Below are positions 1 to 64,000 of a DNA stretch of 64,000 nucleotides, piece after piece (the first letter of the stretch is position 1; each line of letters starts with the position of its first letter). The DNA lies in NCBI GenBank assembly GCA_020851635.1, contig JADZCJ010000140.1, forward strand, positions 186,001 to 250,000, read 5' to 3'. The notes under the pieces were generated by a model. That model had not been told where the DNA came from. It saw only the letters and a list, made by a program, of their open reading frames with translations, and did not search any database. The position numbers and the translations under genes were made by a program. Source of the stretch: Anaerolineae bacterium (GTDB lineage Bacteria > Chloroflexota > Anaerolineae > UBA4142 > SHND01).

Positions 1-132
1 GAACGATTCGATATTGAATTCACCGCCGACAATCCGGGACAATGGGCATTCCACTGCCACATCCTGCATCATGTCACAAGTGACAATGTCGAGCCGGGTG
101 GACTGCTGTTCCTCGTAAACGTGGAGGAATGA
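1..132 (+). CDS. Multicopper oxidase, C-terminal end (partial)
   Basis: The first 43 codons are an open frame that ends at TGA (130-132) and enters from outside the window. They contain the motif HCHILHH preceded by GQWAFHCH, which is the last copper-binding block of multicopper oxidases (Cys flanked by His ligands for the type 1 and type 3 coppers). The usual Met axial-ligand position after HCHILxH is not conserved in the same way here, since the frame reads HHVTSDNVEPGG. The enzyme would be a periplasmic or surface copper oxidase. Only the tail is seen, so the subfamily cannot be named. The next gene follows after 4 bp, so they are probably co-transcribed. Confidence 0.8.
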   Translation, partial: ERFDIEFTADNPGQWAFHCHILHHVTSDNVEPGGLLFLVNVEE

Positions 133-136
133 TCGA

Positions 137-364
137 ATGAAATCACTTCAAATGGACCTTGATCGCAAAATCGCGGTGACGAGCGCGCTGATTTACGGGG
201 GGATTTCGATAACCGCTGCACTCGTCTTTTTTCTCGCAGCTACGTCTGTGGGAACGTACACGAATGTCGCGAGGTTCGGGGGCGCGGCATGGGTAATGCT
301 GTTGTCCTTTATCGTGACGATGCCGCTGGTGATTTCATTCGTCAAAAAGCGGATGAAGGCGTAA
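137..364 (+). CDS. Small two-helix membrane protein, unknown
   Basis: A 75-residue protein with two predicted membrane helices (about residues 15-36 and 48-68) separated by a short polar loop, and basic residues at the C-terminus (KKRMKA). A GGAGG sits about 10 nt before the ATG, inside the end of the multicopper oxidase gene, which supports this start and co-translation. I do not recognise a family. Its position between a multicopper oxidase and YHS-domain genes suggests a role in the same metal-handling operon, but that is inference only. Confidence 0.6.
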   Translation: MKSLQMDLDRKIAVTSALIYGGISITAALVFFLAATSVGTYTNVARFGGAAWVMLLSFIVTMPLVISFVKKRMKA

Positions 365-434
365 AGGCGAGACCGTGGGTGGCTTTGGTTAACCTTGCTA
401 CCCTATCACTTGTCGCTCTCAAGAGGAGGTTACC

Positions 435-680
435 ATGAATAGACGATTCCAAGCTTGGCTGCAAACGCATGACACAACAATGCTGCTCACCCTTTTTCTC
501 TGGTTGTGCGCGCTGCCATTCGTTTTGCTGCTCACGGTCCCGTTCTTTGGCTGGCAGCTGGGGATCCTTGCCGCCGCCATCGCGCTCCTGATGGCGCTTG
601 GTCTCTGCTACGCGCTGTGCTATTTCCCGAAAATTTCTGTGGAGGATAAATCAAATGTTACGCGATCCCGTTTGCGGTAA
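435..680 (+). CDS. Small two-helix membrane protein, unknown
   Basis: An 81-residue protein starting at an ATG preceded by GAGGAGG with a 5-nt spacer. It has an amphipathic start (NRRFQAWLQTHDTT) and two hydrophobic helices (about 16-38 and 43-65). The last 26 bases overlap the start of the YHS gene at 655 in another frame, so the two are likely translationally coupled. No family is recognised. Confidence 0.6.
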   Translation: MNRRFQAWLQTHDTTMLLTLFLWLCALPFVLLLTVPFFGWQLGILAAAIALLMALGLCYALCYFPKISVEDKSNVTRSRLR

Positions 681-900
681 GCGCATCACGCGCAATCACG
701 CGCACATTGCATTCAATTTTCAAGGCGTCACGTACTATCTCTGCTGCCCGCGCTGCCAATCTGATTTCGAGGGCGCGCCCGAAAAATTTGCCAAGCCCGA
801 ATTCGGCGAAAATACGTCCAAGCATTCACATATAAGACATAACGCGGGAGCGCACAAAACGCCTGCGGGTCTCACGATTATTCAAGGACCGCGGAATTGA
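655..900 (+). CDS. YHS-domain protein
   Basis: An 81-residue protein. Residues 1-45 are a YHS domain: RDPVCGKRI near the start, then VTYYLCCPRCQSDFEGAPEKF, giving the conserved Cys-Gly and Cys-x2-Cys positions thought to bind metal ions. Start chosen at the ATG at 655 because GGAGG lies 9 nt upstream and because YHS proteins begin just before DPVCG; longer in-frame extensions upstream lie inside the previous gene. The 35-residue tail is unrelated and basic. YHS proteins accompany copper ATPases and multicopper oxidases, consistent with this neighbourhood. Confidence 0.85.
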   Translation: MLRDPVCGKRITRNHAHIAFNFQGVTYYLCCPRCQSDFEGAPEKFAKPEFGENTSKHSHIRHNAGAHKTPAGLTIIQGPRN

Positions 901-931
901 CCGCTTCACCATATTGCAAGAAAGGAAAAAA

Positions 932-1243
932 ATGAATCACAATCACTCTTCAAACGGTGGAAACGCCAGCCATATGCTACTGATGCTTTTGTGCTGTCTC
1001 ATTCCCATTGGACTGATTGCCGCTGTCGCGATTTTCGGAATCTCGCTCGGCGCGTTGACGCCATATCTCCCATTTGCTCTCGTTCTGCTCTGTCCGCTGA
1101 TGATGTTCTTTATGATGCGCGGAATGGGGCAGGGTCATGACGCGGCCGATGCACATCACACGGAAACATTCGTGCCAAAAAATAACAATGCACCGCGCAG
1201 TGTGCCGACTAACGAGGCAATAGAATCGAAATCACATCATTGA
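932..1243 (+). CDS. His/Met-rich small membrane protein, DUF2933-like
   Basis: A 103-residue protein with a His/Asn-rich N-terminus (NHNHSS), two hydrophobic segments (about 14-36 and 42-62) and a CPLMMFFMMRGMGQGH block followed by a His-rich tail. The CPLM-x-F-M-x-G pattern resembles DUF2933-type proteins that sit next to YHS and copper genes. ATG at 932 is preferred over an upstream start because AAAGGA lies just before it. A role in copper or other soft-metal binding at the membrane is inferred from composition and neighbours. Confidence 0.6.
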   Translation: MNHNHSSNGGNASHMLLMLLCCLIPIGLIAAVAIFGISLGALTPYLPFALVLLCPLMMFFMMRGMGQGHDAADAHHTETFVPKNNNAPRSVPTNEAIESKSHH

Positions 1244-1298
1244 AATCGGTGTCTTTTCAAGGCACGATTCAAGTTCAACCTTATAAGGAGTAGTTATA

Positions 1299-2399
1299 AT
1301 GAAACGTTATGGAATCGTACTGGGGGTCGCAATCCTTGCGCTGGTTGGCATTGGCGCGTGGCTCCTCGTGGGAGGCAGACTCCCTTTGCAAACTCCCAAC
1401 CATGACGGCATGGTGTCCGGTACCGTTTGGGTTGCGAACGAAGAAGGCAATAGCATTACTGCGGTTGATGCCGGCACAAATCAAGTACTCACGACATTGA
1501 ACGGCATCGAAGGCCCGCACAATCTCCAAGTCGCACCCGACGGCAAGAGCGTCTGGGCAGTCAGCGGACACGAATCGCTCGCGGTGATGATAGGCGCGTC
1601 AGCGTATCAAGTCCATGGCACGGTCCCAACGGGGAAAGAACCCGCGCATATCATTCTTACCCCCGACGGCAAAACCGCGTACGCGACGAACGGCGGCGAC
1701 AATACCGTCACTGTGATTGATGTGGCGACGATGAAGACACTTGCCACGATTCCCGTCGGCAAATATCCGCACGGTTTGCGCCCAAGTCCCGATGGCAAAT
1801 GGGTCTATGTTGCCAACGCCAAGGATACGACCCTGAGCGTGATTGACACGGCAACGAACTCAAAAGTCGCGGATATCGAGGTTGGTCAAAAACCCGTACA
1901 GGTCGCCTTTTCACCCGACGGCAAGTTCGTGTATTTCTCGCTCAATGGCGAGAATGCGATTGGCAAAGTGGATGTCGCGTCGCGTACTCTCGTTGGCAAA
2001 GTCAAAGTCGGCGGCGGCCCTATTCAAGTGTTCGTGACACCCGACAATGGAAATATCCTTGCGGCGAATCAAGGTACCAAGGACAATCCCAGTACGACAG
2101 TTTCCATCATTGACGCAACGACATTCACAGTTGCCAAGACAATCGAAACTGGCAAAGGTGCGCACGGCGTGGTCATTGATCCAACCGGTAAACACGCGTA
2201 CATCACCAATATTTATGGCGATGATCTCGCAGTGATTGATCTTGCGACGCGCCAAGTTGTAAAAACAATCCCTACAGGTACTATGCCGAACGGCATTAGT
2301 TTTTCGGCATTTACTGCGCCCGCACCATCTACAGAAATCACACTGACGATGCCGAAGCATAATGATGACGGAACAATGCCCGGTATGAAGATGCCCTAA
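1299..2399 (+). CDS. YVTN-family beta-propeller protein
   Basis: A 366-residue exported protein: N-terminal hydrophobic signal/anchor (residues 5-27), then about seven repeats of roughly 42 residues carrying the YVTN/PDGKxxYVxN signature (for example SPDGKWVYVANAKD, TPDGKTAYATNGGD, DPTGKHAYITNIYG). These form a seven-bladed propeller on the outer face of the membrane. The C-terminus ends in a Met/His-rich tail (MPKHNDDGTMPGMKMP), which could bind copper. AAGGAG precedes the ATG. Such propellers often accompany redox and metal genes, but no enzymatic activity can be claimed. Confidence 0.85.
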   Translation: MKRYGIVLGVAILALVGIGAWLLVGGRLPLQTPNHDGMVSGTVWVANEEGNSITAVDAGTNQVLTTLNGIEGPHNLQVAPDGKSVWAVSGHESLAVMIGASAYQVHGTVPTGKEPAHIILTPDGKTAYATNGGDNTVTVIDVATMKTLATIPVGKYPHGLRPSPDGKWVYVANAKDTTLSVIDTATNSKVADIEVGQKPVQVAFSPDGKFVYFSLNGENAIGKVDVASRTLVGKVKVGGGPIQVFVTPDNGNILAANQGTKDNPSTTVSIIDATTFTVAKTIETGKGAHGVVIDPTGKHAYITNIYGDDLAVIDLATRQVVKTIPTGTMPNGISFSAFTAPAPSTEITLTMPKHNDDGTMPGMKMP

Positions 2400-2438
2400 T
2401 CGGTACGGACTGTCGCCGTGGACTGCTTTTTACTCTTG

Positions 2439-2491
2439 CCAAAGACCTCGCCCAAGTGCAACCCGGGATCGTGCTTGGCGAGGCTCTTTGG
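2439..2491. terminator. Imperfect long hairpin between propeller and cytochrome b genes
   Basis: Two arms of about 20 nt pair with one bulge (left arm begins CCAAAGACCTCGCC, right arm ends GGCGAGGCTCTTTGG). There is no T-run directly after it, so termination is possible but unproven; it could also be a processing or protective structure. Confidence 0.4.
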
Positions 2492-2498
2492 GGGAATG

Positions 2499-2563
2499 CG
2501 CTAAATGGCGTGCCAATACCAAGCGCGCTGGCGCATGTGTGACGGGGAAGATTCGGTTACCAT
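2499..2563 (+). promoter_or_regulatory. Tandem-palindrome promoter for cytochrome b operon (site R1)
   Basis: A palindrome CGCTAAATGGCG lies at 2499-2510. A matching half-site TGGCG lies exactly 23 bp downstream (2529-2533 against 2506-2510). A -10-like TACCAT lies at 2558-2563, 24 nt after the second site. The same layout is found at six other loci in the window. The gene start is at 2612. Confidence 0.6.
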
Positions 2564-2611
2564 CGTTGCAAGCCATACCCAAGGAGGGTTTGGGGTGGAG
2601 GGCAAGTCACT

Positions 2612-3706
2612 ATGGCTCAAGTACAAAGCGCTTTGCCATTAACGCATGGCAAAGGTTTTAGGGACAATCTCTGGCAAACCATCGATGAACGGCTATCGCT
2701 TCACTCGCTTGCGTATCCCGTCCCCGAATATGCCAATACGATTCCCTATATTCTCGGCGGCATCACGCTGTTTGGTTTCATCATTCTATTTGCGACGGGC
2801 ATCGTGATGACACAATTCTATCATCCGCATCCATCGGAGGCGCACGACAGCGTGACGTACATTATCACGCAAGTGCCGTTTGGCGATTTCATTCGCAGCA
2901 TCCACTTTTGGACGGCGAATCTGGTCGTCATCACCGCGCTGCTGCACCTGCTGCGAATTTACTGGACGGGTTCGTACAAAAAACCGCGCGAAGCAAACTG
3001 GCTGGTCGGCGTGGGGTTGCTGGCGTTGATCATCGGCTTTGTCTTTACGGGGACGATTATCAAGTGGGACCAAGAGGCGAGCGAGGCGCTGTCCCATTTC
3101 AAAGAAGTCGGCGAACTGTTAGGCGGGTTCGGGGTCTTGTTCTCTTCAGAATTCTCGCGCAGTATCCCGCTCTTGACGCGGCTCTATACCTCACATATCA
3201 CGATCCTGCCGTTCTTGTTTCTCGGACTCGTCGCGATGCATCTCTTTTTGGTCAAGACACTGAAAATCTCACCCAAGCCAACCGAGACCGCGCTTGCGGG
3301 CGATGGCTATCCGCCCGAGCAAAAGATGGGCAACTTTGCAGGACACATTCGCCGCATGATTGGATTCGGTTTGATTCTACTCGCCATCGTCACAGCGCTT
3401 TCGTACTTTTTCCCTGCGCCACTCGGTTTGAAAGCGGTGCCGGGTGAAGAAGTAACCAAGCCGCCGTGGATGCTGCTGTGGCTCTATCCGATTGAAAATG
3501 TTTTGGGTGTGGCTGGAATTCTGTATGGCGGGATTGTATTCTTTGTCCTGCTGGCGCTCGTGCCATTCGTTGATCGCAGTCCATGGCTTGCGCCGAGCAG
3601 ACGACGCGGGATGATCATCGCTGCCATCGTGACCATTGTCATTCTCATTGCGCTTTTGGTCTTGGCACTCATGTCCGTGCCAGTCACGCACACCACGGGA
3701 GGGTAA
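2612..3706 (+). CDS. Cytochrome b (b6/subunit IV type)
   Basis: A 364-residue membrane protein. Heme-ligating histidines are visible in two pairs: H98/H112 and H195/H210. The second pair has 14 intervening residues, as in cytochrome b6, rather than 13 as in mitochondrial cytochrome b. The C-terminal part (from about 245) has extra helices and a PPWMLLWLYPIEN segment that resembles the subunit IV/PEWY region, so N- and C-terminal halves are fused. It would oxidise quinol and pass electrons outwards. No Rieske protein or cytochrome c1/f is adjacent, so the partner must be elsewhere or be one of the unrecognised products downstream. It leads an eight-gene operon ending at lgt. Confidence 0.92.
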   Translation: MAQVQSALPLTHGKGFRDNLWQTIDERLSLHSLAYPVPEYANTIPYILGGITLFGFIILFATGIVMTQFYHPHPSEAHDSVTYIITQVPFGDFIRSIHFWTANLVVITALLHLLRIYWTGSYKKPREANWLVGVGLLALIIGFVFTGTIIKWDQEASEALSHFKEVGELLGGFGVLFSSEFSRSIPLLTRLYTSHITILPFLFLGLVAMHLFLVKTLKISPKPTETALAGDGYPPEQKMGNFAGHIRRMIGFGLILLAIVTALSYFFPAPLGLKAVPGEEVTKPPWMLLWLYPIENVLGVAGILYGGIVFFVLLALVPFVDRSPWLAPSRRRGMIIAAIVTIVILIALLVLALMSVPVTHTTGG

Positions 3707-3710
3707 TCTG

Positions 3711-3932
3711 ATGAACTTGATTCAAAGACAGCGCGCAACGATTTTCTTTATAGCCTTCCTCGCTCTTGCCACATGGAGCGCAGGTACGGCATATCAAAAC
3801 GGATTGAATCTTCTACGTGGGCAAGGGGACATCGTCACATGGTCCTTGTTCTTAATCGGCGCAATGGTGTCTGGATTCACCGTGCTCGTGCTGGGGCGCA
3901 TCGTATATGTAACAACCCCCAAGTCCAAATGA
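3711..3932 (+). CDS. Small two-helix membrane protein in cytochrome b operon
   Basis: A 73-residue protein beginning 4 bp after the cytochrome b stop. It has two hydrophobic helices (about 9-28 and 43-66). The start is the ATG following GGGAGGG. Its stop (TGA) overlaps the ATG of an alternative start for the next gene. Small single-function subunits accompany cytochrome b complexes in many bacteria, so it may be an accessory subunit; the sequence itself does not name a family. Confidence 0.65.
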   Translation: MNLIQRQRATIFFIAFLALATWSAGTAYQNGLNLLRGQGDIVTWSLFLIGAMVSGFTVLVLGRIVYVTTPKSK

Positions 3933-3940
3933 GGCCCGAC

Positions 3941-4471
3941 ATGTTCAAACAAAAGAAATGTATCACGGTTCTTTTCGCGATCGTGGTGTTTAGCGCCCTG
4001 TCACTCATCGAATGGATACCTGTGACGCAAGCGCACGGAGAATCGGCTATCTCTGTGACGCCCGACACAATCGCCCCCGGCGGAAAAATTATCATCAAGG
4101 GCGTTGAGATGGGCGCGAACGAAGAGTTCAAAATCACGCTTGAAGGATTGAGCTATCAAGCCGAGCTAGGTGACGCCAAAGCGGACGACAAGGAAGAATT
4201 TCAACTCGAGCTCAATATTCCCGTCGACGCACCCGAAGGTGTGTATCAAGTCATAGCGATGGGCGAGGACGGTGATGTGGTGACAACGGAATTGACGATC
4301 ACGCCCACCAAAGCCGCGGCGGAAGCTAAACCGACGCCTGCCGCCGAAGTTATGCCCTCGGCGGAGGAGCATCAACTCGCGCGCAGCCGCGCCCCCCTCG
4401 AAGTGATCGGATTAATGGTGCTGGTGGTGGGGAGTGCGGCAGTCGGTTTGTTTTTGGTCCGCGGGAAGTGA
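3941..4471 (+). CDS. Secreted Ig-like protein with C-terminal membrane anchor
   Basis: A 176-residue protein: signal peptide (about 1-33, ending near TQAHG), an IPT/Ig-like beta domain (ISVTPDTIAPGGKIIIKG pattern, about 38-125), an Ala/Pro-rich linker and a C-terminal helix (about 153-172) with a short basic tail. Start at 3941 is preferred over the in-frame ATG at 3929 because GAGG lies 6 nt before it. It would stand on the outer surface next to the cytochrome b complex. Its specific job is unknown. Confidence 0.7.
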   Translation: MFKQKKCITVLFAIVVFSALSLIEWIPVTQAHGESAISVTPDTIAPGGKIIIKGVEMGANEEFKITLEGLSYQAELGDAKADDKEEFQLELNIPVDAPEGVYQVIAMGEDGDVVTTELTITPTKAAAEAKPTPAAEVMPSAEEHQLARSRAPLEVIGLMVLVVGSAAVGLFLVRGK

Positions 4472-4480
4472 GGGCCGACC

Positions 4481-4843
4481 ATGCATAACAAGACGCGAGA
4501 TGAATTTTTGAGCGACCTTTGTCCGCGCGTCCGTCCTCTCATCGCGCAAATCATGCAGTGTGGCTCCGGGTGCGAACTCTTGGACTTTTTCCACACACGC
4601 CCGCACACTATGTTGGAATTGGCAGACGTAGTCTATTACGCCAAACTGCCGGTAGAAAATGTTGTCAGTACGCTGGAACTGTTCCAAATGCTTGCGGTGA
4701 TTGAACGCCGTGAGATTCTTGATACAGCATTCTATCGTCTGACGGAAGACGTGGAGATTATAGCGGCGCTCGAACAGTATTGGACGTGGCGCCAAGTTTG
4801 GCAGGGGCGATGGCAGGATGTTCGCACCGCGCTGAAAATTTGA
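4481..4843 (+). CDS. Predicted winged-helix-like cytoplasmic protein
   Basis: A 120-residue soluble protein without signal or membrane segments. The middle (about 38-85, LELADVVYYAKLPVENVVSTLELFQMLAVIERRE) has the pattern of a helix-turn-helix with a following recognition helix and wing, as in ArsR-like or transcription-initiation winged helices. It could be a regulator of the cytochrome b/YHS operon. Two Cys (in QCGSGCELL) might sense metal or redox state, which is inference. The family is not certain. Confidence 0.5.
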   Translation: MHNKTRDEFLSDLCPRVRPLIAQIMQCGSGCELLDFFHTRPHTMLELADVVYYAKLPVENVVSTLELFQMLAVIERREILDTAFYRLTEDVEIIAALEQYWTWRQVWQGRWQDVRTALKI

Positions 4844-4855
4844 GGAGATTACAAA

Positions 4856-5029
4856 ATGGCAAAAGACGTCGTGTGCGGGATGATGGTGGATCCACAAACC
4901 GCAGAAAAATCGGAATACAAAGGGCAGACCTACTATTTTTGCTCCAAGGGCTGCAAGGCACAATTTGACAAGAATCCGGAAAAATATATCGCCGCGCTGG
5001 GCGACGAACACTCGGGACATCAGAATTAG
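4856..5029 (+). CDS. YHS-domain protein (57 aa)
   Basis: A 57-residue protein that is essentially one YHS domain: DVVCGMMVDPQTAEKSEYKG, then YYFCSKGCKAQFDKNPEKY, with the metal-binding Cys positions intact. GAGGAG lies 7 nt before the ATG. It sits between the winged-helix gene and a small membrane protein in the cytochrome b operon. Stand-alone YHS proteins are thought to bind copper or other ions in the cytoplasm. Confidence 0.88.
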   Translation: MAKDVVCGMMVDPQTAEKSEYKGQTYYFCSKGCKAQFDKNPEKYIAALGDEHSGHQN

Positions 5030-5043
5030 CGAGGGTGACCAAG

Positions 5044-5259
5044 ATGATCCTGATGGGTCTTCCAACGTTTCTTGTCCTCCTCGTCGCGCTGGGAGTGGTC
5101 CTACTCTGGATCGACGCTCTCTTTATGGGCGGCGCGTTGATGAGTGGAATAGTACATGGTGCGGCAGGAATGATGACTAGCCCCTTTGGCTGGGTTCTCA
5201 TTATCGTGCTTGTGGTCATTGTACTCATCAGGTTTGGAATGTTGTTTGGTCAACGCTAA
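5044..5259 (+). CDS. Small membrane protein, unknown
   Basis: A 71-residue hydrophobic protein with two helices (about 5-27 and 45-66) joined by a Gly/Met-rich loop (MGGALMSGIVHGAAGMM). The ATG at 5044 is chosen over the GTG at 5035 because GAGGG lies 8 nt upstream of it. It follows the YHS gene by 14 bp. The Met/His content of the loop would fit metal binding, but no family is recognised. Confidence 0.55.
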   Translation: MILMGLPTFLVLLVALGVVLLWIDALFMGGALMSGIVHGAAGMMTSPFGWVLIIVLVVIVLIRFGMLFGQR

Positions 5260-5279
5260 AGAAAAAAGGTGGAATGAAT

Positions 5280-5756
5280 ATGCGGCATAAATGGCTGTTC
5301 GCAATAGGATTTTTAATTGTTATGTCAGCACTCCTTGGAGCGTGTGACGCGAATAACGCGACATCAAGCGCTTTGGCAACCGCGCCAAGTTCCGCACAAA
5401 ACCTCGAGACGAACGCAAAGGGTGCGCTTGAAGCACAGACACTTGAGGATGGCAGTGTCACTGTCAAGGTAATTCCTGTCCAGACGAATATGAATGCGCC
5501 ACTTGAATTTGAGATCGTAATGGATACTCATTCCGTCGACCTCGCGAACGATATGCTGAAAACGGTGGTATTGCGAGACGACGCGGGTAAAGAATATATG
5601 CCACTGAAATGGGCAGGACCGGGCGCAGGTGGGCATCATCGTCAAGGGACGATTCAATTCGGCCAATTGAAACAAACCACGAAAACTCTCACGCTCCTCG
5701 TCAAAAACGTCGCAGGCGTCCCTGAACGTGTCTTTGAATGGGAGTTGGCGCAATGA
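5280..5756 (+). CDS. Lipoprotein, unknown beta-domain
   Basis: A 158-residue protein with a lipoprotein signal: basic start, hydrophobic stretch and a lipobox ending LLGAC at about residue 22. The mature part is predicted beta-rich and contains a conserved-looking PLEFEIVMDTHSVDL stretch and GAGGHHRQGTIQF with two adjacent His. The ATG at 5280 is preferred over 5274 because AAGGTGG then has a 7-nt spacer. The gene overlaps lgt (ATGA), which encodes the enzyme that lipidates this kind of protein, so coupling makes sense. Confidence 0.7.
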   Translation: MRHKWLFAIGFLIVMSALLGACDANNATSSALATAPSSAQNLETNAKGALEAQTLEDGSVTVKVIPVQTNMNAPLEFEIVMDTHSVDLANDMLKTVVLRDDAGKEYMPLKWAGPGAGGHHRQGTIQFGQLKQTTKTLTLLVKNVAGVPERVFEWELAQ

Positions 5757-6544
5757 TTCGATTCGATCTCGATCCCATTATCATCCGGCTCGGCCATTTG
5801 CAAATCGGTTGGTACGGCGTATTTATGGCTTTGGGCATTGGCGTTGCCGTATGGCTGACGGCGCTCGAGGCGAAACGGCGCGGCATCCTGCCCGATGCAA
5901 TCTATGACGGGGCACTGTGGGTCGTTATCGGAGGCATTGTCGGCGCGCGCTTGTTTCACGTCATTGACAACTGGTCAATGTACGCTGCGAATCCAGCCGC
6001 GATCTTTGGAACGGCGGGCCTGGCAATTTACGGCGCACTCATTGGCGGATTGATTGCGGTGGTGATTTATACATCGGTCCGACAGCTGCCGCTCTGGCGC
6101 ATTCTCGACGCGGCCGCGCCCGCGATTCCACTCGCCCAAGCCATTGCGCGCATCGGCTGCTTTATCAATGGTGACAATTACGGCGTTCCGACGAATCCAT
6201 CGCTGCCCTGGTCAGTGACGTGGACGAACCCCAACGCGATGGTGCCCGACCGCACAGTCGCATATCAACCCGCGCAGTTGTACGAAGGTGTGTGGGATCT
6301 GATTGTATTTGCTATCATCTGGCGCTTGCGAACTCGTGTCAAGACCGATGGGGTATTGTTTTTAGTCTATGCAGCCCTATATTCGTTCGGGCGCTTTTTC
6401 ATTTCGTTCGTTCGCGTAGACAATCTATATTTTGCGAATTTGCGCCAGGCTCAAATTATTGCGCTGGCAGTGATGGCGTTGGCGATTCCGCTTGCGCTAT
6501 GGTTGAATGGGCGACACACAGGTCGAATGGTGAGCCATCTGTGA
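5753..6544 (+). CDS. lgt: Prolipoprotein diacylglyceryl transferase
   Basis: A 263-residue multi-helix membrane enzyme that transfers diacylglycerol from phosphatidylglycerol to the lipobox Cys of prolipoproteins. The Lgt signature is clear: ARIGCFINGDNYGVPT around residues 135-150, preceded by an early GWYGVFMALGIGV block and followed by HP-less PAQLYEGVWDL and a C-terminal FFISFVRVDN. ATG overlaps the stop of the preceding lipoprotein gene (ATGA). The gene ends 9 bp before the convergent merA gene. Confidence 0.95.
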   Translation: MIRFDLDPIIIRLGHLQIGWYGVFMALGIGVAVWLTALEAKRRGILPDAIYDGALWVVIGGIVGARLFHVIDNWSMYAANPAAIFGTAGLAIYGALIGGLIAVVIYTSVRQLPLWRILDAAAPAIPLAQAIARIGCFINGDNYGVPTNPSLPWSVTWTNPNAMVPDRTVAYQPAQLYEGVWDLIVFAIIWRLRTRVKTDGVLFLVYAALYSFGRFFISFVRVDNLYFANLRQAQIIALAVMALAIPLALWLNGRHTGRMVSHL

Positions 6545-6553
6545 AACAAGACA

Positions 6554-7963
6554 TCAAATGCAGCAGCTCAATTTTTCAAGATCTGCGCGGAACGACAGCG
6601 CCGCGAGTTTGATGGATTCCGAAAGCGTTGGAAACACCGTCAGCGAATCAATCACGTCGTCAATCGTCATATGCGCGCGCAAAATGTACATTGCTTCGTT
6701 GATCAGGTCTTCGCCGCGGGGTGCAAAGAGATGAATGCCCACGATGCGTCCCGACTTGCGCTCGGCAATCATTTTGATCACGCCGCGTGTGTCCTTGATC
6801 GCTAACGCCTTGGGCACCATGTCGAATTCCACCACGCGACATTCGCATTCGATGCCGCGCGCGTCTGTCTCTTCATCCAGAATGCCCACATCGGCAATCG
6901 CAGGATTGGTAAAGACCACCGAAGGCACAAGATCATAATTGATCTTGTGCCGGTTCATGCCCGTTAGTGCGTTCGTAGTCGCGAAACTGCCTTCTTTGCC
7001 CGCCGTCGTCTCGAGACGTTTCGGCAAATCAATCGCATCACCCACAGCATAGACATGCGGCGCCGTTGTCTGATACCATTGATTCACGCGAATTGCCCCG
7101 CGTTCATTCACTTGCGCGCCCGCGACATCGAGTCCCAAGCCCGCCGTGTTTGCCGTCTTGCCTGTGCCGATCAGCAGTTCGTCAAACGCGATTTCTTCCA
7201 CCACGCCTTCGCGTTCTACAATTGCGCGTTTTTCACCACGCGCAGCATTGAATCGTTGGACACGCGTCTGAGTGTGAACAACAATCCCTTCCTCCCTGAA
7301 AACGCTTTCTACTGCGGCGGAGATTTCCGGTTCCGTTCGGCGATACAGCCGCTCGCCGCGCGCGACCAGTGTCACCTCGCTGCCAAAATGCCGGAACATC
7401 TGCGCGAATTCGAGCGAAAGAGGACCCGCGCCGATGATCAACATGCGACGCGGGAGGGTTTTATTTCGCAACGCCTCGATGTGGGTGAGATACCCGACTT
7501 GCTCGATGCCTGGAATCGCGGGCGGGCCCGCGGTCGAACCCACCGCAAGCAAAAAACGGTCGGCGGAATACTGTCGACCGTTCGCCTTGACGGTGTGCGC
7601 TGAAACAAAACGCGCCCGCGCCTCAAGATATGTGACATGCTCCAGGTTTGCCAAAACATTTGTGTATTTTTGTTCGCGCAGGGCTGCGACAATTTCGTAC
7701 TCTTCCTCAATCGCACGGGCAAAGTTCAAGTCAACGCGCGGAATCGTCAATGCGGTAAAGTGCGGTTGTTCAGCATCGTGTTTCAAATGTCCGACCGCGA
7801 GGAGATGCTTGGTCGGCACGCAGCCAACGTTGACACACGTACCGCCAAGTGGCAGGCCCGCGTTAATTATCAACGTCTTTGCCTGATACTCATTCGCTTT
7901 GATTGCCGCTGCGAACGCGCCGGCTCCACCGCCGAGGATGATCAAGTCAAATTCATAGGGCAT
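6554..7963 (-). CDS. merA: Mercuric reductase
   Basis: A 469-residue flavin disulfide oxidoreductase that reduces Hg(II) to volatile Hg(0) with NADPH in the cytoplasm. Seen: FAD-binding GGGAGAFAAA (11-20), redox-active GGTCVNVGCVP (Cys43/Cys48), NAD-binding GAGPLSLEFA, the second FAD block VYAVGDAID, and the C-terminal vicinal Cys pair Cys467-Cys468 that passes Hg(II) to the active site; this pair separates MerA from lipoamide dehydrogenases. There is no N-terminal heavy-metal-associated domain. It overlaps merB by 11 bp and is the last gene of the merR-merB-merA operon. No merT/merP transporter is adjacent. Confidence 0.95.
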   Translation of the reverse strand: MPYEFDLIILGGGAGAFAAAIKANEYQAKTLIINAGLPLGGTCVNVGCVPTKHLLAVGHLKHDAEQPHFTALTIPRVDLNFARAIEEEYEIVAALREQKYTNVLANLEHVTYLEARARFVSAHTVKANGRQYSADRFLLAVGSTAGPPAIPGIEQVGYLTHIEALRNKTLPRRMLIIGAGPLSLEFAQMFRHFGSEVTLVARGERLYRRTEPEISAAVESVFREEGIVVHTQTRVQRFNAARGEKRAIVEREGVVEEIAFDELLIGTGKTANTAGLGLDVAGAQVNERGAIRVNQWYQTTAPHVYAVGDAIDLPKRLETTAGKEGSFATTNALTGMNRHKINYDLVPSVVFTNPAIADVGILDEETDARGIECECRVVEFDMVPKALAIKDTRGVIKMIAERKSGRIVGIHLFAPRGEDLINEAMYILRAHMTIDDVIDSLTVFPTLSESIKLAALSFRADLEKLSCCI

Positions 7964-8585
7964 GAAATTTACCGTCCTGTTTCAACAGCTTGCCAAAGAT
8001 CCTTGCTCCGTGCGCAAATGCGCCCTCTATTGTCTTGAGCATCCCCTGCGCGCTGTCTTGTTCTGCGCGCCACTCCTCGAGATGTTCCGTCGAGCAAAAG
8101 AAATTGATGGAGGGACACTGTTCCAACGCAGCTACACAGCATGCATCGGCTTGCATATACCACACGCGCGCTCCAGGCGGCGATACCTCTTCTAATGCAT
8201 TACGTTTGACCGTGATGCGAATTTCTTTGTCGCACCGGGTACAGCGCGATTCAACCCTCGCGTCAGCATCGAGCATGACAGGCATTCCCAGCGCGTCGAT
8301 CGCGCACATGGCGTACACGAAATGTCCATCGGCAAAGCGGACGACATGTTGCGTCGGCGTCGCGGAAAATGGATACGCGGCGAGAATCGCTCGCGTTTCG
8401 GGATCTCGATAGATTGAGCCACCTGATTCCAGTAGGTTCAATGATTGTTCGACTTTCTCGCGCGAGAGCGCAAGCGCGTTCACGAGTGATTCCGTCGTCG
8501 TGGGCTGTCCCGTGCGCGCAAAGGACAACAGCATCTGATGATATACGCGCGCGTAGTTGTCCATTAAGACCATTGCGCCTATCAC
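7953..8585 (-). CDS. merB: Organomercurial lyase
   Basis: A 210-residue protein matching MerB, which cleaves the carbon-mercury bond of organomercurials. The catalytic triad positions are visible: Cys94 and Asp97 in YAMCAIDALGMP and Cys157 in EQCPSINFF, equivalent to Cys96, Asp99 and Cys159 of the plasmid R831b enzyme. An N-terminal winged-helix-like region precedes it, as usual. An alternative start is the ATG seven codons in. It lies 18 bp after merR and overlaps merA, so Hg(II) released by MerB can be passed directly to the reductase made from the same mRNA. Confidence 0.92.
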   Translation of the reverse strand: MIGAMVLMDNYARVYHQMLLSFARTGQPTTTESLVNALALSREKVEQSLNLLESGGSIYRDPETRAILAAYPFSATPTQHVVRFADGHFVYAMCAIDALGMPVMLDADARVESRCTRCDKEIRITVKRNALEEVSPPGARVWYMQADACCVAALEQCPSINFFCSTEHLEEWRAEQDSAQGMLKTIEGAFAHGARIFGKLLKQDGKFHAL

Positions 8586-8603
8586 ATCGCCTCTTCAATT
8601 CTC

Positions 8604-9053
8604 TCACACATCCAAAAATTCTCCTTTTTGAATCTCGACGCGTCCCGAATTGCGATATGTCTTGAGCAAATAGCAAATGCAGCGTTCGCCCGCGACATCA
8701 TCGCGCGGCAGAATTTTGCCGTGTGCGTGCAACTGTTTGAGCGAATCGCGAAGTGTGAGCAAGTCTGCAATTCGGTGATCAATTTCTTCGACCCGTTGCG
8801 CGAGAGCATTCAAGACGCGGTCGCAGGGCGCAATGCCTTTGTCGCGCGCGCGCAGGGTTTCCGCAATGTCGTCAAGAGAAATTCCCAAACTGCGCGCACC
8901 CGCGATGAACCTCAAGCGTTCCGTATCCGCGCTAGTGTACTGCCGATAATTGTTCGCCGCGCGCTGAGGACGCGGCAAGAGTCCGATTGATTCGTAATAA
9001 CGAATGGTTTGGGTTGGGACGCACGTCTGTGCAGCAAGTTCATGGATTACCAT
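8604..9053 (-). CDS. merR: MerR-family mercury-responsive regulator
   Basis: A 149-residue MerR-family regulator. Helix-turn-helix at residues 3-22 (ELAAQTCVPTQTIRYYESIGLL) and the wing RPQRAANNYRQY. Candidate Hg ligands are Cys77 at the start of the dimerisation helix and Cys125/Cys127 in the C-terminal loop, close to the three-Cys layout of MerR (Cys82, Cys117, Cys126). It is the first gene of the operon and its promoter has the 19-bp spacer typical of MerR control, so autoregulation and mercury induction are likely. Confidence 0.9.
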   Translation of the reverse strand: MVIHELAAQTCVPTQTIRYYESIGLLPRPQRAANNYRQYTSADTERLRFIAGARSLGISLDDIAETLRARDKGIAPCDRVLNALAQRVEEIDHRIADLLTLRDSLKQLHAHGKILPRDDVAGERCICYLLKTYRNSGRVEIQKGEFLDV

Positions 9054-9068
9054 ATTCTCACCTCACCT

Positions 9069-9099
9069 TTTATACACCTTATAGCCGCTAGAATGTCAA
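9069..9099 (-). promoter_or_regulatory. MerR-type promoter with 19-bp spacer
   Basis: On the minus strand a -35 TTGACA (9099-9094) and a -10 TATAAA (9074-9069) are separated by 19 bp. Inside the spacer lies an imperfect dyad, ACCTTATAGC and GCTAGAATGT around one central base, with 8 of 10 positions matching. An over-long spacer holding the operator dyad is the hallmark of MerR-family activation. It points into merR, merB and merA. Confidence 0.85.
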
Positions 9100-9149
9100 G
9101 GGGCGTGTGTACTTCCCGCTCCGTTTCTCGCGAACACAATTCGCACACA

Positions 9150-9175
9150 TCCTTCACAACTCCTTCACACCTTTC
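9150..9175 (+). promoter_or_regulatory. Direct TTCACA repeats upstream of cupredoxin gene
   Basis: TTCACA occurs twice with an 11-bp period upstream of the gene at 9234. Direct hexamer repeats one helical turn apart are typical binding sites of OmpR/PhoB-family response regulators; one such regulator is encoded at 14024-14710. The link is inference. Confidence 0.35.
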
Positions 9176-9233
9176 GAGTACCCTTTAGGCAGATAAACGG
9201 AGTGATTAAATTCAAATCCAAAGGACAACCAAA

Positions 9234-10133
9234 ATGAAAACTCAAACTAAACTATCCACAGTGGCCGGCATCGTAGCGTTACTTGTAGTCGCCCTGGCAC
9301 TCGGGGGCTGGTTTGCGAACACTGCGTTCGCGCAAGGCCCCTGGGGAGGCGGTTTTATGGGCATGGGGCATAACAACCAGGCTGCGCTCACCTTGCTCAA
9401 AACCAACGAAAGCGATTTGCTGCTGCAACGTCAACAAGGCAAGAGTTTGCTGGACATTGCGTCTGTAATCGGCGTGAGCGAATCGGCGTTGACCGAAGCG
9501 CTGCTGCAGCCGATGACGCAAATGTCAAGTTGGATGACGCAGCATCATCCGCAATCCGACGTCACACAGATGACCGAATGGATGCGTCAACAAATCTCCC
9601 AAGATCTCCGCGTGGCTCAGTACGGCACAATGACCGATATGCACCTGTTTGGCGGTTCCATAATGAACGGGATGATGGGCAATGGAAACGGCAACAATGG
9701 TTTTGGTGGCATGATGGGCGGTTACGGGATGATGGGCAATGGGAACGGCACCAATGATTTCGGCGGCATGATGAACGGCCATGGGATGATGGGAGGTGAC
9801 ATGATGGGCGGGTGGAACAACACGCCGAACGTCAACGCGACGCCCGTGCCTTCCTCGCAAAAGGTGGATCGCGAAGTAAATCTCACTGCGACCAATTTCA
9901 AATTCGTACCGGCAACGGTCACAGTCAAGGCGGGGGAGACTGTCAAATTGACAATTGCCAATCAAGACAAGTTTGCGCATAACGTGGTAAGTCAGGATGG
10001 AAAACTCGCCTACACCGTACTGCCGGCGAATCAAACAACCTCCATCCTGTGGGTCGCGCCGAACGAGGCGGGGGACTATATTATCAAATGTACCTGGCAT
10101 CCGGGAATGCAATTTACAATTGATGTCGAGTAG
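9234..10133 (+). CDS. Met-rich exported cupredoxin
   Basis: A 299-residue exported protein. Signal peptide about 1-33 (ending AFAQG). Residues 50-130 form a helical domain with a helix-turn-helix-like stretch; 140-195 is a low-complexity Gly/Met/Asn block with many MMG repeats, likely a copper-binding arm. Residues 215-299 are a cupredoxin domain with the type 1 copper ligands visible: His249, Cys286, His289 and Met292 (KCTWHPGM). It probably carries electrons or copper outside the cell. AAAGGA lies just before the ATG. A fragment of the helical region recurs as a remnant at 16235-16372. A strong terminator follows. Confidence 0.88.
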   Translation: MKTQTKLSTVAGIVALLVVALALGGWFANTAFAQGPWGGGFMGMGHNNQAALTLLKTNESDLLLQRQQGKSLLDIASVIGVSESALTEALLQPMTQMSSWMTQHHPQSDVTQMTEWMRQQISQDLRVAQYGTMTDMHLFGGSIMNGMMGNGNGNNGFGGMMGGYGMMGNGNGTNDFGGMMNGHGMMGGDMMGGWNNTPNVNATPVPSSQKVDREVNLTATNFKFVPATVTVKAGETVKLTIANQDKFAHNVVSQDGKLAYTVLPANQTTSILWVAPNEAGDYIIKCTWHPGMQFTIDVE

Positions 10134-10151
10134 CACAGCCAGAAACCGCAC

Positions 10152-10190
10152 AAAAAATGCGCGCAGAGCACTGCTCTGCGCGCTTTTTTT
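10152..10190. terminator. Bidirectional intrinsic terminator
   Basis: A perfect 11-bp stem (GCGCGCAGAGC / GCTCTGCGCGC, 10159-10183) with a 3-nt loop is followed by T7 and preceded by A6, ending the cupredoxin transcript. Confidence 0.92.
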
Positions 10191-10607
10191 GTTCTCATGA
10201 TGCCCTCCTGTGCCGGGTGGTGCCCGCCTACCGTGCACAAACCGACCCCTGGGCGCGCCTAATCGTGCTCCTTTTGATTGAGTAAGCGGGTTTCACACAG
10301 CAGCGCACACGCACACCCTGAGGATTCGCACATCCGAGCGTCGCATTGGTCGCACTGAGGCGTAACGGTTCACGACAAGCTCTAATCAAATTCTAACGCC
10401 ACGACGCAAATTTGTTATAGTATACTAACGAATAATGTCAGCATGGACTTACAAATGCAAAATGATTTTGCAGGAAAACGCATCTGATCGTAACGTGACA
10501 GGGTCTTGCCGATGACAGGCGAGTTGTTTAAGGCATCGTCGGACATCTCGAAGCGGAAATAGAAGTCAGCCGCATTGTCGAATAGAAACCTCCCAGGAGA
10601 ATAAAGA
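10191..10607. other. 417-bp gap before FTR1 gene
   Basis: No convincing gene. It contains a palindrome TAGTATACTA (10418-10427, within GTTATAGTATACTAAC) about 180 bp before the FTR1 start, which might be an iron- or metal-regulator operator, and AGGAG before the FTR1 ATG. Nothing else is recognised. Confidence 0.4.
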
Positions 10608-10879
10608 ATGTTAGCAGCCGGACTAATCACATTTCGAGAGGGCCTGGAGGCCGCTCTCATCGTTGGCATCGTCATCGGGTATTTGTACAGAATCGGACAA
10701 CGCGACCAGGCACGTTATGCGTGGGCCGGCGTGGGACTCGCGGTTGTCGTCAGCATCCTCGCAGCGTTCGGTCTACAGTGGGTGGGCATGACCTTATAGA
10801 GTACTCAAATAAACATCGCACGAATGGTGTTGTAGCCGTAAATGTCCAGAAAGGAGGAAGCAAAGCGCGTAGTGCTCAA

Positions 10880-11368
10880 CTAATTTTCAAAGTGATCTGC
10901 GAGTGGATTCAACTGCGGCTGGATATGATTGTGACTCACCTTGCGGCGCGCGGCTTTCCAAACCTGTTCTTGCGGATTCAGTTCGGGACTTGCGACTGGA
11001 TACCAGATGATTTCTAAACGCGGATTGGCTTGCAACACGCGCTCAATCGCTGCCCCACGATGCCACGGGGCGCGATCCCAAAAGAAGAGAATTGGCACAT
11101 CGGGATAGGTTTCTAACACGCAGTTTAAATAAAACGCGGTGGTCTCGCTGTTCAATTTGTCGGCACGCAGCCCCAGTTCTTCGCCCGTCTGCAAATTCAA
11201 CGTGCCATAAAAGTTGGTCTTGGTGCGACTCGGATCGACACGCACGGTGGGCGTCTGTCCCTGCACTGACCAAACATTTCGGGTAGTGGCTTGCACATAC
11301 ATTGAGGCTTCGTCTTCTGTGAGAATCACCGTCTGCGGTGCGGCTTGTGCCGTGTCGATAAGTTTTTT
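10880..11368 (-). CDS. IS630 transposase, catalytic DDE part (orfB)
   Basis: This frame holds the DDE catalytic domain: the first acid in LTEDEAS, the second in FFWDRAPWHRG (the DNAPxH position) and the last in SPELNPQEQVW. It has no good start codon upstream of the catalytic domain; the first ATG (11329) is only 4 codons before the first catalytic acid. It therefore seems to be made by a -1 shift from orfA at A-AAA-AAC (11368-11362). The alternative is a disrupted transposase from a 1-nt change. Confidence 0.85.
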   Translation of the reverse strand, partial: KKLIDTAQAAPQTVILTEDEASMYVQATTRNVWSVQGQTPTVRVDPSRTKTNFYGTLNLQTGEELGLRADKLNSETTAFYLNCVLETYPDVPILFFWDRAPWHRGAAIERVLQANPRLEIIWYPVASPELNPQEQVWKAARRKVSHNHIQPQLNPLADHFEN

Positions 11369-11892
11369 TCGACCATTTCTTGAAAGGCGGCGATTTCGGC
11401 GGGACGTTGGGACTTGAAGACTTTTTCCGCGCGCTGAAAACTGAAGCCGCAGGCATGCAACAAGTTGTAATAGGAGTTGCGGCTTTGATACTGCACGCCA
11501 TACCAGCGGCGCAGGGTGACTTCCAAGTCTGCCACCGTCCAGAATTGACCACTCGCTGAATGCGTCGCCGTGCCGAGAATTTGGTGTGGGCTAAATTGAT
11601 GCAAGCGTACTTCCACTTCGTGACGTTGGTCGCGCGTGAGCTTGGCGGAGTTGCCGCCAGTACGATGATCGATCAAGCCCTCGAGACCCACTGTGCGATA
11701 GGTACGCACCCACTCCCGTAAGCTGGATTCGCTGCAGCCAGTCGCCTCCAGGATAGTTGGGAGGGGATAGTGGGTGCCGTAGAGTCGGACTGCTTGATAG
11801 CGAATCTTGGTGTCGCTATCGTTGCAGTCATCAAAGGCACGCCACAATTCGCCAATTTGCTTCTCGTTGAGTTTGAATGTGCGTTTACGCAT
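11326..11892 (-). CDS. IS630 transposase, DNA-binding part (orfA)
   Basis: A 188-residue frame with tandem helix-turn-helix domains (for example SSLREWVRTYRTVGLEGLIDHR and the RRWYGVQYQSRNSYYNLLHACGF segment) typical of the IS630 transposase N-terminus. After EMVEKN the zero frame reads 12 unrelated basic residues and stops, while the -1 frame continues into the catalytic domain. Together the two frames would give a normal-length transposase of about 340 residues. Confidence 0.88.
   Translation of the reverse strand: MRKRTFKLNEKQIGELWRAFDDCNDSDTKIRYQAVRLYGTHYPLPTILEATGCSESSLREWVRTYRTVGLEGLIDHRTGGNSAKLTRDQRHEVEVRLHQFSPHQILGTATHSASGQFWTVADLEVTLRRWYGVQYQSRNSYYNLLHACGFSFQRAEKVFKSQRPAEIAAFQEMVEKNLSTRHKPHRRR
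11362..11368 (-). other. Slippery heptamer A-AAA-AAC
   Basis: In the orfA frame the bases read GTC-GAA-AAA-AAC-TTA, so A-AAA-AAC is positioned exactly in the X-XXY-YYZ register needed for programmed -1 frameshifting into orfB. Confidence 0.7.
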
Positions 11893-12662
11893 CGATCTAT
11901 CATACGACTTTTATTTGCGATGTCTATTAGAAGAGCCGTACGAGCAGATATTCGAAGGCACGATGATGCTGCTTGCGGTTGCTGTGTTGACGTGGATGAT
12001 TTTCTGGATGCGCTACCAGGGACGTTTTATGAAGCGCGACTTGGAACATAGAGTCCAAACCGCCGTTGCGTCGGGCGCGGGGCTGGCAATTTTTGGGTTG
12101 GCGTTCTTTGCCGTCTTTCGCGAGGGCATTGAAACAGCCCTATTTCTTTCGGCGAGCGCATTTGCGAATGATGCGGCTGCGACTCTGATCGGCGGTGCGT
12201 TTGGTCTGGCGTTGGCCATTATGGCAGGATACGCAATCTATGTCCTTGCACTGCGTCTCAATCTACGTCTTTTCTTTGACGTGACAAGCCTACTCTTGCT
12301 CGTTTTCGCAGCGGGACTGTTCGCGCATGCTGTCCACGAATTTCAAGAAATCGGATGGCTATCGATCTATACGAAACAAGCATGGAACACAGCAAATGTT
12401 ATGCCAAACAGTTCCGTGATTGGCTCTATCTTGCGCGCACTCATCGGTTACAACGATGCCCCCTCGATCCTGGAAGTCGTTGGATACCTAATCTATTGGG
12501 GCGTAATCCTCGTCGCGATCCGTTGGTGGACGCAACGTCTTGGCACTCGGCTTGTGTCGGGGCAGGCTCAGGCTTGACTCGCAAGCCCGGCCTTACGATT
12601 GCACCTGTCTCGATTCCAAATGCTGTTGCCCGAATCGGCATACCTATTACCGTTTCCGCGTC

Positions 12663-14027
12663 TCACCGCTCCGGCAGAGTAAACCAAAACATTGCCCCTT
12701 TACCCAATTCGCTTTCGACGCCAATGGTTCCGCCGTGCTGCTCAACCCACTGTTTGGCAATGGCCAGCCCCAAACCCGTGCCGCCGTGCGCCCGGGAGCG
12801 TGATTTATCACCGCGCCAGAAGCGTTCAAAGACATGCGGCAGTTCATCGGGGGAAATACCCGTTCCGGTATCGCGCACCTCAACGCGCACAAGGTTTTCC
12901 GCACGGACCAGTTTGACGGACACGCTTCCATGGGGCGGGGTATAACGCAGCGCGTTCGAGACCAGATTATGTAATACCTGCTCAATGCGCTGTGTGTCAA
13001 GATTCACAAAGGGAAAGTTTTCGGCAAGCAGCGTGGTCAACGTGATTTGCCGTGCGTTCGCTTGCGGTTGGAACGCTGCGACAGTGCGTTCGATCAGCAC
13101 GCCCAAATCAGTTCGTTCCCGCGTCAAGGTCAGTTGTCCCGCATCCGCCAGTGCCAGTTCACGCAAGTCGCCGACAAGACGCGAGAGGAAAATCGTTTCG
13201 TCGTGCAGCGACGCGAGCTGTTCACTATCCGTCGGGAAAATGCCATCCATCATCGCTTCAAGGTGGCTTTGAATCACCCCAATGGGAGTCCGCAGCTCAT
13301 GCGCGACATCGGCGAGCATGTTGCGTCGAGCGGTTTCGGAACGCGCCAGGTGATCCGCCATTGTGTTGAACGAACGCGCCACGCGCGTGATTTCGTCATT
13401 GCCACGTTCAGGCGCGCGGGCGCTCAAGTCGCCCGCTGCAATTTTGTCAGAGGCGGACGCGAGCGCATTGAGCGGTGCCGTAATTTGCCGAAAGAGAATG
13501 AACCCCAAACCAAGCGCGATCGCCGCGGCGACCAGGCCCGCAATCCAGATCGACCGATTGACCTGGGCGAGAAAGTCTTGCGCAGCCGCATCCGTCATAC
13601 CCCCCATCATTTGCCGGCCCGGGACAAGAATACCGACGAGCTGTCCATCCACCTGAATCGGCACACTGTCCGCGCGTTCGCTTGCGGTGATTGTTTGACC
13701 GATCCGACTCTCATCCGCTGACGCGACGATGATTCCATTCGCGTCTGCCAGCCACAAACCATCACCTCCCATCATCCCGCCGATCGTCATCCCACTGGAT
13801 GTGCCGCGCAAAATGGTCTTGGCACCCTCCCAATTTCCTGCCGCGCGGTAGTACGCGGCGAGTTCCCCCGTCAGGTCTTGGGCGCGCACCATCTGCCCGC
13901 GAAACATGAATTGTTGGAACTCGGTCGCGGTGGTTTGATTTGCGATTAGTGAAACGACCAGCACGCCAACAACGATGATGACCGCAAAGGCACCCATCAA
14001 GCGATAAAAGAGACTTGTGCGCATCAT
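12663..14027 (-). CDS. Sensor histidine kinase with Met-rich sensor
   Basis: A 454-residue kinase: TM1 (about 8-30), periplasmic sensor (31-158), TM2 (159-180), HAMP (180-235), HisKA with phospho-acceptor His243 (VAHELRTP), and HATPase_c with NLVSNALRYTPP, DTGTGIS and GTGLGLAIAK boxes. The sensor contains Met clusters (MTIGGMMGG near 80-88 and RQMMGGM near 139-144) that would suit Cu(I) or another soft metal; this is inference. It overlaps the response-regulator gene by 4 bp and is translated after it. It lies next to the cupredoxin/FTR1 region and converges on FTR1. Confidence 0.93.
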   Translation of the reverse strand: MMRTSLFYRLMGAFAVIIVVGVLVVSLIANQTTATEFQQFMFRGQMVRAQDLTGELAAYYRAAGNWEGAKTILRGTSSGMTIGGMMGGDGLWLADANGIIVASADESRIGQTITASERADSVPIQVDGQLVGILVPGRQMMGGMTDAAAQDFLAQVNRSIWIAGLVAAAIALGLGFILFRQITAPLNALASASDKIAAGDLSARAPERGNDEITRVARSFNTMADHLARSETARRNMLADVAHELRTPIGVIQSHLEAMMDGIFPTDSEQLASLHDETIFLSRLVGDLRELALADAGQLTLTRERTDLGVLIERTVAAFQPQANARQITLTTLLAENFPFVNLDTQRIEQVLHNLVSNALRYTPPHGSVSVKLVRAENLVRVEVRDTGTGISPDELPHVFERFWRGDKSRSRAHGGTGLGLAIAKQWVEQHGGTIGVESELGKGAMFWFTLPER

Positions 14028-14710
14028 GCGTCCTCTGCGAATTTATAGCCGATACCGAATACAGTGAAGATGTAGCGCGGATTCTTCGGGTCATCGCCGA
14101 GTTTTTGACGCAGGTTCTTGATGTGCGCGTCAATGGTGCGCTCATAGCCCTCAAAGGCTTCCCCCTGCACCAGATCCAGGAGCTGCATCCGCGTAAAGGT
14201 TCGCCCGGGATTCTTGATCAGAGCGACGAGCAACTCAAATTCGATTGGCGTGAGTTCTACCGGCGTGCTTTGCGCAATAACAACATGTCTTGGGAAATCA
14301 ATTTCGATTCCGCCTACACGCAAGATTTCGACGGCCGCGGTTGCCCCTTCGACGCGCCGGAGCACCGCGCGCACGCGCGCCACAACTTCACGGGGACTGA
14401 AGGGTTTCACAATATAGTCGTCCGCGCCGAGCTCTAGACCAACGAGCCGATCCGTTTCTTCCATCCGCGCGGTGACCATGATAATTGGCACGTTCGATTC
14501 TTTGCGAATCGTACGCGCCACATCGAGACCATCCATTTCAGGCAAATTCAAATCCAACAGTATAAGATTTGGTTTCTCGCGTCGAAACGCCGCGAGCGCG
14601 TTCTTTCCATCACTAGCGGTAACAACGCCGAATCCTGCCTGCTCAAGATAGCCGCGCATAACGTTCACGAATTTGATTTCGTCGTCCACGACGAGGATTT
14701 TCTTGCTCAT
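14024..14710 (-). CDS. OmpR-family response regulator
   Basis: A 228-residue two-component regulator: receiver domain (1-120) with acidic pocket Asp9/Asp10 and phospho-acceptor Asp53 (LLDLNLPEMDG), Thr and Lys switch residues (VTARM, VKPFSPRE), followed by a winged-helix DNA-binding domain (135-225, RTIDAHIKNLRQKLG). Its partner is the kinase overlapping its 3' end. Likely target promoters include the cupredoxin gene, which has direct repeats upstream, but this is unproven. Confidence 0.94.
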   Translation of the reverse strand: MSKKILVVDDEIKFVNVMRGYLEQAGFGVVTASDGKNALAAFRREKPNLILLDLNLPEMDGLDVARTIRKESNVPIIMVTARMEETDRLVGLELGADDYIVKPFSPREVVARVRAVLRRVEGATAAVEILRVGGIEIDFPRHVVIAQSTPVELTPIEFELLVALIKNPGRTFTRMQLLDLVQGEAFEGYERTIDAHIKNLRQKLGDDPKNPRYIFTVFGIGYKFAEDA

Positions 14711-14824
14711 TCGGATTATTTTACCAAATGTAAGAGTTCGTGCGCGGAGGACAAGCTACCTGCATAAAAAGGGTGTGATGAGTCGGTGCGATTGGCACGA
14801 ACAATCTCGTTTGCCGTACACGAG

Positions 14825-14854
14825 AACACGATGGCCCCTTGGGGCCACCGTGTT
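14825..14854. terminator. Strong hairpin downstream of doxX-like gene
   Basis: A 14-bp stem with one mismatch (AACACGATGGCCCC / GGGGCCACCGTGTT) and 2-nt loop lies between the DoxX-like gene and the response regulator. It has no T-run, so it may attenuate rather than terminate. Confidence 0.55.
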
Positions 14855-14899
14855 CAACACCGCGAATTCTCTCCTAAACCCAAGTCCAAGCCATTTCGG

Positions 14900-15496
14900 T
14901 CATGCGCTTGTCAAAGGTTCCGGTATGCGTTCACCGCCGGGACGTTTGACAACACTGCCCGGACTCCACGGTGTGCCGAGTAGAGGGAGCAAGAACCGAT
15001 CGAAACCGTAATATCCTGCGACTTTCCACGCCAGGATCAAGAAAATCGTGAGGGTAAAGAGCAAGGGGTTGCTGCTGGCGGTCCCCGCCATCATAAAGTT
15101 CCAGTTCATGAACGCACCAAAGAATGCCGCGATGCCGGTGAATGCGCCCAAGACAAGTGCGATGCCAATAAGCGCCTCGCTCACGGCAATGACTTTGGCA
15201 AACCAGACCCATGCCTGATTGTCCACCAGGAACTGGATGAACTGGCGATACCAATCAAAGTAAATTATGGGGCGCGGATCAATTTTGAGTGCGTTGAGCC
15301 AATAACCCTTGAGTGCCTCGCCCGTTTCCATCCACGCAGGATTGTTCAGTTTGCCCCACCCCGAGGTGAGCCAGACATAGGCGACGTAAAAGCGCACCGG
15401 AATCCAAATCCAAGCAAGACGCGTTTCAGAAAAGAGCCAGCGCGCAATCGCAGGGTCGGTGACCTGTCCTCCGGTTCGAGTTAATAGCTTTGCCAT
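14900..15496 (-). CDS. DoxX-family membrane protein
   Basis: A 198-residue protein with about four helices and the DoxX/DoxD pattern: VRFYVAYVWLTSGWGKLNNPAW near the start, then a FWYxxFIxFLVDN-like region, ISEALIGIALVLGAFTGIAAFFGAFMNWNFMMAG and a final helix. DoxD-type proteins are the small subunit of thiosulfate:quinone oxidoreductase; other DoxX proteins act in membrane redox stress. Without the partner subunit the exact activity is open. AAGGAGGAG precedes the ATG. Its promoter carries the tandem palindromes described as R2. Confidence 0.85.
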   Translation of the reverse strand: MAKLLTRTGGQVTDPAIARWLFSETRLAWIWIPVRFYVAYVWLTSGWGKLNNPAWMETGEALKGYWLNALKIDPRPIIYFDWYRQFIQFLVDNQAWVWFAKVIAVSEALIGIALVLGAFTGIAAFFGAFMNWNFMMAGTASSNPLLFTLTIFLILAWKVAGYYGFDRFLLPLLGTPWSPGSVVKRPGGERIPEPLTSA

Positions 15497-15526
15497 CGTT
15501 TACTCCTCCTTAAAAAATCTACGTGC

Positions 15527-15592
15527 AGTGTAGCCGGCTGACATCATTCAAACAACCGCCATAGTGCGGGTTGTCGAGCACGCCATTTGGCG
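15527..15592 (-). promoter_or_regulatory. Tandem-palindrome promoter for doxX-like gene (R2)
   Basis: Minus strand: palindromes at 15581-15592 (CGCCATTTGGCG, perfect) and 15557-15568 (CGCCATAGTGCG), 24 bp apart; -10 TACACT at 15532-15527, 24 nt beyond the nearer site. A weak -35 TTGTTT (15555-15550) lies 17 bp before the -10. The nearer palindrome would be centred near -42, as for a class II activator. Confidence 0.65.
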
Positions 15593-15724
15593 TAGCTCAG
15601 TTGACCATATCCGAACAGGTCTGCGGGCGCTTGTTCTTGCGGATCGGTAATGCAGGTCTCTGTACTGGGAGTGGTGATAAATGATGGGTTTTCGAGGACT
15701 CGGGTTCCAATGGGAAGTCGACAC

Positions 15725-15768
15725 AAAAAAATCCCGCTCCACACGATCAAAAATCGGCGGAGCGGGAT
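15725..15768 (-). terminator. Intrinsic terminator of short transcript, copy 1
   Basis: Minus strand: 10-bp stem ATCCCGCTCC/GGAGCGGGAT followed by T7. The same structure closes copy 2 at 22475-22517. Confidence 0.85.
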
Positions 15769-15981
15769 TGATATATGGTGCGTGCCTCTGTCCCTCCCGT
15801 TTCAGGGTCACTTTTTGGCGCACTCGCGCATGTTCCTTATCTGAAGGATGCTCATTTCCTCAAAGGGAACGTTTGACACCTGCGTTTCGGGTAGTCTTTC
15901 GCACCTGTTATTGAGAAGGTGATCTTCAACGCCTCCAGTGGTACTCTGAATTACCGTGGCGCCACTGCCACTCAACTTTCT
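15725..15981 (-). ncRNA. Predicted short transcript, copy 1 (~257 nt)
   Basis: Bounded by the tandem-palindrome promoter R3 and an intrinsic terminator; about 80% identical over its length to copy 2 (22475-22733), which has the same promoter, length and terminator. The RNA may act as an sRNA, or encode a peptide: one frame reads ...RLPETQVSNVPFEEMSILQ and ends RNMRECAKK, closely matching copy 2, including a 3-nt in-frame length difference. The minimal ORF with an ATG is 15 codons (MSILQIRNMRECAKK). No known RNA family is recognised. Confidence 0.5.
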
Positions 15982-15987
15982 GCCTTC

Positions 15988-16053
15988 AGATTATCTCCTT
16001 GCGCAGACAAGGGCTACCGCCGCATGGCTGGTTTTCCTACACGCCATCTGGCG
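15988..16053 (-). promoter_or_regulatory. Tandem-palindrome promoter of short transcript, copy 1 (R3)
   Basis: Minus strand: palindromes at 16042-16053 (CGCCATCTGGCG) and 16018-16029 (CGCCGCATGGCT), 24 bp apart, then -10 TAATCT at 15993-15988, 24 nt further (GATAAT overlaps it at 15995-15990). Confidence 0.6.
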
Positions 16054-16125
16054 TATTGACAAGCCGCAACTTGCCGTCGGATTTTTGTCACGATACCGCT
16101 GAGAATGGGATGCATTAGCTTTATA

Positions 16126-16246
16126 TCACTTCAAACGGTAAAATCCGATGCTAATCACGATGATTCCCAGGCCCGTTGGCACGATGAGATTGATCGGTTC
16201 TCCAAAAATGAGGGCTGCGGGAATCACGCCAAACGCGTGCGGGAGT
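16126..16246 (-). pseudogene. EamA transporter C-terminal remnant
   Basis: About 40 codons read AFGVIPAALIFGEPINL...TGLGIIVISIGFYRLK, matching the last helix pair of the intact EamA transporter at 22842-23762 (AFGLFLAALIFGETI...GAGIIVIGIGIL). It lies next to copy 1 of the short transcript exactly as the intact gene lies next to copy 2, so this is one arm of a decayed duplication. Confidence 0.8.
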
Positions 16247-16372
16247 GAATCGGCATTGATCGATGCTCTGCCGCAGCCGATGACGGTGCACCATCCGCAG
16301 TCCGACGGCCCGCCGCTGTCCGAATGGATGGCCCAACAAATCGTGCAAGATATTCGCGTGGGCAACTGGTAG
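16235..16372 (+). pseudogene. Remnant of Met-rich cupredoxin gene
   Basis: The frame ending at TAG (16370-16372) reads ESALIDALPQPMTVHHPQSDG and SEWMAQQIVQDIRVGNW, corresponding to residues 83-128 of the cupredoxin at 9234 (ESALTEALLQPMT ... HHPQSD ... EWMRQQISQDLRVAQY) with a short internal deletion. No cupredoxin domain follows. Confidence 0.8.
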
Positions 16373-16515
16373 CATACGGACATTTGCCTCGTCTTAATCG
16401 GGACATTGCACCAGTGCGAGCTGATCGAAAATGGCGGAAAATGCGGCAGTTGTGGTTCCTCGTGCTCCTGCCTGTTTCTGCCGCACTGAAAGCCTGAACG
16501 GTTTCGCATAATTCC

Positions 16516-16965
16516 ATGAATCCCATGCTATTCAAACGTCTTGCCTCTTTTTTGCTACTGGCGAGTCTTTTTGCGCCCACGCTCATGATGACTTCGTGCG
16601 CATCCCAGCCCACCCAGCATGAGGTGCATCTGGCACCCGTGTCCATGCTGCCCGCAGAAATGCAGAGCGCCCCGGAAAGCGTGCGCACCGCGTACCAATT
16701 TGCGGTAGCGAATCCCGAACCACTCAAGAACGTGCCATGCTATTGCGGTTGCGGCGCGGTGGGTCACAACAGCAACTACGATTGCTATATTCAGGACGCG
16801 CCAAACAACGGCAAGATCATTTTCGACGAGCACGCGCTTGGCTGCAGTATTTGTGTGGATATTACGCAGGACGTGCTGCGCATGTCGCGGGATGGGCGCG
16901 CCCCGCCGGATATCCGCGCAGAGATCGTGAATACGTACAGTCGGTTTGGACCGTCGAACCAGTGA
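16516..16965 (+). CDS. PCYCGC-motif lipoprotein (Cys form)
   Basis: A 149-residue exported protein with signal peptide and a Cys in a lipobox-like position (MTSCASQ, about residue 27). The core is a PCYCGCG motif (residues 74-80) followed by DCYI and, later, LGCSICVDI with a CxxC pair. This matches the PCYCGC-motif family of unknown function, likely metal- or heme-related and on the outer face of the membrane. It starts a five-gene cluster with CuA proteins. A paralogue at 62809-63273 has UGA in place of the first Cys of the CxxC pair, so this gene provides the Cys-form comparison. Confidence 0.88.
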   Translation: MNPMLFKRLASFLLLASLFAPTLMMTSCASQPTQHEVHLAPVSMLPAEMQSAPESVRTAYQFAVANPEPLKNVPCYCGCGAVGHNSNYDCYIQDAPNNGKIIFDEHALGCSICVDITQDVLRMSRDGRAPPDIRAEIVNTYSRFGPSNQ

Positions 16966-16966
16966 A

Positions 16967-17431
16967 ATGAATTTTCACCTTCCACACGGTCGCTATTACC
17001 GATACCTGATCGCCGTAAGCACTGTGTGTTTGATGTTTGCGGCGATTTTTCTTCCGTTGCCGGTGGACGCGTATACTCCCGAAACGCACACCCTGCAGAT
17101 CAACGCGCGCACATTTGCCTTTGAGCCCGGTTCCATCGCAATCCGGCGCGGCGATACGATAACCATAGAGCTGGAGGCGCTCGACGCGGTGCACGGCTTG
17201 TACCTGGATGGCTACGACGTGAACCTTGTCGCCGAGCCGGGCAAGAGCGCCAGCGTGACGTTTGTTGCGGATAAAGACGGCAAATTCAAATTTCGGTGTT
17301 CGGTTGCGTGCGGCGCGCTGCATCCCTTCATGATCGGCGAATTGAATGTGGAACCGGATATCCCCCTCGTGCGCGCGCTGCTCATCACGCTCATGGGCGT
17401 GATCGGTGCACTGGCATTCTTTTGGAAATGA
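16967..17431 (+). CDS. CuA-domain protein (cytochrome oxidase subunit II-like)
   Basis: A 154-residue protein with N-terminal signal anchor (about 12-36) and a cupredoxin domain carrying the binuclear CuA site: His in AVHGLYLDGY, then CSVACGALHPFM (Cys-x3-Cys-x3-His-x2-Met). A further helix lies at the C-terminus (about 136-154). It would accept or deliver electrons outside the membrane. Start at 16967 is 1 bp after the previous stop; ATGA overlap with the next gene shows tight coupling. It lacks the two-helix hairpin and size of standard subunit II. Confidence 0.9.
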   Translation: MNFHLPHGRYYRYLIAVSTVCLMFAAIFLPLPVDAYTPETHTLQINARTFAFEPGSIAIRRGDTITIELEALDAVHGLYLDGYDVNLVAEPGKSASVTFVADKDGKFKFRCSVACGALHPFMIGELNVEPDIPLVRALLITLMGVIGALAFFWK

Positions 17432-18792
17432 CTCGAACAAAATTGGAACTCACACGGTTTCCCTCTGTGAAACGACTGCTCACGAGTCGATGGGTGCCGT
17501 GGACTTTGATGGCAATCACCTTGCCTGTCTTTTTGCTCGCGATCTTGACAGGGTTGTTTGGCACGCCCGCCGGCAGTCGGAATTTCGGTATTATCTTTGT
17601 GTGGATTGTATGGTGGGCGCTCCTCATTCTGGTGATGGTGCCGTTCGCAGGCCGCTTGTGGTGCGCGGTGTGTCCGATCCCCGCGCCCGGCGAATGGCTG
17701 CAGCGCCGCGCCTTGGTCCAATCCCGCCCGGGTGGGAAACTGTTTACGCTCGGTGGGAAATTTCCCCGCCGCCTCAAAAATATCTGGCTGCAAAATGCTG
17801 CCTTTCTCGCCGTCGCGCTGTTCTCGGTCGTGATTCTGACGACGCCGTTCGTGAGCGCCCTTGTATTGCTTTTCATGATCGTTCTGGCAATGGCTACAAG
17901 TATGCTGTTTGAGCGGCGTGTCTTTTGCCGCTACATCTGTCCTGTCGGCGGCTTCATTGGCTTGTATTCTCAAGTCGCCCCCATCGAGGTGCGCGTCAAG
18001 GATATGGCAGTGTGTCAATCGCACGTCGAGAAAACGTGCTATCAAGGCAGCGATGCCGGGTACGGTTGTCCCTGGCTCGTGTATCCGGCAGCGCTCGACA
18101 GGAATACCTACTGCGGCATGTGCATGGAATGTATGAAAACATGCCCGCACGATAATGTTGGCATCTTTTTGCGCGCTCCGGGCAAAGATTTGCAGACGAC
18201 ACAGGGGCGACGGCTCGACGAGGCATACAAAGCGTTCATTATGCTCACCTGTGCGCTCGCCTATTCGATCGTGCTTTTGGGACCATGGTCGCTGTTCAAA
18301 GAAAGCGCGTACGCGGTGGGAACACTCGCCTGGTGGGTCTATGCGAGCCTATTTCTGGCGGCAAACCTTGTGATTGTGCCCGGCATCTTTTTCGCCTGCA
18401 CGACGTTTGCCCGCAAATTGTCGTACAACAAATTCTCACTGCGCCGCACGTTTGTCGAGTATGCGTACGTGCTGGTGCCGCTCGGGCTTGTCGCATGGGC
18501 TGCCTATACAATCTCATTTGTCTTTGTTAATTTTTCGTACGCGTGGCAAGTCGTGTCCGACCCGTTTGGCTGGGGTTGGAATCTGTTCGGCACTGCCAAT
18601 TGGACGTGGACACCCTATCTTGCCGGGCTGCAAACATTTCTACAGATCCCCATTTTGCTGGTCGGCTTGATCGCCGCCATCGGCATGGCACTCCGGACCG
18701 CGAATTCACAAGGCGTGCCCCGGCGCGCAGCACTGCCCGTCGTCACCTTTTGTGCGGCGTTCACGGTCGGGTTGTTGTGGTTGTATGTTTGA
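17428..18792 (+). CDS. NosR/NapH-like membrane ferredoxin
   Basis: A 454-residue polytopic membrane protein with Cys-rich cytoplasmic parts: LWCAVCPIPAPGEW (about 76-89), FCRYICPVGGF (about 166-176) and YCGMCMECMKTCPHD, a CxxCxxCxxxCP [4Fe-4S] motif. The CxxxCP repeats are typical of NosR, NapH and CcoG-type proteins that carry electrons between the quinone pool and periplasmic enzymes. It sits between two CuA proteins, which suggests a short electron chain from membrane iron-sulfur clusters to CuA centres. Start overlaps the upstream stop (ATGA). Confidence 0.88.
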   Translation: MTRTKLELTRFPSVKRLLTSRWVPWTLMAITLPVFLLAILTGLFGTPAGSRNFGIIFVWIVWWALLILVMVPFAGRLWCAVCPIPAPGEWLQRRALVQSRPGGKLFTLGGKFPRRLKNIWLQNAAFLAVALFSVVILTTPFVSALVLLFMIVLAMATSMLFERRVFCRYICPVGGFIGLYSQVAPIEVRVKDMAVCQSHVEKTCYQGSDAGYGCPWLVYPAALDRNTYCGMCMECMKTCPHDNVGIFLRAPGKDLQTTQGRRLDEAYKAFIMLTCALAYSIVLLGPWSLFKESAYAVGTLAWWVYASLFLAANLVIVPGIFFACTTFARKLSYNKFSLRRTFVEYAYVLVPLGLVAWAAYTISFVFVNFSYAWQVVSDPFGWGWNLFGTANWTWTPYLAGLQTFLQIPILLVGLIAAIGMALRTANSQGVPRRAALPVVTFCAAFTVGLLWLYV

Positions 18793-19809
18793 GTGCATCC
18801 ATTGAAACGCGAATTTTTAGCACTTGGCATCCTGGCGCTCGCGGTGATTGCATTTCCCGCCGCGTTGTTTGGCTATCAGACATGGCGCACACACGCAGAA
18901 GGCGTGCGTGTGATTGACCTCGTCGGGAGTTCTCCGGACCGCGGCGGCTGGATGCCCGACGCGATTCGGGTGAGCGTGGGCGAGAGGGTCCGCTTGCGTA
19001 TTTCGTCCCCCGATGTCGTACATGGGTTTGAGATTCCCGCACTGGGCGTGCACGTTGAGGAGATTTTGCCGGGGCACGTGCAAGAGGTCGAGTTTGCTGC
19101 AACGCAGGCCAGGCGGTATCCGTTCGCATGCACGCGCTGGTGCAGTGTGGACCACTGGCGGATGCGTGGGGTGATCGAGGTAATTGATCCTTCACAACCC
19201 GATGCGCCGCCGCCCACCTTCGAACCCCCGCTCTACCAACAACTTGGCATTGACATTGATGCGCTTCATCCTGCTCAAAATGTCCCAACGGGTCGTCCTT
19301 CCGTTGCGCGCGGCGCGCAATTGAATCTCAACTTCACCCCCGATTTTCGGACGCAGTCTCCGGGCGATGTATTCGCTCAACTCCGCGCGGATTCAGCATA
19401 CGAGCGCTATGATGATATGCAGTTATGGGATGCCATCGCATTTGCATATGCTCGCAGCGCCGGAAACGGGAGTATCGCACGGGGCGCGCAGCGCTATGCG
19501 CGCGATTGCGCGGCCTGTCACGGGGAAGCGGGCGATGGCACGGGACCCGCCGGTCGAGATCTGCCCGGATTGATGGCGATGGATCCTTCGACCGAGGCGC
19601 ATGACAGCGCCGGGATGGTCAGCGGGCCCGCCAATTTCACCGATGCCGCGCAAATGCTCGGGGCGAACGACGCATTCTTGCAAGGCAAAGTCCTGCGCGG
19701 CGGTATGGGGACAGGGATGCCCGAGTGGGGCTCGCTCTATTCCGAGCAAGACTTGTGGGACGTGGTCGCCTTTTTGCGCTCGTTCACTTTTGATATCGTG
19801 ATAAAATAA
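18793..19809 (+). CDS. CuA-cytochrome c fusion protein
   Basis: A 338-residue protein beginning at GTG directly after the previous stop. N-terminal anchor (about 8-28), a cupredoxin domain with a CuA site (His in VVHGFEIP; CTRWCSVDHWRM gives Cys-x3-Cys-x3-His-x2-Met, about 117-128), then a linker and a class I cytochrome c domain with CAACH heme-binding motif (about 238-242) and a distal Met likely in GTGMPEWGS. The layout is that of oxidase subunit II with fused cytochrome c, but no subunit I is in the window. It may pass electrons to an oxidase or N-oxide reductase encoded elsewhere. Confidence 0.9.
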   Translation: MHPLKREFLALGILALAVIAFPAALFGYQTWRTHAEGVRVIDLVGSSPDRGGWMPDAIRVSVGERVRLRISSPDVVHGFEIPALGVHVEEILPGHVQEVEFAATQARRYPFACTRWCSVDHWRMRGVIEVIDPSQPDAPPPTFEPPLYQQLGIDIDALHPAQNVPTGRPSVARGAQLNLNFTPDFRTQSPGDVFAQLRADSAYERYDDMQLWDAIAFAYARSAGNGSIARGAQRYARDCAACHGEAGDGTGPAGRDLPGLMAMDPSTEAHDSAGMVSGPANFTDAAQMLGANDAFLQGKVLRGGMGTGMPEWGSLYSEQDLWDVVAFLRSFTFDIVIK

Positions 19810-19828
19810 AAAAGGAGGAGATTTTGCG

Positions 19829-20311
19829 ATGACCAAAAAATCACAGAGCAAGTCCAATCATCATCCGGTGCGGCGCAAGCCGATTCCGGCTGCCTGGATG
19901 CTGCTCGGCGGACTCGCGCTTGGCGCAATCGCGGTTCTGGCACTGGTGTGGATCACTTTGACGCCGAATCGCGGCGATGGCGGTCCGCCGCAGCTGCAGG
20001 TCAGTACCGAGCGTTTGGATCTGGGCAAACAGATTCTTGGAAAAACAGTGCGTGCGAGTTTTGAGGTGAGCAACAAGGGTACGGGTGCGCTCACTCTCAC
20101 CGTCCCGCAGCTTGCAACTGTGCTGGAAGGGTGCTGACCATCCCGAATTATCGTCGGTCAGACGATTCTAGGGCCCGGAGAAAGAACGACAATTTCCACA
20201 GATTTCATGATGCACGAAGGCATGGAGGGACCCCATCTCTTTGAGATCCCGCTTACGACGAATGATCCGGCACAGCCGCTAAAGAAATTGCTCATCGCGT
20301 CGGTTTGGTAA
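19829..20311 (+). CDS. DUF1573-like membrane-anchored protein, predicted selenoprotein (Sec103)
   Basis: The frame from ATG 19829 (AAGGAGGAG upstream) runs to TAA at 20309-20311 with one in-frame TGA at codon 103. Before it: basic start, one helix (about 22-43), and an Ig-like DUF1573-type domain (LDLGKQILGKTVRASFEVSN). After it the same frame continues for 57 codons with family-like sequence (IIVGQTILGPGERTTIS, MMHEGMEGPHLFEIPLTTNDP). The context is EGC-UGA-P; from memory, homologues have GCCPP, so UGA replaces the second Cys. Starting 18 nt after the UGA is a GGTCA loop on a 6-bp stem, as in E. coli fdhF. If UGA were a stop the domain would lose its last third. Redox function beside CuA proteins is inferred. 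Confidence 0.75.
20138..20168 (+). promoter_or_regulatory. Predicted bacterial SECIS element (gene at 19829)
   Basis: Stem ATCGTC (20150-20155) / GACGAT (20161-20166) with 5-nt loop GGTCA (20156-20160). Exactly 18 nt separate the UGA and the GGU of the loop, the same distance and loop start as in the E. coli fdhF element. GA/TC can extend the stem past a 3-nt bulge. Confidence 0.7.
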
Positions 20312-20364
20312 GGGCGTTCAAGTTCCAGCCAGTGAGTATCATGTATCGCAGAGGACTTGTGTAA

Positions 20365-20400
20365 ATAGAAACCAGTCGGCTGTTGTCGGCTGGTTTCTAT
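20365..20400 (+). terminator. Hairpin after selenoprotein gene
   Basis: A perfect 11-bp stem (ATAGAAACCAG / CTGGTTTCTAT) closes a 14-nt loop. It ends in AT-rich sequence rather than a T-run, so termination is plausible but not certain. Confidence 0.6.
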
Positions 20401-20480
20401 ATATTTGAAATATGCCAAAACGCTACCATCACAGCAACCACATAGGTACAGATAAACTCACACCCTTGCCTGATAGCATC

Positions 20481-20722
20481 GCACCCACACGCAGCCTGCC
20501 GACCGGTGGTCCGCCATCACATGGTGACGCGCGTCCATCACGGCGAGTTTGTGAAATGCGCCAGCAATCTGCCACAAATCATGGACGACGAAATCCACCC
20601 GATCATTTGGATTCTCCGCTCCCTTTGGATTCACCCAAATCGTTTTCCATCCCAATGCGTGCGCGGGTGCAAGGATAATCATCGGCACTCAGCAGAGCAT
20701 CATCCAAAACCAGTGCTTCCAA
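20481..20722 (-). pseudogene. HAD-hydrolase C-terminal remnant
   Basis: Two adjoining frames read LVLDDAL, then LAPAHALGWKTIWVNPKG, VVHDLWQIAGAFHKL and RSAGCVWV. These match the C-terminal third of the intact HAD gene at 23780-24484 (LVMVDDALSNLAPAQALGWK...) with a frameshift between the first two blocks. It is a decayed partial duplicate. Confidence 0.85.
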
Positions 20723-20977
20723 CCGGCTTGGCCGTCCGAGTGTTGTTGCTCCATTTTGCATTTCCCCCGGTGATTGCGATAACGGTCGCGCCATGCTCCA
20801 GCCCAAAACTTTGTAGGGTAGGCAATAGCCGCGAATGCGGGTGACGAGAAAACCCAAACCGAGCGCGATCAGACCGATATCCAGTACTTGCCAAAGCAAA
20901 ACGCTGCTCTGTAACAACTGCGACAGCGTCCACAATGGAAGCGCCACGCCGAGGATCAGGAGTTGGATGCCTTCCAC
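20603..20977 (-). CDS. Doubtful ORF: small membrane protein fused into HAD remnant
   Basis: From a possible GTG at 20977 (AGGAAAG upstream) the frame encodes two hydrophobic helices (VEGIQLLILGVALPLW and LLWQVLDIGLIALGLGFLV) followed by RIRGYCLPYKVLGW, then runs into the HAD remnant and stops. The hydrophobic part looks protein-like, but the C-terminus is clearly chimeric. It is probably a truncated gene joined to the remnant by deletion. Confidence 0.35.
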   Translation of the reverse strand: MEGIQLLILGVALPLWTLSQLLQSSVLLWQVLDIGLIALGLGFLVTRIRGYCLPYKVLGWSMARPLSQSPGEMQNGATTLGRPSRLEALVLDDALLSADDYPCTRARIGMENDLGESKGSGESK

Positions 20978-21155
20978 CTTTCCTAATAGACAACACAAAT
21001 TAAAGTCGCACGATCTGTCATTTCGAGGCACGTTCTCTGTGCCGAGAAATCTCGCGATAGTGCGGAGTTAATTTGATTCCTCTATAAGCTTTTCAATTCA
21101 CACCGCCGCCGCGTTCAACGACGGCAATGCGAGTGTCGATTGGATGAGCCCTCAC

Positions 21156-21413
21156 CTACTTGAGCCGCGCTGTCGTTTGCGCGATATGTCTGCTGTGTTC
21201 CTCGCCATTCGCGTTGTGTCCCCGATATCCGCCGTCACTGCCGTGCATCCCCATGTGCACCCACGCAAAGGAGCCGAGGAAGACGATCCAAAAGATTATA
21301 TTCAGCGGCACATTGAATAGATAGAACGCGATGCATGCCACAAGTAGCAACCCCGCAAGTGTCAAAACCACCTTGAGCCAATTCACTCGATTGAGTGTAT
21401 CAAACATTGTCAT
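21156..21413 (-). CDS. Small membrane protein, His-rich tail
   Basis: An 85-residue protein with two helices (about 12-33 and 36-56) and a His/Gly-rich tail (HMGMHGSDGGYRGHNANGEEHSRH) that could bind metal. It resembles the DUF2933-type protein at 932 in layout (paired helices followed by a Met/His segment), though similarity is weak. Its promoter has the tandem-palindrome arrangement R4, which argues that it is a real, regulated gene. Confidence 0.65.
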   Translation of the reverse strand: MTMFDTLNRVNWLKVVLTLAGLLLVACIAFYLFNVPLNIIFWIVFLGSFAWVHMGMHGSDGGYRGHNANGEEHSRHIAQTTARLK

Positions 21414-21440
21414 GCCTCCGTTCTAGTGTTTGATGCACCC

Positions 21441-21506
21441 ACTCTATCACGAACGGCAGCGCGGCAAAAGCGTAAAACGACGCAAGGCACACCGCGCCAA
21501 ATAGCG
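21441..21506 (-). promoter_or_regulatory. Tandem-palindrome promoter (R4)
   Basis: Minus strand: CGCCAAATAGCG at 21495-21506; a degenerate second site (8 of 12 positions) at 21471-21482, 24 bp away; -10 TAGAGT at 21446-21441, 24 nt beyond it. The gene starts at 21413. Confidence 0.55.
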
Positions 21507-21780
21507 CACTTGGTTCATATCGTATCTAGGCAATGTTTGTCCGCGAGACGGTAAATGTATTGCCAAATCAAGCACATGGAAAGAGCGGGCGGGGCATTGG
21601 AGCTGCCCCGCCCGACGTTGACAACCGTCCATATTCTGTTTTCTCGCAAGTTAACGCAGGGTGCCAGTATGGTTCACTTTGCGCCAAATTGATTTTAACC
21701 GCTTGGCGCCACTGATGGGCGTTAACAGGGCACAAAACCCCCAAGCTCTGGCGCGATGCCGACCAGCGCAACACGGCAAC
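21507..21780. other. Intergenic stretch with GC-rich hairpin
   Basis: No gene recognised. At 21586-21614 a perfect 11-bp stem (CGGGCGGGGCA / TGCCCCGCCCG) with a 7-nt loop lies downstream of the SRPBCC gene (minus strand) and may end its transcript, although no T-run follows. Confidence 0.5.
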
Positions 21781-21855
21781 TTATTGGGTTACAAATCCAC
21801 CGTCCACCACCCACGCGTGCCCGGTCACGAACGAAGCGTCTTGAACAAGTCCTCT
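21781..21855 (-). pseudogene. Short-chain dehydrogenase C-terminal remnant
   Basis: About 24 codons end in SFVTGHAWVVDGGFVTQ and a TAA stop. This is the characteristic C-terminal strand of SDR dehydrogenases (SxFVTGxxxxVDGG). No upstream SDR sequence remains, because the SRPBCC gene begins immediately beyond. Confidence 0.75.
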
Positions 21856-21867
21856 GCTCGTTCGTGC

Positions 21868-22302
21868 CTAAATTTCCATTCTGGCTTTGAGGTTCGCCAG
21901 GAACGCGTCTGTGTCGTCCTCGTTCACTTTGAGGACAAACCTCTCGCTCAACTTGCCAAGCAGCTGGCCTGGAATCGTATATTCCACCTCTTCGTGGAAA
22001 CGGGTATGACCGTTTTCCCTTTCAAAGGTATAGACAAAGGTGCTCGGGATGCTCCCCGTGCCCTTGGTGACGATGCGCTTGTTGGCGACATACTCTTGTG
22101 TCTTGGTCTCACCCTCAAAGCGCATACCTGCCATCTTATACGCCCAGTTGAAGGTATCGCCGACATGCTGCGGGGTCTGCTTGACATCTTTGACCTCGAT
22201 CAGGCTGGGCCAAATCTCTGGCAGATTCGTCGGCTGTAGCAGATAGTCAAAGACCTTTTCGACCGGGGCGTTGATGAGGATTGTTCGATCAATCTTTGCC
22301 AT
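21868..22302 (-). CDS. SRPBCC-family protein
   Basis: A 144-residue START/SRPBCC (polyketide-cyclase-like) domain protein: begins IDRTILINAPVEKVFDYLLQPTNLPEIWPSLIEV, the standard first strand and helices, and ends in the long C-terminal helix (LSERFVLKVNEDDTDAFLANLKARME). These bind small hydrophobic ligands in a deep cavity; the ligand is unknown. AAGGAG lies before the ATG. Three palindromic sites stand upstream (R5), so it belongs to the candidate regulon. Confidence 0.88.
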   Translation of the reverse strand: MAKIDRTILINAPVEKVFDYLLQPTNLPEIWPSLIEVKDVKQTPQHVGDTFNWAYKMAGMRFEGETKTQEYVANKRIVTKGTGSIPSTFVYTFERENGHTRFHEEVEYTIPGQLLGKLSERFVLKVNEDDTDAFLANLKARMEI

Positions 22303-22332
22303 GATTCATATCTCCTTGTGAAGCACCCTGCC

Positions 22333-22421
22333 AGTCTAGGTGAGATGGGCAGATAGGGCCACAGCTATTTGGCGTGTTTCGCTTAAGCAAATTAGCGTAC
22401 TCGGCGCCGCGCCAAATGGCG
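22333..22421 (-). promoter_or_regulatory. Triple-palindrome promoter of SRPBCC gene (R5)
   Basis: Minus strand: sites at 22410-22421 (CGCCAAATGGCG, perfect), 22386-22397 (AGCAAATTAGCG) and 22363-22374 (AGCTATTTGGCG), spaced 24 and 23 bp; -10 TAGACT at 22338-22333, 24 nt beyond the nearest site. Confidence 0.65.
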
Positions 22422-22474
22422 TACACAATTTTTTATGCCCGCGATGCCGTACGAACCGATGTATGCTTGACACG

Positions 22475-22517
22475 AAAAAATCCCGCTCCGCACGATCAAA
22501 ATCGGCAGAGCGGGAAT
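22475..22517 (-). terminator. Intrinsic terminator of short transcript, copy 2
   Basis: Minus strand: 8-bp stem TCCCGCTC/GAGCGGGA with an 18-20 nt loop like that of copy 1, then a T6 tract. Confidence 0.85.
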
Positions 22518-22733
22518 TGATATATGGTGCGTGTTTCGGTCCCTCCCGTTTCAGCGTCACTTTTCTTTGGCGCACTCGCGCATGTTCCTTATTTGAAGGA
22601 TGCTCATTTCCTCAAAAGGAACCTTTGACACCTGCGTTTCGGGTAATCTGTCGCACCTGTTATTGAGAACCTGATGTTCAACGCCTCCAGTCTTACTCTG
22701 AATCGCCGTGCTGTCACTGCAATTCAGTTTTCT
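22475..22733 (-). ncRNA. Predicted short transcript, copy 2 (~259 nt)
   Basis: Paralogue of 15725-15981 with the same promoter architecture (R6), length and terminator. Its frame reads IQSKTGGVEHQVLNNRCDRLP..., then MSILQIRNMRECAKEK and a TGA stop. Against copy 1, many differences are conservative or silent and the only length change here is one extra GAA codon, which hints at a peptide of up to about 55 residues with two conserved Cys. A pure sRNA role cannot be excluded. Confidence 0.5.
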
Positions 22734-22739
22734 GACTCT

Positions 22740-22805
22740 AGAATAGCATCCTCCAAAGACAAGTGTTACCGCCGCATGGCTTGTTCTCTTGTACGCCATT
22801 TGGCG
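22740..22805 (-). promoter_or_regulatory. Tandem-palindrome promoter of short transcript, copy 2 (R6)
   Basis: Minus strand: CGCCATTTGGCG at 22794-22805 and CGCCGCATGGCT at 22770-22781, 24 bp apart; -10 TATTCT at 22745-22740, 24 nt beyond. The layout is superimposable on R3. Confidence 0.65.
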
Positions 22806-22841
22806 TATTGACAATTGGGGTTTTGCAATATCGGATTTTCG

Positions 22842-23762
22842 TCACGATGTAGAAGACAATGGGGTGCGTTGGCTCTTTGCCGCTTCATGCGACAGAATCC
22901 CAATGCCAATCACGATGATCCCCGCACCCGCGATCTCGACGCGACCGATCGTTTCTCCAAAAATGAGCGCCGCGAGAAACAACCCAAACGCGGGCGTGAG
23001 CATAAAGAACAAACTCAAACGGCTCACGTCATCGAATTGCAAGAGCCAATACCATGCGGTGTTCAAGAGCGCCGTGCCAGCCAGCGCGAGAAAAAGCAGC
23101 AAGACGGTAAACTCGAAATTCAGAACGATGTTTGCACCGCGTTCTGTCCATGCCGCGAGCGCAAACAATGGCACACTGCCAACCAGTAATTGCCATGCGG
23201 CAACGCCAAGCAACGCACTTTTCAAGTTCATCCTTTTCGCGACGACGTTGCTCACAGCGGCGCTGCCCGATGCGCCGAGCGCCAGCGCCGCGCCCGAAAT
23301 GCTGTACGCGTCGGCTGTCGCAATCGCAGGATACGCAATCAGCGTCACGCCAAGCAAACCGAGAACGAGCGCAATCGCCTTCCCGCGCGTCAGTGCTTCA
23401 CCTATAAAGACCGCCGCGAGCGCAACGGTGAACAATGCCTGCATGTTCCCTAATACCGATGCGATCCCCGCCCCCGTTCGTCCCGGACTCAAAAACATCG
23501 CGCCAAATGTCAGCGTCGTGGCGGTGAAGGCAAGCGCGAGAATCCCGGGCCACAACGCGCGTGCAGGCAGTAAGGGTTCACCGCGCAAGCGCAACACACC
23601 CAACAAGGCGACGCCTGCAATCAACGCGCGTAGTCCCGCGAATGTGAGTGGCGGTGCAAATTGCAGGCCGGCTTTAATCGCCGCAAAACAGAGCGCATAG
23701 ACGAGGACGATGCCTAGCATGCAAGTGAATTGCGTCGCTCGCATGGGAGCAGCTGAATTCAT
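22842..23762 (-). CDS. EamA/DMT-family transporter
   Basis: A 306-residue membrane protein with ten helices in two EamA repeats (first ending ...GVTLIAYPAIA, second ending GAGIIVIGIGIL). These export small metabolites across the inner membrane; the substrate is unknown. The ATG at 23762 is preferred over an upstream GTG because GGGGAGGAG lies before it, although very close. It is the last gene of a minus-strand run beginning at 29728. A remnant of its C-terminus lies at 16126-16246. Confidence 0.88.
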   Translation of the reverse strand: MNSAAPMRATQFTCMLGIVLVYALCFAAIKAGLQFAPPLTFAGLRALIAGVALLGVLRLRGEPLLPARALWPGILALAFTATTLTFGAMFLSPGRTGAGIASVLGNMQALFTVALAAVFIGEALTRGKAIALVLGLLGVTLIAYPAIATADAYSISGAALALGASGSAAVSNVVAKRMNLKSALLGVAAWQLLVGSVPLFALAAWTERGANIVLNFEFTVLLLFLALAGTALLNTAWYWLLQFDDVSRLSLFFMLTPAFGLFLAALIFGETIGRVEIAGAGIIVIGIGILSHEAAKSQRTPLSSTS

Positions 23763-23779
23763 CTCCTCCCCTGATGGCG

Positions 23780-24484
23780 TTACACCCACAGGCAGCCCGC
23801 CAGCCGATGCTCCGCCATCACGCGGTGATGCGAGTCCATAACGCCGAGTTTAAAAAGTGCGCCAGCAATCTGCCACAAATCATGGGCGACGAAATCCACC
23901 TGATCATTTGGATTCTCCGCTCCTTTGGGATTCACCCAAATCGTTTTCCATCCCAGTGCCTGCGCAGGCGCGAGGTTTGACAGCGCATCGTCCACCATCA
24001 CAAGTCCTTCACTCGGCACATCCAAGGCGCATTGCACTTTTGTATAAACTGCGGTATTCGGTTTGCCTATGCCCTCGCCAAATTCATACGCGAAAAGCCG
24101 CGCGAAAAGCCGCGAGATATCGAGCCGCGTGAGGACGCGCTCGGCATACGCGTGCGGTGCATTTGTAAAAATCACACGCGGGCTTTGAATGCACTCGATT
24201 AAACAGCCCAAATCTTGATCGGGAGTGAGATACTGCTCGATGTTCACGTCATGCGCATACGCGCTCAAGTCGCCAAGGTCGAGCCCACCATGCAACGCCA
24301 CCCCACGAAAGAAAGAGCCGTAGCGGCGCTCGTAATCCCGTCGGAGCGCCTCCGCAGCGGCGGGCGTGAGTCCCAAATGAGCGATGAGATACGCGTTGAT
24401 GCGCGCACTGATCGCTTGCATCAATCCCGCGCCGGGTGGGTAGAGCGTTTCGTCTAAATCAAAGAGAACATATTCGACCATCAT
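23780..24484 (-). CDS. HAD-superfamily hydrolase (pyrimidine 5'-nucleotidase-like)
   Basis: A 234-residue HAD phosphatase: motif I FDLDETLY (residues 7-14), motif II FTNAP (about 109), motif III Lys in GKPNTAVYTK, motif IV MVDDALSNL. The helical cap between motifs I and II and the TLYPPGAGLMQAI start resemble the pyrimidine 5'-nucleotidase/SDT1-like group. Start at the first ATG of an ATGATG pair, 1 bp after the upstream stop, with GAAGGTGA before it. Its C-terminal third is duplicated as a remnant at 20481-20722. Confidence 0.88.
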   Translation of the reverse strand: MMVEYVLFDLDETLYPPGAGLMQAISARINAYLIAHLGLTPAAAEALRRDYERRYGSFFRGVALHGGLDLGDLSAYAHDVNIEQYLTPDQDLGCLIECIQSPRVIFTNAPHAYAERVLTRLDISRLFARLFAYEFGEGIGKPNTAVYTKVQCALDVPSEGLVMVDDALSNLAPAQALGWKTIWVNPKGAENPNDQVDFVAHDLWQIAGALFKLGVMDSHHRVMAEHRLAGCLWV

Positions 24485-24485
24485 T

Positions 24486-25412
24486 TCACCTTCTGCTGTC
24501 TTGAACTGTTTCATCAAACCACTCACAGATTTCGTTCGCCGCCTCTTTCGGATGAGACAGCATCCAATAAACACTTCCGTCCGCCTCAACCCTTTTTTTC
24601 TTGCACGGGAGGCGGGCATACAAATCGTTCAAATAACTGACAGGCACCGCGCCTCGCATCGACACAAGAAACATTGTAGGAATATATAAAGCGGAGAGTG
24701 GATTAGGCGGGGGAGTTGAAATAAGTGACATGATCGCTGCAAGTGGATACCACTGATCAAAATCGGGGTCCTTCAAATAGCCCTGCTTCACCAGAAGAGA
24801 TTCCTTCTTTTTGTTTTCGGGTTTGGCATCTACAAGTTCTTCCCAATCCAAATAGGACGAAATGGGAAGCGGCAATTTGGGAAAGAGGGGCTGCAAGAAT
24901 TTTAACAACGGCAGCATGCGTTTTCTCCTTTGAGCTGTACCATTGCCTTCCAGCATCGCGTCCAGATACTCTGGTTCCGTCGTGATAGCGGGAGAGTTTT
25001 GACAGATGATGCTTTTCAGGGGTCCATGTGCCAATGCTAGATAAAAGGTCACATAACCGCCCAATCCTTCGCCATAGACGCCAATGCTGTCGTTAAAGTA
25101 GCTTGAAATGTGCTTGAGCGCAGTGACATGTCGCGGCATGAGCTCTGGAAGGGTAGAGCCGCCATGCTTTGGCATGATAAACACATTGTATCCTCGCAAA
25201 CGAATTTGATACGCCAGTTCGGCAAAAACGTACGAATGGCCGCCCGAACCCGGCGAAATCAGAATATTCGGGGCGTTCTTGCCAAACTCAAACAACGGCA
25301 GTTCAAATTCCCGATCTTCAGAGACAAAGTGCGATCGCTTCAGATTTCGTTCAATCTCGTCAGGATCGGTTTCACTAACATAGTGTGATTTCCAGTAGGC
25401 TGGGTTTTTCAT
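24486..25412 (-). CDS. Alpha/beta-hydrolase fold protein lacking the Ser nucleophile
   Basis: A 308-residue soluble protein with an alpha/beta-hydrolase layout: strand and oxyanion region ILISPGSGGHSYVFAELAYQIRLRGYNVFIMPKHGG, the nucleophile-elbow position GVYGEGLGGYVTFYLAL, and a late His in WMLSHPKEAANEI. The elbow reads G-E-G-L-G where active enzymes have G-x-S-x-G, so Gly replaces the catalytic Ser. It may be non-catalytic or use another residue. GGAGGG lies 6 nt before ATG 25412. It is followed by the HAD gene after 1 bp. Confidence 0.78.
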   Translation of the reverse strand: MKNPAYWKSHYVSETDPDEIERNLKRSHFVSEDREFELPLFEFGKNAPNILISPGSGGHSYVFAELAYQIRLRGYNVFIMPKHGGSTLPELMPRHVTALKHISSYFNDSIGVYGEGLGGYVTFYLALAHGPLKSIICQNSPAITTEPEYLDAMLEGNGTAQRRKRMLPLLKFLQPLFPKLPLPISSYLDWEELVDAKPENKKKESLLVKQGYLKDPDFDQWYPLAAIMSLISTPPPNPLSALYIPTMFLVSMRGAVPVSYLNDLYARLPCKKKRVEADGSVYWMLSHPKEAANEICEWFDETVQDSRR

Positions 25413-25500
25413 GAAATGCCCTCCACACGTTGTGACACCTACCGAGGGATGAGCGGTGATGCAAAGCACTCGAGCGACGGGAGGATTTTCGACGGACTCC

Positions 25501-26352
25501 TCACGCCATCCCCGTGCCGCCTTCCTGAAATTTTTCGGGCATCCGTTCAAATTCATCCCGACATCCTTTGGCGCAAAAGTAAAAAGTCGTGCCTTTATAC
25601 TCAAAAATCGCCGCGGCTTTTTCACCCTCGATGCTCATGCCGCACACGGGATCAACCGCCCTCGTTTTCATTTCCTTGAATTGCCCATCTTCGAGCCACA
25701 ACACTCGATCTGCAATATCTTTGATGCGCTGGTCATGCGAAACGATGATCACGCTGCGTCCCTGCTCTTTGGCAATCGCGCGCAGCAGACGCATGATCTC
25801 GTGACCAATCTTGGAATCGAGATTCGCGGTTGGTTCATCCGCCAGAATCAACGTAGGATCGTTCACTAACGCGCGCGCAATCGCCACACGCTGTTTTTCG
25901 CCGCCGGATAATTTTTCGGGTAAAAAATGCAAGCGCGCGCCCAAGCCAAGTTCGATCAGAATCTCGGTGGCTTTATTATGCGCGGTGCCATATTTGACAC
26001 CCGCAAGTTCGGCGACGAGCGCAACGTTTTCGAGCGCGGTGAGCGCTGAGAGTAAATTGAAATCCTGAAAGATGAAACCGAATTGGCGCAGACGAATGTC
26101 GGGCAAGCGATCCTCCTTGAGCGCACTGATCGTTGTTCCGTGCAACGCAATTGTGCCTTCACTTGGCTTTAATAATGCGCCGAGCATCGAAAGTAATGTC
26201 GTCTTGCCCGAACCCGAAGGACCCATAATCAAAACGATTTCGCCCGGCGCGACGGTGAGCGAGACATCGCGCACTGCCATGACTTGGGTCTCGCCCGCAC
26301 CGAAGCGTTTTGTCACATGATTGATTTGAAGAGTTGCGTTCGCCATGTTCAT
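25501..26352 (-). CDS. ABC transporter ATPase fused to a YHS domain
   Basis: A 283-residue protein. Residues 1-228 are a LolD/MacB-type ATPase: Walker [10 protein letters not shown]-loop [11 protein letters not shown], signature LSGGEKQRV, Walker [13 protein letters not shown] and H-loop IIVSHD. Residues 232-275 are a YHS domain ([34 protein letters not shown]) with metal-binding Cys intact. The fusion suggests that metal binding on the cytoplasmic side controls or is served by the exporter. It overlaps the upstream permease gene (ATGA), and two FtsX-type permeases precede it. Confidence 0.92.
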
Positions 26353-27464
26353 TTTCCACGAAATACGCGTGCCGGATCAAGCCCGGCGATCTGTTTGATC
26401 GGCAAGAGGGCGGACACTCCCGCAATGACCAGCGAGACGCCCCCCACTTTAACGAGCGACGCGCCACTGACCTCTAACGCAATGGGCAGCCCAACTCGCG
26501 GCACCAGCACGACGAGCAAGAGCGTGATGCCCCATCCGAGGCTAAATCCAAGTAGGACACTGAGGAACGCCTGCCCGAGGACAACGCGATAGAGATGTCC
26601 ATTGCGTGCACCCAACGCTTTTAGCACACCGTATTCGGCGCGCCGCGCCCAGGTTGCCGTGTACATCGTCAGGGCCATCACCGCGACCCCGATGAGAAAA
26701 CCAACTAAATTCATGATTGCCACGATATCGGTGCTCATATCGTTGACGACCTGCCGTTCGCGTTCTGCAAATTGCTCGCGCGTCTGCGCCGTCACGTTGT
26801 CCAGGCGTTGTTCGATGCGAGCGGCGATTTGCTCCGGCGATTCCCCTTGCCTGACGCGGACGAAAAAGAAACTGACGCTCCCCGTATCACGCCGCGCCTC
26901 GACAAAATCCCTTTGTGCAATGAACGCTACCGAGCCACCGCTCACCGTTTCCGTCCCTTCACTCAACCCCGCGACCCGGAATTTTTCCCCTAAAATTTTC
27001 ACCGTGTCGCCGAGGCCCACACCCGAATTGAGCGCGACGCCGCGATCAATAATCGCCTCGCCTACCGCAGGCAGCGTTTTGCCCGCGACGATACGCCATG
27101 GACCACCAACGCCGTCTTCACCCGGCAGGCCAATCACATACGCTAGATTGCGCGTGTTGCCTACCTCGATCAAGTTGGTCAAGTAATGAATGGGCGTTAC
27201 AGCCGCGACCCCCGCGACGTTGCGGATGTGTGTTTCGTGGGCGGCGGGCAGCGCCGAATATGCCATATGCATATTGCGCACATCCTCTTGCGCGACGATC
27301 ACATCCGCGCCCGAGTTTTCGATGTATGCTGTAACCTGTCGTTGCACACCGGTCACCACCGCGTCGAGCACCAAAATCAACAACAGCGCGAGCGCGACGC
27401 CACCAATCGAGATCACGAACCGCGTCTTGTTTTGAAAGAGGTTGCGAACCGCGAGCCATATCAT
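26349..27464 (-). CDS. FtsX/MacB-type ABC permease
   Basis: A 371-residue permease with the four-helix FtsX/MacB plan: TM1 (about 12-37), a large extracytoplasmic domain (38-240), and three C-terminal helices with the conserved EYGVLKALGARNGHLYRVVLGQAF coupling region. It starts at ATG 27464, which overlaps the stop of the sister permease. With the YHS-fused ATPase and the second permease it would form a heterodimeric exporter that moves a substrate from membrane or periplasm outwards, powered by mechanical transmission rather than a classic channel. Confidence 0.9.
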   Translation of the reverse strand: MIWLAVRNLFQNKTRFVISIGGVALALLLILVLDAVVTGVQRQVTAYIENSGADVIVAQEDVRNMHMAYSALPAAHETHIRNVAGVAAVTPIHYLTNLIEVGNTRNLAYVIGLPGEDGVGGPWRIVAGKTLPAVGEAIIDRGVALNSGVGLGDTVKILGEKFRVAGLSEGTETVSGGSVAFIAQRDFVEARRDTGSVSFFFVRVRQGESPEQIAARIEQRLDNVTAQTREQFAERERQVVNDMSTDIVAIMNLVGFLIGVAVMALTMYTATWARRAEYGVLKALGARNGHLYRVVLGQAFLSVLLGFSLGWGITLLLVVLVPRVGLPIALEVSGASLVKVGGVSLVIAGVSALLPIKQIAGLDPARVFRGK

Positions 27465-28558
27465 TTCCGAAATACCTCGGCGGGCGCAAGCCGCGCCAGC
27501 ATACGCGCGGGAAAGAGCGCGGCGAGCAGTGCGATACCCAAACCGGTCACGAGTGCCTGCATCACCGCGCGCGGTTCGAGCACCACCAAAAATTGCGGAT
27601 AGACCGCCATAATCAGCTGCGCCGCGCCGAACGCCACCGCGACCCCGATGACCGCTCCAACGCCCGTTGCAATGAACGCTTGCAGGGCGACGACCCGGTA
27701 TAACACCCCATTCCGCGCGCCAATCGCTTTCAGCACACCATACTCGCACTGTCGTTCCATGGTCGCGGTGTAGATCACCAAGCCGACCACCAGAGCGCTG
27801 ACGAGAAACGCGATCGCGACCATCAATTGCAGCGGCGCGCTAAAGAACTTGCCAAAGAGTCTCACATCATTTTCCATCACCTCGCGCTTGGGCACGACCT
27901 CAACCTTGGCAATCTCGCGCAGCCGCGTCGTCATTTCCGTTTCGTCGAACCGGGGGGACGGCGAGACGAGAAGGAAACTTGTCGCGTTGGGCGCACGTAA
28001 AAGATTTTCAGCGGCGCTCTTGCGAATGAAAATGAAACTTGTCATCCACGAGCTGGTTCCCTCCGAGAGACCCACGACAATAAAATCGCGATCCAGAATC
28101 TCTAGCGTTTCATTGAGCTCGACTCCGTGCCGCTGCGCGAGGGTGCGATCAAAGACCACTTCTTTGTCATTGCGCGGTTCACGTCCCGCCGCCATGTTCC
28201 ATGGTCCACCGCCGATTTTGGGATCGTAGCCGATCAAATAGGCGGGCTGCTTTTTCTCGTGCAAATCCAAAATGATGAATTGCGAAAGGATCGGCACGAT
28301 CTCTGCTGCACCTTGCGACTTGACCGATGCCGCCGCGCCGCCGGGGAGGATTGAGGTTGCGGCGAGCAAGTTGGTGACGCCTTCTTGCGCGACGACAATC
28401 GAACCCGGTGCGTTTTCCAGATACGAAGAAATCTGCACGTACATGCCCGTGAGCAAGCCATTGAGCAGGAGTGTTAACATCACTGCGAGAGCAACTCCAC
28501 TGATGCTCAAAGCGAGCCGTGTTTTGTCTTGAAAGAGATTTCGCCAGGCGAGCGACAT
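27461..28558 (-). CDS. FtsX/MacB-type ABC permease
   Basis: A 365-residue permease with the same plan as its neighbour: TM1 (about 13-38), external domain (39-245) and three helices with CEYGVLKAIGARNGVLYRVVALQAF. The two permeases are paralogues (both begin LAWRNLFQDKTR / LAVRNLFQNKTR and end with PAxVFR). It overlaps its downstream partner by 4 bp. It lies 15 bp after the methyltransferase gene, so the operon likely starts at 29728 under promoter R7. Confidence 0.9.
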   Translation of the reverse strand: MSLAWRNLFQDKTRLALSISGVALAVMLTLLLNGLLTGMYVQISSYLENAPGSIVVAQEGVTNLLAATSILPGGAAASVKSQGAAEIVPILSQFIILDLHEKKQPAYLIGYDPKIGGGPWNMAAGREPRNDKEVVFDRTLAQRHGVELNETLEILDRDFIVVGLSEGTSSWMTSFIFIRKSAAENLLRAPNATSFLLVSPSPRFDETEMTTRLREIAKVEVVPKREVMENDVRLFGKFFSAPLQLMVAIAFLVSALVVGLVIYTATMERQCEYGVLKAIGARNGVLYRVVALQAFIATGVGAVIGVAVAFGAAQLIMAVYPQFLVVLEPRAVMQALVTGLGIALLAALFPARMLARLAPAEVFRK

Positions 28559-28573
28559 TCTGCAACCTCACAA

Positions 28574-29227
28574 TTACGTTTCCATTTTACGAGCGCGATA
28601 TAGTACAATCGTCCCAAAGAGAGTCATAAAGCGCGCAACCTCTGCGACCTCTTGGAATCCCGCGCCACGTAACTGAGCCGGCAGTAAACCTTGTATCAAA
28701 TCTTGCGTGCGTTCCAGATTTCGCATCACGAGCGAAATAACGAAAGCCAACGGATTGTGCGGCTTGCCAAAATCAACGATCCAAAATTCGCCGCCTTGTC
28801 TCAAGACTCGAAATACCTCGCGTAGCGCGCGCTGCCGATCTGTTGTTGTCAAGTGATGCAAAACGAGACTGGATATCACGCGGTCAAAGGACTCGTTTGG
28901 ATATGGGAGTTGATATGCCATACCTTGATCGAGTGTAATGTTGACGTTTTGCTGCGCTGCCTTTGCCCGCGCGATTTCAAGCACTTGCGGATCACCGTCG
29001 AAACCGATGACCTCGGCAGCGGGTTGCCTCTGCTTGACGAGAATGGTCAGGGTTCCTGTACCGCAGCCGAGATCGAGGACGCGGTATCCGGGCGTGATAC
29101 GCGCCTCTTCGATTAGGCGATTCTTGAACGTTTCCTCGCGCATTCCCCAACGCAGCAGTGGATCATAAAATGGGGTTAAAACCTTGAATCGCAGTGCAGG
29201 AATGTAGTTTGCGTCTTGGCTCATCAT
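28574..29227 (-). CDS. Class I SAM-dependent methyltransferase
   Basis: A 217-residue UbiE/MenG-like methyltransferase: SAM motif I VLDLGCGTGTL (about 50-60), motif II FDGDP, motif post II VISSLVLHHL and a final hydrophobic segment. The substrate is not evident. It lies between a lipoprotein gene and the ABC exporter genes with gaps of 18 and 15 bp, so it is probably in the same operon. Confidence 0.85.
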   Translation of the reverse strand: MMSQDANYIPALRFKVLTPFYDPLLRWGMREETFKNRLIEEARITPGYRVLDLGCGTGTLTILVKQRQPAAEVIGFDGDPQVLEIARAKAAQQNVNITLDQGMAYQLPYPNESFDRVISSLVLHHLTTTDRQRALREVFRVLRQGGEFWIVDFGKPHNPLAFVISLVMRNLERTQDLIQGLLPAQLRGAGFQEVAEVARFMTLFGTIVLYRARKMET

Positions 29228-29245
29228 TGCTCCTCGTTTTCATAC

Positions 29246-29728
29246 TTATGGCAGTGATCCAACGACATTGTTATAGCGCCACGGATCACCCCCGCTGATG
29301 CGCCAACCGCGCGGGGTTTTCAATAAGGCAAGGTCTTGGGTCAGAGTCGCTGTGCCTTGTTGTGTGCCATGTACGAGTCGGATATTCACTTGATATGTCA
29401 CTTTGGCGAGTCCCCCGCTTTCATGTACATCGGTTTTCGTGATGCGAAAGTTAGAGAGCTGCACAATACTCACACCATTTACATGATCGTTGAGCATCTT
29501 GCGAAATGCATCGCGCGTATTCAAAAGTCCCTGATCGTTCGCGCCTTCCCCTGGAGTCGCAAAATAATCGTCGAGCGTTGCGGGTTTTGCTTTACCTGCA
29601 ATCACTTCCTCCAGCGTTCGTTCAAAATTGCCTACGGTGCCACGCACGGCATTTTCATCGGGATTGCCCGCACAGGCGGCGAGAATGAGGAGCAAGACGA
29701 AGGGGAGCAGCATCATAAGTCGGTTCAT
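29246..29728 (-). CDS. Lipoprotein with NTF2/SnoaL-like domain
   Basis: A 160-residue lipoprotein: signal MNRLMMLLPFVLLLILAAC with the lipobox Cys at residue 19. The mature part (about 30-155) has the helix-rich start and curved-sheet pattern of NTF2/SnoaL-like domains (VRGTVGNFERTLEEVIAGKAK..., DAFRKMLNDH, LRISGGDPWRYN-like end). It could be a ligand-binding accessory protein for the ABC exporter encoded downstream. Its promoter R7 carries two palindromes, making it the first gene of the regulated operon. Confidence 0.75.
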   Translation of the reverse strand: MNRLMMLLPFVLLLILAACAGNPDENAVRGTVGNFERTLEEVIAGKAKPATLDDYFATPGEGANDQGLLNTRDAFRKMLNDHVNGVSIVQLSNFRITKTDVHESGGLAKVTYQVNIRLVHGTQQGTATLTQDLALLKTPRGWRISGGDPWRYNNVVGSLP

Positions 29729-29746
29729 AAGTTTCCTCCACCTTCT

Positions 29747-29810
29747 AGGATACTCCGCACCTTCTAAAAAAGTAACGCTAAATAGCGTATTTCGCCCGCG
29801 CTGTTTGGCG
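29747..29810 (-). promoter_or_regulatory. Tandem-palindrome promoter of lipoprotein/ABC operon (R7)
   Basis: Minus strand: CGCTGTTTGGCG at 29799-29810 and CGCTAAATAGCG (perfect) at 29776-29787, 23 bp apart; -10 TATCCT at 29752-29747, 23 nt beyond. The gene begins at 29728. Confidence 0.65.
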
Positions 29811-29842
29811 GATAGGCAGAACGATCAGGTGTCGAGCGAGGG

Positions 29843-30289
29843 GTGTCGGTGGAGCCGATTCACCAGATGAGATGGCTGCCGTGGAATGTCCGCAACACTT
29901 TAATTTCCGGTGCAAAGTCAATATTGGGTCAGAATTGGGTGTCAATTCCGTTCAATCAACCCGCGCCATTTTGCCTATTTCGATACGCACCAGATTACTC
30001 TGTTCGGATCGCCTCCACCATTCTAGAATCAGCATCGAACGCACGAGGTATGCGGATTCGAATGGCGACAACGCTGACCCAAGATCCACGTGAGCCGTAG
30101 ATTCTCTATGCGGGGACCGGAGCAGAATTGTGGTGCTCGAATCTCGAAGGCGCGCGCTGGCAGCATGTTGGATTAAAGAGCAATAACTTGATGGCAATTG
30201 CTGTCAACCGCGCGAATCCAAAACGCCTGCTCGCCGTGGATGCAGATGAGCGCGTGTATTGCGGCGAGGATGGTGGACGAACATGGTAA
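29843..30289 (+). pseudogene. BNR/sialidase-repeat protein, C-terminal remnant
   Basis: One frame reads TLTQDPREP, a TAG stop (30098-30100), then ILYAGTGAELW, LLAVDADERVYCGEDGGRTW and TAA. DP-x-LYAGT and DGGRTW are the hallmark of BNR/YCF48-like propeller repeats. Upstream sequence in the frame is no longer recognisable. With an internal stop and no N-terminus it is a remnant. Confidence 0.75.
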
Positions 30290-30897
30290 GTTCCCGAAAA
30301 ACAATGATTCCGAAAAAATTTGTTTTGATGGTGTCGCTCGCAACTGCCTTTCTTTTCGGCGCATATGTTGTGTGGATAACTTTCGTGAATCCGCGTCAGA
30401 CACCGGTAGCGGACGAGAGTGTGACTGCAGAACAAAACATCCCCTCGCCCATAGCTAACCCAACGATTTTCACCGCAAGCATCAATAAGGATGGCATCCC
30501 CGAGAAAATCGGCGCCCTGGCGCTGACCAACTCGGTGCTGGGCAAAGCGGCGCTGCTTGAATTTGAAATGCTGCACGGCAAGGGCTTTGAACTCGTCGGC
30601 GGTTTCCGCGCCGATTACGAGACCGACAAATCGAATGCGACCTTGTGGGTAGGGCAGGCGCAGAATGAAACGGCGGCGAACCAAATGACCAAAACGATGG
30701 CGGAGAAAATTGGTGCGGGTAGTAAGATGTTCACGGACTTGGCCAAGTTGTCTATCGCCGATCGCCTGCTCTATACCGTCAAGGGACAGGGTCAGCAGCA
30801 CTTTTTCTACTCGACGAATGACAAGATTGTCTGGCTGGCAATTGATCCCGCATTGGCTCCCGACGCTCTGCATTCCCTCTGGGGCGCGGTCAAGTGA
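30283..30897 (+). CDS. Membrane-anchored exported protein, unknown
   Basis: A 204-residue protein with a basic start and one helix (about 12-33), then an external domain (about 55-204) of mixed alpha/beta character with no cysteines. The ATG at 30283 overlaps the stop of the BNR remnant and has GGTGG 6 nt upstream; an alternative ATG is at 30304. I do not recognise the domain. It is followed 27 bp later by a decayed TlpA-like gene, so an export/redox operon may once have existed here. Confidence 0.65.
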   Translation: MVSSRKTMIPKKFVLMVSLATAFLFGAYVVWITFVNPRQTPVADESVTAEQNIPSPIANPTIFTASINKDGIPEKIGALALTNSVLGKAALLEFEMLHGKGFELVGGFRADYETDKSNATLWVGQAQNETAANQMTKTMAEKIGAGSKMFTDLAKLSIADRLLYTVKGQGQQHFFYSTNDKIVWLAIDPALAPDALHSLWGAVK

Positions 30898-30924
30898 AGT
30901 AGCGTGGCAGTTTGAGGTGCGCAA

Positions 30925-31509
30925 ATGAATAATACAGTTATACTCCCAAGCCTGCTCCGTCCAAGAGCCGTCTGCTGGCGGTTGGTGCAAGTGCCGTCAT
31001 CGTATTCTTGTTTCTTGGAATCATGGCGCTGGTGACAAGCCAACGCATGGCACAGGCGCGCTTGCAAGTGGCACCGCGCCTGATTTCGAACTCGAGACAT
31101 TTAGCGGCGAGACGATTCGTTTGTCAGATTTGCGTGGCAGATCCATCATCGTCAATTTCTGAGCGTCCTGCTGTATTCCCTGCCGCGAGGAAGCGCCTCT
31201 TTTGAATCCACTTGGCTCAAGTACAAAGAACAGGGTTTGCTGTTGATAGGCGTTGACTATGTGGAGACAGAGAGTGAAGCCAAAAAATTTATGCGGGAAT
31301 TTGGCATCACCTATCCGAAAGGTCCGGATATTGGCACGTGCATCTCGCAAGAGTATCGCATTACGGGTGTGCTCGAGTCCAAATTCATCACCCACGACAG
31401 CAATCTTTTGGAAGGCAAAGATGCCACTGGACGCGTCTATGGAAATTGGATCTGCCCCCTATTCCCATCCGCAATGGAGGAGCGCGTCCGGAAACTCCTC
31501 GAAGAGTAA
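30925..31509 (+). pseudogene. TlpA/ResA-like thioredoxin, frameshifted
   Basis: Segments in three frames reassemble a TlpA-type protein: N-terminal anchor (LAVGASAVIVFLFLGIMAL), then TAPDFELETFSGETIRLSDLRG, IIVNF-TGA-ASCCIPCREEAPL and TWLKYKEQGLLLIGVDYVE ... YRITGVLESKFIT. At least three frameshifts and one TGA (31160-31162, at the Trp of NFWAS) break it. The CxxC-type active site survives as CCIPC. It is a decayed cytochrome-c-biogenesis or redox gene. Confidence 0.85.
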
Positions 31510-31576
31510 TGCGGTCAGTCCTATCGAAGCAAGCCATCTCGAGATTGAAGGAGGAAGATCGTAAAGGATGTTGCGC

Positions 31577-31948
31577 AAGGACGCGGGACGGCGATAGTGG
31601 GTGTTACGCCCGGGGGCTGCGGGCAGGTTGCCATTTGTACCACGGCGTGTAGGTTCACATTGGGGAGGAAAAGGACCGCAGGTAGATGTGGTTGCGATCA
31701 ACGAGGATGCACACGGAAACATCCTGGGTGAATGCAAATGGCAGGATGCACCGATTGGGCGCGGGGCGGTGAAGGCGCACGTCGAGAGTGTGTCCAAGTT
31801 TGTTCCGGGGTCCTTGGATCGCTGGACGGTGTATCATGCGTTCTTTAGTAAATCGGGATTCACGGAAGAAGCGCGACGCGAGATGGCCGCCAAGAAAACC
31901 TTCTGAATCGACCTCGACGATCTGGAGCGTGCACTGCGGGTGGAGTGA
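31577..31948 (+). pseudogene. DUF234-type ATPase C-terminal nuclease-like remnant
   Basis: The frame reads GAAGRLPFVPRRVGSHW, VDVVAINEDAHGNILGECKW and VYHAFFSKSGFTEEAR, then AAKKTF, a TGA, and IDLDDLERALRVE before the final TGA. This is the C-terminal restriction-endonuclease-like part of DUF234 ATPases (VDVVA...GECKW gives the acidic and Lys catalytic pattern). The ATPase part is missing and a stop interrupts it. Confidence 0.8.
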
Positions 31949-32036
31949 AAAACCTCGACACCGGTCACAACGGGACTTTTAGTAGAAAAAGCGAGAGACA
32001 GGGCAAGGGACTTGGCCATGTACGATTCGTGGTCCG

Positions 32037-33299
32037 CTATTCAAGGAGCATCCGCGGCGAATTGCTGTTTTTCGCGCCGACGAGATACCATGTTACCATC
32101 TCCCCCTTGCCCTTGACCACAATTTTGCCGCGCGGTTCGCAAATGAATTCGTCTTTGATTAATTCATAGGTATCACACGTGATTTGAATCTTGCCGGGCA
32201 CCCCGCTCGATTCCATCCGGCTCGCGGTATTCACCGGGTCGCCCCACAAATCATAGACGAACTTGCGCTTGCCAATTACGCCTGCAATCAGTGGACCGGA
32301 ATTGATGCCGATGCGAAAATCGAGGCGTTTTCCGTTGCGCGGCGGTCGGCTCTGGATATATGCACTCATGTCGAGCGCCATGCGCGCCAGTTGCTGTGCG
32401 TGGTCAAGCCGTGGCGTTGGCACACCGCACGCCGCCCTATAGTTATCCCCAATCGTGCGGATTTTTTCGACGCCATATTGATCCAGCAGCGAATCAAAGT
32501 ACGAGAAAATCTCGTTGAGCATCTCGACCATTTCCTTGGGCGGCAGCTCGACCGACCAGGGTGTGAAATTTACAATATCGGCAAAGAGGATGCTTGCGCC
32601 ATCGTAATGATCGGCAATTGTTCCCGTGTTGTTCTTGAGAATCGGCGCGATTTCCTTGGGCAAGATATTCAATAAAAGGTTCTCGGATTTTTCTTGTTCC
32701 AGCGCCAGTAGAGCAAAGGCATGATCTTTTTGGCTGATAAAAAAGGCGAGGATTGCCAGGAGGATTGCCGACACGACCGTAATGTTCAGAACAAAAAACA
32801 AAATGATCAGGTTTGGTGGCAAATTGTTAAAGGGGCGGGCATACGCTTGGAGAAAGCCGCTGAGAATCACGAGTAAGGCATACGCAATGAACCAGCGCAT
32901 TGCCGAGCGCAGCCCGCTAAAGGCAAGGGCACCGATCGGACAAATAATAGACCAGAGGACCACCGCGCTCGAATTGATAAATCCGCCCAACGCGATTTGG
33001 AGCAGAAAGGGCAAAAGCAAGATCAGCAGCAGCTGTGTGAAACGGTAGAGGGAATAATTACGTAAGCGCGCGAAAACAAACACGCTCAATGTCGAAAACA
33101 CAGCATAGCCGAAGGGAATCGCCCCTGCCAGAATTTCACCATACGCAAAATACATCAGACCCCACAGCGCCGCTGCCACAATAACCATCGTGCTGGAGGC
33201 GACGAGCATGGTCTTTTGCAATCGGAGTTCAGGTGGGTCATGCGGATCCGCACCCACGCCCGCGGAAAACGTGATGTATCTTTGCAGAATTCCGTCCAT
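32037..33299 (-). CDS. Membrane-bound class III adenylate/guanylate cyclase
   Basis: A 420-residue protein: six or so helices (about 30-205), a short coiled linker (LLALEQEKSENLLLNILPKEIA) and a class III cyclase domain (about 225-410). Metal-binding Asp residues are in ILFADIVNF and RTIGDNY; the transition-state Asn/Arg are in VNTASRM. The Lys that usually contacts adenine (KTIGD) is Arg here, so nucleotide preference is uncertain. Start at 33299 avoids overlap with the upstream methyltransferase gene. It would make a cyclic nucleotide in response to a membrane signal. Confidence 0.9.
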   Translation of the reverse strand: MDGILQRYITFSAGVGADPHDPPELRLQKTMLVASSTMVIVAAALWGLMYFAYGEILAGAIPFGYAVFSTLSVFVFARLRNYSLYRFTQLLLILLLPFLLQIALGGFINSSAVVLWSIICPIGALAFSGLRSAMRWFIAYALLVILSGFLQAYARPFNNLPPNLIILFFVLNITVVSAILLAILAFFISQKDHAFALLALEQEKSENLLLNILPKEIAPILKNNTGTIADHYDGASILFADIVNFTPWSVELPPKEMVEMLNEIFSYFDSLLDQYGVEKIRTIGDNYRAACGVPTPRLDHAQQLARMALDMSAYIQSRPPRNGKRLDFRIGINSGPLIAGVIGKRKFVYDLWGDPVNTASRMESSGVPGKIQITCDTYELIKDEFICEPRGKIVVKGKGEMVTWYLVGAKNSNSPRMLLE

Positions 33300-33363
33300 A
33301 TCGTTTTCCCGATTCAGGATGTATCTTTTTCGCAAGTCGGTGTCGGGTGCCCGAAGCGCATTC

Positions 33364-34014
33364 TTATGTTTCGCTTTCGCGTGCATAGACCACGACCTGC
33401 CATAGAAAAGTTTGGCGATAGTAGTGACGCTTCAAACCATTGCTCTGCGCCTTTGCCTCCACCTCCCGGGTAGGATGCGCATACGATCGGAACGGATTGC
33501 GCTGTATCCGACAAATTAGATTTCCGAGCCTTAGTCCAATCTTGAGCCACCAGGTGTCACGCGGAAAGACTACCCCATACAACTTGCGCGCTCGCGCAGA
33601 CGAAAGTCCAACGAGTGAATCCATGTCATGATAACAACAAATGACACGATCCAGTGTCACGATATCCGCAGGCGGTATTTCAGGCGCGAGGTTGATAAAA
33701 TCCCCGTAGTAGAAATGAATGCGGTCGGAATGACTTTGAAGGGCGGCTTCCTCCTTGGCAGCAGCAATGAACGCAGCGGAGGCATCCACATCAGATGCTT
33801 CACTGACCCCAGCGCGCAGCAATTCGTTGGGAATCGCCCCGACGCCCCCGCCAATATCGAGCAAAGTCAGCCCCTCGACACCTTCTGCTTTTAATCCCTC
33901 GAGCAATAAGCGTGTTGTCGCCACCGGACCCTTCCGGCGATACTCTCGCAAGTCCTTCACTGCCTTTTTCTGATTGAAGATGGTTTCGATTCCGTCACAT
34001 TGAGAGCAATGCAT
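33364..34014 (-). CDS. SAM-dependent methyltransferase with Cys-rich start
   Basis: A 216-residue protein: starts MHCSQCDGIETIFNQKKA, then SAM motif I LLDIGGGVGAIP (about 50-61), VDAS, YYGDFINL and the characteristic VTLDRVICCYHDM. This pattern is a distinct methyltransferase family in which Cys residues near the N-terminus and the CC pair could bind metal. The substrate is unknown. AAGGCGG precedes ATG 34014. It sits between two class III cyclase genes with short gaps, so the set may form one signalling operon. Confidence 0.8.
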   Translation of the reverse strand: MHCSQCDGIETIFNQKKAVKDLREYRRKGPVATTRLLLEGLKAEGVEGLTLLDIGGGVGAIPNELLRAGVSEASDVDASAAFIAAAKEEAALQSHSDRIHFYYGDFINLAPEIPPADIVTLDRVICCYHDMDSLVGLSSARARKLYGVVFPRDTWWLKIGLRLGNLICRIQRNPFRSYAHPTREVEAKAQSNGLKRHYYRQTFLWQVVVYARESET

Positions 34015-34027
34015 AATTCCGCCTTTC

Positions 34028-34885
34028 TTATTCCGGTGTTGCGCGACCCGGCGAGTCGACAATGGGTGCGATCCGCTCAACCCAAACCTTCATCGCTTCG
34101 CGGCGTCCTTTGAGTGCGAGGGTCCGCATCCCCAAGGAGTCTGCCACTATATGAGCCGCCGCGACAGCCGCCTCACTGACCAGGATCTCGCCCGCTTGTG
34201 CGCTTGACGAGAGGCGCGCGGCCACATTGGGTGCATCCCCCAGGACCGTAAAGTCGGTCACCCCTTCTTGCCCGACTTTGCCGACAAAGGCCCGCCCCGT
34301 ATGGACACCGGCTCCGACCCGAATCCAGGGCCCCTCCGGACGCGCATGCCCCGTCGCGCGCAGCAGTTCTTTTGCGGACTCGATTGCAATCGCGGCATGA
34401 TTCGGTCCTGCCAGACCCGGCAGATACAGTACGATCACCTGGTCACCTATGAGCCGATCGATTAATCCGTCAGTCTGAATGAACAACTTGGTTGCCGTAC
34501 TGTAGAATCGGTCGATCAAACGGCTAAACTCCATGGGGTCCATCTTTTCCGCGAGTGCTGTCGACCCGCGCACATCCGCAAAGACCATGGAGAGTTCGAT
34601 CTCGGCACCGCCGACGGGAGAGACGTCCAAACAGCTTTGGCAAAAGCGCGGGTTCAGCTTGGACTTGCCTTTCCCGATCAGGCGCATCAGAGGTGCCCCG
34701 ATACCTTGAAAGGGAGCATTACACAGCTTGCAGCGGGGATCGGTGGGAATGTGTTTGAAGAAATGGCGACCCCATACCAACTGGGGTTCTTGCCCCGTGA
34801 GGATCCGCCGCCACAGCTCTTCTGGCGAGCTTTGTTTCCAGAACTCTTCTTCCTGCTTTTTGATCAGCCGGGCAATCGGATTCAT
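34028..34885 (-). CDS. Soluble class III cyclase with CxxC zinc-like N-terminus
   Basis: A 285-residue soluble protein. The N-terminal part (about 40-90) has CKLCNAPFQGIG and RFCQSC, two CxxC pairs likely forming a zinc or redox site. Residues 95-270 are a class III cyclase domain: Asp in MVFADVRGST and RLIGDQV, and NVAARLSSSA holding the Asn/Arg pair. The RLIGD motif again lacks the Lys. Start at ATG 34885 (GGTAGG upstream) is preferred to 34915. Such RING-like plus cyclase proteins are common in bacteria with many cyclases; the product is not predictable. Confidence 0.85.
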   Translation of the reverse strand: MNPIARLIKKQEEEFWKQSSPEELWRRILTGQEPQLVWGRHFFKHIPTDPRCKLCNAPFQGIGAPLMRLIGKGKSKLNPRFCQSCLDVSPVGGAEIELSMVFADVRGSTALAEKMDPMEFSRLIDRFYSTATKLFIQTDGLIDRLIGDQVIVLYLPGLAGPNHAAIAIESAKELLRATGHARPEGPWIRVGAGVHTGRAFVGKVGQEGVTDFTVLGDAPNVAARLSSSAQAGEILVSEAAVAAAHIVADSLGMRTLALKGRREAMKVWVERIAPIVDSPGRATPE

Positions 34886-35031
34886 GCTGTTTTGCCTACC
34901 AATCAGTGGATGCAATGACGTCAGAATTACAGACTGTCATACCGCTCTACGGTACCCACGATTTCACGGACACTCACGAGCCTTCATAAGGTTCGGTCGT
35001 GTGCCGATATCCTTTCAACAGCGCAAGCCTT

Positions 35032-35697
35032 TTACCCGTAATCAATATCTACTGTCGCCTCAACCACCATGATCGAGTTCGACCAGCCGGAAGCAAGTTC
35101 CTTGAATTCGACCCGATCAAAACCTGATCTATGCAGCAATCCCGCGATTTCCTTCTCCTCATAAAGATTAGCCTTCCACCACGCGCGACCGAGCCATCGT
35201 GTAATTGGATTTTGCTTTGTAATAAAGACGAGAAGAATGCCCTGCTCGCAAAGCAGTTGCCTCAAATGGATCAGGGCGTCCTTGACATCAGCCTTGGGCA
35301 GATATTCCAGCATCGTTGAACAAACGATCAGGTCGTATTTGCCCCATTCGGGAGGAAGATCATGCCGGGCCAAAACATCGGCCTGTCTCACCGTGATATT
35401 TATTGCGCCATGCTTGTCAATCCACTGTTGGAAAATGTCCAGCATCTGTGGGCTCGCGTCAAAGGCATGAAACTCTATGCCCGCATAACCCTGTTCCTCT
35501 GTGAGTCGATAAAGAGTTCTTGTAACCACCCCGGTCCCGCAGCCGGCATCAAGAACCTTAAGCCTTGGTTTGAGGTAGTCTGACCCCCGAAAGAAACGTT
35601 CGAGCTCCTTGCCCCAACCAAGCGAATCAACAAAAAAGCGCTCATAAAAAGTCGCCCTCTTTGTATAAAGTTTTTCGCTTTGGACATTGTTTTGCAT
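35032..35697 (-). CDS. SAM-dependent methyltransferase
   Basis: A 221-residue class I methyltransferase: SAM motif I VLDAGCGTGVVTRTL (about 42-56), FDASPQM, VRQADVLARHDLPPEWGKYDLIVCSTMLEYLP, and a C-terminal sheet. The substrate is not evident. ATG at 35697 is preferred over a TTG seven codons upstream. A 146-bp gap separates it from the soluble cyclase gene downstream. Confidence 0.83.
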   Translation of the reverse strand: MQNNVQSEKLYTKRATFYERFFVDSLGWGKELERFFRGSDYLKPRLKVLDAGCGTGVVTRTLYRLTEEQGYAGIEFHAFDASPQMLDIFQQWIDKHGAINITVRQADVLARHDLPPEWGKYDLIVCSTMLEYLPKADVKDALIHLRQLLCEQGILLVFITKQNPITRWLGRAWWKANLYEEKEIAGLLHRSGFDRVEFKELASGWSNSIMVVEATVDIDYG

Positions 35698-35785
35698 ATG
35701 ATTCACACCCTTTTTCAAAGGACCCTTTCCGCGCGCTCACCGACCTGCCCTCATGAGATTGAGGCGGCGAGGGCGGATGAGGAAC

Positions 35786-36124
35786 TCATTCTAGCAGCGC
35801 GCTGACCAACTCGCCCCAATTCGCTTCGGCGGTTTCCGCGAATACGCCGCGGGAGCCATTCCCACCAATGACGACGGTAAAGTCACCGCCGGAGTAGGTC
35901 CAGCTACGCAAGGGAATCCAGTTCTGTTCGCTGATCCCCGTGAACGCATCCGCCAGGGTGCTGAACGTCCGCGTGACCAAACTACAATATTCGGCGATGG
36001 TCGCGCACATTTCAGGACCCATAAAGATGTTTGTCCGGTACGCTGTGCATTCGCCGATTGCGTTGAATTCAAATGCAACGGTAACCCCTTTGAGTATTAC
36101 CAACTCGTCAAGCGAGTGTCCCAT
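35786..36124 (-). CDS. DUF2173-like (roadblock/LC7-type) small protein
   Basis: A 112-residue soluble protein starting LDELVILKGVTVAFEFNAIGECTAYRTN and ending with VVIGGNGSRGVFAETAEANWGELVSALLE. The pattern fits DUF2173, a roadblock/LC7-type fold often found near redox or sulfur enzymes. The biological role is unknown. It is flanked by a methyltransferase and an MFS transporter, all on the minus strand. Confidence 0.65.
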   Translation of the reverse strand: MGHSLDELVILKGVTVAFEFNAIGECTAYRTNIFMGPEMCATIAEYCSLVTRTFSTLADAFTGISEQNWIPLRSWTYSGGDFTVVIGGNGSRGVFAETAEANWGELVSALLE

Positions 36125-36172
36125 ATTTTTCTCCGTGGAAAGGATAGGCAGAGCGAGGATTCACAATCGCGC

Positions 36173-37498
36173 CTAGAGGTGGGGAGCGGGAACAGAAACT
36201 TTTTGTTGACTTGCCACCCCGAGTCGCGTCGGCAGGGTCTCGTACATCACTATCGCCACAACCACCCCCGAGCTAAACGTTAGCACACCAATTGCCGCGA
36301 TGGCCACCGGAATGCCTGCGGCGTCCGCGATCACGCCCGCCAGCAGTGCGCCCACAGCATAACCCAGGTCACGCCATAAGCGATACACACCCACGGACGT
36401 TGCACGCCAATCGGGATGTGCGACATCTGAAACCGCTGCGATGAGGGTTGGGTAGACCATGGCGGTGCCAATGCCCAGGAGGATGGCTCCGCCTGCGTAC
36501 ACCAGGAACGTCCCTCCTATCACAAACAACGCGATCCCAAGCGCCTGAACCCACATCCCCGCTACGATCAGCCACTTGCGTCCCCACCGATCACTTAACG
36601 CGCCCGTGACGAGTTGACTGAGTCCCCAAACACCCGGGTAGAGTGCGGCGATGATGGCAACTTGCTCCAGGGGCAACCCCACTGCAGCAAGATAGAGTGG
36701 AATCAACCCCCAGACCATGCCATCATTCAAATTATTCACCAGACCGGCTTGACTGGCAGCAAAGAGTGCACGGTCTTTCCAACTCGTTAGGAGAAAGATT
36801 TCTCTAAAGGAAGGCGATTTTGCGTTGGAGATTGGTTCAAGCGTAGACGCAGTTTGGACATTAGAGATTTGTGCTTCGCGCTGCGCAAATGGCTTCGTTT
36901 CGCGCACAAACACGACCGAGAGCATCAAACCAAACAACGCAAGGGCGAGACCGGGCAGAAACGGAACAGGGCGCAAGCCGTACGTCGCGGCGAGATATCC
37001 GGTGAGGAGCGCCATCAGTGCAACTGCGATATAGCCCGCAAATTCATTCAGTCCCATCGCAAAGCCGCGCTGCTTGGGGCCAACGAGATCAATTTTCATA
37101 ATCACCGTTGTGGACCAACAGAAGCCCTGATTGATGCCCAGCAGCACGTTGGCAAAGACAATCCATCCCCAACTCGGCGCAAACATGATGAGCAAAGGGA
37201 CGGGCAAGCCGATCAGCCAACCTGCGACCAGGATGCGTTTGCGCCCGACCCGATCGGAAAATCTGCCCGCCAACAGGTTCGCCAATGCTTTGACGATCCC
37301 GAAACTAACGAGGAATGAAAGAATAAACGCGCGCGACGCGATGCCAAAATCCGCTTCGGCGATCAAGGGGAGTACGGCGCGTTCCATGCCGACCATTGCG
37401 CCGACGAATGCGTTGACGAGGACAAGCAGCGTGAACTGCCGCCAATTTTCGCGCAACCCAAGAACAAGAGGGGGCGCGGACGCTGCGCCATCACTCAT
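36173..37498 (-). CDS. MFS transporter
   Basis: A 441-residue protein with 12 predicted helices. The MFS loop 2-3 motif is visible as LAGRFSDRVGRKRIL (about 76-90), and a related GALSDRWGRKWLIV in the second half (about 296-310). The central loop (about 195-235) is long and polar. It probably exports a drug or metabolite; the substrate is not indicated. Its start overlaps the stop of the nucleoside phosphorylase gene by 8 bp. Confidence 0.88.
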   Translation of the reverse strand: MSDGAASAPPLVLGLRENWRQFTLLVLVNAFVGAMVGMERAVLPLIAEADFGIASRAFILSFLVSFGIVKALANLLAGRFSDRVGRKRILVAGWLIGLPVPLLIMFAPSWGWIVFANVLLGINQGFCWSTTVIMKIDLVGPKQRGFAMGLNEFAGYIAVALMALLTGYLAATYGLRPVPFLPGLALALFGLMLSVVFVRETKPFAQREAQISNVQTASTLEPISNAKSPSFREIFLLTSWKDRALFAASQAGLVNNLNDGMVWGLIPLYLAAVGLPLEQVAIIAALYPGVWGLSQLVTGALSDRWGRKWLIVAGMWVQALGIALFVIGGTFLVYAGGAILLGIGTAMVYPTLIAAVSDVAHPDWRATSVGVYRLWRDLGYAVGALLAGVIADAAGIPVAIAAIGVLTFSSGVVVAIVMYETLPTRLGVASQQKVSVPAPHL

Positions 37499-38285
37499 TT
37501 TGAGTCATCTTCCACCGTTTTGCTGTCACCCCGATGACCGCGAGTGCATCATGGGTACCCTGATCTGGGCCCTTTTCAAAATCGCCCTCAATCTGTGCCA
37601 GCTGGTTGGTGATGTGGGCAAAGCAAATCACCTCTTTTGCATTGACCTTTGCAAAGGCATACAACGCCGCGGCTTCCATTTCAACCCCGAGGATTCCTTC
37701 GCCACGAGCATATTCAATGGCAGCTGGCGTTTCCCGAAAGGGAGCATCGGTTGTCCAGGTAGCGCCGTACAGTACCGGGACGGATGCTCCATGAAACGTC
37801 CCTTCCTGGCATTTGAGCAGCTTGGGGTTGATGTAACTATACGGTGCGGGCGGCAAATAATGATAGCTGGTGCCCTCATCGCGCAGCGCCCGCTCGATCA
37901 ACACAAAATACGGCGGTTGTCCCATCGGTACAATCTGTCCGGCGGATGTCATGCTGAGGAGCAACTTGCAGCCGCATACGAATAACTCCTCTGCGACCAG
38001 CACAGCAAAGGATGCGCCGACGACGTGCGGGATGATACCGTATTCAATCTCGTCACGAGTGAACGTGTAGAGTTTGGTGTGGTAGCACGCCCAGGATGGA
38101 TGAACCTCCGCCTGCCCCGTCCGGACTAAATAGTCTGCGATATCGCCATCCGGATCGAGAATGCAGATCGAAGGGATATCTCCTTCACCGAGGGACTTTT
38201 GCCGACGCGCTTCGCGCAGCAAGTTTTCTGCCGTAAAAACCGATGCCACATCATAAAACTTGTTTCCCAGGATAGGGGGTTGCAT
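37491..38285 (-). CDS. Nucleoside phosphorylase (PNP/UDP family)
   Basis: A 264-residue member of the purine/uridine phosphorylase family: YHTKLYTFTRDEIEYGIIPHVVGASFAVLVAEEL (substrate and phosphate loop region), GCKLLLSMTSAGQI, and the GILGVEMEAAALYAFA signature near residue 190 that binds the ribose. It would cleave nucleosides with phosphate to base and ribose 1-phosphate. It is co-transcribed with an MFS transporter, which fits nucleoside or nucleobase traffic, but substrate choice is open. Confidence 0.8.
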   Translation of the reverse strand: MQPPILGNKFYDVASVFTAENLLREARRQKSLGEGDIPSICILDPDGDIADYLVRTGQAEVHPSWACYHTKLYTFTRDEIEYGIIPHVVGASFAVLVAEELFVCGCKLLLSMTSAGQIVPMGQPPYFVLIERALRDEGTSYHYLPPAPYSYINPKLLKCQEGTFHGASVPVLYGATWTTDAPFRETPAAIEYARGEGILGVEMEAAALYAFAKVNAKEVICFAHITNQLAQIEGDFEKGPDQGTHDALAVIGVTAKRWKMTQNE

Positions 38286-38363
38286 CCAGGACTCCTGTAA
38301 TCACGTTTCCACTCTGTCGGCTCGAGAACCAACTCGACTTTCGGTGCAAATGGAATGTTCGGT

Positions 38364-39752
38364 TCAGGCGTCGTCGCGGATGATGGGATAGCCTGCCTTT
38401 TCCCATGCGCTAAAGCCGCCGTCTAATAACTTCACGTTTTGATAACCCCGTTGCTCCAATACAGAAATTGCTACCGTCGAGCGGGCGGTGTGACCGCAGT
38501 GAACGATAAGTGGTTCCTCTTTTGGAAAAGACAATTCCGCAGTTCGCAACCGCCCCCCTTCGGTATGGGTAGCGCCTGGCAAATGCCCTGCACGCCATTC
38601 TGCGTCCTGCCGCACATCCAAAACGGCGAGCCCGTCATTCATTTCCCGGGCACGTACAAGTTCTTGAACGGACATCACGGGCACATGCGTAATAGGCAAG
38701 TCTGCCTTTGCCCACGCTCTCATCCCGCCGTCCAGATAGCCACGCAAATCGTCATAGCCGATACGCAGCAACTGGCGCACGGCTTGCTCACGGGTCGAGG
38801 GATCGTCGGCAATCAAAATGAGCGGCGCATTAAAAGGAATTACCCAGCCCGCCCAGGAAATTAACGGTGTATCGACCGGAATCCCATACGCGTTGGGAAT
38901 GTGTCCCTGCGTGAATTGGAGCGGTGAACGCGCATCCACGATGGCGACGCCGTGACTCCTTTGCGCATGCACATCATGGGCACGCAGGGGCGACAAAAGG
39001 GGAATGCCGTGCAGGACGTTGGTACGGAGTTGATTCACCGCGCGCAAGTAGGCAAAATAAGTGGGATAGGAGGGTAAATCGTTCAGCGCCCGGTTCAGAA
39101 ATTCCTGTTCAGTACGTGCTTGCACCAGAGGATTGCCTTTGCGTTCATTCCCCATGGTTGTTACGCGCTCCCCACTCGCTGACGCGTTGCAAAACGAGCC
39201 CGCCCCATGCGTGGGATAGACGGCAACCTCATCCGGCAAGTGCAGCAGTTTGTCGTGAATGGTGTGGTACAGCAGGTGTGTTAGTGGTTCGGTCAAGTGA
39301 TGCCCAAAGAGATCAGTACGCGCCGCCCCGCCCACGATCAGCGCGCCGCCCGTAAAAATCGCCGAAGGTGTCGGGCGTCCTGCTTCTGTCAGGGTAAAAC
39401 TAATGTGTTCGGGTGTATGCCCCGGCGTTGCGACCACTCCGAGAGTGAGATCGCCCAAATGAATCGCGTCCCCTTCTCGGAGTGGTAGATAACCAAACGC
39501 GAGTTGTGCCTCGGCGCTTGCGCCGATCTTGACACCCGACTGTTCTGCCAGCTCTCGCAGGCCTGAGACAAAATCGGCGTGGAGATGGGTTTCGAGCGCG
39601 TGAGTCAATTGCAGACCCAACCCGTGCGCGACCTGGATATAGCGATCTACATCGCGCTCCGGATCGATCACGACAGCACGCCCGGTGATTTCCGACGCAA
39701 CGAGATAAGAGGAATTTCCGAGACCCTCGTCCACAAAGGGTTTGATGATCAT
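38364..39752 (-). CDS. Persulfide dioxygenase-rhodanese fusion
   Basis: A 462-residue fusion. Residues 1-245: metallo-beta-lactamase fold of the ETHE1/persulfide dioxygenase type (ETHLHADFVSG with its first metal ligands, TPGHTPEHISF, IFTGGALIVGG, and TGHGA-like YPTHGAGSFC). Residues 260-355: a rhodanese domain whose loop is DDPSTRE, without the catalytic Cys. Residues 365-460: a second rhodanese domain with active-site CGHTARS. It would oxidise persulfides to sulfite and exchange sulfane sulfur. The ArsR-rhodanese regulator lies directly upstream, so it is probably induced by reactive sulfur. Confidence 0.9.
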   Translation of the reverse strand: MIIKPFVDEGLGNSSYLVASEITGRAVVIDPERDVDRYIQVAHGLGLQLTHALETHLHADFVSGLRELAEQSGVKIGASAEAQLAFGYLPLREGDAIHLGDLTLGVVATPGHTPEHISFTLTEAGRPTPSAIFTGGALIVGGAARTDLFGHHLTEPLTHLLYHTIHDKLLHLPDEVAVYPTHGAGSFCNASASGERVTTMGNERKGNPLVQARTEQEFLNRALNDLPSYPTYFAYLRAVNQLRTNVLHGIPLLSPLRAHDVHAQRSHGVAIVDARSPLQFTQGHIPNAYGIPVDTPLISWAGWVIPFNAPLILIADDPSTREQAVRQLLRIGYDDLRGYLDGGMRAWAKADLPITHVPVMSVQELVRAREMNDGLAVLDVRQDAEWRAGHLPGATHTEGGRLRTAELSFPKEEPLIVHCGHTARSTVAISVLEQRGYQNVKLLDGGFSAWEKAGYPIIRDDA

Positions 39753-39771
39753 TGGGTATGACCTCTCTCGA

Positions 39772-40434
39772 TCACGCTTCTAATGGCAAACCTGCCAATT
39801 GCCATTCCGCGACGCCTTCCTCTAAACGCGCGACCTTCCACCCGAGCGCGGCGAGGCGTTCTAATGCCTGGTCCGCATATACGCAAAAAGGTCCCCGGCA
39901 GTAGGCGACAATCGTTTTGCGCTTGGGCAACTCATTCAGGCGCTCTTCCAGTTCATCGAGCGGAATGGAGACGGCGTCGGGAAGATGTGCCGCCTTGTAC
40001 TCGACGGTGGGACGAACATCGAGCAAGACAATTTTCTGTGTGCGGATCCGCGCGCGCAGCTCATCGGCAGAAATGGTTTCAAATGCATGACGCCGGTTGC
40101 GATACGCATCCAATGTATGTTCTACCTCCGCGAGCTGTTGCGCTGCGACGCAGCGCAATTCCAACCACAGGCGCGCCACGGCAGGGTCCGCCAAGTAATA
40201 GCGGATGTACACTCCCTCCCGTTCGTCCAGGACGAGCCGCGCCTGCTTGAGCCGCTGCAAGTGCTGTGAGGTGTTGGCAATGCTGAGATTGGCTTCGCGC
40301 GCGAGTTCCTCCACCGTGCGCGGCGCCTGCACCAAAAGATCAAGCAGTTCGAGCCGATGCGGATTTGACATGGCATTCGCCACGCGCGCAAAGAGGTTGT
40401 AGAGCTCTTGTTTGAGGTGTCGTTTATCTTTCAT
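39772..40434 (-). CDS. ArsR-family regulator with rhodanese domain
   Basis: A 220-residue protein: ArsR winged helix (about 10-95, MSNPHRLELLDLLVQAPRTVEEL and LSIANTSQHLQRLKQA recognition helix), a linker, and a C-terminal rhodanese domain (about 120-215) with active-site loop CRGPFCVY. Fusion of the sensor and a sulfur-carrying Cys suggests it detects persulfides directly. A perfect 17-bp inverted repeat lies 10 bp before the start codon, so it is likely autoregulated. The persulfide dioxygenase-rhodanese gene follows after 19 bp. Confidence 0.9.
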   Translation of the reverse strand: MKDKRHLKQELYNLFARVANAMSNPHRLELLDLLVQAPRTVEELAREANLSIANTSQHLQRLKQARLVLDEREGVYIRYYLADPAVARLWLELRCVAAQQLAEVEHTLDAYRNRRHAFETISADELRARIRTQKIVLLDVRPTVEYKAAHLPDAVSIPLDELEERLNELPKRKTIVAYCRGPFCVYADQALERLAALGWKVARLEEGVAEWQLAGLPLEA

Positions 40435-40443
40435 GAAAGGATG

Positions 40444-40485
40444 ATTGGTTTAATATTCAATAGAATACTTGAATATTAAACCAAT
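40444..40485 (-). promoter_or_regulatory. ArsR-type operator, perfect 17-bp inverted repeat
   Basis: ATTGGTTTAATATTCAA (40444-40460) and its exact reverse complement TTGAATATTAAACCAAT (40469-40485) are separated by 8 bp. The ATATTCAA...TTGAATAT core is typical of ArsR/SmtB operators, and the site lies 10 bp from the start of the ArsR-rhodanese gene. Confidence 0.88.
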
Positions 40486-40635
40486 ACATGCCCCGGCGTC
40501 AAGTGCCGGACCTGCCGTTTTTATCCCGAACGACAAGGTGCGCGAAGATGCATTCCCATATAAGCGTTCGTGCACATCGTATTCGCGGGAGGCAGAAAAA
40601 CAAGTCAAGATTCGATGCGCTTCCGGTGAATCGGT

Positions 40636-42036
40636 TTATGAACCTGGCGCGCGCGGCAGCAGCACGGTGAACGTCGAACTTTTTCCTTCGACACTGCGCG
40701 CTTGAATCTCGCCCCCGTGTGTTTGGGCAATCTTGCACGCAATCGCAAGCCCTAACCCTGCACCGCCGGTGGAGCGCGAGGCGTCGGCGCGATAAAAACG
40801 ATCAAAGATGTGCGGCAAGTCTTGCCTAGGAATTCCGCGTCCGGTATCCTGCACGAGAATGCGTACTGTTTTTCCATCTGAATGTGCGTTGACCGTAACG
40901 CCGCCGCGTTCGGTATATTTAATTGCGTTCTCAACCAAATTAACGAACAACCGAACCAACTCGTCACTGTCCCCGTTCACAACGAGTTCGGGTGCAACAT
41001 TGCATGCAAGCGTCAAATCCTTTGCCTGCGCCAACATTCTCAACGACTCACAAACATCGGAAAGCAGCAAGGATATATCTACGGGTTCGGATACAACACT
41101 GGCATGCCCATCGCTGCGCGCGAGCTGCAACAGATGTTCGGTCAAGATGTTGAGCCGTTTTGTTTCAAATTCGAGATCGTCGAGCGCGTGCTCATACTCT
41201 TGCGTGTTGCGCGGTTGGTCGCGCGTCACATCGAGAATTGCTTGCATCGCGGCAAGAGGCGTACGCAGATCATGGGATGCATCGGCGACAAATCTTCTTT
41301 CCCGCTGTAACGAATCATCCAAACGCTCTAACATCAAATCGAGCGTCGCGGCAAGACGACCGACCTCATCATCCGTTGTGGGGAGATTCAAACGCGCGGA
41401 CAGATTTTGCGCCGAGATGTTGCGCGCGGTTCGTGTCATTTGATCAATTGGTGCAAGCGCGCGCGCCGCCAGAAAATATCCACCGCCTGCCGCCAACGCA
41501 ATCAATGCGACGCCGCCAAAGAGCAGCGCGCGCAATAACTGATTAAGCGTTTCTTGAACGCTCGCTAAACTCTTCGCGACTTGGATGATCCCAACCCGTT
41601 GTCCTTCCTCTATAATTGGCGCGCTGTAGAGGCGAATCGAATTGTTATTGCTAGCGTCCGCGAACGTCGCAAAAAGGGATTCGTCACGCTGAGGGAGGGA
41701 GATGGTTTCAGGTGGAATCGGCACATCGCGGTAATTTCCAAAACCGCCGATCAAAATCCCCTTTGTGCTGAGAATGCGAATCGTCAAATCGCGCGCACGC
41801 AAGCTAGCCGCGGGAGAATTTTCGGGAAGCGAATCTGTAAAATTGATGCGCCCATCTTCATAATTGATGGCAGCAATGGCTTGGGTTGCGCTCAGGCGCA
41901 GCGAATCATCAATTGCCGCTGCTAAATCGCGCGCGAGACTGAAATAGACAAATACCCCAAAGGCGATTAATGCCCCCAACACGAGCAGTGCCACCCACAA
42001 GGCGAAACGGAAGCGCAAGGTCTTAATTCGCTTCAT
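40636..42036 (-). CDS. Sensor histidine kinase
   Basis: A 466-residue kinase: TM1 (about 11-34), periplasmic sensor (35-165), TM2 (166-190), HAMP (190-245), HisKA with His255 (ADASHDLRTP), and HATPase_c with NLVENAIKYTE, DTGRGIP and GAGLGLAIACK boxes. The sensor has a few aromatic and acidic residues but no obvious metal motif. It overlaps the response-regulator gene by 14 bp and is translated after it. The signal is unknown; see the shared promoter motif at 42752 and 43272. Confidence 0.93.
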   Translation of the reverse strand: MKRIKTLRFRFALWVALLVLGALIAFGVFVYFSLARDLAAAIDDSLRLSATQAIAAINYEDGRINFTDSLPENSPAASLRARDLTIRILSTKGILIGGFGNYRDVPIPPETISLPQRDESLFATFADASNNNSIRLYSAPIIEEGQRVGIIQVAKSLASVQETLNQLLRALLFGGVALIALAAGGGYFLAARALAPIDQMTRTARNISAQNLSARLNLPTTDDEVGRLAATLDLMLERLDDSLQRERRFVADASHDLRTPLAAMQAILDVTRDQPRNTQEYEHALDDLEFETKRLNILTEHLLQLARSDGHASVVSEPVDISLLLSDVCESLRMLAQAKDLTLACNVAPELVVNGDSDELVRLFVNLVENAIKYTERGGVTVNAHSDGKTVRILVQDTGRGIPRQDLPHIFDRFYRADASRSTGGAGLGLAIACKIAQTHGGEIQARSVEGKSSTFTVLLPRAPGS

Positions 42037-42712
42037 CTTGGTCCGCCGATATGCTGTATCCCGCGCCGCGCACGGTGCGAATCAATTTGAGTTCGTACGC
42101 CTCATCGAGTTTGCGGCGTAAATTTCGAACATACACATCCACGACGTTGGAATCGTTATACGTTTCATAGTTCCACACATGTTCGGCGATCACAGTTCGG
42201 CTCAACACCCGGCTTGGTTCGCGCATCAAACATTCCAGTACCGCAAATTCTTTGGGGGACAATTCAATCGGCTTGTCGCCGCGCACCACGCGATGCGTAC
42301 GCACATCAAGGGTTAAATCGCCCACCTGCAGGACCGTCATTTTTGGCACATCCCCTGCCCGTCGCGCCAAGGCGCGCAGCCGCGCGAGTAATTCTTTGAT
42401 GGCAAATGGTTTCACCAAGTAATCATCCGCGCCCGCGTCCAGTCCCGCGACGCGATCATCCACGCTGTCGCGCGCCGTTAGCATTAGAATCGGTGTGCGA
42501 ACGTTTTTGGAACGCAGTTCACGACACACGGTCAAGCCATTGACTTGCGGTAGTAACACATCCAGCACGATTAAATCAAATTCTACGACTGCTGCCCAAT
42601 CTAGCGCCTCGCGCCCTGTATAGGCAACGTCCACCGCATACCCCTGTTCTTCCAAACCGCGCTTGACATACGCGGAAATTCGATGTTCGTCTTCAACTAA
42701 CAATACACGCAT
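42023..42712 (-). CDS. OmpR-family response regulator
   Basis: A 229-residue regulator: receiver domain with Asp7/Asp8-type acidic pair (VEDEH), phospho-acceptor Asp51 (VLDVLLPQVNG), TARDS and KPFAIKE switch residues, then a winged-helix domain with the VVDVYVRNLRRKLDE recognition region. Partner of the overlapping kinase. The short sequence GCAAGATGAAGTT occurs upstream of this gene and upstream of the acidic protein gene at 43210, so both may be its targets. Confidence 0.95.
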   Translation of the reverse strand: MRVLLVEDEHRISAYVKRGLEEQGYAVDVAYTGREALDWAAVVEFDLIVLDVLLPQVNGLTVCRELRSKNVRTPILMLTARDSVDDRVAGLDAGADDYLVKPFAIKELLARLRALARRAGDVPKMTVLQVGDLTLDVRTHRVVRGDKPIELSPKEFAVLECLMREPSRVLSRTVIAEHVWNYETYNDSNVVDVYVRNLRRKLDEAYELKLIRTVRGAGYSISADQDEAN

Positions 42713-42751
42713 ACAAGAATCGCTCCCATGCTCGGAAAGGAGTCTATCACA

Positions 42752-42772
42752 GCAAGATGAAGTTGGGATGAA
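42752..42772 (-). promoter_or_regulatory. Direct-repeat site upstream of response regulator
   Basis: Minus strand contains TTCATC twice, 11 bp apart (plus-strand GATGAAGTTGGGATGAA). The 13-mer GCAAGATGAAGTT here recurs identically at 43272-43284, upstream of the next gene. Direct repeats one turn apart suit an OmpR-family regulator. Confidence 0.5.
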
Positions 42773-42799
42773 AAAGAGCCGCCTGGAATCCCAGGCGGC
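42771..42799 (-). terminator. Intrinsic terminator after acidic protein gene
   Basis: Minus strand: 9-bp stem GCCGCCTGG/CCAGGCGGC with 4-nt loop, then a T-run (plus-strand A5 at 42771-42775). Confidence 0.88.
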
Positions 42800-42826
42800 C
42801 CCGTTCGTTCCCTGTCTTTGATCGTT

Positions 42827-43210
42827 TTACTTTGATTGTGCCGGTGTCGTTTGCTCGGTTGCATCATCGTCCGCGGTTTCATTCTCCGCAGAGTCTGTCT
42901 CGGACGCCTCCTCAGACTGATCGTCGGGACCCGATTGATCCCCGCATTGCAATTCCACCTTGTCCGTATCGTTGTCCGCGCCGTCGTTTACTTCTTGATC
43001 ATCGGGCGTGTCATTCGCGCACGGGTCTGAAGCTTGCGCGGCGGGGGCTTGTTGGTTGAGCGCTTTTGCGCCCGCGCGCGCTTGAACCTGCTGCGAAATC
43101 GCTGCGCTTGGACTGTCGGATGGTACCATCGCGAATGCCAGATTGAGCGGCAGCGCCATCCCAAAGACCGTCAATGCCAACGCGATCAAAACTAGAATGT
43201 TTTTCTTCAT
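42827..43210 (-). CDS. Small acidic exported protein, unknown
   Basis: A 127-residue exported protein: signal peptide (about 1-27) then a low-complexity acidic region rich in Asp, Glu, Ser and Thr with two Cys (DPCANDT and LQCGDQ). It would be highly charged on the surface, perhaps binding cations. Its promoter shares a 13-mer with the response regulator gene, so it is likely a target of that two-component system. No family is recognised. Confidence 0.65.
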   Translation of the reverse strand: MKKNILVLIALALTVFGMALPLNLAFAMVPSDSPSAAISQQVQARAGAKALNQQAPAAQASDPCANDTPDDQEVNDGADNDTDKVELQCGDQSGPDDQSEEASETDSAENETADDDATEQTTPAQSK

Positions 43211-43271
43211 GCCTTCTCCTTGTCAAGAATCGTGCGGAGTTTGTTCTTGAATCTACAAAGAGTGTAACGCG

Positions 43272-43294
43272 GCAAGATGAAGTTTGGGCAAGAT
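43272..43294 (-). promoter_or_regulatory. Site shared with response-regulator promoter
   Basis: GCAAGATGAAGTT at 43272-43284 matches 42752-42764 exactly, and GGCAAGAT recurs 16 bp away (43271 and 43287). Likely bound by the OmpR-family regulator at 42023. Confidence 0.45.
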
Positions 43295-43346
43295 TCAACA
43301 TGAATGTTTCTTCATGTAGTGAATTCACTAATTATTCCTAGCTGTT

Positions 43347-43739
43347 TTAACGCTCGAGTCCGAAGAGAAAATGAATCATCAAGCCCGCCACGAGGAGCCA
43401 AATGAATACAATCAAAATCGCCGCGGCGCGATTAATGGGTTTGCCTTGCGCCATCACCGCACGCGCTCGGGCTTGACATTCGGCTAACACTTGGTCGGGA
43501 ATCATTCGCACTGCGAGGGCAATGCCGAGCGGAATAATTACGAGATCGTCCAGGTATCCGAGAATTGGAATGAAATCAGGGATGAAGTCAATCGGACTAA
43601 AGGCATAGCCAACCACGAGTGCGGTAAAAATTTTTGCATGCCATGGCACCCGCTTGTCACGATACGCGAGGTAAATCGCGTAGACTTGAGTCTTGAGTTC
43701 TCGAACACGCTGTTTCCATTCCCCAAGAAATTTCTTCAT
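43347..43739 (-). CDS. DUF1232 (YkvA-like) membrane protein
   Basis: A 130-residue protein matching DUF1232: central helix with the family hallmark ALVVGYAFSPIDFIPDFIPILGYLDDLVIIPLGI, preceded by VPWHAKIF and followed by a C-terminal helix. The PIDxIPDF block is diagnostic. Function is unknown. It lies 3 bp after the CopC-CopD fusion gene, so it is probably co-transcribed. Confidence 0.88.
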   Translation of the reverse strand: MKKFLGEWKQRVRELKTQVYAIYLAYRDKRVPWHAKIFTALVVGYAFSPIDFIPDFIPILGYLDDLVIIPLGIALAVRMIPDQVLAECQARARAVMAQGKPINRAAAILIVFIWLLVAGLMIHFLFGLER

Positions 43740-43742
43740 ATC

Positions 43743-46652
43743 TCACGGCTGCGGTGTAAATCCCGGTGCGCCGCTCCCGCCTTGTTGCCTTGCCTGCTGG
43801 GCGAGCAAACGCACATATGCGACAACATCAACGATTTGATCCTGCGTTAGACGGGGACCGAATGCCGGCATGTAGCCGCGCCCATTCAGGATCGTTTGGA
43901 AATGATACTGCTCGTCGTGTTGAAAAAAATGAGTTGTGAGATCAAATGGTTTGACGGGCAGGCTCTGCCCGCCCGGTCCATCCCCGCGCGCTTTTTCGCC
44001 GTGACAAGCAAGACAATTCTCTTGATACACCAATTGTCCCGGGGTTGCACGCGCAAGATTCGTGGGCGCGCTTGCATTTGCATTGATTGTGCCGTTGACC
44101 GCATCAATGAACAAGCCGACCCCCAGTAAAACACTTGCCGCGCCGATGCCCAGAATCGTCAAGCGCGTATTGCGCGGACGTTTGCCTCCGCCGCCAAGCA
44201 GCAACAGCACAACGCCTGAAACTACCAACACCAACGCGCCGTCGCCTTCCAAGTCTCCGGTGATCGGTCCGCGGGGACGAGGTGAGGCGACAACCATTTG
44301 CGTAATCGCGTCATTGCCTTGTGTAGCCACAATCGGCGCGCTGGTTGGCGCCGGGGCAACATTCGCAGGTGCCGAGATTGTAATCCCCTGACTGTCAAAA
44401 TCGCCATAGCGTTCGACCATGTAGTGCGTGGCTGCCGCCATCGCGAATTGCAGGACGCGCGCATCCTCCTTTGCGACCCAGTACGCGTACTGTACCATCT
44501 CGTCGCCGCTGGTTGTTGGGATTTCAAATCGAATGAGTTGTGCGGGTGTTCCGTCGATCGTCTCTTCCCGCCCGAAACGCACATTCCGTGCTTGCTGAGC
44601 GAAATCGAATTTGGGAAACACAAAGGCATCAATCCGCGGGCGTTCATTCCACTGCCCGCCTGTGGTCTGAAGATATTGCGTAGAGCCGATAGCGATTGCT
44701 TCGCCCTGCCCTTCAATCTTGAAGCGCGTCTTGTCCGGCGCGCGATATTCATACTCGGAAACGACCACCGCATTCGTGCCATCGTTCAATTCCTGCCGCG
44801 AACGCAGCGCAGCGAGATTGTTCATGCGGGCCTCTGCCTGCTGAAGTTGCAGGCGCGCGGTTGCCACGTCATTGTTTGAAGCATCCCCCGCAGATCGATA
44901 ATATGGGAAATCGACGACAGCATCTGCAAGCCCCCGGCGCCGCACCATAACCCTCACTCGCCACATCCCGTCGAGTGGGAAATAATTCCCGTTCACTATG
45001 TATGTGCCGTCATTTGCAGACTCGGCATTCACATTTTGAAGGCCCTGGTCTTGATCCAGATACATGAACTGTAGAATGACGCGTTGAATGTCCGTGAGCG
45101 GATTGCCTTGCGGGTCCGTTGCGCGAATTTCAAGCACTTCGGGCTGCCTAACCGTCGGTCCGATTTGTAGTTGGACGCGCATTTCGGCCGTTGGGTTGCC
45201 AAACAGGATGACTGGACGCTCTTGAATTTGCTCGACCACGGCAGGACCAATCTCCGTTGGGGTCGAGCGCGGTGGGGGAGTGAGCGTCAACAAGCCCGCC
45301 AGAAAAATGACGCCGACCCCCAACAGCACTTCGCCCGCGACAGTGAGGCGAAAGCGGGAAAACAGCCGCGCGCTTTTTTCCGGCGCAGTGACATAGCCGC
45401 GAAAACGCGGGCTGATCAACAGGAGATTCAAGGCGCCAAATGCAATCATCACCAGAAACAGCCCGACCTTGAGCGTGAGCGACGCGGTGTATGAATTGGC
45501 AAAAAGATTCTGGAACGCGCTGAAATCACCGGCGATGACCTTGTCGAGCGCAGGGATCTGCACACGCGAGCTGTAAATCCCGGTGCCCGCAATAATGATA
45601 GTGGACGCAATTGCGGCAAACGAAAATTCCGGCACAAGCCAGGCGATCCATTTGCTGCGCTTGATCGGGTCCATCGAGCGCCAAATGAACGGCATCACCC
45701 ACGCAAATACAAACAATCCCCCCACCCAAATGGCGATGCCGAGCAGGTGCAGCCAGTCGGCAATCACGGGCAGCCATCTATCGCCGATACCCACACTGTG
45801 TCCGAGCAGAGAACGCGTAAAAAGCGCTACAAAGCCGAGCACAATCAACGCGAGCTCGCCTTGTGGAACTCTGACCCGCCGCTGCATGAGTATGACAATC
45901 AACCCCGCAGCACCGATCAACCCAATCCGAATGAGCCACAACGACCCGAAACGCGTCGTCGTCAAAACTTTGATGAGCGCGGTGAACGAGATTTCGTCCG
46001 CGACCAACTGCGCCTGTAGCGCGAGTTCAGCAAGATTGCCAACAAAAAAGAGTATAAACGCGAACGCGACGAGCTGCAGCCAACGCATATCCACCACGCG
46101 GCGGGTCGAATTGTTTGCATCCACTGCGTCGAGTGAGCGGTTCAACAAATATACGCGAAAAAAGAATGCGCCCGCAAGCGTCAGCAGCGACAGCAAGCTC
46201 AACCATCGTGCGGTTGCAGAAATGGGATTCGCCTCATACGTCGCCGTCCCGCCTGAATCGATCGGCACGGTGGCAGGCCCGGCGACATTCCCGACGTTAA
46301 ACGCAAACACACCGCGTGTGATGTGGCCGTCCGCTTGCGACAAGATTTTCCAAACGACAGTGTACGTCCCATCCGTCACCCCCTTCATGGGAACTATCAC
46401 AGATAAAGGGTCATCAGGGGAGAGGGTTAATGCACCCGTGTCCACGCGCTCTTTCTGTGCGTTTAAGACTTGTACCTCGCTGAAACCCAATTCAGGGGGC
46501 TCGTCAAACCACAGCTGCACTTGCGAAGGTGCAGAACCAACACTGGAACCCGGCGCAGGAATCGCTTTGATTAATTTCGCATGTGCAGAGACGGAACTCA
46601 CTACAAAGAGTGTGAGCAGCACGACAAACAAGATATTCAGGGCAACTTTCAT
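43743..46652 (-). CDS. CopC-CopD-cytochrome c multidomain fusion (969 aa)
   Basis: Domains in order: signal peptide (1-23), CopC domain (24-120) starting with mature His24 (HAKLIKAIPAPGSSV) and ending DGHITRGVFAF, so the N-terminal His-brace copper site is plausible; CopD-type membrane domain (about 145-440) with many helices; an extracytoplasmic beta domain (about 470-590); a LolA-like outer sheet (about 615-780, QTTGGQWNERP); a membrane hairpin (about 800-870); and a C-terminal class I cytochrome c with CLACH (about 890) and later Met. It would take copper from CopC to CopD and contribute electrons through the heme. Such a long single-chain fusion is uncommon. Confidence 0.88.
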   Translation of the reverse strand: MKVALNILFVVLLTLFVVSSVSAHAKLIKAIPAPGSSVGSAPSQVQLWFDEPPELGFSEVQVLNAQKERVDTGALTLSPDDPLSVIVPMKGVTDGTYTVVWKILSQADGHITRGVFAFNVGNVAGPATVPIDSGGTATYEANPISATARWLSLLSLLTLAGAFFFRVYLLNRSLDAVDANNSTRRVVDMRWLQLVAFAFILFFVGNLAELALQAQLVADEISFTALIKVLTTTRFGSLWLIRIGLIGAAGLIVILMQRRVRVPQGELALIVLGFVALFTRSLLGHSVGIGDRWLPVIADWLHLLGIAIWVGGLFVFAWVMPFIWRSMDPIKRSKWIAWLVPEFSFAAIASTIIIAGTGIYSSRVQIPALDKVIAGDFSAFQNLFANSYTASLTLKVGLFLVMIAFGALNLLLISPRFRGYVTAPEKSARLFSRFRLTVAGEVLLGVGVIFLAGLLTLTPPPRSTPTEIGPAVVEQIQERPVILFGNPTAEMRVQLQIGPTVRQPEVLEIRATDPQGNPLTDIQRVILQFMYLDQDQGLQNVNAESANDGTYIVNGNYFPLDGMWRVRVMVRRRGLADAVVDFPYYRSAGDASNNDVATARLQLQQAEARMNNLAALRSRQELNDGTNAVVVSEYEYRAPDKTRFKIEGQGEAIAIGSTQYLQTTGGQWNERPRIDAFVFPKFDFAQQARNVRFGREETIDGTPAQLIRFEIPTTSGDEMVQYAYWVAKEDARVLQFAMAAATHYMVERYGDFDSQGITISAPANVAPAPTSAPIVATQGNDAITQMVVASPRPRGPITGDLEGDGALVLVVSGVVLLLLGGGGKRPRNTRLTILGIGAASVLLGVGLFIDAVNGTINANASAPTNLARATPGQLVYQENCLACHGEKARGDGPGGQSLPVKPFDLTTHFFQHDEQYHFQTILNGRGYMPAFGPRLTQDQIVDVVAYVRLLAQQARQQGGSGAPGFTPQP

Positions 46653-46712
46653 ACTTGCAATTCTCCCGTTTCACCAGGCGGCTGGGGGCCGGCCCTTGTT
46701 CCTTTACTACCG

Positions 46713-47771
46713 TCACGCATGCGAGTGCGCAGGCAAGCCGTCGTGCACATGTTGAATACGTTGATGATACTTCTCACCCGACGTGTGTTGCGGGTCCACA
46801 TGCACTACGGCATTCCCGAGATGTGGCAGGTGATGCAAGAGTTGATGCCGTACCTCGTTCGCAATCGCGTGACCCTCGACGATGGATGACTTGGGGTCGA
46901 CCGCGACATTTAGCTCGGCGTACAGGCGGTGACCCGCCCAACGCGCGCGCACCTGTGATACTTCTGTTACGCCGTTCACGTTCCCCGCCGCGTGTTTCAG
47001 TTCGTCGATGATGTCGGGTTCGACGCCATCCAACAGCCGCGCAAAAATGGTTGCCCCTGATTCCCACACGATCCGTAAAATCGCAAGCGTGATAAACAAC
47101 CCGATCAGTGGATCGAGAATGGGAAACCCGAGCCACGAGCCAATCGCCCCAATCAAGACGGCAAGACTGGTCCATCCGTCGGTGCGCGCATGATATCCAT
47201 CCGCAATCAACGCCGCGCTGCCGATTTCCTTGCCCACGCGAAGCCGAAAGATTGCTACCCCTTCATTGCCGATAAAGCCGACGATCGACGCAAGCGCGAC
47301 CGCCCAAACTAAACTTACGGGTTGCGGGTCGAACAGACGAAGAACGGATTCATAGCCCGCGACCACCGCACTCAACAATATAAGCCCGACGACGATCACG
47401 CCCGCCACATCTTCGGCGCGCCCCAAGCCGTATGAAAAACGTTTTGACGGTTTGCGCCGCGCCAACAAAAATGCAATGCCCAACGGGATTGCAGTCGCCG
47501 CGTCGCCAAAATTGTGAATGGTGTCTGCAAAGAGGGCAACACTCCCCGAGACCAGGACAATGACTACTTGAAACAGCGCGGTTGCCATCAATGCCACAAA
47601 TGACCACTTGACCGCCCAAAGTCCTTTAGATGTGGTCACAATGGAGGGGTCGATCGCGCCGTGTGTATGTCCATGCGCCGCGTCGCCATGGGATTTTTCT
47701 GCTTTTGCCGGTTGATCCGACTCGTGTTCGTGAGAGTGTTCCGAATCCGAATGTTTGTGATTGTCTGCCAT
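46713..47771 (-). CDS. Cation diffusion facilitator transporter
   Basis: A 352-residue CDF exporter: His-rich N-terminus (HKHSDSEHSHEH, then HGDAAHGHTHG), six helices, and a cytoplasmic C-terminal domain ending in another His segment (PAHSHA). The tetrahedral metal site is intact: His-x3-Asp in DTIHNFGDAA (TM2) and in DGYHARTDG (TM5). Zn(II) is the most common substrate of this group, but Co or Ni are possible. GGAGG precedes ATG 47771. It lies 59 bp upstream of the CopC-CopD fusion. Confidence 0.92.
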   Translation of the reverse strand: MADNHKHSDSEHSHEHESDQPAKAEKSHGDAAHGHTHGAIDPSIVTTSKGLWAVKWSFVALMATALFQVVIVLVSGSVALFADTIHNFGDAATAIPLGIAFLLARRKPSKRFSYGLGRAEDVAGVIVVGLILLSAVVAGYESVLRLFDPQPVSLVWAVALASIVGFIGNEGVAIFRLRVGKEIGSAALIADGYHARTDGWTSLAVLIGAIGSWLGFPILDPLIGLFITLAILRIVWESGATIFARLLDGVEPDIIDELKHAAGNVNGVTEVSQVRARWAGHRLYAELNVAVDPKSSIVEGHAIANEVRHQLLHHLPHLGNAVVHVDPQHTSGEKYHQRIQHVHDGLPAHSHA

Positions 47772-47844
47772 CCTGACCTCCACTTGAAATTAACTGACGA
47801 TTACGCAAAGTTGCTCGCTGCTCAGAGGGACAAGAAAATACGTT

Positions 47845-48351
47845 TCAATGGTCAATCGTCTCGGCTTCAACATGCCTTTTCGTTCGGTAACGCCTATGGA
47901 GCCCAACACTGACGGCTATCAGGAGCACCATGGCTACAGAGAACCCCGCCATGAATGGCGCCATCATTTCGCGATTGAATTGCGGCTTGCGTTCATCTAC
48001 GGGCGCAGCAATCACCAATACGATATTCGATACGGCAAGCTGGTTGCCTTGTTGATCAAAGAGTACGGCTTTCAAACGATGGGGTCCGGTTGGCTTGAAG
48101 GAAATAGCCACCGATTGTTCCCCATTGCGCACACCGACGACGGGTTCTTCGTCCACCCACAATTCCCAATAGTGGCCATCGTTCGGTAAAACACCAGAGA
48201 TCTGAACTGTTACTTGCGCGTTCTTGTCGGGCACATTTCGGCGATCCTGCGGTTTCACGATTTGAATGGAAGCGGCTGATTGCGCGGCAACATTTCCTAC
48301 AAACCATAGTGTAACGACGAGCAGCGCAATGCTGACAAGCACCCGTTTCAT
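47845..48351 (-). CDS. Exported Ig-like protein with C-terminal anchor
   Basis: A 168-residue protein: signal peptide (about 1-23), an immunoglobulin-like beta domain (about 28-118, IQIVKPQDRRNVPDKNAQVTVQISG), then a C-terminal helix (about 133-152) and a basic tail. It is anchored on the outer face. The domain resembles the CopC-type or DUF4399-like beta sandwich but lacks a His-brace start. It overlaps the next upstream gene by 4 bp. Confidence 0.7.
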   Translation of the reverse strand: MKRVLVSIALLVVTLWFVGNVAAQSAASIQIVKPQDRRNVPDKNAQVTVQISGVLPNDGHYWELWVDEEPVVGVRNGEQSVAISFKPTGPHRLKAVLFDQQGNQLAVSNIVLVIAAPVDERKPQFNREMMAPFMAGFSVAMVLLIAVSVGLHRRYRTKRHVEAETIDH

Positions 48352-49511
48352 TCAGCCGCTCGGGCAGCGCTGGATTTCATTCTGGCGCGCACACGTTGTG
48401 CTTCCTCACGCATCAAAATTCGTTCCACCCCCTCTGCTACCCATGCACCCAACACCAGACTTGTTGTGCCAACCGCAATGCCAAGCGGGACCATCACCAA
48501 AGTTTTTTCAATGGGCCACCACGGATAGCGCGTGAGATACCACGCCCACAGAAATTCAAAGGCGTAGAACGTCAGCACAAACACGGGTCCAAAGAACAAC
48601 AGCCAGCGTTTGCCCATTCCAAAACGCGCAAACGCAGTGTCGAGCAGCAGCGCGCTTGGTATCGCCATGATGGGCAAACTCGCCATTTTCGGCACTCCAA
48701 AACCCTGCAAAGTCATTCCCACTATGGCAGACCATAGGAACGGCACAACGACGACAAAGGTTGCAGCGCCCGCTCGATTTGTCACGCGCTGCGCGACGAC
48801 GAGCAGCGCGGGTCCAAATAACATCGCCAGAATCGGATAGATCGAGCCGTCAAAGCGCAGCTTGTCATAGATTAACCAGCGGTCGAGCGACATCCCCGCA
48901 ATCTGTGACGCGAACCAGCAAAACAACATCAACACCCCAAGATTTGGCATGTCGAGTTTTTGCCAGAACAGCACAGGTTTGCCGTCACGTGTTTTGGGCG
49001 TATGCACTTGCGGCAAGATAAACAGCACTCCGCCCGCCAATGCTAACAGAGCGCCGCACATGCCGATAAAGTGCGGCGGACTCCACAGGACGATATCGCC
49101 TTCGACATGCCCAACGTTGCGGTGCCACCAGTCGTCATACGCCGCGCCGCTATACATAATGGTCACACCGATGAGGGCGATCCAGATGCCCAATGGCGCC
49201 TGTACTTTGCCAAAATGAATCATACCGGGATCGCGCGGGCGGCGCGAGGCGGTCACGATGATTCCAATCGAAATCGCGGTTGCCAATGCGATTCCCCCGT
49301 ACATTAAATCGTGTGGGGGAATAAAAAAACTATCGCGTCCCCACGACGCATGCCAGGCGCCATCCCACAACAATCCGGTAAATGCCAACCATCCTGTGGC
49401 CACAAAGCCCCATGCCGCGAGGGAAAGTCCCCAAACCCGTCGCGCTAGAAAACCCTCGCCCCAATTCACCACTTCGACCCACATACTTGAAACCATTGTG
49501 CTCATGTTCAT
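48348..49511 (-). CDS. Polytopic membrane protein with conserved His/Trp sites
   Basis: A 387-residue protein with about ten helices. It has striking His/Trp/Asp motifs at membrane-loop borders: GAWHASWGRD, IPPHDLMY, YDDWWHRNVGHVEGD and SPPHFIGMCG, which could bind metal or heme. I do not recognise a family. Its place among copper and cytochrome genes suggests a copper- or heme-related membrane function, but this is inference. Confidence 0.65.
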   Translation of the reverse strand: MNMSTMVSSMWVEVVNWGEGFLARRVWGLSLAAWGFVATGWLAFTGLLWDGAWHASWGRDSFFIPPHDLMYGGIALATAISIGIIVTASRRPRDPGMIHFGKVQAPLGIWIALIGVTIMYSGAAYDDWWHRNVGHVEGDIVLWSPPHFIGMCGALLALAGGVLFILPQVHTPKTRDGKPVLFWQKLDMPNLGVLMLFCWFASQIAGMSLDRWLIYDKLRFDGSIYPILAMLFGPALLVVAQRVTNRAGAATFVVVVPFLWSAIVGMTLQGFGVPKMASLPIMAIPSALLLDTAFARFGMGKRWLLFFGPVFVLTFYAFEFLWAWYLTRYPWWPIEKTLVMVPLGIAVGTTSLVLGAWVAEGVERILMREEAQRVRARMKSSAARAAE

Positions 49512-49517
49512 TCTCTC

Positions 49518-49772
49518 CTACTGTCCCAAAGCCACACTTCGTAAGCCAAACACCGCCAACACCAGCGCTCCGACAAGAAATCCGATGGTGAGGGTGTAAA
49601 TAAGTATCCGTCCCAAGCCGCGCGGCGCGTCCTGGGGCAAAAGGAACGAATAGACGACAATGCCAAGAAAGACCGACAGAATCGCCAAGTCAAATTCCCA
49701 ATGCCCCGTCAACACGCCGCCGTGTGCGACGATCAATTGCCCGCGTGAAAGCGGTTCGATTGCTGATGGCAT
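49518..49772 (-). CDS. Small membrane protein, unknown
   Basis: An 84-residue protein with a polar start (IEPLSRGQLIVAHGGVLTGHWEFD) and two helices (about 27-44 and 55-78). It lies 6 bp upstream of the polytopic protein gene in the same operon. No family is recognised. Confidence 0.6.
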   Translation of the reverse strand: MPSAIEPLSRGQLIVAHGGVLTGHWEFDLAILSVFLGIVVYSFLLPQDAPRGLGRILIYTLTIGFLVGALVLAVFGLRSVALGQ

Positions 49773-49783
49773 GAAAAACAGAG

Positions 49784-49810
49784 ACCATTGGGGTCATTGA
49801 CCCCAATGGT
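49784..49810. terminator. Long GC-rich intrinsic terminator
   Basis: A 12-bp stem (ACCATTGGGGTC / GACCCCAATGGT) with 3-nt loop is followed by T7 on the plus strand; on the minus strand a T5 stretch follows after 5 nt. It separates the CopC gene at 49821 from the downstream membrane genes. Confidence 0.85.
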
Positions 49811-49820
49811 TTTTTTCTCG

Positions 49821-50429
49821 TTAACGTCGCGCGCGACCCATCAGTCCGAATCCAACCAACCCGAGCCCGATCAAGGCAATCAACACAAATCCGAGATTTG
49901 ACATTGCTGCGCCGGTTGTCGGAAGCGTCGTTGCAGGAGCAGATGGCGCCGGTGCTGCCGTTGGTTCCGGCGCCGCCACTGTTGCAGTTGGCTCCGCAGC
50001 GCTTGTTGCGGCGGCAGTCGGCTGTGCGCCCGAGGGACTGCCTATGGTGAACGTAAATTCACCCTCTTCGGCTTCATTATCTTCTGTCGAAAGCGTTGCC
50101 CATTTGACGGTATAGACGCCCTCCGGCATCTTTGCCGTGTCAAACGAAACGGAAATGGTTTTGCGGTCGGGGTCATTCAAGTCCACCGCCGAATCGCCCT
50201 TGTCCACTGGCATACCACTCGCGTCAAACACTTCAAGTTTTGATGCATCCGGGTCCATTGACTGTGTCGTCGTACAGACGATCTTGTCCGGTGCGGTCTC
50301 TACAGTGCTGTCAATTGCCGGGGTACAGCTCTGAGGTTCTGCGTGCGCTTGTGCCAAAGGCACAAGCGCAGTTGATGCGAGCACGGCCAGTACCATCAGT
50401 GCACTAATACTTGCCATTACGCGTTTCAT
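49821..50429 (-). CDS. CopC-domain protein with LPXTG-type sorting signal
   Basis: A 202-residue exported protein: signal peptide (about 1-28, ending LAQAHA), a CopC-like beta domain (about 29-125) beginning with mature His-x-Glu (HAEPQSC), a long Ala/Pro/Thr linker, then LPTTG followed by a hydrophobic stretch and a basic tail (RARR). LPTTG plus helix plus positive tail is a classic sortase signal, so it may be linked to the cell wall. ATG 50429 is preferred over 50444 (GGAGA upstream). It is a paralogue of the CopC domain in the next gene. Confidence 0.82.
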   Translation of the reverse strand: MKRVMASISALMVLAVLASTALVPLAQAHAEPQSCTPAIDSTVETAPDKIVCTTTQSMDPDASKLEVFDASGMPVDKGDSAVDLNDPDRKTISVSFDTAKMPEGVYTVKWATLSTEDNEAEEGEFTFTIGSPSGAQPTAAATSAAEPTATVAAPEPTAAPAPSAPATTLPTTGAAMSNLGFVLIALIGLGLVGFGLMGRARR

Positions 50430-50515
50430 TAAAGTTTTCTCCATGTGGATTGTGGAATTGATTCAGCGCGTACATCACGCGCAAGTCCGTTACTTTGGGT
50501 TACTTGAACTATCCC

Positions 50516-51865
50516 TTATTCGACCGTGACCTGGACCGTCCACGTGTCGTTCGGCGTCGGTGTTATGCTCGTTTCCCAGGGGCGAACATAGACGAGCGTG
50601 AGCGGCGTCTGTCCTTTACCGACCGCTTGAAAGTGAAAGGTCTGCGTTCCGCCTGCTCCCGGCATGGGCGTCGTTTGGGCTTTTAGGTCGAATTGCGCTG
50701 CACCCAGAGGCACCAACACACTTGCATTATTCGAAGCGACCTTCCACGAATATCCGGTGCTCGGGTTGGTTGGGAGTTCAACTTGCAGCGTATCCCCGAC
50801 CGCCATGTCCACGGTTGAGCCGTTGTCGCTCGCGGTGAGGGTATGGTCAATCGTCCCTGCCGCCGGATGATTCGGGCTGCTGTCAGAGACAAAAACATTC
50901 GGTAGTGCGGTGGGCTGATATCGCACGACGCCGGTCAAGTCGACGCCGCGCACGACTCCGTTCGCCTTGTAGGTCAGACCCCACGAGTCAATCGACGAGA
51001 GATCGGGAAAGACACACATGCTGACCACCTGTAAATTAGCCGCACTATCGGATTCATCGGTTACCCAGCCGCCGCCCGCCGCACTGTTCATCCCGCCGAA
51101 AACATCGGTGCCTCCCAGCTTGGTGCAGTATCCGGTAGAAGGATTCGCTCCGGTAAACGGCGGGAGCGAAACGGGTTCGAGATAGGCGAGAACGGCGAGC
51201 GTTGGCTCATCCGCATACAATGTGTCGAGCGCAATCGAAATTTGCGATTGAAAGCCGGTCGAATCCGCCGGTGCGTGGAACGTGCAAAAGTCACGAGCCC
51301 CGGCGAGGCGGAGCCATCCGCTCACAGAAGCGTTGGTGTTGTAGGTTGGATAACGGGTTGTAACAGTGCCGCCTTTTTCGTTGCAGTACGCGGCGGCATC
51401 GTCCTCGCCTTGCGTCCCAGCACGCGTTGGCTCGGCCGCAGCGGTCGCCGTTGCGGTTGGCTGCGCCCCAGTACCGGATATGGTGAATGTAAACTCACCT
51501 TCTTCGGCTTCATTGTCTTCTGTTGAAAGGGTTGCCCATTTGACCGTGTAGACGCCATCGGACAGCTTTGCCGGATCGAGCGAAACCGAGATGGTTTTGC
51601 GGTCCGGGTCATTCAAATCCACTGCCGAATCACCCTCGTCCACCTGCGTGCCGCTTGCGTCAAACACTTCAAGTTCCGAATTCGCCGGGTCCATTGATTG
51701 AGTCGTCGTGCAGACAACCTTGTCAGGCGCCGTTGCCACTGTGCTATCTATTGGCGGCGTACAGATTGAAGGTTCAGAGTGTGCCTGCGCCACAGGGATA
51801 AAGGCCATTGAGGCAAGCGCGGCCACTAGCATGAGCGCGCCGATGCTTCCGAGAATGCGTTTCAT
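50516..51865 (-). CDS. CopC-chagasin (I42 inhibitor) fusion protein
   Basis: A 449-residue exported protein: signal peptide (about 1-28), a CopC domain nearly identical to that of the neighbour (HSEPSICTPPIDSTV...KTISVSLDP), a Thr/Ala linker, a middle domain with several Cys, and a C-terminal chagasin-type protease-inhibitor domain (NPSTGYSW loop, then GAGGTQTFHFQAVGKGQ, and RPWE). Chagasin domains block papain-like cysteine proteases. Why a copper-binding fold and inhibitor share one chain is unknown. The CopC domain probably arose by duplication within this locus. Confidence 0.88.
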   Translation of the reverse strand: MKRILGSIGALMLVAALASMAFIPVAQAHSEPSICTPPIDSTVATAPDKVVCTTTQSMDPANSELEVFDASGTQVDEGDSAVDLNDPDRKTISVSLDPAKLSDGVYTVKWATLSTEDNEAEEGEFTFTISGTGAQPTATATAAAEPTRAGTQGEDDAAAYCNEKGGTVTTRYPTYNTNASVSGWLRLAGARDFCTFHAPADSTGFQSQISIALDTLYADEPTLAVLAYLEPVSLPPFTGANPSTGYCTKLGGTDVFGGMNSAAGGGWVTDESDSAANLQVVSMCVFPDLSSIDSWGLTYKANGVVRGVDLTGVVRYQPTALPNVFVSDSSPNHPAAGTIDHTLTASDNGSTVDMAVGDTLQVELPTNPSTGYSWKVASNNASVLVPLGAAQFDLKAQTTPMPGAGGTQTFHFQAVGKGQTPLTLVYVRPWETSITPTPNDTWTVQVTVE

Positions 51866-51885
51866 TAAATTCCTCCGTTAGAATT

Positions 51886-52293
51886 CTAGATGTTATTTGA
51901 TTGTAATGTGTGGGTGTCAGCATGAGGTTTTGGCGGAGGAATGATAACGGGCAAATCAACTGCGCGGGCATAAAAGCAATCCCGGACACGATATTCACAA
52001 AAATCATTTATCCTAGAGATCCAAGACAGCGCGCTCGGCGTACTCAGGTCGGTTGAACTGAAAAGGGACGACAATCCATCATTCGTCGCAACCGCTGATA
52101 TTCGCACTCCAGGGCCCACGGGTTTCTGGGTTTGTGGGAGGCGATGATTTTCCCCGTGCGCCTGCCAGTCGCGCGCAGTGACACGCCCACTCGCAATATG
52201 ACCGTGCGGCAGGAACAAGCCCCACGTTGGCACGAGTGGCATCAAAAACTGCAGCGTAAGCCATGCCGCGAGAAAAGGACGTAGAAAATTCAT
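51886..52293 (-). CDS. Small exported protein, unknown
   Basis: A 135-residue protein with a hydrophobic start (about 5-26) and a polar remainder containing several His (HGHIAS, HGENHR, HADTHT). The frame ends 20 bp before the CopC-chagasin gene, within a gap of 4 bp after the methyltransferase-like gene. No family is recognised; it might be real because spacing fits an operon. Confidence 0.5.
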   Translation of the reverse strand: MNFLRPFLAAWLTLQFLMPLVPTWGLFLPHGHIASGRVTARDWQAHGENHRLPQTQKPVGPGVRISAVATNDGLSSLFSSTDLSTPSALSWISRINDFCEYRVRDCFYARAVDLPVIIPPPKPHADTHTLQSNNI

Positions 52294-52297
52294 TGGC

Positions 52298-52900
52298 TTA
52301 AATCCAACGCCGTACTCGATGCGTATATTCGCGGTACACGTCGCCGTGAACCCGTGTTAAAAATTCCTCTTCCAGTCGAACCTGAACGCCGATCAACGCA
52401 ACACTCATTACTAATACCAGCAAAGTCAGCGCGTTTGGAATGACCAGAAACAAGCCGACGAGTGCCGCGACCAATCCGAGAAAAATTGGATTGCGCGATA
52501 TGCCAAAGATCCCCGTTTGAACGAGCGCCGTTTTATTTGCTTTGTCGATGCCAATGCGCAACGAATTGCCCATTTGAATTTGCGCAAGAACGGTCCAAAC
52601 CAGCGACGCGAGCAACAAAATCAATCCACCCGACACCAGCAGCGCGTGTTCGAGCCACAAAATGGGTGCAAGATACTCATAAAACTGCGGCGCGAATGCA
52701 TAAATAATCACGGCCGCGAGCGCGAGGCTGACGACAATGCGAAACATCCGCACCACAAAATCATGGGCACTGTCCCCGCGCGTGGCGACAAATGGGTTTA
52801 CACCCGTCGCGCGCCATACCATCACCGGTCGCCACACGAACGTTGCGGCGATGAACAGCAGAAAATAAAGTGGCAGAAAAATTTGTAGTGCGTTGTCCAT
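52298..52900 (-). CDS. Isoprenylcysteine methyltransferase-like membrane protein
   Basis: A 200-residue membrane protein with about five helices and the ICMT/PEMT-type C-terminal pattern: LVQTGIFGISRNPIFLGLVAALVGLFL (SAM-binding RNPxxxG-like) and RLEEEFLTRVHGDVYREYTHRVRRWI. Such bacterial proteins methylate unknown small substrates or lipids. ATG 52900 is chosen because the upstream extension lies in the terminator of nirK. It lies 4 bp from the small exported protein gene. Confidence 0.75.
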   Translation of the reverse strand: MDNALQIFLPLYFLLFIAATFVWRPVMVWRATGVNPFVATRGDSAHDFVVRMFRIVVSLALAAVIIYAFAPQFYEYLAPILWLEHALLVSGGLILLLASLVWTVLAQIQMGNSLRIGIDKANKTALVQTGIFGISRNPIFLGLVAALVGLFLVIPNALTLLVLVMSVALIGVQVRLEEEFLTRVHGDVYREYTHRVRRWI

Positions 52901-52937
52901 CAGCTCAAGGACTTGCAATGATTGAGACTTCCAAGAC

Positions 52938-52972
52938 GTTTGCGCTGCCCGCGTCCCGCGGGCAGCGCAAAC
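52938..52972. terminator. Perfect 16-bp hairpin after nirK
   Basis: GTTTGCGCTGCCCGCG (52938-52953) pairs perfectly with CGCGGGCAGCGCAAAC (52957-52972) around 3 nt. No T-run follows, but the stem is very stable. Confidence 0.7.
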
Positions 52973-52986
52973 ATGTTGCCTCAAGC

Positions 52987-54144
52987 TCACGGGGTCGGCT
53001 GTGGCGAGTAAATGCTATCGTCCCACGCACCTTCGACAGTTAGAAGACCCACAGCTCCTTTAGCGACCCGCCACAGGGCATGGTCAACCAGCGTGTAACT
53101 GCCCGGGACTTCGAGCTTGAGCTCAAATATGGACACTGAGCCCGGCGGCACGTACCAAGTCTCTTCATTTCGGACGAACGTTTCGGGTGAGCCGCTGTAG
53201 ACTTTATCAAAGATCTCACCAATGATATGGAAATTGGATCCCACATTAGGACCGCCCACGCCAAAATAGACGCGGATCGTCTCGCCCACGCGCGCTCGGA
53301 GCGGAAAGAGCTTGGTCAGCGCATCCACGTGCCCGTTCATCGTAAAGTACTCGGGCTGCTCGGCAAGTGCCTTGGGAGTGCTGAATTCCTGGTGCCCCTT
53401 GTCGCGAAACTTGCCGTTTGTATACCAGTCACCCTGCACGACGTAATACTCGCGGTCCACTTTGGGCAGCCCACCACGCGGCTCGACGACGATGCCGCCG
53501 TACATGCCTTGGGCGATGTGATAGTACGGCGGGGGATACGCGCAATGATAGATATACGCGCCGGCATTCAGCGCCTTGAAGGTAAAACTTTTGGTTTCTC
53601 CGGGTAAAACGTCCGTCACGGCTGCGCCACCGCCGGGTCCGTTGACTGCATGCAGGTCAATATTATGTCCTACACTGCTCGACGACGGGTTCGTCAGGGT
53701 CACCTTAACCGTATCCCCTTCCATCACGCGCAGCATGGGACCCGGCACTGTACCGTCAAACGTCCAGAAGGTGTACGTTGCGCCATCGGCGATTTCGGCT
53801 TTGACCTCTTTGATTGTCAAATTTATTTCGACGTTTGCCGGTTCGATGCGGTTGAGTGGGGGCGCTACCTTGGCAGGATCGAGCGCTACGTTGGGTTGAT
53901 CCACCGGCGCGGCAGGCTGGAGCGGCGCGACCCCGATGCGCTCCACGGCGGTTCGGATGCCCGCGTCCGGCGGCGCGCCAGCGGGCGAAGACGCTGTAGT
54001 CGAATGGTCCATTGGCGTGGGTGTCGCGGGGACAATGGGCACTGGCGGGGTGCTGCACGCCGCCACACCCAGTCCCACGCTGGAAGCGCCCATCAGTGCA
54101 AGAAATTTGCGCCGGTCAATCGGTCGTTTTGATTTCGAGTCCAT
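52987..54144 (-). CDS. nirK: Copper-containing nitrite reductase, Tat-lipoprotein
   Basis: A 385-residue multicopper oxidase fold reducing nitrite to NO. Type 1 copper ligands: His160, Cys201, His209, Met214 (HCAYPPPYYHIAQGM). Type 2 copper ligands: His165, His200 and His355 (VDHAL) from the next subunit. Catalytic Asp163 (NIDLH) and His306 (SNFHIIGE) are present. The N-terminus has a Tat motif (RRKFLALMGA) followed by a lipobox (GVAAC, Cys30), so it is exported folded and lipid-anchored. GGAGG lies 6 nt before ATG 54144. It is placed with CopC/CopD genes that can supply copper. Confidence 0.92.
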   Translation of the reverse strand: MDSKSKRPIDRRKFLALMGASSVGLGVAACSTPPVPIVPATPTPMDHSTTASSPAGAPPDAGIRTAVERIGVAPLQPAAPVDQPNVALDPAKVAPPLNRIEPANVEINLTIKEVKAEIADGATYTFWTFDGTVPGPMLRVMEGDTVKVTLTNPSSSSVGHNIDLHAVNGPGGGAAVTDVLPGETKSFTFKALNAGAYIYHCAYPPPYYHIAQGMYGGIVVEPRGGLPKVDREYYVVQGDWYTNGKFRDKGHQEFSTPKALAEQPEYFTMNGHVDALTKLFPLRARVGETIRVYFGVGGPNVGSNFHIIGEIFDKVYSGSPETFVRNEETWYVPPGSVSIFELKLEVPGSYTLVDHALWRVAKGAVGLLTVEGAWDDSIYSPQPTP

Positions 54145-54225
54145 ATTTATCCTCCGTTTATAGTCGCTGGTTTGCATCCGAGTCAATCGCACTGAAACGC
54201 AATTGGTTGGTGAGCAAACGCGCCT

Positions 54226-56472
54226 TCATGGCGTCGGCGTCTGCGCGGGCGCAAGTTCCGCCACCAGCGCGCGCAAGACCGAATCGTAAATCACCATGTT
54301 GAACTCTTGCGTGACACGCTCGGACAAGCTTGCCAGCAATTCGTCATGTCGGTCGTGCGTCATTTTTTCTCGAATCGCCTCTTTTGCCTGCTCGAACGGT
54401 ACGAGCTGCGGCTCACTGCGCTCGATCACTTGTACAATGTACAGACTGTCGCCGTACAAGAACGGCGGGCTAATTTCATTGACACCGAGCGACAGGACTT
54501 GCTCGTGAAATGGGTGATCGCTCATTTCAACCAATTCGTCGAATCCTTCGCCGACCCAGCCGTCGAGTTCTCCCCCTTTTGCTGCTGACTCTTGGTCTTC
54601 CGAATACTCACCTGCGATCGTCGCAAACTCTGCACCTTGCTGGAAGGGGCCGGGCAAAAGTTTGCGATACGCCTCGATTGCCCTTTCCTCCGCCCGTTTT
54701 TCTTCATCCTCAGTTTGCCCCAATCCAATGCGAATGTAACGAATCCGCGATTCGGGCGGCTTGACGAGACGTGCTCGATTTGCATCATAGAATTTTTGGA
54801 GTTCCTCATCACTGATCTCGATCTGATCATCCACATTTTCTTGATGATACATCTGCTTTAACACATCGAGGCGTGTCTCTTCCAGTTCGTCTTTGTTCTT
54901 GACATCCAACAAGCGGTCATAAGTGTCCTCGACAACGAGCAAGCGCGTGATCAAATCTTCCGCGAGGCGTTTACGCCCTTCCGCACCCTCATAGCTGATG
55001 CGCACATCCGGTGGCAGTTCCTCATATTCTTTATAAAATTGTTCGAGTGAATACCGCTGTCCCTTGATCGTGAACAATGTTTTCGCGCCATTTGTCTTGA
55101 ACCACTCGTCTGTTTTTTGTTGCCGCACCAATTCAAGAATTTCTAGCCGCGCGCTCGCAAACGCTGCAATCCGTTCGGGCTGCAATTCGCGCAGGCGCAC
55201 AATCGAAAATACGGCGTCGTCATCAGTAATCACATCGCTCACTTCGTCGGGCTGCATCCCCCACACGGTCGTTTGCCAATCGACGCTGCGCGTGCCGCTC
55301 ACCACGGTTGTCGCCGTGAACACGTTCGTCCCTGTGATTTCTTGGGACGCTTCCACAAAGCTCGCTCCCGAACGAATACGGAGTAGCGCTGCGTCCGCGC
55401 GGCGGCGGGCGTCCGCTTCGTCAGCCTCAATTGGGATTTCGAGCTCGTCCACCACGCCCTGCGAAGGCAATTCGAATTGTTCGCGGTTTGTTTGATAGTA
55501 CTGCGTCAGATCGTCTTCGGAAGGGTCAGGCACATCCAGCAGGGCGAGATCTTTTGAAATCGACGCGTTCGCTTTCAAGCGATCAATATATTCCTGGATG
55601 TAAGAGTTTTCGCGTTGGCTTGCCAACTGATCGCGAATTTCCTGACGCACTTCGTCGAGCGTTCTGCCTTGAAATTGGTCCCGATTCTGTTGATAGTACG
55701 CTTGAATTTCGCTTTCTAGCACGGGAATCTCACTCGTGTGCATTTGGGAGTGGAGCGAATCGAGGTTCAATTCTTCCGTAATGTGCTGCATCGTGTGGCT
55801 GAACGTCTCTTGCGCGTCCACCTTACGTTCCGCCGCCCAGCGGCGGATTAATTCGTCCAGGACCATTTCTTGCGCCAACGCGCGCAAGTTTTCGAATGTT
55901 CGTACCTGTTCCCGGGCTTGTTCCGGGACGAGCACCGCGAGGTGCGCGAGCAATTGATCGCGCGTAATTTGTCCCTCATTAAACGACGCGACAACGTCGG
56001 GTGCTGGCGGCTTGGGTGCAAGCAGTTCCTCCACTTGCGCTGTAAGGGAGGGAAAAAAGAGAATCGCAAGCATGCCCAACGTGATGATGGTGACAGCAGC
56101 CATGCCGAGGCGGCTTGCCCAGCGCGACCATTGGGTTGGCGGCGCGAGCGTTTCGCTCTGCGCTTCAATCGGCTCAAACGAGGTTAACGGGTCAGCATCG
56201 GAGGATGGGATTTTGCCGGTTGGTTCCGCGTGGGCGCCGATTTCGCCTTTTGCGATTGCTTCAGACCATGTAACCGATTCCGTCGCCGATGCGCTCTCGA
56301 CGGATGTCCCCCGTGTGTCCGCGCCTATTTCCGCGAGCGGCGTGTGCGCTTCGTTTAGGTCCGCAGCGACATCCACGCGCGTTTCAACTTCTGGGACCTG
56401 CCCGGGCGGCGCGGGAGTGCCGCGCACCGAGTTTACGATATCAGACCAAACTTGTTTCCAACTTTCGTGCAT
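54226..56472 (-). CDS. PpiC/SurA-type peptidyl-prolyl isomerase, membrane-anchored
   Basis: A 748-residue protein: cytoplasmic N-terminal tail (about 1-130), one helix (131-153), then a long external region with a SurA-like N-domain (VVASFNEGQITRDQLLAHL) and repeated parvulin-type rotamase sections, the last ending PFLYGDSLYIVQVIER. It would help fold exported proteins at the membrane. The neighbouring HflK/HflC-type genes suggest a membrane quality-control set. Near the C-terminus the chain carries an LAPAQTPTP tail. Confidence 0.85.
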   Translation of the reverse strand: MHESWKQVWSDIVNSVRGTPAPPGQVPEVETRVDVAADLNEAHTPLAEIGADTRGTSVESASATESVTWSEAIAKGEIGAHAEPTGKIPSSDADPLTSFEPIEAQSETLAPPTQWSRWASRLGMAAVTIITLGMLAILFFPSLTAQVEELLAPKPPAPDVVASFNEGQITRDQLLAHLAVLVPEQAREQVRTFENLRALAQEMVLDELIRRWAAERKVDAQETFSHTMQHITEELNLDSLHSQMHTSEIPVLESEIQAYYQQNRDQFQGRTLDEVRQEIRDQLASQRENSYIQEYIDRLKANASISKDLALLDVPDPSEDDLTQYYQTNREQFELPSQGVVDELEIPIEADEADARRRADAALLRIRSGASFVEASQEITGTNVFTATTVVSGTRSVDWQTTVWGMQPDEVSDVITDDDAVFSIVRLRELQPERIAAFASARLEILELVRQQKTDEWFKTNGAKTLFTIKGQRYSLEQFYKEYEELPPDVRISYEGAEGRKRLAEDLITRLLVVEDTYDRLLDVKNKDELEETRLDVLKQMYHQENVDDQIEISDEELQKFYDANRARLVKPPESRIRYIRIGLGQTEDEEKRAEERAIEAYRKLLPGPFQQGAEFATIAGEYSEDQESAAKGGELDGWVGEGFDELVEMSDHPFHEQVLSLGVNEISPPFLYGDSLYIVQVIERSEPQLVPFEQAKEAIREKMTHDRHDELLASLSERVTQEFNMVIYDSVLRALVAELAPAQTPTP

Positions 56473-56513
56473 ACTTGCACCTTACTTTCACTGCAAAGCG
56501 GAGTGATGCGCCC

Positions 56514-57704
56514 TTACGGCTGCGGCAGACTCTGCGGGGGCGGCGCGTCATTTCCATTCTCCGACGCGCCATTGCTGCCACTGGAATTTCCGAACAATCG
56601 CAAATTGAACGTACTGCCGTTTTTAACATCCACGACATAGGTTTGGACACGCGGCAAAATTAGGTCGAGTGTTTCCAGGTAGAGGCGATAGCGTGTCAGT
56701 TCAGAACCGTAAATCTGGGTGCTTTTTTGATATTCTTGCAGCACAGCGTTGAATGCCTGCGCGCCGCCTTGCGCGCGCCCTATGGCGTCGCTTTGGTAGG
56801 CCTGCGCCTGGCTCAAAACATTTTGTGCCTGTCCACGCGCTTCGGGAATGATGCTGTTGGCATATCCCTGCGCTTCGTTCACGGCGCGTGTTTTGTCTTC
56901 GCGTGCGGACGATACATCCCGAAACGCGTTCGCAACTTCATCCGGGGGATATGCTTTTTGCAAACTCAAGCCGACAATCTGGAGTCCGCTGTTGTACGCA
57001 TCCAATTGTTTTTGCGCTTCCGCGCGAATCCCATCTTGATATGCCTGACGTTCGCTGGTCAGGATCGCATCCACGCCGCGTGTGACGGTGAGCTGCGTCA
57101 CTGCATAGCGCACTGCGTCGCGCACGAGGCGATACGGCGCATAGCGCGAATTGAACAGGTAAGCGACAGGATCGCTCACCTGATACTGGACGATTAATTC
57201 GACGTCAATCACGTTCGTGTCGCCCGTGATCGCTTGCAGTTTTTCCGGCTTTTCGGGGTGATCGGGATGCTCGGGTTCCGCCTCGGTCAAACAGACGCTC
57301 TCACGGCGTACTTCACCTACGTTCACAATGTCCACCTGGTCAACGGGCCAGGGTAAACGATAATGCAGCCCTTCGCCTTGCGGAGGAGACATGACCGCGC
57401 CGAAACGCCGCACGACTGCGGCTTCGCCCGGTGCGACAACGTACACCCCCGACAATAGATACACCAGAATGAGCAGCGCGATCACGCCGAATACAATGCC
57501 CCGTTTTGGCAAATTGCCGATCGCGCTGCGCATGTCGCCCGCCGCATCGCCGCCTATAGTGGCGATGCTTGCCAACGCACCACGCGCAATGTTGCCAAGC
57601 ACGCGGATCGCGGGCAGTGGCCCTTGGGGCGATTTTTCACCGTCCCCTGATTCAGGTTCCGCGCGTGGCTCGGTGCTTGGCGTCATTGGTTCTTGTTCAC
57701 TCAT
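56514..57704 (-). CDS. hflK: HflK-type SPFH protein
   Basis: A 396-residue SPFH protein: cytoplasmic Pro/Glu-rich start, one helix (about 72-94), a GVYVVAPGEAAVVRRFGAV stretch and an SPFH domain with the long coiled C-terminal helix containing REDKTRAVNEAQGYANSIIPEARGQAQN. HflK and HflC together form a large membrane ring around FtsH in other bacteria. It lies next to an HflC gene with 9 bp between them. An Asn-rich C-terminal tail follows the coil. Confidence 0.92.
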   Translation of the reverse strand: MSEQEPMTPSTEPRAEPESGDGEKSPQGPLPAIRVLGNIARGALASIATIGGDAAGDMRSAIGNLPKRGIVFGVIALLILVYLLSGVYVVAPGEAAVVRRFGAVMSPPQGEGLHYRLPWPVDQVDIVNVGEVRRESVCLTEAEPEHPDHPEKPEKLQAITGDTNVIDVELIVQYQVSDPVAYLFNSRYAPYRLVRDAVRYAVTQLTVTRGVDAILTSERQAYQDGIRAEAQKQLDAYNSGLQIVGLSLQKAYPPDEVANAFRDVSSAREDKTRAVNEAQGYANSIIPEARGQAQNVLSQAQAYQSDAIGRAQGGAQAFNAVLQEYQKSTQIYGSELTRYRLYLETLDLILPRVQTYVVDVKNGSTFNLRLFGNSSGSNGASENGNDAPPPQSLPQP

Positions 57705-57713
57705 GGTTCCCCT

Positions 57714-58643
57714 TTACGGCGCGGGCGATTCAATCGTCACGGTGCGCGTTGCCGGCACAGATGCAGCGACCGAACTTGGATTGAGATATTGCAAGAGTTC
57801 CGAATCGGACGGCAAAATCAGAGTCGTGTTGGCGTCAATAATCGTTTGATACGATTGTAGCGTTCGAAGGAAGCGATAAAAATCGGGGTCTTTTTGGAAC
57901 GCGTCGGCGTAAATGCGAATGGCTTGGGCATCCGCGTTGCCGCGAATTTCTTCGGATTCCTGCTGTGCGTCCGCAAGGATTTGCGCCCTGTCCGCGTCCG
58001 CTTTCGCCCGAATCTTTGCCGCTTCTTCGGTGCCCTCGGAACGCAATTGCCGCGCAATTGCTTCGCGCTCCGCCTTCATCCGTTGGTACACGCTGTTCAA
58101 GTTGGCTTCCGGAAAGGTTAATTGTTTCACACGCACATCACTGACGGTAAAGCCATATGGCGCGGTGCGGCTCGCCGCGCCGTCGCGCACCCTTTGACTC
58201 ACGTTCGCGAGTTTGATCTGTGCCGCGTCTACGGTGGCGAGCTGTGCGAGTTCGACTTGGCCGACGGCAACGCCAAATTCGGCGGCGAGAATGTCCGCCA
58301 AGCGCCGCGACGCACCATCCGCGTCACGGGTGCTCTTGTAAAAGAGGAGCGGGTCTTGAACTTGCCAAGTTGCGTATGCTTCGACGACAATGTTCTTTTT
58401 GTCGGACGTCAACAGTTCGGTTTTCGGCAGGTTAAAGACTTGAAGCTGCCGATTGATTCGCAGCACGCTTTGAATCGGATCAGGCAGTTTGGCGTACAGC
58501 CCCGCGTCCGTGATGGCGCGTACCGGTTGTCCGAATTGTGTAACAACGGCGTATTCGGTGGTGTCCACTTGGAACAGCACAAGCGTCACGCCGACAATCG
58601 CGGCGGCGATGACAATCCAGGGAATCCAGCGGGACCATTTCAT
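57714..58643 (-). CDS. hflC: HflC-type SPFH protein
   Basis: A 309-residue protein: TM near residues 7-27, then an SPFH domain (about 28-190) with the HflC-like VDTTEYAVVTQFGQPVRAI start, and a long coil with EREAIARQLRSEGTEEAAKIRAKADADR and QAIRIYADAFQKDPDFYRFLRTLQSY, close to E. coli HflC. It acts with HflK at the membrane. It follows the CDF-HflK fusion gene by 33 bp, so all three may be co-transcribed. Confidence 0.93.
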   Translation of the reverse strand: MKWSRWIPWIVIAAAIVGVTLVLFQVDTTEYAVVTQFGQPVRAITDAGLYAKLPDPIQSVLRINRQLQVFNLPKTELLTSDKKNIVVEAYATWQVQDPLLFYKSTRDADGASRRLADILAAEFGVAVGQVELAQLATVDAAQIKLANVSQRVRDGAASRTAPYGFTVSDVRVKQLTFPEANLNSVYQRMKAEREAIARQLRSEGTEEAAKIRAKADADRAQILADAQQESEEIRGNADAQAIRIYADAFQKDPDFYRFLRTLQSYQTIIDANTTLILPSDSELLQYLNPSSVAASVPATRTVTIESPAP

Positions 58644-58676
58644 GAGACATACTCCTTACGTTGAAAATAAGCGGAA

Positions 58677-60218
58677 TTATTGGTTCGGCAAGGCGGGAAA
58701 AGTTTGTGGCGCGTCGTTGCCTGTGAGCCAGAGATCTGTGGAATCGAGTTGAACGCGCGGATCGAGAATAAATTTGCGCGGAGTCGCCAGCGCGCGCTCG
58801 GCGGCTTCCAAATACAATCGCAAACGCGTCACCGCGGGCGCACTCGCATACGCTCCTTCGCGGGCAAGAAAGCGATTGGCTTCGCCTGTTGCGCGTGCGA
58901 TTTTGTCCGATTGATACGCGTTCGCTCCCTGGATCAACGTCTCTGCATCGCCGCGGGCGACGGGAACGATTTCGTTTTGATAGGCGAGGGCTTCATTCAC
59001 AAACGTATTCTTGTCCTCGCGCGCGCTTGCCACATCGCGGAATGCCGCAGCGACAGCTTCAGGCGGATTGCTTTCCAGGAGCTGCACATCCACCGCGCGC
59101 AAGCCGGCGTTGTACCCTTGCAAGGTATCCTGCAAGACCCGGAGCGCGCCCTGTTGAATCGCTGCCTTATCCGTCGTCAAGAGCGCGTCTACGCTTTTCT
59201 CGGCGACGACCTGACGCATCGCCGCTTCTGCGGCTTGACGCACTGTGTCGTCGGGCTTGACCATTTGAAATAAATACGCCGCAGGGTCGTCCACAACGTA
59301 ATGTGCACCCACGCGCACATTTACCAGACTTTGATCTCCGGTCATCATCAGCGCTGCCTTCGTTTCTACGCGGCGCACAGCGGATGGATTGACAAAATCC
59401 GCCCGGTCAACTGGCCATGGGAACCGATATTGCAGACCGGGCCCGTTCGGGGGACTAACAACTTGTCCAAAATGACGGACGACGGCGACCTGATCGGCCG
59501 GGACAGTGTAAATGCCTGTGAGCAAATACAACACCGCAAACATTGCGAGGGCGCCGAGCGCGAGGCGCCGCCAATTCCCCGGCGAATGTTCCGCGTGTTC
59601 GTCAATTTCTAACGCGCGCTGCGCGCGCAATGCCGCAATCGCGTCGCGCAAAATTTCGTACGCCGTGTATACAACGAACAAAACGACAACAACCGCTGCC
59701 GCGCGATCCAGGTTTGGTAAGCCCAGCGCAGACCCGGCCAGACCTGCAACGACGATGATGCTCGCGTACAAGTCAATGCGCGCGTGATAGCCGCTGGCAA
59801 TGAGCGCAGGCGAATTGGTCTCCTTGCCAACATAGAGTTTGTAGCGCGAGGTGAACCATGCAACGAGGACGGTGAGAATCGCGGCGAAGGTGACAGGAAG
59901 TAGATTTTTCAATTCGACATCGCCGCCCTGCATCACTTCACGGAAAATGTCGAACGCGGCGTACAGCATAAAGAGGCCGACGACAACGGCAAGGAGGTTT
60001 TCAATCATCGCGGCGGCGTTGCGCCGCTGCACGCTCGCGGTACGCGCGAGCAGCAGCCCGACGAGAATAAAGACGCCGAGAAACAGATCGCCGAACGAAT
60101 GGACGGCGCCCGCTTGCAGCGACAAACTGCCCGACGCATTCGCCAGCCAGAACTTCACGGCGACAAGTAGTGCGTCAATAAAGAGTGTAATCAGAATGGT
60201 GCGTTCTTTACGATTCAT
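58677..60218 (-). CDS. CDF transporter-HflK (SPFH) fusion
   Basis: A 513-residue chimera. Residues 1-200 form a cation diffusion facilitator membrane domain with both halves of the metal site intact: HSFGD (TM2) and HARID (TM5). Residues 225-513 form an SPFH/HflK domain: helix (about 220-242), IYTVPADQVAVVRHFGQVV, and a long coil with ASAREDKNTFVNEALAYQNEIVPVARGDAE. It therefore couples a metal transporter to a membrane-scaffold domain, in the same operon as stand-alone HflK and HflC. The usual cytoplasmic CDF C-terminal domain is replaced by the SPFH part. Confidence 0.92.
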   Translation of the reverse strand: MNRKERTILITLFIDALLVAVKFWLANASGSLSLQAGAVHSFGDLFLGVFILVGLLLARTASVQRRNAAAMIENLLAVVVGLFMLYAAFDIFREVMQGGDVELKNLLPVTFAAILTVLVAWFTSRYKLYVGKETNSPALIASGYHARIDLYASIIVVAGLAGSALGLPNLDRAAAVVVVLFVVYTAYEILRDAIAALRAQRALEIDEHAEHSPGNWRRLALGALAMFAVLYLLTGIYTVPADQVAVVRHFGQVVSPPNGPGLQYRFPWPVDRADFVNPSAVRRVETKAALMMTGDQSLVNVRVGAHYVVDDPAAYLFQMVKPDDTVRQAAEAAMRQVVAEKSVDALLTTDKAAIQQGALRVLQDTLQGYNAGLRAVDVQLLESNPPEAVAAAFRDVASAREDKNTFVNEALAYQNEIVPVARGDAETLIQGANAYQSDKIARATGEANRFLAREGAYASAPAVTRLRLYLEAAERALATPRKFILDPRVQLDSTDLWLTGNDAPQTFPALPNQ

Positions 60219-60363
60219 AAGCGCATCGCTTGCCCGGCAGGCCCTTTCTGTTAAATTTGAATCGTTGTGCGTTCAGTCCTGAATTGAACATCACATGTCT
60301 CGCGCGCCGATACTGTGCGGTCACAGACGCAGCGAGAGTGAAGTTTGCAAGGCTCATGGATTT

Positions 60364-61020
60364 TTACGGTGCGGGTGTCGGCATCGAATGATCCATCGGC
60401 ATCGGTGTTACTTCAGGCAGCGGCGCGCTGCCTGATTTTTCCAACAATCCCTTCATATAATCGATTTCTGCCTGCTGCCCTTTGACAATGTTGTCCGCGA
60501 GACGTTTGACAATGGGCTGGGAGCCCTTTTGCAATTCCTCTTGCGCCATTGTCACGCCGCCTTCGTGATGACGAATCATTACCGTGAGAAATTGCTTTTC
60601 GAGTGCGGGGGAGGGCAGGGTTTTCAACGCGTTCACTTGTTCCTGCGTCGCCATGCCCATCATGTTTGCGGCTTGTCCGATCGGCGCGGCCGCTGGCTGT
60701 CCCCACATTTCGAGCCAGCCTTGCATCATGCCAATTTGGCCTTGTTGCGAAAGCATGATGTCGTACGCCATTGTTTTCAAGCCTTCGTCGTTCGTGCGGT
60801 CATGCAAATAGGTTGCCATTTCCACCGCTTGCGAATGATGTACGGTCATGTTTTGTGCAAAAGCAATATCGGCGCTCGAGACGCTGGGTTGGAAGAAGCG
60901 CGCGATCAGAAACCCAAGCCCGAACGCGGCGAGGACACCAACGATTCCGAGTGCCCACCACACGCGATTCGTTCTCGCTTCTTGCTCTTCCAACGGCGCT
61001 TGATCTGAATGGTCTTCCAT
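60364..61020 (-). CDS. DUF305-family exported protein
   Basis: A 218-residue protein: short cytoplasmic tail, one helix (about 22-44), then a DUF305 domain made of a helical bundle with the hallmark HHSQAVEMA near the first helix and IRHHEGGVTMAQEEL in the second. It ends with a Met/His-rich tail (MPMDHSMPTPAP). DUF305 proteins occur with copper genes and may bind copper through the HH pairs. GAGG lies 6 nt before ATG 61020. It overlaps the upstream gene's end region only at alternative starts. Confidence 0.88.
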   Translation of the reverse strand: MEDHSDQAPLEEQEARTNRVWWALGIVGVLAAFGLGFLIARFFQPSVSSADIAFAQNMTVHHSQAVEMATYLHDRTNDEGLKTMAYDIMLSQQGQIGMMQGWLEMWGQPAAAPIGQAANMMGMATQEQVNALKTLPSPALEKQFLTVMIRHHEGGVTMAQEELQKGSQPIVKRLADNIVKGQQAEIDYMKGLLEKSGSAPLPEVTPMPMDHSMPTPAP

Positions 61021-61028
61021 GCGATTCC

Positions 61029-61601
61029 TCATCCTAAAGGCGTTCCAAGCCCGCCGGCGCATGTTGCGCCGCGCTCAGGTGTAAAAGGTCCATTCTGGTA
61101 CGTCGAAATAAAGTTGGGTAAGCGAGGGTCATTCGCGTTGTTCATTTTGATCTGCGCACCCCACCCGCTCGCGGCAATCGCCGAGGGCAAGTCCTCAAAC
61201 GGCGAGAGCAAAACGTAACGCTGCCCGCGCGCGAGATTTTGCAATTGGCTAACCTGGTCGGCAGGCAAATCGGGTTGATATGTAATCCATAGTGCCCCAT
61301 GTTCCATCGAATGAACTGCATTTTCATTGCGAAGCGGCTGGTCATAGATGCCGCAGTTCTGCCAGACCGGATTATGTTCCCCACCAACCGGAGGGGTTTG
61401 CGCGTACGTCACTGCCTCGTCGGTGTGCCCTGCAGAGACGCTGGGAAAAATCTCAATCCCTTCTATCGGTCTCGTTTGTGTGGCAGAGAAAAGCAAGGTG
61501 CCCAGGAATACAAGTGCCACGATGCCTAATCCAATCCACAACCAGGGAATTTGCCGTGTCTGCCGTGCGGCTTGCGCGCGATTTTTATTTGCTCTAGTCA
61601 T
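61029..61601 (-). CDS. DUF3105-family membrane-anchored protein
   Basis: A 190-residue protein: short basic start, one helix (about 20-42), and a DUF3105 domain with the conserved YAQTPPVGGEHNPVWQNCGIYDQPL and NAVHSMEHGALWITYQPDL, then CAGG. The HxxW-Cys and HSMEHG motifs are likely metal- or redox-related. Function unknown. AAGGAGGAG precedes the ATG, and TGACA-T-TGTCA palindrome lies just upstream. It is followed by the DUF305 gene. Confidence 0.9.
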   Translation of the reverse strand: MTRANKNRAQAARQTRQIPWLWIGLGIVALVFLGTLLFSATQTRPIEGIEIFPSVSAGHTDEAVTYAQTPPVGGEHNPVWQNCGIYDQPLRNENAVHSMEHGALWITYQPDLPADQVSQLQNLARGQRYVLLSPFEDLPSAIAASGWGAQIKMNNANDPRLPNFISTYQNGPFTPERGATCAGGLGTPLG

Positions 61602-61872
61602 TTGCTCCTCCTTATCTTGACAATGTCACATTGAACGCATGTTCTACATTTCATGTGTTTCGACCGAAACTCGGAAAATTTAGTGGCGATTTGCCCAATT
61701 TTGATAGGTCGCGATTGTGCCAAGACGCCTATTGAGCATCAAACTGACCAACAACTCGTGTAAGAAAATGGGCTCCGCGTTCCCGGCTGATCCAAAATCT
61801 GCTGCCCTTGGACAAGATGAAAGTCCAAGCCGCGAAAATCAGAACAAGTGTCCGGAATCTAACATTCTCAAG

Positions 61873-62757
61873 TTATTCAAAAGTTGAAAAACGAATAGTG
61901 TCGAGAATAACAAGGGCGACGGCGACCGCCAAACGGTAAAAGACAAACACATCCATTGAATTGCGCTGCAAGTAATTCATCAAGAAACGAATGGCAAGCC
62001 ACCCCGTAACTGCCGCCGCCGCAAACCCTACCGGGAACAGCAACAACCCGTCCGTGGTCAAACTGCCTGCCTGAAATTCTTGAAAGACATCCCAGCCGCT
62101 CTTGAGACTTGCGCCGGCAATCAACGGCGCGCTCAACAGAAATGAAAACTTGGCCGCGTCCGCGCGTTTCAACCCGAGAAACAATCCTGCCGTCAAGGTT
62201 GCGCCCGAACGCGAAACCCCGGGGAAAATGGCAGCCGCTTGGGCAAGTCCGATGAGGAGAGCGTCGAGCCATTTCAACTGTTGCGTTGTGCGAACGTGCA
62301 TTGCGAGATGGTCTGCGACATACAGTAGCGCGCCAAAAAAAGCAATGAGACCTGCCATCAAGAGCACGGCGCCGGACGATAATGCCTCGTTAGGAGCATG
62401 AAATAGTTCCTCCACGCGGCTTTCCAGGGACGCGCCCACTATGAATCCGGGGATGCTGCCCAGGACAAGCAACCACACGAGCCTGCGATTTGTGTCGTTG
62501 CCGATCTTGCGTTCGGCAATGCTTGCCACGCCCGCCCGAAATAAATCGATCCATTGCGTTCTGAAAAACCACAAAACTGCGACGAGGGTGCCGAGGTGCA
62601 ATGCCACATCAAACGGCAAACTCTCCAACACCGGATCATTCCATCCCAGGAGCCAGGGTACCAGAATTAAATGGGCAGAACTTGAGATTGGAAGAAATTC
62701 AGTCAGTCCTTGCAGGATACCCAGCGCGATGGCTTGAAAGATGAGCGTCAAGTCCAT
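61873..62757 (-). CDS. uppP: Undecaprenyl-diphosphatase
   Basis: A 294-residue multi-helix membrane phosphatase that recycles undecaprenyl diphosphate for peptidoglycan and other polymer synthesis. The UppP/BacA signatures are clear: LQGLTEFLPISSSAHLILVPWLLG (about 15-38) and PGVSRSGATLTAGLFLGL (about 178-195). It lies 51 bp after the PCYCGC selenoprotein candidate on the same strand. Confidence 0.93.
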   Translation of the reverse strand: MDLTLIFQAIALGILQGLTEFLPISSSAHLILVPWLLGWNDPVLESLPFDVALHLGTLVAVLWFFRTQWIDLFRAGVASIAERKIGNDTNRRLVWLLVLGSIPGFIVGASLESRVEELFHAPNEALSSGAVLLMAGLIAFFGALLYVADHLAMHVRTTQQLKWLDALLIGLAQAAAIFPGVSRSGATLTAGLFLGLKRADAAKFSFLLSAPLIAGASLKSGWDVFQEFQAGSLTTDGLLLFPVGFAAAAVTGWLAIRFLMNYLQRNSMDVFVFYRLAVAVALVILDTIRFSTFE

Positions 62758-62808
62758 TTAATCTTGCTCGGGTTGCCTGTGTATTGGCGTTTCATCTTTC
62801 TTTCACTC

Positions 62809-63273
62809 CTATGGGGTCACGGTTTCTGTATTCGTTGGCTCTCCGAAACGGCTATAGTAGCCGTCAATGTAAGCGCGAATCTCGGCCAGAGACTTGCCCT
62901 CTTGCAACATTCGCATCGTGTCACGCACGATATCTACACAGATGCTTCAGCCCAATCCCATCTCGTCCCATTCCACCGTCCCATCGGGATTCACCTCTCG
63001 GACAAAACAATCTTTGACACTCTTGTGTGGCGCCTCACCGCTGTGACCGGCACCACAGCCGCAATAACACGGAATTTTTTGGAGCGTCTCTTGATTAGCG
63101 AGCGCAAACTGATACGCTTCGCGCACGTTCACAGGTGCGTTTTGCATTGCGACTGGCAAAGCAGACACCAGCGCAAGTTTTAACTTGTTCGGCGCTGTGC
63201 CTCCTCCGCACCCACCGAGCCAGGGCACCAGCGCGAGGAAGAGCAAGACGAATGCTGTCACTTGTTTCGTCAT
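62809..63273 (-). CDS. PCYCGC-motif lipoprotein, predicted selenoprotein (Sec109)
   Basis: The frame from ATG 63273 (AAGGAG upstream) runs to TAG at 62811-62809 with one in-frame TGA at codon 109. Before it: signal peptide with lipobox (LGGCGG), then PCYCGCG (68-74). After it the frame continues 45 codons without a stop (SICVDIVRDTMRM ... YYSRFGE). The paralogue at 16516 reads LGCSICVDI at this place; here it is LG-UGA-SICVDI, so UGA replaces the first Cys of a CxxC pair, giving UxxC. A hairpin with loop CGTGA begins its loop 21 nt after the UGA. Both sides of the UGA match the paralogue, so premature termination is unlikely. Confidence 0.78.
62915..62931 (-). promoter_or_regulatory. Predicted SECIS element (PCYCGC gene)
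   Basis: Minus strand: 6-bp stem ATCGTG/CACGAT (62931-62926 and 62920-62915) with 5-nt loop CGTGA; 21 nt lie between the UGA and the loop. The stem differs from that of the 19829 gene by one base pair. Confidence 0.65.
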
Positions 63274-63304
63274 GGTGACTCCTTTTCTACCCAAAAACCT
63301 TTTT

Positions 63305-63892
63305 CTATTGGTTACCTTCCTCAACCGGATAGCCCGCCTCGCGCCACGCGCGAAAACCCCCGCGAATCGCTTTCACATCGCTGTACCCGTTGTCCAACAA
63401 GACGCGCGCCGCACGGGCGCTTGATTCTTCAGCCGGTCAGGTACAATAGGTAAGAATCTCGGCTTGACGCGGCAAGGTTACATCGCCCGCCTCGATTTGT
63501 GCCAGGGGCAAAGAAACGGCATTCGCGATATGTCCTGCGGTATAATCGCCTTGTCCGCGGACATCAACGAAAACAGCATTCTTGACATCCCAACTCGTTT
63601 TGGCCTCAACGACCGATAGGCGCGGCACCTCGGGATAGGGGATTCCTTCGGCATCATGCACGTCCGGGACGCTGGCGGTGCCGGTAGAACTTGGTCGCAA
63701 TGCGCTAATAAGCAAAAAAGCAGCGACCGCGAGAACCAGCGCCCCGACGACCCATATCCAGACGGGAAAACGCGTGAGCCCACGCTCGACAGTCCGCTTG
63801 ACCGGAGTCCCGCACTTGGTGCAAAAGCGCTCTTCTGCGCGCAGCTTGTTCCCACAATTTGTACAATGAGAGAGTACGGCTGTTCTTGACAT
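63305..63892 (-). CDS. Zinc ribbon-membrane-rhodanese protein, predicted selenoprotein (Sec152)
   Basis: The frame from ATG 63892 (AAAGGA upstream) runs to TAG at 63307-63305 with one in-frame TGA at codon 152. Domains: zinc ribbon (CTNCGNKL ... RFCTKCG, about 10-28), a helix (about 45-67) and a rhodanese domain (about 88-190). At the active-site loop it reads YCT-UGA-PAEESSARAA; from memory this rhodanese group has YCTCP, so UGA replaces the catalytic-loop Cys, giving CTU. The frame then continues with the usual VLLDNGYSDVKAIRGGFRAWREAGYPVE. A hairpin with loop CGTGC starts 21 nt after the UGA. It lies 31 bp before the PCYCGC selenoprotein candidate. Confidence 0.78.
63406..63420 (-). promoter_or_regulatory. 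Predicted SECIS element (rhodanese gene)
   Basis: Minus strand: 5-bp stem GCGCC/GGCGC (63420-63416 and 63410-63406) with loop CGTGC, nearly the same loop and exactly the same UGA-to-loop distance (21 nt) as in the neighbouring PCYCGC gene. Confidence 0.6.
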
Positions 63893-64000
63893 TTCACATC
63901 CTTTCAGATTTATGACCAACAGTACGTGTTTCTTTTAAAGTGCGCGATGGTGTATTAGAGCCGGCACACCCGCCGCGATTCAAGGGCAATGAAAAATCGC

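Follow-up and report, generated by a model that had tools for sequence, protein, structure and literature searches.

The locus raises the question of whether a UGA codon at positions 20135-20137 ends a gene after 102 codons or is read as selenocysteine (Sec) within a longer one. In the window (the whole stretch of 64,000 nucleotides that was analysed) an ATG at 19829 on the forward strand follows, at a distance of 9 nt, a Shine-Dalgarno-like GGAGGA (19814-19819, found by direct reading). After 102 codons the frame meets its single in-frame UGA, within the motif EGC-U-P, and then continues for 57 sense codons to a TAA at 20309-20311. These coordinates and the sequence had been given in an earlier note on this DNA and were found to be correct. 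Read through the UGA, the gene (19829-20311) yields 160 residues with Sec as residue 103. A single strongly hydrophobic segment lies near the N terminus of the product, in which Cys102 and Sec103 are the only thiol or selenol residues. Usual gene callers truncate such a protein at the UGA, and a conserved Met/His loop is then lost. A terminator-like stem on the same strand downstream of the TAA (20374-20395), obtained from a stem search against shuffled sequences, is weak because such sites are no commoner in this region than in the shuffles.

Conservation of the UGA and the selenium machinery

The UGA was found at the equivalent position in all six relatives compared (genome_contigs), one of which is a record named Candidatus Tectomicrobia (L027), the single genome by which that group is represented. 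Within the genus, 11 of the 12 matches across six genomes had one UGA and the remaining match, L039, had TGC. With P0001, matches were obtained in 24 of the 400 sampled genomes of the phylum, and 22 of these had the UGA form. A profile search raised the matching genomes to 25 of 400, again with the UGA form in 22; its matches without UGA were in G189, G197 and G305, the first two being ordinary CGC-type DUF1573 domains, and fragments on G117 and G010 and the match G134:C226 were left aside. A tblastn search of the plasmid collection gave no match to the protein.

L039 is the one Cys form that was met. It comes from the same genus, is 53% identical over 121 residues and has Cys at the UGA position. 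As proposed, Sec replaces the second Cys of a Cys-Cys pair, Sec103 following Cys102. Homologues ending at residue 102, or with a residue other than Cys at the next position, had been named as evidence against a selenoprotein; the relatives have UGA there or, in L039, Cys. Homologues had been said to carry GCCPP; the reachable relatives are nearly all Sec forms.

The codons downstream of the UGA had dN/dS values of 0.06-0.12 between the gene of the window and six relatives. In five of the six comparisons the value was lower after the UGA than before it, and the sixth was undefined with saturated synonymous sites. The codons beyond the UGA are under purifying selection, and the region past it is therefore translated.

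Three loci showed further copies of the gene. The genome of the window itself has a second UGA copy (G000:C70:325-798), 68% identical and adjoining its own PCYCGC gene. In L084 (G005:C338; near 4402 and 8014-8541) one operon-like cluster combines a Sec form with L039, close to a TlpA-like protein, cupredoxins and CopC/CopD. On G117:C1 an identical gene cluster was seen near 9724 and near 4125080 (L136 and L148), at both ends of the contig and with a broken frame in the second copy; this is probably a circular assembly whose ends overlap and contain an error.

A genome check for selA, selB, selD and tRNA-Sec had also been suggested, with a lack of selB and tRNA-Sec to count against a selenoprotein, and all four are present. 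The scores were 593.9 bits for selA, 348.7 bits for selB, 365.5 bits for selD, which has a UGA of its own at CAG-U (Sec-containing), and 69.5 bits for a tRNA-Sec with the anticodon TCA (UCA). ARAGORN found no tRNA within the window, and the tRNA-Sec lies elsewhere in the genome. Among the 28 carrier genomes, selB was above the cut-off in 24 and below it in G004, G034, G134 and G264. At 1e-40, selA was found in 20 of the 22 carriers of the phylum (G034 and G275 were without), a co-occurrence that is no evidence either way because 322 of the 400 sampled genomes have selA. The carriers without selB or selA are perhaps incomplete metagenome-assembled genomes. One of them, G034, is 88% complete and has the UGA form, with neither selA at 1e-40 nor selB above the cut-off.

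A SECIS-like hairpin after the UGA

A bacterial SECIS-like hairpin was located at 20149-20167 of the forward strand by folding, covariation and a covariance model. Six standard pairs join 20150-20155 with 20161-20166, and the loop starts with GGU (20156-20158). As the earlier note had stated, exactly 18 nt separate the UGA from the start of this GGU; the SECIS of E. coli fdhF has the same spacing. Folded as a single sequence, 20135-20182 gave a z of -0.83, with 41 of 200 shuffles as good, and the tighter stretch 20138-20176 gave a z of -1.69, with 10 of 200 as good. The single-sequence hairpin is not beyond chance, and its significance comes from comparison. Its use as an argument against a nonsense mutation was accordingly weak when taken from this one sequence, and the matter was settled by comparison and covariation.

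The hairpin was counted over 38 distinct UGA loci, the identical copies L031, L035 and L038 having been removed. At +18 the loop was GGU in 33 loci and AGU in three; the two exceptions are L026, with its loop at 21 nt, and L027, with a CGU loop and an irregular hairpin, which was kept in alignment A1 all the same. In a stem of seven pairs, 92.5% of the 266 cells were standard pairs, and pairing reached at most 65.8% in a control with the partner slid by one to three columns. Two-sided changes occurred in all seven pairs, in 63 cells, where shuffles averaged 25 (none of 500 reached 63); these cells are counts of sequences rather than of events, in a stretch that is also coding. Unaided, RNAalifold recovered the inner six of the seven pairs, plus two isolated pairs further out. 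An outer CCC/GGG stem seen in the single-sequence fold was missing from the RNAalifold consensus and was rejected.

With a leave-genus-out covariance model built on 26 loci, the site after the UGA ranked first in the 64 kb (34.1 bits, E 1.5e-6), the runner-up having 12.1 bits and an E of 0.29; such scores reflect coding conservation besides structure. All 13 further UGA loci that had been kept out of the model were hit at the UGA, L027 with the lowest score (18.7 bits); the model recovered L054 and L067, two UGA forms that were recognised later and are outside alignment A1. The Cys form L039 lacks the hairpin and gave no match to the model. An Rfam scan of the window at the gathering thresholds gave no matches, a result without bearing on the hairpin.

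On these comparisons we hold with high confidence that 19829-20311 encodes a selenoprotein. The UGA would be decoded by SelB with Sec-tRNA(UCA), the in-frame hairpin and its GGU loop serving as the signal for insertion. An early end at residue 102, through a nonsense mutation, a pseudogene or a sequencing error, has next to no probability: UGA does act as a stop in the standard code, and a z of only -0.83 was obtained for the hairpin by itself, but the same UGA recurs in many unlinked genomes, purifying selection acts beyond it, the hairpin covaries and L039 has a Cys at this position. Reading of the UGA as some other amino acid such as Trp, or plain read-through, in either case without Sec, is very improbable. 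It is the frame and not the residue that is visible in the DNA, yet the genome holds a tRNA-Sec (TCA), selA, selB and a selenoprotein SelD, the Cys form carries Cys here, and the hairpin and its +18 spacing are conserved.

Protein family and relation to known selenoproteins

Forty Sec forms were aligned with L039; across these 41 proteins, G66, N82, C102, residue 103, P104 and G117 were invariant, M128, M132, G134 and H136 were kept in 40 and H129 in 37. With start codons assigned by rule, a hydrophobic stretch near the start was present in 36 of the 41, and three of these have a lipobox according to a simple pattern. The AlphaFold2 model (mean pLDDT 90.2) has predicted strands at 62-67, 74-82, 88-91, 97-100, 106-109, 119-126, 135-144 and 151-159. 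Its closest solved structures are Ig/PapD-like (2qsv with Z 13.4, rmsd 2.3 and 105 aligned). The best 50 rows of either structure list were mostly Ig/PapD/MSP-like and named no thioredoxin, an absence from a list that is no proof. In Pfam the protein passed PF22544 (HYDIN_VesB_CFA65-like Ig; 29.9 bits against a cut-off of 25.5). The protein very probably consists of an Ig/PapD-like domain outside the cytoplasm with an N-terminal membrane anchor, as judged from sequence and model.

The turn that links the predicted strand 97-100 to strand 106-109 holds Cys102-Sec103, and the loop 127-134, with the positions just past it, holds the near-invariant M128 H129 x G131 M132 x G134 x H136. Alternate turns (83-87, 101-105 and 127-134) contain N-x-G (the invariant N82-x-G84), C-U-P and the Met/His loop. 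If the strands alternate in direction, as is usual in folds of this kind, the three turns share one pole. The C-U-P motif, the Met/His loop and the N82-x-G84 turn would then make up one site, on grounds of modelled topology rather than of a measured distance.

The earlier label of DUF1573-like is weak. The protein fails the gathering cut-off of Pfam DUF1573 (PF07610; 17.3 bits against 26.1), while PF22544 passes; distant homology was nevertheless indicated by hhalign, in which alignment A2 matched five CGC-type DUF1573 domains with a probability of 98.8. In that alignment the leading Cys of CGC is matched by Cys102 and the Gly by Sec103; the MMHEGM-GPH loop is missing from the five domains. 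Top structural neighbours of the protein are of the HYDIN/CFA65/VesB-like type of PF22544, a family in which we know of no Cys-Sec pair.

The earlier note, whose author knew of no described selenoprotein family of this DUF1573 type, needs correction here. A DUF1573 selenoprotein with the motif UGC appears in reviews (PMC9312934; PMC13188914), and OS_HP2 (pfam07610, motif UxC) is in the GOS table of 2008 (PMC2398784), where the printed rows, the header aside, read as 2 Sec and 354 Cys sequences. OS_HP2 (NF041425; PF07610) belongs to the same broad Ig-like DUF1573 superfamily and is a selenoprotein in some members. It differs from the present family in its printed motif, UGC or UxC as against G-C-U-P with Sec one position later, and in usage, the present family being nearly all Sec. 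The protein of the window scored 18.7 bits with the NCBIfam model NF041425 (cut-off 100), and that model had no match above its cut-off in any of 201 genomes of the phylum. All relatives found but one use Sec, which is uncommon next to the OS_HP2 counts and suggests that the protein depends on selenium for its work.

In the table of 119 families of 2026 (Table 1, PMC13188914) a differing Sec position within one domain counts as a distinct subfamily, and among its printed entries none combines the G-C-U-P motif with this domain. Other C-U selenoproteins (SaoL, SaoC, HgcA, KCU-star, MbdU and form 2 of the CopZ family) share the vicinal Cys-Sec motif (PMC13188914) but are under other domain accessions, in a comparison by listing and NCBIfam scan; that scan of the protein named none of the six. 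Motif strings such as GCUPP returned unrelated words only, among the literature matches listed. No description of a Cys-Sec DUF1573-like type was found in the literature covered on DUF1573, PCYCGC and Chloroflexota selenoproteins, in Table 1 of PMC13188914 or in NCBIfam. The Cys-Sec type is apparently not yet described, while DUF1573 selenoproteins as such are already known.

Gene neighbourhood and possible role

Four genes precede the selenoprotein gene on the forward strand. They encode a PCYCGC-family protein (PF13798; 16516-16965), a conserved genomic partner found by Pfam and neighbour scan and here a Cys form; a cupredoxin resembling the COX2/NosZ copper domain (16946-17431, from a mechanical TTG start, the true start being probably later); a NapH-like membrane 4Fe-4S protein (17296-18792, from a mechanical GTG start, with a conserved frame from near 17428); and, immediately upstream, a cupredoxin-cytochrome c fusion protein (18793-19809). 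The same gene order is found in many relatives. Around the UGA genes, 27 of 40 regions contained a PCYCGC gene, which had the same orientation in 26, and none of 31 control loci (107,610 bases) had one; 13 regions were without this neighbour, and L148, the contig-end repeat with the broken frame, was excluded from the count. No stop codons were seen in the matched stretch of the 27 PCYCGC genes. The PCYCGC family has a second listing, OS_HP4/CYCXC, as a selenoprotein of other organisms.

Other neighbourhoods varied. CcmF is near the gene in L093, L094, L098 and L027, with CcmE and CcmH in most of these, and L093 also has a TlpA-like gene close by. L025 has a gene of a metal-sensitive repressor family (PF02583) upstream and PCYCGC downstream, and L084 has CopC/CopD genes nearby. 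L086, L087 and L088, which belong to the genus, have a PAS-histidine kinase beside the gene instead of the copper/cytochrome cluster, and in several regions the neighbours were uninformative.

From the neighbourhood, the type of residues and the fold topology, we tentatively propose a role in copper or heme-c handling, at rather less than an even chance. The Cys-Sec pair together with the Met/His residues would bind or reduce Cu(I), or would hold target cysteines reduced, during the assembly of copper and heme-c respiratory proteins and jointly with the PCYCGC lipoprotein. In its fullest form, which is speculative, this would be a nearly Sec-only extracytoplasmic Ig-like family in which Cys-Sec and the Met/His loop make up a single site for soft metals. 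The protein would then serve Chloroflexota as a copper chaperone or reductant with selenium as a ligand and, with the PCYCGC lipoprotein, would build their cupredoxin, CuA-like and cytochrome c centres. The PCYCGC, cupredoxin, cytochrome c and Ccm partners are a direct lead on a possible use of selenium in copper or heme-c assembly outside the cytoplasm.

Two other roles would leave the selenoprotein itself in place. It could act mainly as a metal-free thiol-disulfide oxidoreductase for the cysteines of apocytochrome c or CuA, as the TlpA-like gene with CcmE/F/H in L093 and the Ccm genes in L094, L098 and L027 suggest, the vicinal Cys-Sec being moreover the sole thiol/selenol pair in most members. 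The predicted fold, however, resembles Ig/PapD domains, with no thioredoxin named in the best 50 rows of either structure list, the near-invariant Met/His loop suggests a metal, and cupredoxin/cytochrome c neighbourhoods are commoner than Ccm, so that we consider this role possible but rather unlikely. A part in defence against soft metals or organometals (Hg, excess Cu) rather than in the assembly of respiratory centres is improbable. The PF02583 and PCYCGC genes of L025 and the CopC/CopD genes of L084 point towards it, and several C-U selenoprotein families listed in PMC13188914 are related to mercury or organometals; but no mer gene was among the scanned neighbours, and respiration is better suited to the Ccm and cytochrome neighbours.

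Direct repeats at 15814-16245 and 22566-23000, whose segments keep both their order and their distances (249 nt at 85%, 70 nt at 71% and 101 nt at 76%), are apparently the remnant of a duplication beside a transporter-like gene. A further direct repeat of 234 nt (83%) joins 20441-20674, just downstream of the selenoprotein gene, with 23742-23975, and duplicates the end part of a gene located at 23780-24619.

Follow-up and report, generated by a model that had tools for sequence, protein, structure and literature searches.

A CDF metal transporter domain fused to HflK in a four-gene module shared with an alphaproteobacterial plasmid

Here we present a gene from an Anaerolineae genome whose product joins, in one chain, the six-helix transmembrane domain of a CDF metal transporter to an HflK protein of the SPFH type. 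The gene is accompanied by hflC, a second hflK and a gene for a PpiC-type prolyl isomerase, a four-gene module that recurs in all six hosts in which we found the fusion, among them a conjugative plasmid of an alphaproteobacterium, and that has moved horizontally. We read the product as a Zn2+-type divalent-metal CDF exporter that would be built into the HflK subunit of a mixed HflK/C ring, as part of a mobile metal-stress module, and we put the probability of this reading at roughly 0.6. Both halves come from known families; a CDF joined to HflK or to SPFH, the four-gene module and its horizontal spread are not described in the open-licence PMC papers found. SPFH rings are commonly regarded as organisers of the membrane, and what they gather is mostly inferred. 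A transporter covalently tied to a ring subunit would name the cargo and make a coupling of ion flux to HflK/C-FtsH directly testable. Throughout, the window is the whole stretch of 64,000 nucleotides that was analysed, and all coordinates without another source refer to it.

Architecture of the fusion protein

The fusion gene and the parts of its product are located as follows.

58677..60218, minus strand: CDF-HflK fusion gene (K1), 513 aa, running from an ATG at 60218 to the stop at 58677 with no internal stop
59622..60194, minus strand: CDF transmembrane domain, residues 9-199, six helices (Pfam; DSSP on the model)
60087..60101, minus strand: metal-site half 1, H40-x3-D44 in helix 2, aligned with YiiP D47/D51
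59772..59786, minus strand: metal-site half 2, H145-x3-D149 in helix 5, aligned with YiiP H155/D159
59586..59597, minus strand: histidine pair H208/H211 in the predicted cytoplasmic linker, occupying the place of the CDF C-terminal domain
59520..59576, minus strand: seventh transmembrane helix, the HflK membrane anchor, residues 215-233 (model helix)
58761..59513, minus strand: HflK domain (SPFH and long helix), residues 236-486 (TIGR01933; phmmer to E. coli HflK)

The initial annotation had proposed that a complete CDF membrane domain, with both HxxxD halves of its metal site, and a full SPFH domain share this chain, and on all but one point the closer analysis agrees with it. The open reading frame is intact and both halves score above the cut-offs of two collections. 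In Pfam, residues 9-197 match Cation_efflux PF01545 (E 1.9e-24, 87 bits, cut-off 26.6) and residues 238-410 match Band_7 (E 7.8e-19, 68.8 bits, cut-off 23.6); in NCBIfam, residues 5-200 match the CDF family TIGR01297 (84.7 bits, cut-off 82.35) and residues 236-486 match hflK TIGR01933 (212 bits, cut-off 159.4), so that the HflK portion is present with its transmembrane helix and a complete SPFH domain. Both halves also exceed the curated Pfam cut-offs in four further copies, PF01545 being found in all five proteins scanned, the window's included, and the copy on the alphaproteobacterial plasmid scores 215.3 bits against TIGR01933. The point that did not stand is the completeness of the CDF part: its six-helix transmembrane domain is entire, but the cytoplasmic C-terminal domain is missing. 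The corresponding dimerisation domain, ZT_dimer, is absent from the window protein and from all four other fusions scanned with Pfam, and after helix 6 a short linker leads directly into the seventh membrane helix. CDFs that lack this domain are on record, their function being unclear (PMC6465983, in excerpt), so its absence does not exclude membership of the family.

The residues of the metal site align with site A of YiiP, which consists of Asp47, Asp51, His155 and Asp159 (PMC10617992, in excerpt). The first HxxxD, in helix 2, is present in all six fusions and the second, in helix 5, in five; the sixth copy, that of Chloroflexi bacterium FW602_bin.16 (L009/G659), reads HxxxH there. The HD-HD site is thus kept in five of the six copies, and the canonical site, judged from the alignment, is not invariant.

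An AlphaFold2 model, built on a 43-row alignment of sequences from the loci gathered in this analysis, has a mean pLDDT of 86.3 and a pTM of 0.56, a value at which the relative placing of the CDF and HflK halves is unreliable and is not fixed by the model. Within the halves, DSSP assigns the CDF helices to residues 3-29, 32-60, 63-97, 106-133, 137-164 and 169-207. Residues 1-205 find their best match in YiiP (8f6k_B; Z 23.2, rmsd 2.6, 201 aligned), the top four YiiP matches having rmsd 2.2-2.6 over 187-201 residues, and residues 218-462 match E. coli HflK (7vhq_E; Z 18.3, rmsd 7.5, 242 aligned). E. coli HflK is also the top Foldseek match of the fusion, and phmmer aligns residues 224-504 with 7vhp_E at E 1e-49. 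The SPFH strands follow the anchor helix 215-233 in the model, and the counts of lysine plus arginine in successive loops alternate along the chain (3, 0, 3, 1, 3, 1, 5, 1), a positive-inside pattern that predicts a cytoplasmic N-terminus, seven helices and an SPFH domain on the outer side. The predicted outside position, which comes from the charge pattern and the model, is the one that HflK requires.

The module, its recurrence and its descent

The initial annotation had also placed the gene in an operon with separate HflK and HflC, and both are found immediately downstream, together with a fourth gene; metal-related genes lie on either side.

57714..58643, minus strand: hflC, 33 nt after the fusion; TIGR01932, 186.8 bits, cut-off 134.4
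56514..57704, minus strand: hflK2, 9 nt after hflC; TIGR01933, 215.5 bits, cut-off 159.4
54226..56472, minus strand: PpiC-type (SurA/PpiD-like) prolyl isomerase, 41 nt after hflK2; Pfam Rotamase_2, E 7.9e-27
60364..61062, minus strand: CopM-type DUF305 metallochaperone upstream of the fusion; NF049983, 96.6 bits, cut-off 90; not conserved with the module
40636..54192, minus strand: heavy-metal island on the other side of the module

The same join of CDF to HflK occurs in five other assemblies. The FW602_bin.16 copy, from a MAG, is a full-length fusion (query residues 1-512, best segment 41% identical), and genome G807 carries an intact fusion of 514 aa. In G081 the fusion can be followed over 499 residues at 48% identity and reaches the contig edge just past the last motif. 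In G653 a contig end splits it, and the two contig ends share an exact 141-base overlap and continue each other. The fifth is NZ_CP018172.1, a complete conjugative plasmid from Aquibium oceanicum (Alphaproteobacteria), which holds an uninterrupted fusion with 50% identity over 99% of the length and which, among 76 plasmid records matched, was the only one to cover at least 80% of the query. An artefact, either a missing stop or a false join in assembly, had been named from the outset as what might lie behind the fusion, and it is true that the window genome is in 144 contigs and that the related genomes are incomplete assemblies; with the same join in five other assemblies, one of them a complete plasmid, with the linker in frame every time and with no relative seen in which CDF and HflK are two separate genes, we reject this explanation as having next to no probability.

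The plasmid copy is annotated solely as HflK, a curated name that hides the transporter half, so that other copies may sit unnoticed in databases. The fusion is not conserved across the phylum, as the initial annotation had suggested might be checked, and is not a general trait of it: at E <= 1e-60 a search of 400 phylum genomes finds it in two, one of them the window's own, and it is present in Alphaproteobacteria as well. Among 298 genomes of the class, 16 match the CDF half at 1e-25, two as fusions (G000, G653) and 14 as separate CDF proteins. Further samples, which overlap and so are not additive, gave one fusion in 29, one in 148, three in 20 and one in 400, and the five same-genus genomes searched at 1e-35 gave none. 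Of these five, G604 (L081, L082) has two contigs that share a starting point shortly before hflK2 ends and that both extend into the isomerase gene, and it therefore probably has two copies of the module that were cut off or collapsed by assembly. Among viral contigs, 80 stretches fit a pattern derived from the alignment and none was confirmed; the two matches among phage records are to HflK only. A scan of genome contigs with exact peptides from one sequence found one relative, and a scan so narrow under-samples the spread beyond the phylum, as the plasmid match shows.

All six hosts have the four genes CDF-HflK, HflC, second HflK and PpiC-type isomerase. In five of them hflC could be read directly beside the fusion; in G081 the contig stops after the fusion, and an incomplete hflC stands before hflK2 on a second contig. 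The window and the Aquibium plasmid have the order fusion, hflC, hflK2, isomerase, and in the other four hosts the isomerase gene lies immediately upstream of the fusion, its stop overlapping the fusion start by 4 bases in G807 and G653 (the full gene order in G653 and G081 was assembled from two contigs each). By comparison, the 23 plain-HflK loci of the phylum (L056-L078) have hflC within 1.5 kb flanks in 22 cases and an isomerase of the module type in none. Genes for FtsH-type peptidases are present in all three other hosts searched (G653, G081, G659).

Trees of the separate parts tell a consistent history. In the SPFH tree of 32 HflK rows, the six fusions form one clade (99/97), the six hflK2 proteins form another (100/99), and the two clades are sisters, apart from the 20 other HflK proteins (95/85). 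In the CDF tree the fusion halves form one clade against 16 separate CDF proteins (100/100). Plain-HflK loci contributed 16 of 23 rows, near-duplicates and rows of odd length having been dropped; the N-half of G653 was omitted from the SPFH tree and its C-half from the CDF tree, and the three other CDFs of the window's own genome stood in one earlier tree only. Support is low at some inner branches (82/69 and 87/51 in the SPFH tree) and one fork of the hflK2 tree is open, so the three trees are compatible and not identical in every fork. Their agreement indicates that HflK was duplicated, that one copy then gained the CDF domain in a single fusion event, and that the module has been transmitted as a unit. 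Within the clades, G807 pairs with G653 in the CDF, SPFH and hflK2 trees, with G081 and G659 on their side, and the window groups with Aquibium (CDF 98/93, SPFH 99/97, hflK2 100/99). Since the window clusters with an alphaproteobacterial plasmid copy, whose gene order it also has, and not with G807 and G653 from the order to which its own genome belongs, the phylogenies show that the module has moved horizontally, in one direction or the other. An HflK/C module can, then, travel on a conjugative plasmid together with metal-resistance genes.

Both halves of the fusion are under purifying selection, which by these comparisons acts more strongly on the CDF half: between G807 and G653, the CDF half is 85% identical (dN 0.10, dS 1.37) and the SPFH half 73% (dN 0.21, dS 2.06), with dS near saturation in both. 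These figures bear on whether the CDF half might be an inert extra membrane anchor left by a chance fusion. Sequence by itself proves no transport, and the HxxxH in helix 5 of one copy speaks for this reading; but the first half of the site is intact in six of six copies and the second in five, and in the same pair of genomes the CDF half is better conserved than the SPFH half, all of which makes an inert anchor very improbable.

Metal-related surroundings and proposed function

A heavy-metal island surrounds the module in two of the six hosts, the window and the Aquibium plasmid. In the window it contains cztS/cztR-like two-component genes, whose best NCBIfam matches fall short of the cut-offs set for TIGR01386 and TIGR01387, a CopC-CopD-cytochrome protein, a full CDF exporter (46713-47783), two CopC proteins and a copper nitrite reductase; the window genes scanned around the module include no P-type ATPase gene. 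On the plasmid, a gene for a heavy-metal P-type ATPase begins 81 nt after the isomerase, with a ZntA-like family as its best match (NF008262, 840.6 bits, below the cut-off of 1005) and with scores above the cut-offs of the cadmium family TIGR01512 (522, cut-off 313.5) and the copper family TIGR01511 (414, cut-off 397), and PCu(A)C, SCO, CopC and CopD genes lie around the module. Surroundings were readable in five hosts, the G081 contig being too short to judge, and in three of these (G659, G807, G653) no clear metal genes stand beside the module.

Several neighbouring genes of the window are composite in their own right. The CopC-CopD protein (43743-46652) has 969 residues and ends in a cytochrome-like stretch, and the product of 50516-51865 joins a CopC domain to a peptidase inhibitor domain of the chagasin family. 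An ArsR/SmtB-family regulator (39772-40434) has a C-terminal rhodanese domain, as does the hydrolase-like product of the adjoining gene (38364-39752).

Other hflKC pairs were also met on plasmids, with an antiporter beside them in three of the four loci fetched: in Vibrio (L090, NZ_CP013250.1, 6842-10229) the genes hflK, hflC and nhaA follow one another with 4-base overlaps, in Methylophaga (L091, NZ_CP143310.1, 6929-10113) hflKC is followed by cation:proton antiporter reading frames with a heavy-metal P-type ATPase near, and in Roseibium (L089, NZ_CP045621.1, 1273-8940) nhaA lies about 4 kb from hflKC; the fourth, from Tistrella, is an ordinary hflKC locus. The HflK proteins of L089, L090 and L091 form one clade with that of L077.

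FtsH is a zinc protease, and HflK builds a membrane cage around the protease. That the fusion may place an exporter within the HflK/C ring can fairly be inferred, because by its score the HflK half is a genuine HflK and because HflC and a second HflK accompany it. As we picture it, the CDF part would use the HD-HD site to export a divalent metal, most likely Zn2+, in exchange for protons; the seventh helix would bring the chain to the outer face of the membrane, where the SPFH domain would join HflC and HflK2 in a mixed ring; and the fusion protein would take HflK places in the cage, with its CDF domains lying within the membrane at the base of the cage wall. YiiP and similar CDFs act as homodimers, and their cytoplasmic C-terminal domain may stabilise the dimer (PMC6465983, PMC10617992, both in excerpt). 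The HflK/C ring could supply the stabilisation lost with that domain, the SPFH ring gathering the CDF units in its stead. The module also carries a foldase of the PpiC type, for which reason we read it as combining metal export with envelope quality control under metal stress: together the parts would set metal export at the HflK/C-FtsH site and tie metal load to the folding and turnover of envelope proteins, and metal export may thus be built into a protein quality-control machine. A more detailed version, in which the cage holds the CDF subunits in register through a ring of HflK1, HflC and HflK2, metal flux and substrate access to FtsH are coupled, and the four genes form a mobile metal-stress module spread across phyla, we consider possible rather than probable.

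HD-HD sites favour Zn2+, with exceptions that include iron transporters (PMC6465983, in excerpt), and copper genes make up much of both islands, so that zinc is a candidate for the metal, if the most likely one. The ZntA-like neighbour on the plasmid fits zinc, and the copper genes speak against it.

The linker between helices 6 and 7 is variable and aligns poorly among the six fusions, always remaining in frame. All six carry two or more histidines there inside a stretch of five residues (EHAEH, AHRH, GHLEH, GHIEH, HGHLH, SHLEH), as against a close pair before the membrane helix in one of 21 HflK proteins without a CDF domain, a comparison that was picked after the alignment had been viewed and for which the shuffle product handles related sequences as independent and gives no p-value. 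We take the pair as a lead towards a cytoplasmic metal-binding site that may have replaced the lost C-terminal domain and through which the linker might sense cytoplasmic metal.

Such a site would also suit a different division of labour, in which the CDF half serves as sensor or gate and metal bound at the HD-HD site and the linker histidines changes the packing of the helices so as to open or close the HflK/C cage around FtsH. The openness of HflK/C has been proposed to control access to FtsH (PMC12048511, in excerpt), the usual CDF dimerisation domain is missing, one copy in six has an altered site, and the linker pair is in all six. Against this, CDFs without the dimerisation domain, of unclear function, are on record (PMC6465983, in excerpt); the entire six-helix domain is kept under strong purifying selection, beyond what a bare sensor would need; and the transporter that neighbours the module on the plasmid favours flux. 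We therefore regard a sensor or gate as unlikely, if the least unlikely of the alternatives.

SPFH proteins organise membranes, and a still weaker case can be made that the fusion serves co-regulation and equal dosage only, the transporter working alone and the SPFH domain clustering it in a membrane patch with no coupling to proteolysis. Nearness alone may be what is selected, given that plasmid hflKC pairs also stand beside unfused cation/proton antiporters. That all six hosts keep hflC, a further hflK and a foldase in the module points instead to a quality-control assembly, and we think co-regulation alone improbable.

Comparison with known systems

The fusion resembles E. coli HflK of the HflK/C-FtsH complex (PDB 7vhp, 7wi3, 9cz2) in its transmembrane helix, SPFH domain, long C-terminal helix and adjacent hflC, and differs in having a six-helix CDF domain in place of the cytoplasmic N-terminus and, at the level of the module, in adding a second hflK and a PpiC-type isomerase. 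With the CDF zinc transporters YiiP/FieF and ZnT1 it shares the six-helix fold and the four site-A positions, its HD-HD site being that of the human ZnTs (PMC6465983, in excerpt); it differs from them in its seventh helix and predicted external SPFH domain, and in having no ZT_dimer and therefore no YiiP site C.

The nearest separate CDF relatives returned are CDF proteins of the same phylum (L015-L030), which keep ZT_dimer and add a NifX-type domain (PF02579; four of the 16 were scanned, ZT_dimer in L022 lying just below the cut-off) and which form a clade separate from the fusions. That order of domains was not found in any fusion scanned with Pfam, and a derivation of the CDF half from a CDF-NifX gene is not supported, the fusions forming a clade of their own. 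These CDF, ZT_dimer and NifX-type proteins recur in the window's class, and in 10 of the 16 ExxxH replaces HxxxD in helix 5.

A functional parallel is the PA2434-PA2439 cluster of P. aeruginosa, in which HflK/HflC-type genes and the gene of the P-type ATPase HmtA are induced by zinc depletion (PMC4542158, in excerpt). Its first promoter is bound by Zur with zinc (PMC8531726, in excerpt), and its HflC and HflK proteins are more abundant in zinc-depleted cells (PMC11761036, in excerpt). Like the Aquibium plasmid, it combines a heavy-metal P-type ATPase with three genes of the HflK/HflC type; it differs in being induced by zinc depletion and in that the excerpts, by whose description and not by sequence the two were compared, mention no CDF half. 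Because the Pseudomonas genes answer a lack of zinc, what is parallel is the partnership of HflK/C with metal transport and not the direction of that transport, and they suggest independently that metal transport and HflK/C belong together.

Follow-up and report, generated by a model that had tools for sequence, protein, structure and literature searches.

We identified, on the minus strand of a 64,000-nucleotide stretch of Anaerolineae bacterium DNA (contig JADZCJ010000140.1, positions 186,001 to 250,000; hereafter the window), a gene that is very probably the selenocysteine (Sec) form of the PF13798 lipoprotein family, which is the best explanation of the data as a whole. In the proposed mechanism, SelB would bind a hairpin in the mRNA and deliver Sec at the single in-frame UGA, giving the sequence GUSIC and hence a UxxC motif. 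The protein would be lipid-anchored outside the membrane, and the UxxC pair, together with the invariant PCYCGC and DC cysteines, would form a thiol/selenol redox centre or a soft-metal site. The features on which this reading rests are as follows.

63273..62809, minus strand: lipoprotein gene of the PCYCGC family, interrupted by a single in-frame UGA and assigned by its PF13798 match
63208..63210, minus strand: predicted lipid-anchor Cys22 of the lipobox (LGGC), conserved in at least 90% of the sequences, the lipobox being assigned by eye
63055..63072, minus strand: PCYCGC motif, codons 68-73, with an invariant CxCxC (Cys69, Cys71, and Cys73 invariant in 40 sequences)
62949-62947, minus strand: UGA codon 109, predicted Sec of GLG-U-SIC-VDI, facing a Cys in the paralogue and shared by 24 homologues at this position
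62914..62932, minus strand: SECIS-like hairpin, stem UAUCGUG/CACGAUG (first pair U.G) and 5-nt loop CGUGA, supported by covariation in 25 sequences
16516..16965, plus strand: Cys paralogue (CSIC) of the PF13798 family, whose own stop codon is an ordinary UGA

The gene, whose strand the original prediction had left unstated, starts with ATG at 63273 and ends with TAG at 62811-62809, and with the UGA read as a residue it encodes 154 residues in a frame that is otherwise undamaged (MTKQVTAF...LGGC...IPCYCGCG...KDCFVREV...GLG-U-SICVDIVRDTMRM...YYSRFGEPTNTETVTP). Standard gene calling would take the UGA as the end and report a truncated protein of 108 residues, counted from the ATG. The product scores 108.6 bits against the PF13798 profile, whose gathering score is 25, and contains PCYCGCG, which places it in the family. 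It had been proposed that the UGA stands opposite the first Cys of the paralogue's CSIC and that the flanking sequences align on both sides; BLASTP bears this out, with 61/131 identities (47%, E 3e-42) that lie on either side of the UGA and with codon 109 aligned to that Cys. A search of the whole genome returned three family members, namely this gene with one TGA and two paralogues with none.

A search of 396 genomes, sampled from the class to which the host belongs, gave matches in 89; many of the top-scoring ones contain a single TGA. The UGA occupies the first position of the CxxC in 25 distinct sequences from 22 genomes, including our own; in other words, 24 homologues in 21 other genomes carry it at exactly the codon-109 site. 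In 25 further distinct homologues the codon is TGC or TGT; we selected these Cys forms ourselves, so that 25:25 is no measure of how common either form is. Neither TAA nor TAG occurs at this codon among the homologues read. Fifteen alignment columns are invariant, including the three Cys of PCYCGC, Cys89, the Sec/Cys site, and Cys112. With 25 distinct genes in 22 genomes, the Sec form of PF13798 is spread widely through one class. The nearest relative is a congener, the one locus returned by a contig search with the single PCYCGC protein as the query; its independent assembly has the same UGA, at 87% identity in the class-wide search and 92% in the protein alignment, which makes a base-call error very unlikely.

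The sequence beyond the UGA evolves as translated protein. Against the two nearest homologues, dN was 0.029 with dS 0.27, and 0.133 with dS 1.22, in an NG86-type count based on few nonsynonymous changes (3 and 12.5); with dN/dS of about 0.1 in both comparisons, purifying selection acts on this stretch. Cys112, Asp114, Asp118, Gly126, and Gly144 are invariant, and the second half is kept in frame in the UGA forms. These observations led us to reject a true stop at codon 109, with a 108-residue PCYCGC fragment as the product and the remainder decayed or silent; this reading is very improbable, even though the host genome does use UGA as a normal terminator, as in the Cys paralogue. Still less probable is a decaying paralogue in which the UGA came from a nonsense mutation or a sequencing error. 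The genome does hold two intact Cys paralogues, and a single substitution turns TGC or TGT into TGA, but the same UGA recurs in the congener's independent assembly and in 23 further homologues, selection continues past it, and the frame shows no other damage; we rejected a pseudogene on these grounds. In a 50-row tree, our gene falls in a clade whose six members are all UGA forms (support 98/87). The Sec label changes three times on the best tree and 2-4 times in bootstraps, compared with a shuffled mean of 17.

The hairpin has six Watson-Crick pairs (AUCGUG/CACGAU) plus one U.G pair. The original prediction described a 6-bp stem with a 5-nt loop, 21 nt after the UGA: the pairs and the loop size stand, and 21 nt is the distance to the loop, but the stem already begins at 15 nt. 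The element lies just 3' of the UGA and its loop, CGUGA, has a G in the first two positions, as is the criterion for a SECIS. We aligned the 25 UGA forms with the UGA in columns 1-3 and the stem in columns 18-24 with 30-36, and found 97.7% of the cells paired, with compensatory changes at 3/7 pairs, while sliding the stem partner abolishes the pairing. In our gene and its two nearest relatives the codons read ATC GTG CGT GAC ACG ATG, and in most others ATC ACG CGT GAC GTG ATG; Thr and Val are thus exchanged between the hairpin codons while the stem is preserved. The loop is CG[U/G]GA in all rows but the most distant one. Since the folding energy is unremarkable (z -0.36 and 0.64), the SECIS assignment rests on conservation instead. 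As a control within the window, seven of seven pairs (G.U allowed) occur at the same offset after 4 of 2126 TGA triplets. The 25 Cys forms retain 4-7 of the 7 stem pairs, with all seven in 4/25, because the conserved protein motif tends toward self-complementary codons, and stem pairing is therefore a weak discriminator between Sec and Cys forms. The best separator is Arg at the loop codon, present in 24/25 UGA forms against 0/25 Cys forms, which suggests that the RNA element dictates a residue.

The absence of Sec machinery had been named as one finding that would speak against Sec. We found the full set in the host genome (5.8 Mb, 97.7% complete, 3.2% contamination): tRNA-Sec with anticodon UCA (69.5 bits, over the cut-off), SelA (593.9 bits), SelB (348.7 bits), and SelD. 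The SelD gene, at G000:C107:51778-52704 (L051), has an in-frame TGA of its own, which makes this selenophosphate synthetase a predicted selenoprotein too. SelA scores over the cut-off in 70/79 genomes of the sample, which leaves no contrast for linking the Sec form to SelA; it was not found in two genomes with UGA forms, G283 and G334, which are incomplete (70% and 90%). Decoding of the UGA as Trp or another ordinary amino acid, by a code change or a suppressor tRNA, is hardly credible and was rejected: an in-frame UGA alone does not identify the residue, but UGA terminates other genes here, the in-frame UGAs face Cys in homologues, and tRNA-Sec, selA, selB, and selD are all present. The machinery, the 24 UGA homologues, the covarying hairpin, and the purifying selection after the UGA together support the proposed Cys-to-Sec exchange at the UxxC, and on this evidence Sec is very probably inserted at codon 109. 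Sec use would thus be confirmed in a protein family without an assigned function.

On the minus strand, the gene order is P1B heavy-metal ATPase, zinc-ribbon/TM/rhodanese, PCYCGC gene, UppP, DUF3105, and DUF305, and the neighbours that matter for the argument are listed here.

L114 4021-6417, just outside the window: P1B heavy-metal ATPase, directly upstream of the rhodanese gene
63892..63305, minus strand: zinc ribbon, TM, and rhodanese (PF00581) gene with an in-frame UGA (YCT-U-PAEESS), the second predicted selenoprotein
63439-63437, minus strand: UGA of the rhodanese gene, predicted Sec (CxU), followed by a hairpin GCGCC/GGCGC whose loop, CGUGC, lies 21 nt after the UGA
61873..62757, minus strand: undecaprenyl-diphosphatase (BacA/UppP), the downstream gene (PF02673, 256 bits)

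The rhodanese gene ends 31 nt before the PCYCGC start. Its homologues from ten other genomes were read with the UGA at Y[C/U]T-U-P, and the hairpin loop that follows is usually CGUGC. Two of these homologues, L104 (G331) and L105 (G251), have two in-frame UGAs and read YUTUP, a UxU instead of the CxU elsewhere. The linkage between the rhodanese and PCYCGC genes is variable: they are adjacent here, about 2.6 kb apart in G110, and on separate contigs in several genomes. In relatives from the gene's own clade (L055, L056, L057), PCYCGC genes lie near P1B ATPases. At most other loci, for Sec and Cys forms alike, PCYCGC stands beside a COX2-like cupredoxin, an Fer4_5 membrane protein, and a cupredoxin-cytochrome c protein (28/39 loci, counted for a single-linkage cluster that merges several families, with Pfam assignments made on one locus). 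In G334, the gene that immediately precedes the UGA-form PCYCGC gene (L064 4478-4996, minus strand) clusters with the family by BLAST and may be a diverged tandem relative. These neighbourhoods suggest extracytoplasmic proteins that handle thiophilic metals or transfer electrons.

The AlphaFold2 model of the PCYCGC protein, built with 40 window and locus sequences, has a pLDDT of 88.4 and a pTM of 0.77. Against the PDB, Foldseek returned no match at E 0.001, and the best VIA-align hit (Z 2.7) was to unrelated mitoribosomal proteins. By sequence, the best PDB match of the profile was CcmH (2kw0, E 0.014), aligned just past the Sec site with the CxxC not on the CxxC, and CcmH was not among the fold matches of either program; the CcmH and saposin profile matches (E 0.014-0.07) were set aside as too weak. 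Because no solved fold matched, we infer the function from motif and context only: the protein is likely an outer-surface lipoprotein for thiol/selenol redox or metal handling, and we give a redox or metal role of the Sec form about even chances. It would act beside the Sec rhodanese and the P1B ATPase in the handling of sulfane sulfur or of a thiophilic metal such as copper. An alternative that competes solely with this functional half of our explanation is that the protein binds or delivers metal, for instance as a chaperone that supplies copper to CuA-type cupredoxins, and does not catalyse thiol redox reactions. The cupredoxin and Fer4_5 neighbours at the 28 family loci favor it, and the CxCxC and UxxC motifs would suit a soft metal. 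However, our PCYCGC gene has no cupredoxin operon, and Sec is commoner at redox sites than at static metal sites; we regard this alternative as a serious possibility that falls somewhat short of even. With metal ATPases, CuA-like cupredoxins, and another Sec protein linked to it, the Sec form has a function that can be tested.

A window-wide scan for UGAs that interrupt long open frames and precede a SECIS-like hairpin gave seven candidates, three of which have homologue support (UGAs at 62949, 63439, and 20135). The third belongs to the operon of the Cys PCYCGC paralogue.

19829-20308, plus strand: gene for a DUF1573-like protein, its in-frame UGA lying at 20135-20137 (LEGC-U-PSRIIVG), supported by homologues and a covarying hairpin

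This protein is widespread in the class, and most class-wide matches to it contain one TGA; in the ten distinct sequences read, the UGA falls at the same codon, where one paralogue has TGC, and the hairpin covaries with a loop that begins GGU. A 2026 review records DUF1573 with a UGC motif, not EGC-U-P (PMC13188914). The protein is weakly related to OS_HP2 (18.7 bits, cut-off 100) and to DUF1573, whose Pfam cut-off it also misses, and may represent a less well described or undescribed selenoprotein family; as a lead it is probably more novel than the PCYCGC finding. We suggest, tentatively and as the less probable case, that the PCYCGC UxxC protein, the CxU rhodanese, and the EGC-U-P protein could belong to one selenium-dependent pathway for the maturation or protection of cell-surface centres that hold copper (CuA-type) or other thiophilic metals.

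The original prediction implied that Sec is new to the PCYCGC family, but such proteins are already tabulated. The 2026 review lists a "CYCXC family protein (hypothetical protein OS_HP4)" of PF13798 with one Sec in a UxxC (PMC13188914), crediting the family to a study of the Olavius deltaproteobacterial symbiont; OS_HP4 with UxxC is also tabulated in PMC9312934, and the NCBIfam equivalog NF041379 (OS_HP4_CYCXC) is described as a "(seleno)protein". Our protein answers to the review's definition, PF13798 with UxxC, as UGA-SIC is a UxxC. It scores 56.8 bits (E 1.8e-15) against NF041379, whose curated cut-off is 90, and is thus homologous to the equivalog but outside it as drawn. Since the protein passes the PF13798 cut-off and misses that of NF041379, we class it as a divergent Sec form within PF13798 and place it outside the equivalog.

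Compared with OS_HP4/CYCXC, the PCYCGC gene shares the Pfam family and the one Sec in a UxxC, but differs in its Chloroflexota host and in its score below the 90-bit cut-off. The aligned family has a single conserved CxxC, and the OS_HP4 Sec site, as given in the review table, is therefore taken to match that of our gene. In the case of the rhodanese, "form 3" with CxU is recorded as a selenoprotein (PMC13188914), and NF041203 (rhodanese-related (seleno)protein, form 3), the nearest known family, has the same CxU arrangement, YC-T-U, as the upstream gene. The latter reaches 78.9 bits against NF041203, below the cut-off of 115, and has an N-terminal zinc ribbon and a TM segment. The PCYCGC lipoproteins of Bacilli (PF13798), such as AOT13_14730, share the lipobox Cys, the PCYCGC motif, and further conserved Cys with our protein, but they are described with conserved cysteines and not with Sec (PMC13068155). 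Seen against these systems, the PCYCGC gene is a well-supported further example of a known selenoprotein family, standing beside a second such gene, and not a new kind.

Follow-up and report, generated by a model that had tools for sequence, protein, structure and literature searches.

Two adjacent genes on the minus strand of the Anaerolineae DNA analysed here (the window, a stretch of 64,000 nucleotides) each contain an in-frame UGA, and comparison with homologs strongly supports both UGAs as selenocysteine (Sec) codons of genuine selenoprotein genes. They encode a rhodanese and a lipoprotein of the PCYCGC family and are likely to belong to one operon. We consider it probable that their products form a cell-surface pair for selenol/thiol redox and sulfane-sulfur chemistry which works with metal export. 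Both families have long been called selenoproteins without a function, and a link to metal export would suggest a function that can be tested and a rationale for using selenium. The two genes are composed as follows.

63305..63892, minus strand: Sec-rhodanese, 195 amino acids (PF13240 33.5 bits; PF00581 50.1 bits, above the gathering score of 22.2; NF041203 79 bits)
63439..63437, minus strand: UGA of the rhodanese gene, codon 152, read as Sec; CxU, two residues past the catalytic-position Cys
63420..63406, minus strand: predicted bacterial SECIS hairpin of the rhodanese gene, GCGCC-CGUGC-GGCGC, loop start 21 nt after the UGA
63274..63304, minus strand: intergenic stretch of 31 bp with the Shine-Dalgarno sequence AAAGGAG for the PCYCGC gene
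62809..63273, minus strand: Sec-PCYCGC lipoprotein, 154 amino acids (PF13798 109 bits; 109.1 against a gathering score of 25)
62949..62947, minus strand: UGA of the PCYCGC gene, codon 109, read as Sec; UxxC
62931..62915, minus strand: predicted bacterial SECIS hairpin of the PCYCGC gene, AUCGUG-CGUGA-CACGAU, loop start 21 nt after the UGA, with a seventh pair flanking

Each gene has a single in-frame UGA and terminates at TAG. The rhodanese consists of an N-terminal zinc ribbon (residues 9-31), one transmembrane helix and a C-terminal rhodanese domain with the active loop YCTUP. Its predicted topology is N-in, with the zinc ribbon in the cytoplasm and the sulfurtransferase domain outside. The PCYCGC protein, a predicted extracytoplasmic lipoprotein, has the lipobox LGGC, the UxxC motif and, in addition, an invariant CYCGC, H and C. 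A sequence-only reading of this DNA had described two neighbouring genes 31 bp apart, each with a UGA and with a hairpin loop starting 21 nt past it, and had taken both for selenoprotein genes of one operon. The coordinates and both loop distances proved correct, and the assignment is supported by five independent lines: the UGA column, the hairpins, selection, the Sec machinery and a homolog in cultured Thermomicrobium roseum.

Homologs were collected from 298 genomes of the class, of which 65 contain PF13798. In the PCYCGC homologs, one fixed column of the motif [H/M]xxxG[U/C]xxC is occupied by UGA in 25 and by Cys in 57 distinct sequences, and nowhere else in the aligned domain of these 82 sequences does an in-frame UGA occur. 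Hairpins were scored when 5 or more base pairs enclosed a 5-nt loop at the exact +21 nt register. By this definition 23 of the 25 UGA-type PCYCGC genes have the hairpin as compared to 11 of the 57 Cys-type genes (Fisher 4e-10), and synonymous-codon shuffles yield it at a mean of 35% and a maximum of 68%. The rhodanese hairpin is found in 58 of 59 UGA forms, against a mean of 17% and a maximum of 32% in shuffles. Hence the recurrence of these properties, which the earlier reading had held to exceed chance, is borne out by the enrichment over both Cys forms and shuffles. With a G within the first two loop bases and conservation in the UGA forms, the hairpins have the features expected of bacterial SECIS elements. 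An Rfam search of the window gave no matches, bacterial SECIS included. The PCYCGC stem shows compensatory pairs, namely CAUCACG/CGUGAUG in most homologs, CAUCGCG/CGCGAUG, and CAUCGUG/CACGAUG in the window gene, where the encoded residues are swapped from T..V to V..T.

The sequence downstream of the UGA is under purifying selection between this genome (G000) and its congener G003 (dN/dS 0.11 and 0.06). The genome encodes SelA, SelB, SelD and a tRNA-Sec with the anticodon UCA, and it is well supported that SelB and tRNA-Sec would decode each UGA as Sec, guided by the hairpin just after it. The SelD gene (G000:C107:51778-52704) itself has one in-frame UGA and is a selenoprotein gene. Correlating UGA forms with the presence of SelA was uninformative because 60 of 68 genomes have SelA. 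It is very improbable that the UGAs act as plain stop codons followed by remnant frames or read-through artefacts. RefSeq does end the homologous Thermomicrobium roseum gene at the UGA, but 57 homologs have Cys at this column, the sequence past the UGA is under purifying selection, the SECIS hairpins are conserved and the Sec machinery is complete, all of which speaks against such a stop. Nor do the relatives show a conserved truncation at these positions, since they have UGA or Cys only. The T. roseum gene in question, TRD_RS14940 of strain DSM 5159 (NC_011961.1; L247:5878-6330), is annotated to end exactly at the homologous UGA. Because conserved sequence and the same hairpin follow in frame, the annotation is probably wrong and the gene a selenoprotein gene of a cultured strain. 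Such genes can be cut at the UGA in databases, and a cultured type strain that appears to carry a PCYCGC selenoprotein makes the idea testable outside metagenomes.

UGA at CxU is present in 59 distinct rhodanese homologs. The motif is U-x-U in some of them and is shifted in three (GDRCUPP and similar). Several rhodaneses (L130, L132, L135, L145, L162) have two UGAs (YUTU), with Sec in place of the catalytic-position Cys.

The sequence-only reading had spoken of an undescribed pathway; its components, however, are on record. A 2026 inventory of 119 selenoprotein families lists in its Table 1 a 'CYCXC family protein (OS_HP4), PF13798, UxxC', credited to Zhang and Gladyshev 2007, and a 'Rhodanese form 3, NF041203, CxU' (PMC13188914). 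The best NCBIfam models, NF041203 rhodanese_LYCAU and NF041379 OS_HP4_CYCXC, are likewise labelled '(seleno)protein'. Neither selenoprotein family is therefore new; what is new is their association with each other and with metal-pump islands. By Pfam family and motif, including Sec at UxxC, the PCYCGC gene is a plain OS_HP4/CYCXC member. Against NF041379, however, it scores 57.1 bits, below the curated cut-off of 90, and the rhodanese with its 79 bits stays below the NF041203 cut-off of 115, which is reached by none of the 298 genomes of the class. On these scores, the window proteins would be outlying members or sister variants of the NCBIfam families. The window PCYCGC differs from OS_HP4 in forming a distinct clade with MGLGU, in lying in a P1B-ATPase island and in adjoining a second selenoprotein gene. 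The window rhodanese shares the CxU active loop and the SECIS with rhodanese form 3, but has the extra N-terminal zinc ribbon and transmembrane helix; this subtype is present in 8 of the 298 class genomes and linked to P1B ATPases.

A possible likeness of the PCYCGC protein to CcmH, the extracytoplasmic helical thiol protein of cytochrome c maturation, emerged from three comparisons. A fold search with its AlphaFold model (pLDDT 89.7) had two CcmH structures as its two best PDB matches, both weak (Z 4.2 and 4.0, Foldseek E 0.6). Alignment of PCYCGC to CcmH of the same class with hhalign gave 92.9% over 32 columns. In profile searches, PCYCGC matched CcmH weakly; the CcmH profile PF03918 did not match the window PCYCGC protein at E 5 and matched 8 of 62 relatives weakly (best 0.003). 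Each hint is weak, and we retained them because sequence profile, hhalign and fold search agree. Combined they suggest a CcmH-like thiol protein with similar C-terminal helices, in which the helix pair after the Cys motif matches. PCYCGC departs from CcmH in its CYCGC, in an additional H and C, and in carrying UxxC on the second helix. The PCYCGC profile also matched ferredoxin and saposin, hits that we discarded as Cys/helix noise.

The two subtypes occur together. All 6 of the 298 genomes with the window's UGA-PCYCGC clade are among the 8 with the zinc-ribbon rhodanese (Fisher 3e-11), which answers the question of co-occurrence raised by the earlier reading with 6/6 on one side and 6/8 on the other. 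The clade (tree support 100/96) spans four families (f1, f2, f17, f25). One genome that is 97% complete (G068) has the zinc-ribbon rhodanese and lacks this PCYCGC type. A draw of genomes from the phylum contained no further zinc-ribbon rhodanese outside the class, and scanning genome contigs with PCYCGC yielded a single contig, CALMZO010000090. The PCYCGC tree requires at least five changes between Sec and Cys. Since the Cys paralogues of the genus cluster together elsewhere in this tree, the Sec-PCYCGC clade probably spread together with its island. The six genomes may share the island through transfer, in which case the co-occurrence would reflect a jointly inherited module and not a biochemical partnership. 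A conserved direct rhodanese-PCYCGC operon was considered and rejected, as among the loci read no other genome has the two genes immediately adjacent; the genes are 2.6 kb apart in G126 and on separate contigs elsewhere. Between G000 and G003, dS is 0.16-0.27 for PCYCGC (vs L051) and 1.4-2.0 for the rhodanese (vs L172). Due to this far lower silent-site divergence of PCYCGC, it looks as if the PCYCGC-UppP segment had recently been exchanged between the two.

The genes around the operon itself point towards heavy-metal export. This context is hidden within the window because the ATPase gene starts beyond its end. The neighbouring genes are the following.

G000:C140:250020-252416: heavy-metal P1B ATPase, 798 amino acids, HMA domain, upstream of the operon, start 20 bp past the window end
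61873..62757, minus strand: UppP/BacA undecaprenyl-pyrophosphate phosphatase (PF02673 256 bits), directly downstream of PCYCGC, same order in G003 (L051)
60364..61062, minus strand: DUF305 protein (PF03713 154 bits), further downstream in the island

The adjacent ATPase has the motifs SPC (ASPCAL) and HEGST, which we take to mark P1B-4 pumps. Farther upstream, genes for another P1B ATPase, for two signal peptidases of LspA type and for an ArsR regulator belong to the island. The second ATPase (L192:12127-14220, minus strand) has an unusual metal-site sequence, ACSCSIALATP, at the usual CPC/SPC/APC site. In G003 one contig has ATPase followed by rhodanese(U) and ends with a gene for a short membrane protein, and another has, in order, PCYCGC(U), UppP, DUF305 and CDF transporter. 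G126 has ATPase, PEMT, PCYCGC(U), ATPase, rhodanese(U) and DUF1573. G017 has two loci, namely ArsR, ATPase, rhodanese(U), and CDF, DUF1573, PEMT, PCYCGC(U), ATPase. Of the 8 zinc-ribbon rhodaneses, 6 are at most 2 kb from a P1B ATPase as compared to 5 of 53 other Sec-rhodaneses (p=2e-4) when longer loci are used; on short loci alone the difference is not significant (3/8 vs 5/53, p=0.06). The rhodanese of G076 has no ATPase within the roughly 7.5 kb read on either side. Outside the phylum, Paenibacillus cellulositrophicus (L248, NZ_CP045296.1) has a PCYCGC gene with a heavy-metal P-type ATPase and an ArsR regulator in its vicinity.

The presence of UppP, LspA and a P1B ATPase in one island recalls pbrABC of Cupriavidus metallidurans, which combines a P-type metal ATPase, a UppP-family phosphatase and an LspA-type peptidase. 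The island might accordingly be read as pbr-type resistance to lead, zinc or cadmium, with the lipoprotein and the rhodanese as metal-sequestering or sulfide-producing accessories that aid precipitation of the exported metal, in line with the export-and-precipitation model for pbr (PMC3431237). We hold this to be rather unlikely. The adjacent ATPase has SPC and HEGST and not the CPC by which ZntA-type lead/zinc pumps are marked, the regulator recognised in the island is of ArsR type and not a MerR-type PbrR, and UppP adjoins the PCYCGC gene in G000 and G003 alone. The island further differs from pbrABC in its two selenoproteins and in the spread of its genes over about 13 kb.

We favour an extracytoplasmic selenol/thiol redox and sulfane-sulfur pair alongside P1B-ATPase export because of the CcmH-like hints and the Cys/Sec spacing in the rhodanese. 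The catalytic-position Cys of the rhodanese would take up a persulfide, and the Sec two residues on would resolve it, releasing sulfide or handing on electrons; the retention of this Cys, with Sec two residues on, fits such a resolving selenol. The UxxC pair of PCYCGC may hold thiols reduced or bind the exported soft metal. Selenols bind soft metals and process persulfides faster than thiols. In this scheme, Sec, SECIS, conservation, co-occurrence and the metal-island setting are established by the sequence comparisons, while the direction of electron and sulfur flow, the metal and the physical partnership are steps that we infer. Metal export as such cannot be the general role of the PCYCGC family, since most PCYCGC genes of the class are not in metal islands and belong to a respiratory CuA cluster, about 0.5 kb from a polyferredoxin gene and near CuA proteins. 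This setting, together with the CcmH-like fold hints, would suit a general pair for extracytoplasmic thiol redox or for maturation of cytochrome or copper sites (a CcmH-like reductant plus a sulfurtransferase) that sits in the metal island by chance. Such a reading appears doubtful to us, since in the loci read the window's PCYCGC clade is never in the CuA cluster and, in several families, is accompanied by the zinc-ribbon rhodanese and by P1B ATPases.

The window itself contains a CuA cluster, with two genes that the sequence-only reading had tentatively placed in one pathway with the operon.

16516..16965, plus strand: PCYCGC paralogue with Cys (HALGCSICVDI), in the CuA cluster and outside the two-selenoprotein module
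19829..20311, plus strand: third candidate, Ig-like (ASH/DUF1573-like), with the motif GCUPS, UGA at 20135-20137 and hairpin at 20150-20166

These genes belong to a different conserved cluster (PCYCGC-Cys, COX2-like, polyferredoxin, CuA-cytochrome c, GCUPP), and a UGA-type GCUPP gene is near 29 of the 57 Cys-type PCYCGC loci. The stem that the third candidate was said almost to share with the operon is incidental, because its hairpin has the loop GGUCA at 18 nt and because, in each family, the stem changes along with the coding sequence. As a selenoprotein, by contrast, the third candidate is real. Its homologs have UGA in 36 of 43 distinct sequences and Cys in 7. Each UGA form has a hairpin at 15-19 nt with a covarying stem, whereas a comparable stem is seen in only 1 of the 7 Cys forms, at a different loop. 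By these sequence criteria GCUPP is a real selenoprotein family separate from the rhodanese/PCYCGC module. The family was found neither in the 119-family inventory, where DUF1573 appears only with UGC, nor in NCBIfam, and its score against NCBIfam choice_anch_D is 26.8, below 45. GCUPP thus seems to be a selenoprotein family not listed so far, with members across the phylum that are linked to Cys-type PCYCGC and CuA genes, and it is arguably a more novel result than the operon. More speculatively, and with little confidence, one may picture a mobile Chloroflexota metal-resistance module in which the zinc-ribbon CxU sulfurtransferase and the CcmH-like UxxC lipoprotein would act as an extracytoplasmic selenol system and capture or precipitate metal exported by P1B ATPases, while in the same genome the GCUPP family serves the CuA cluster with the Cys lipoprotein. 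In the phylum draw, 18 of 301 genomes have GCUPP; apart from one short fragment, all matches contain one UGA. A second GCUPP copy is found in this genome at G000:C70:325-798.
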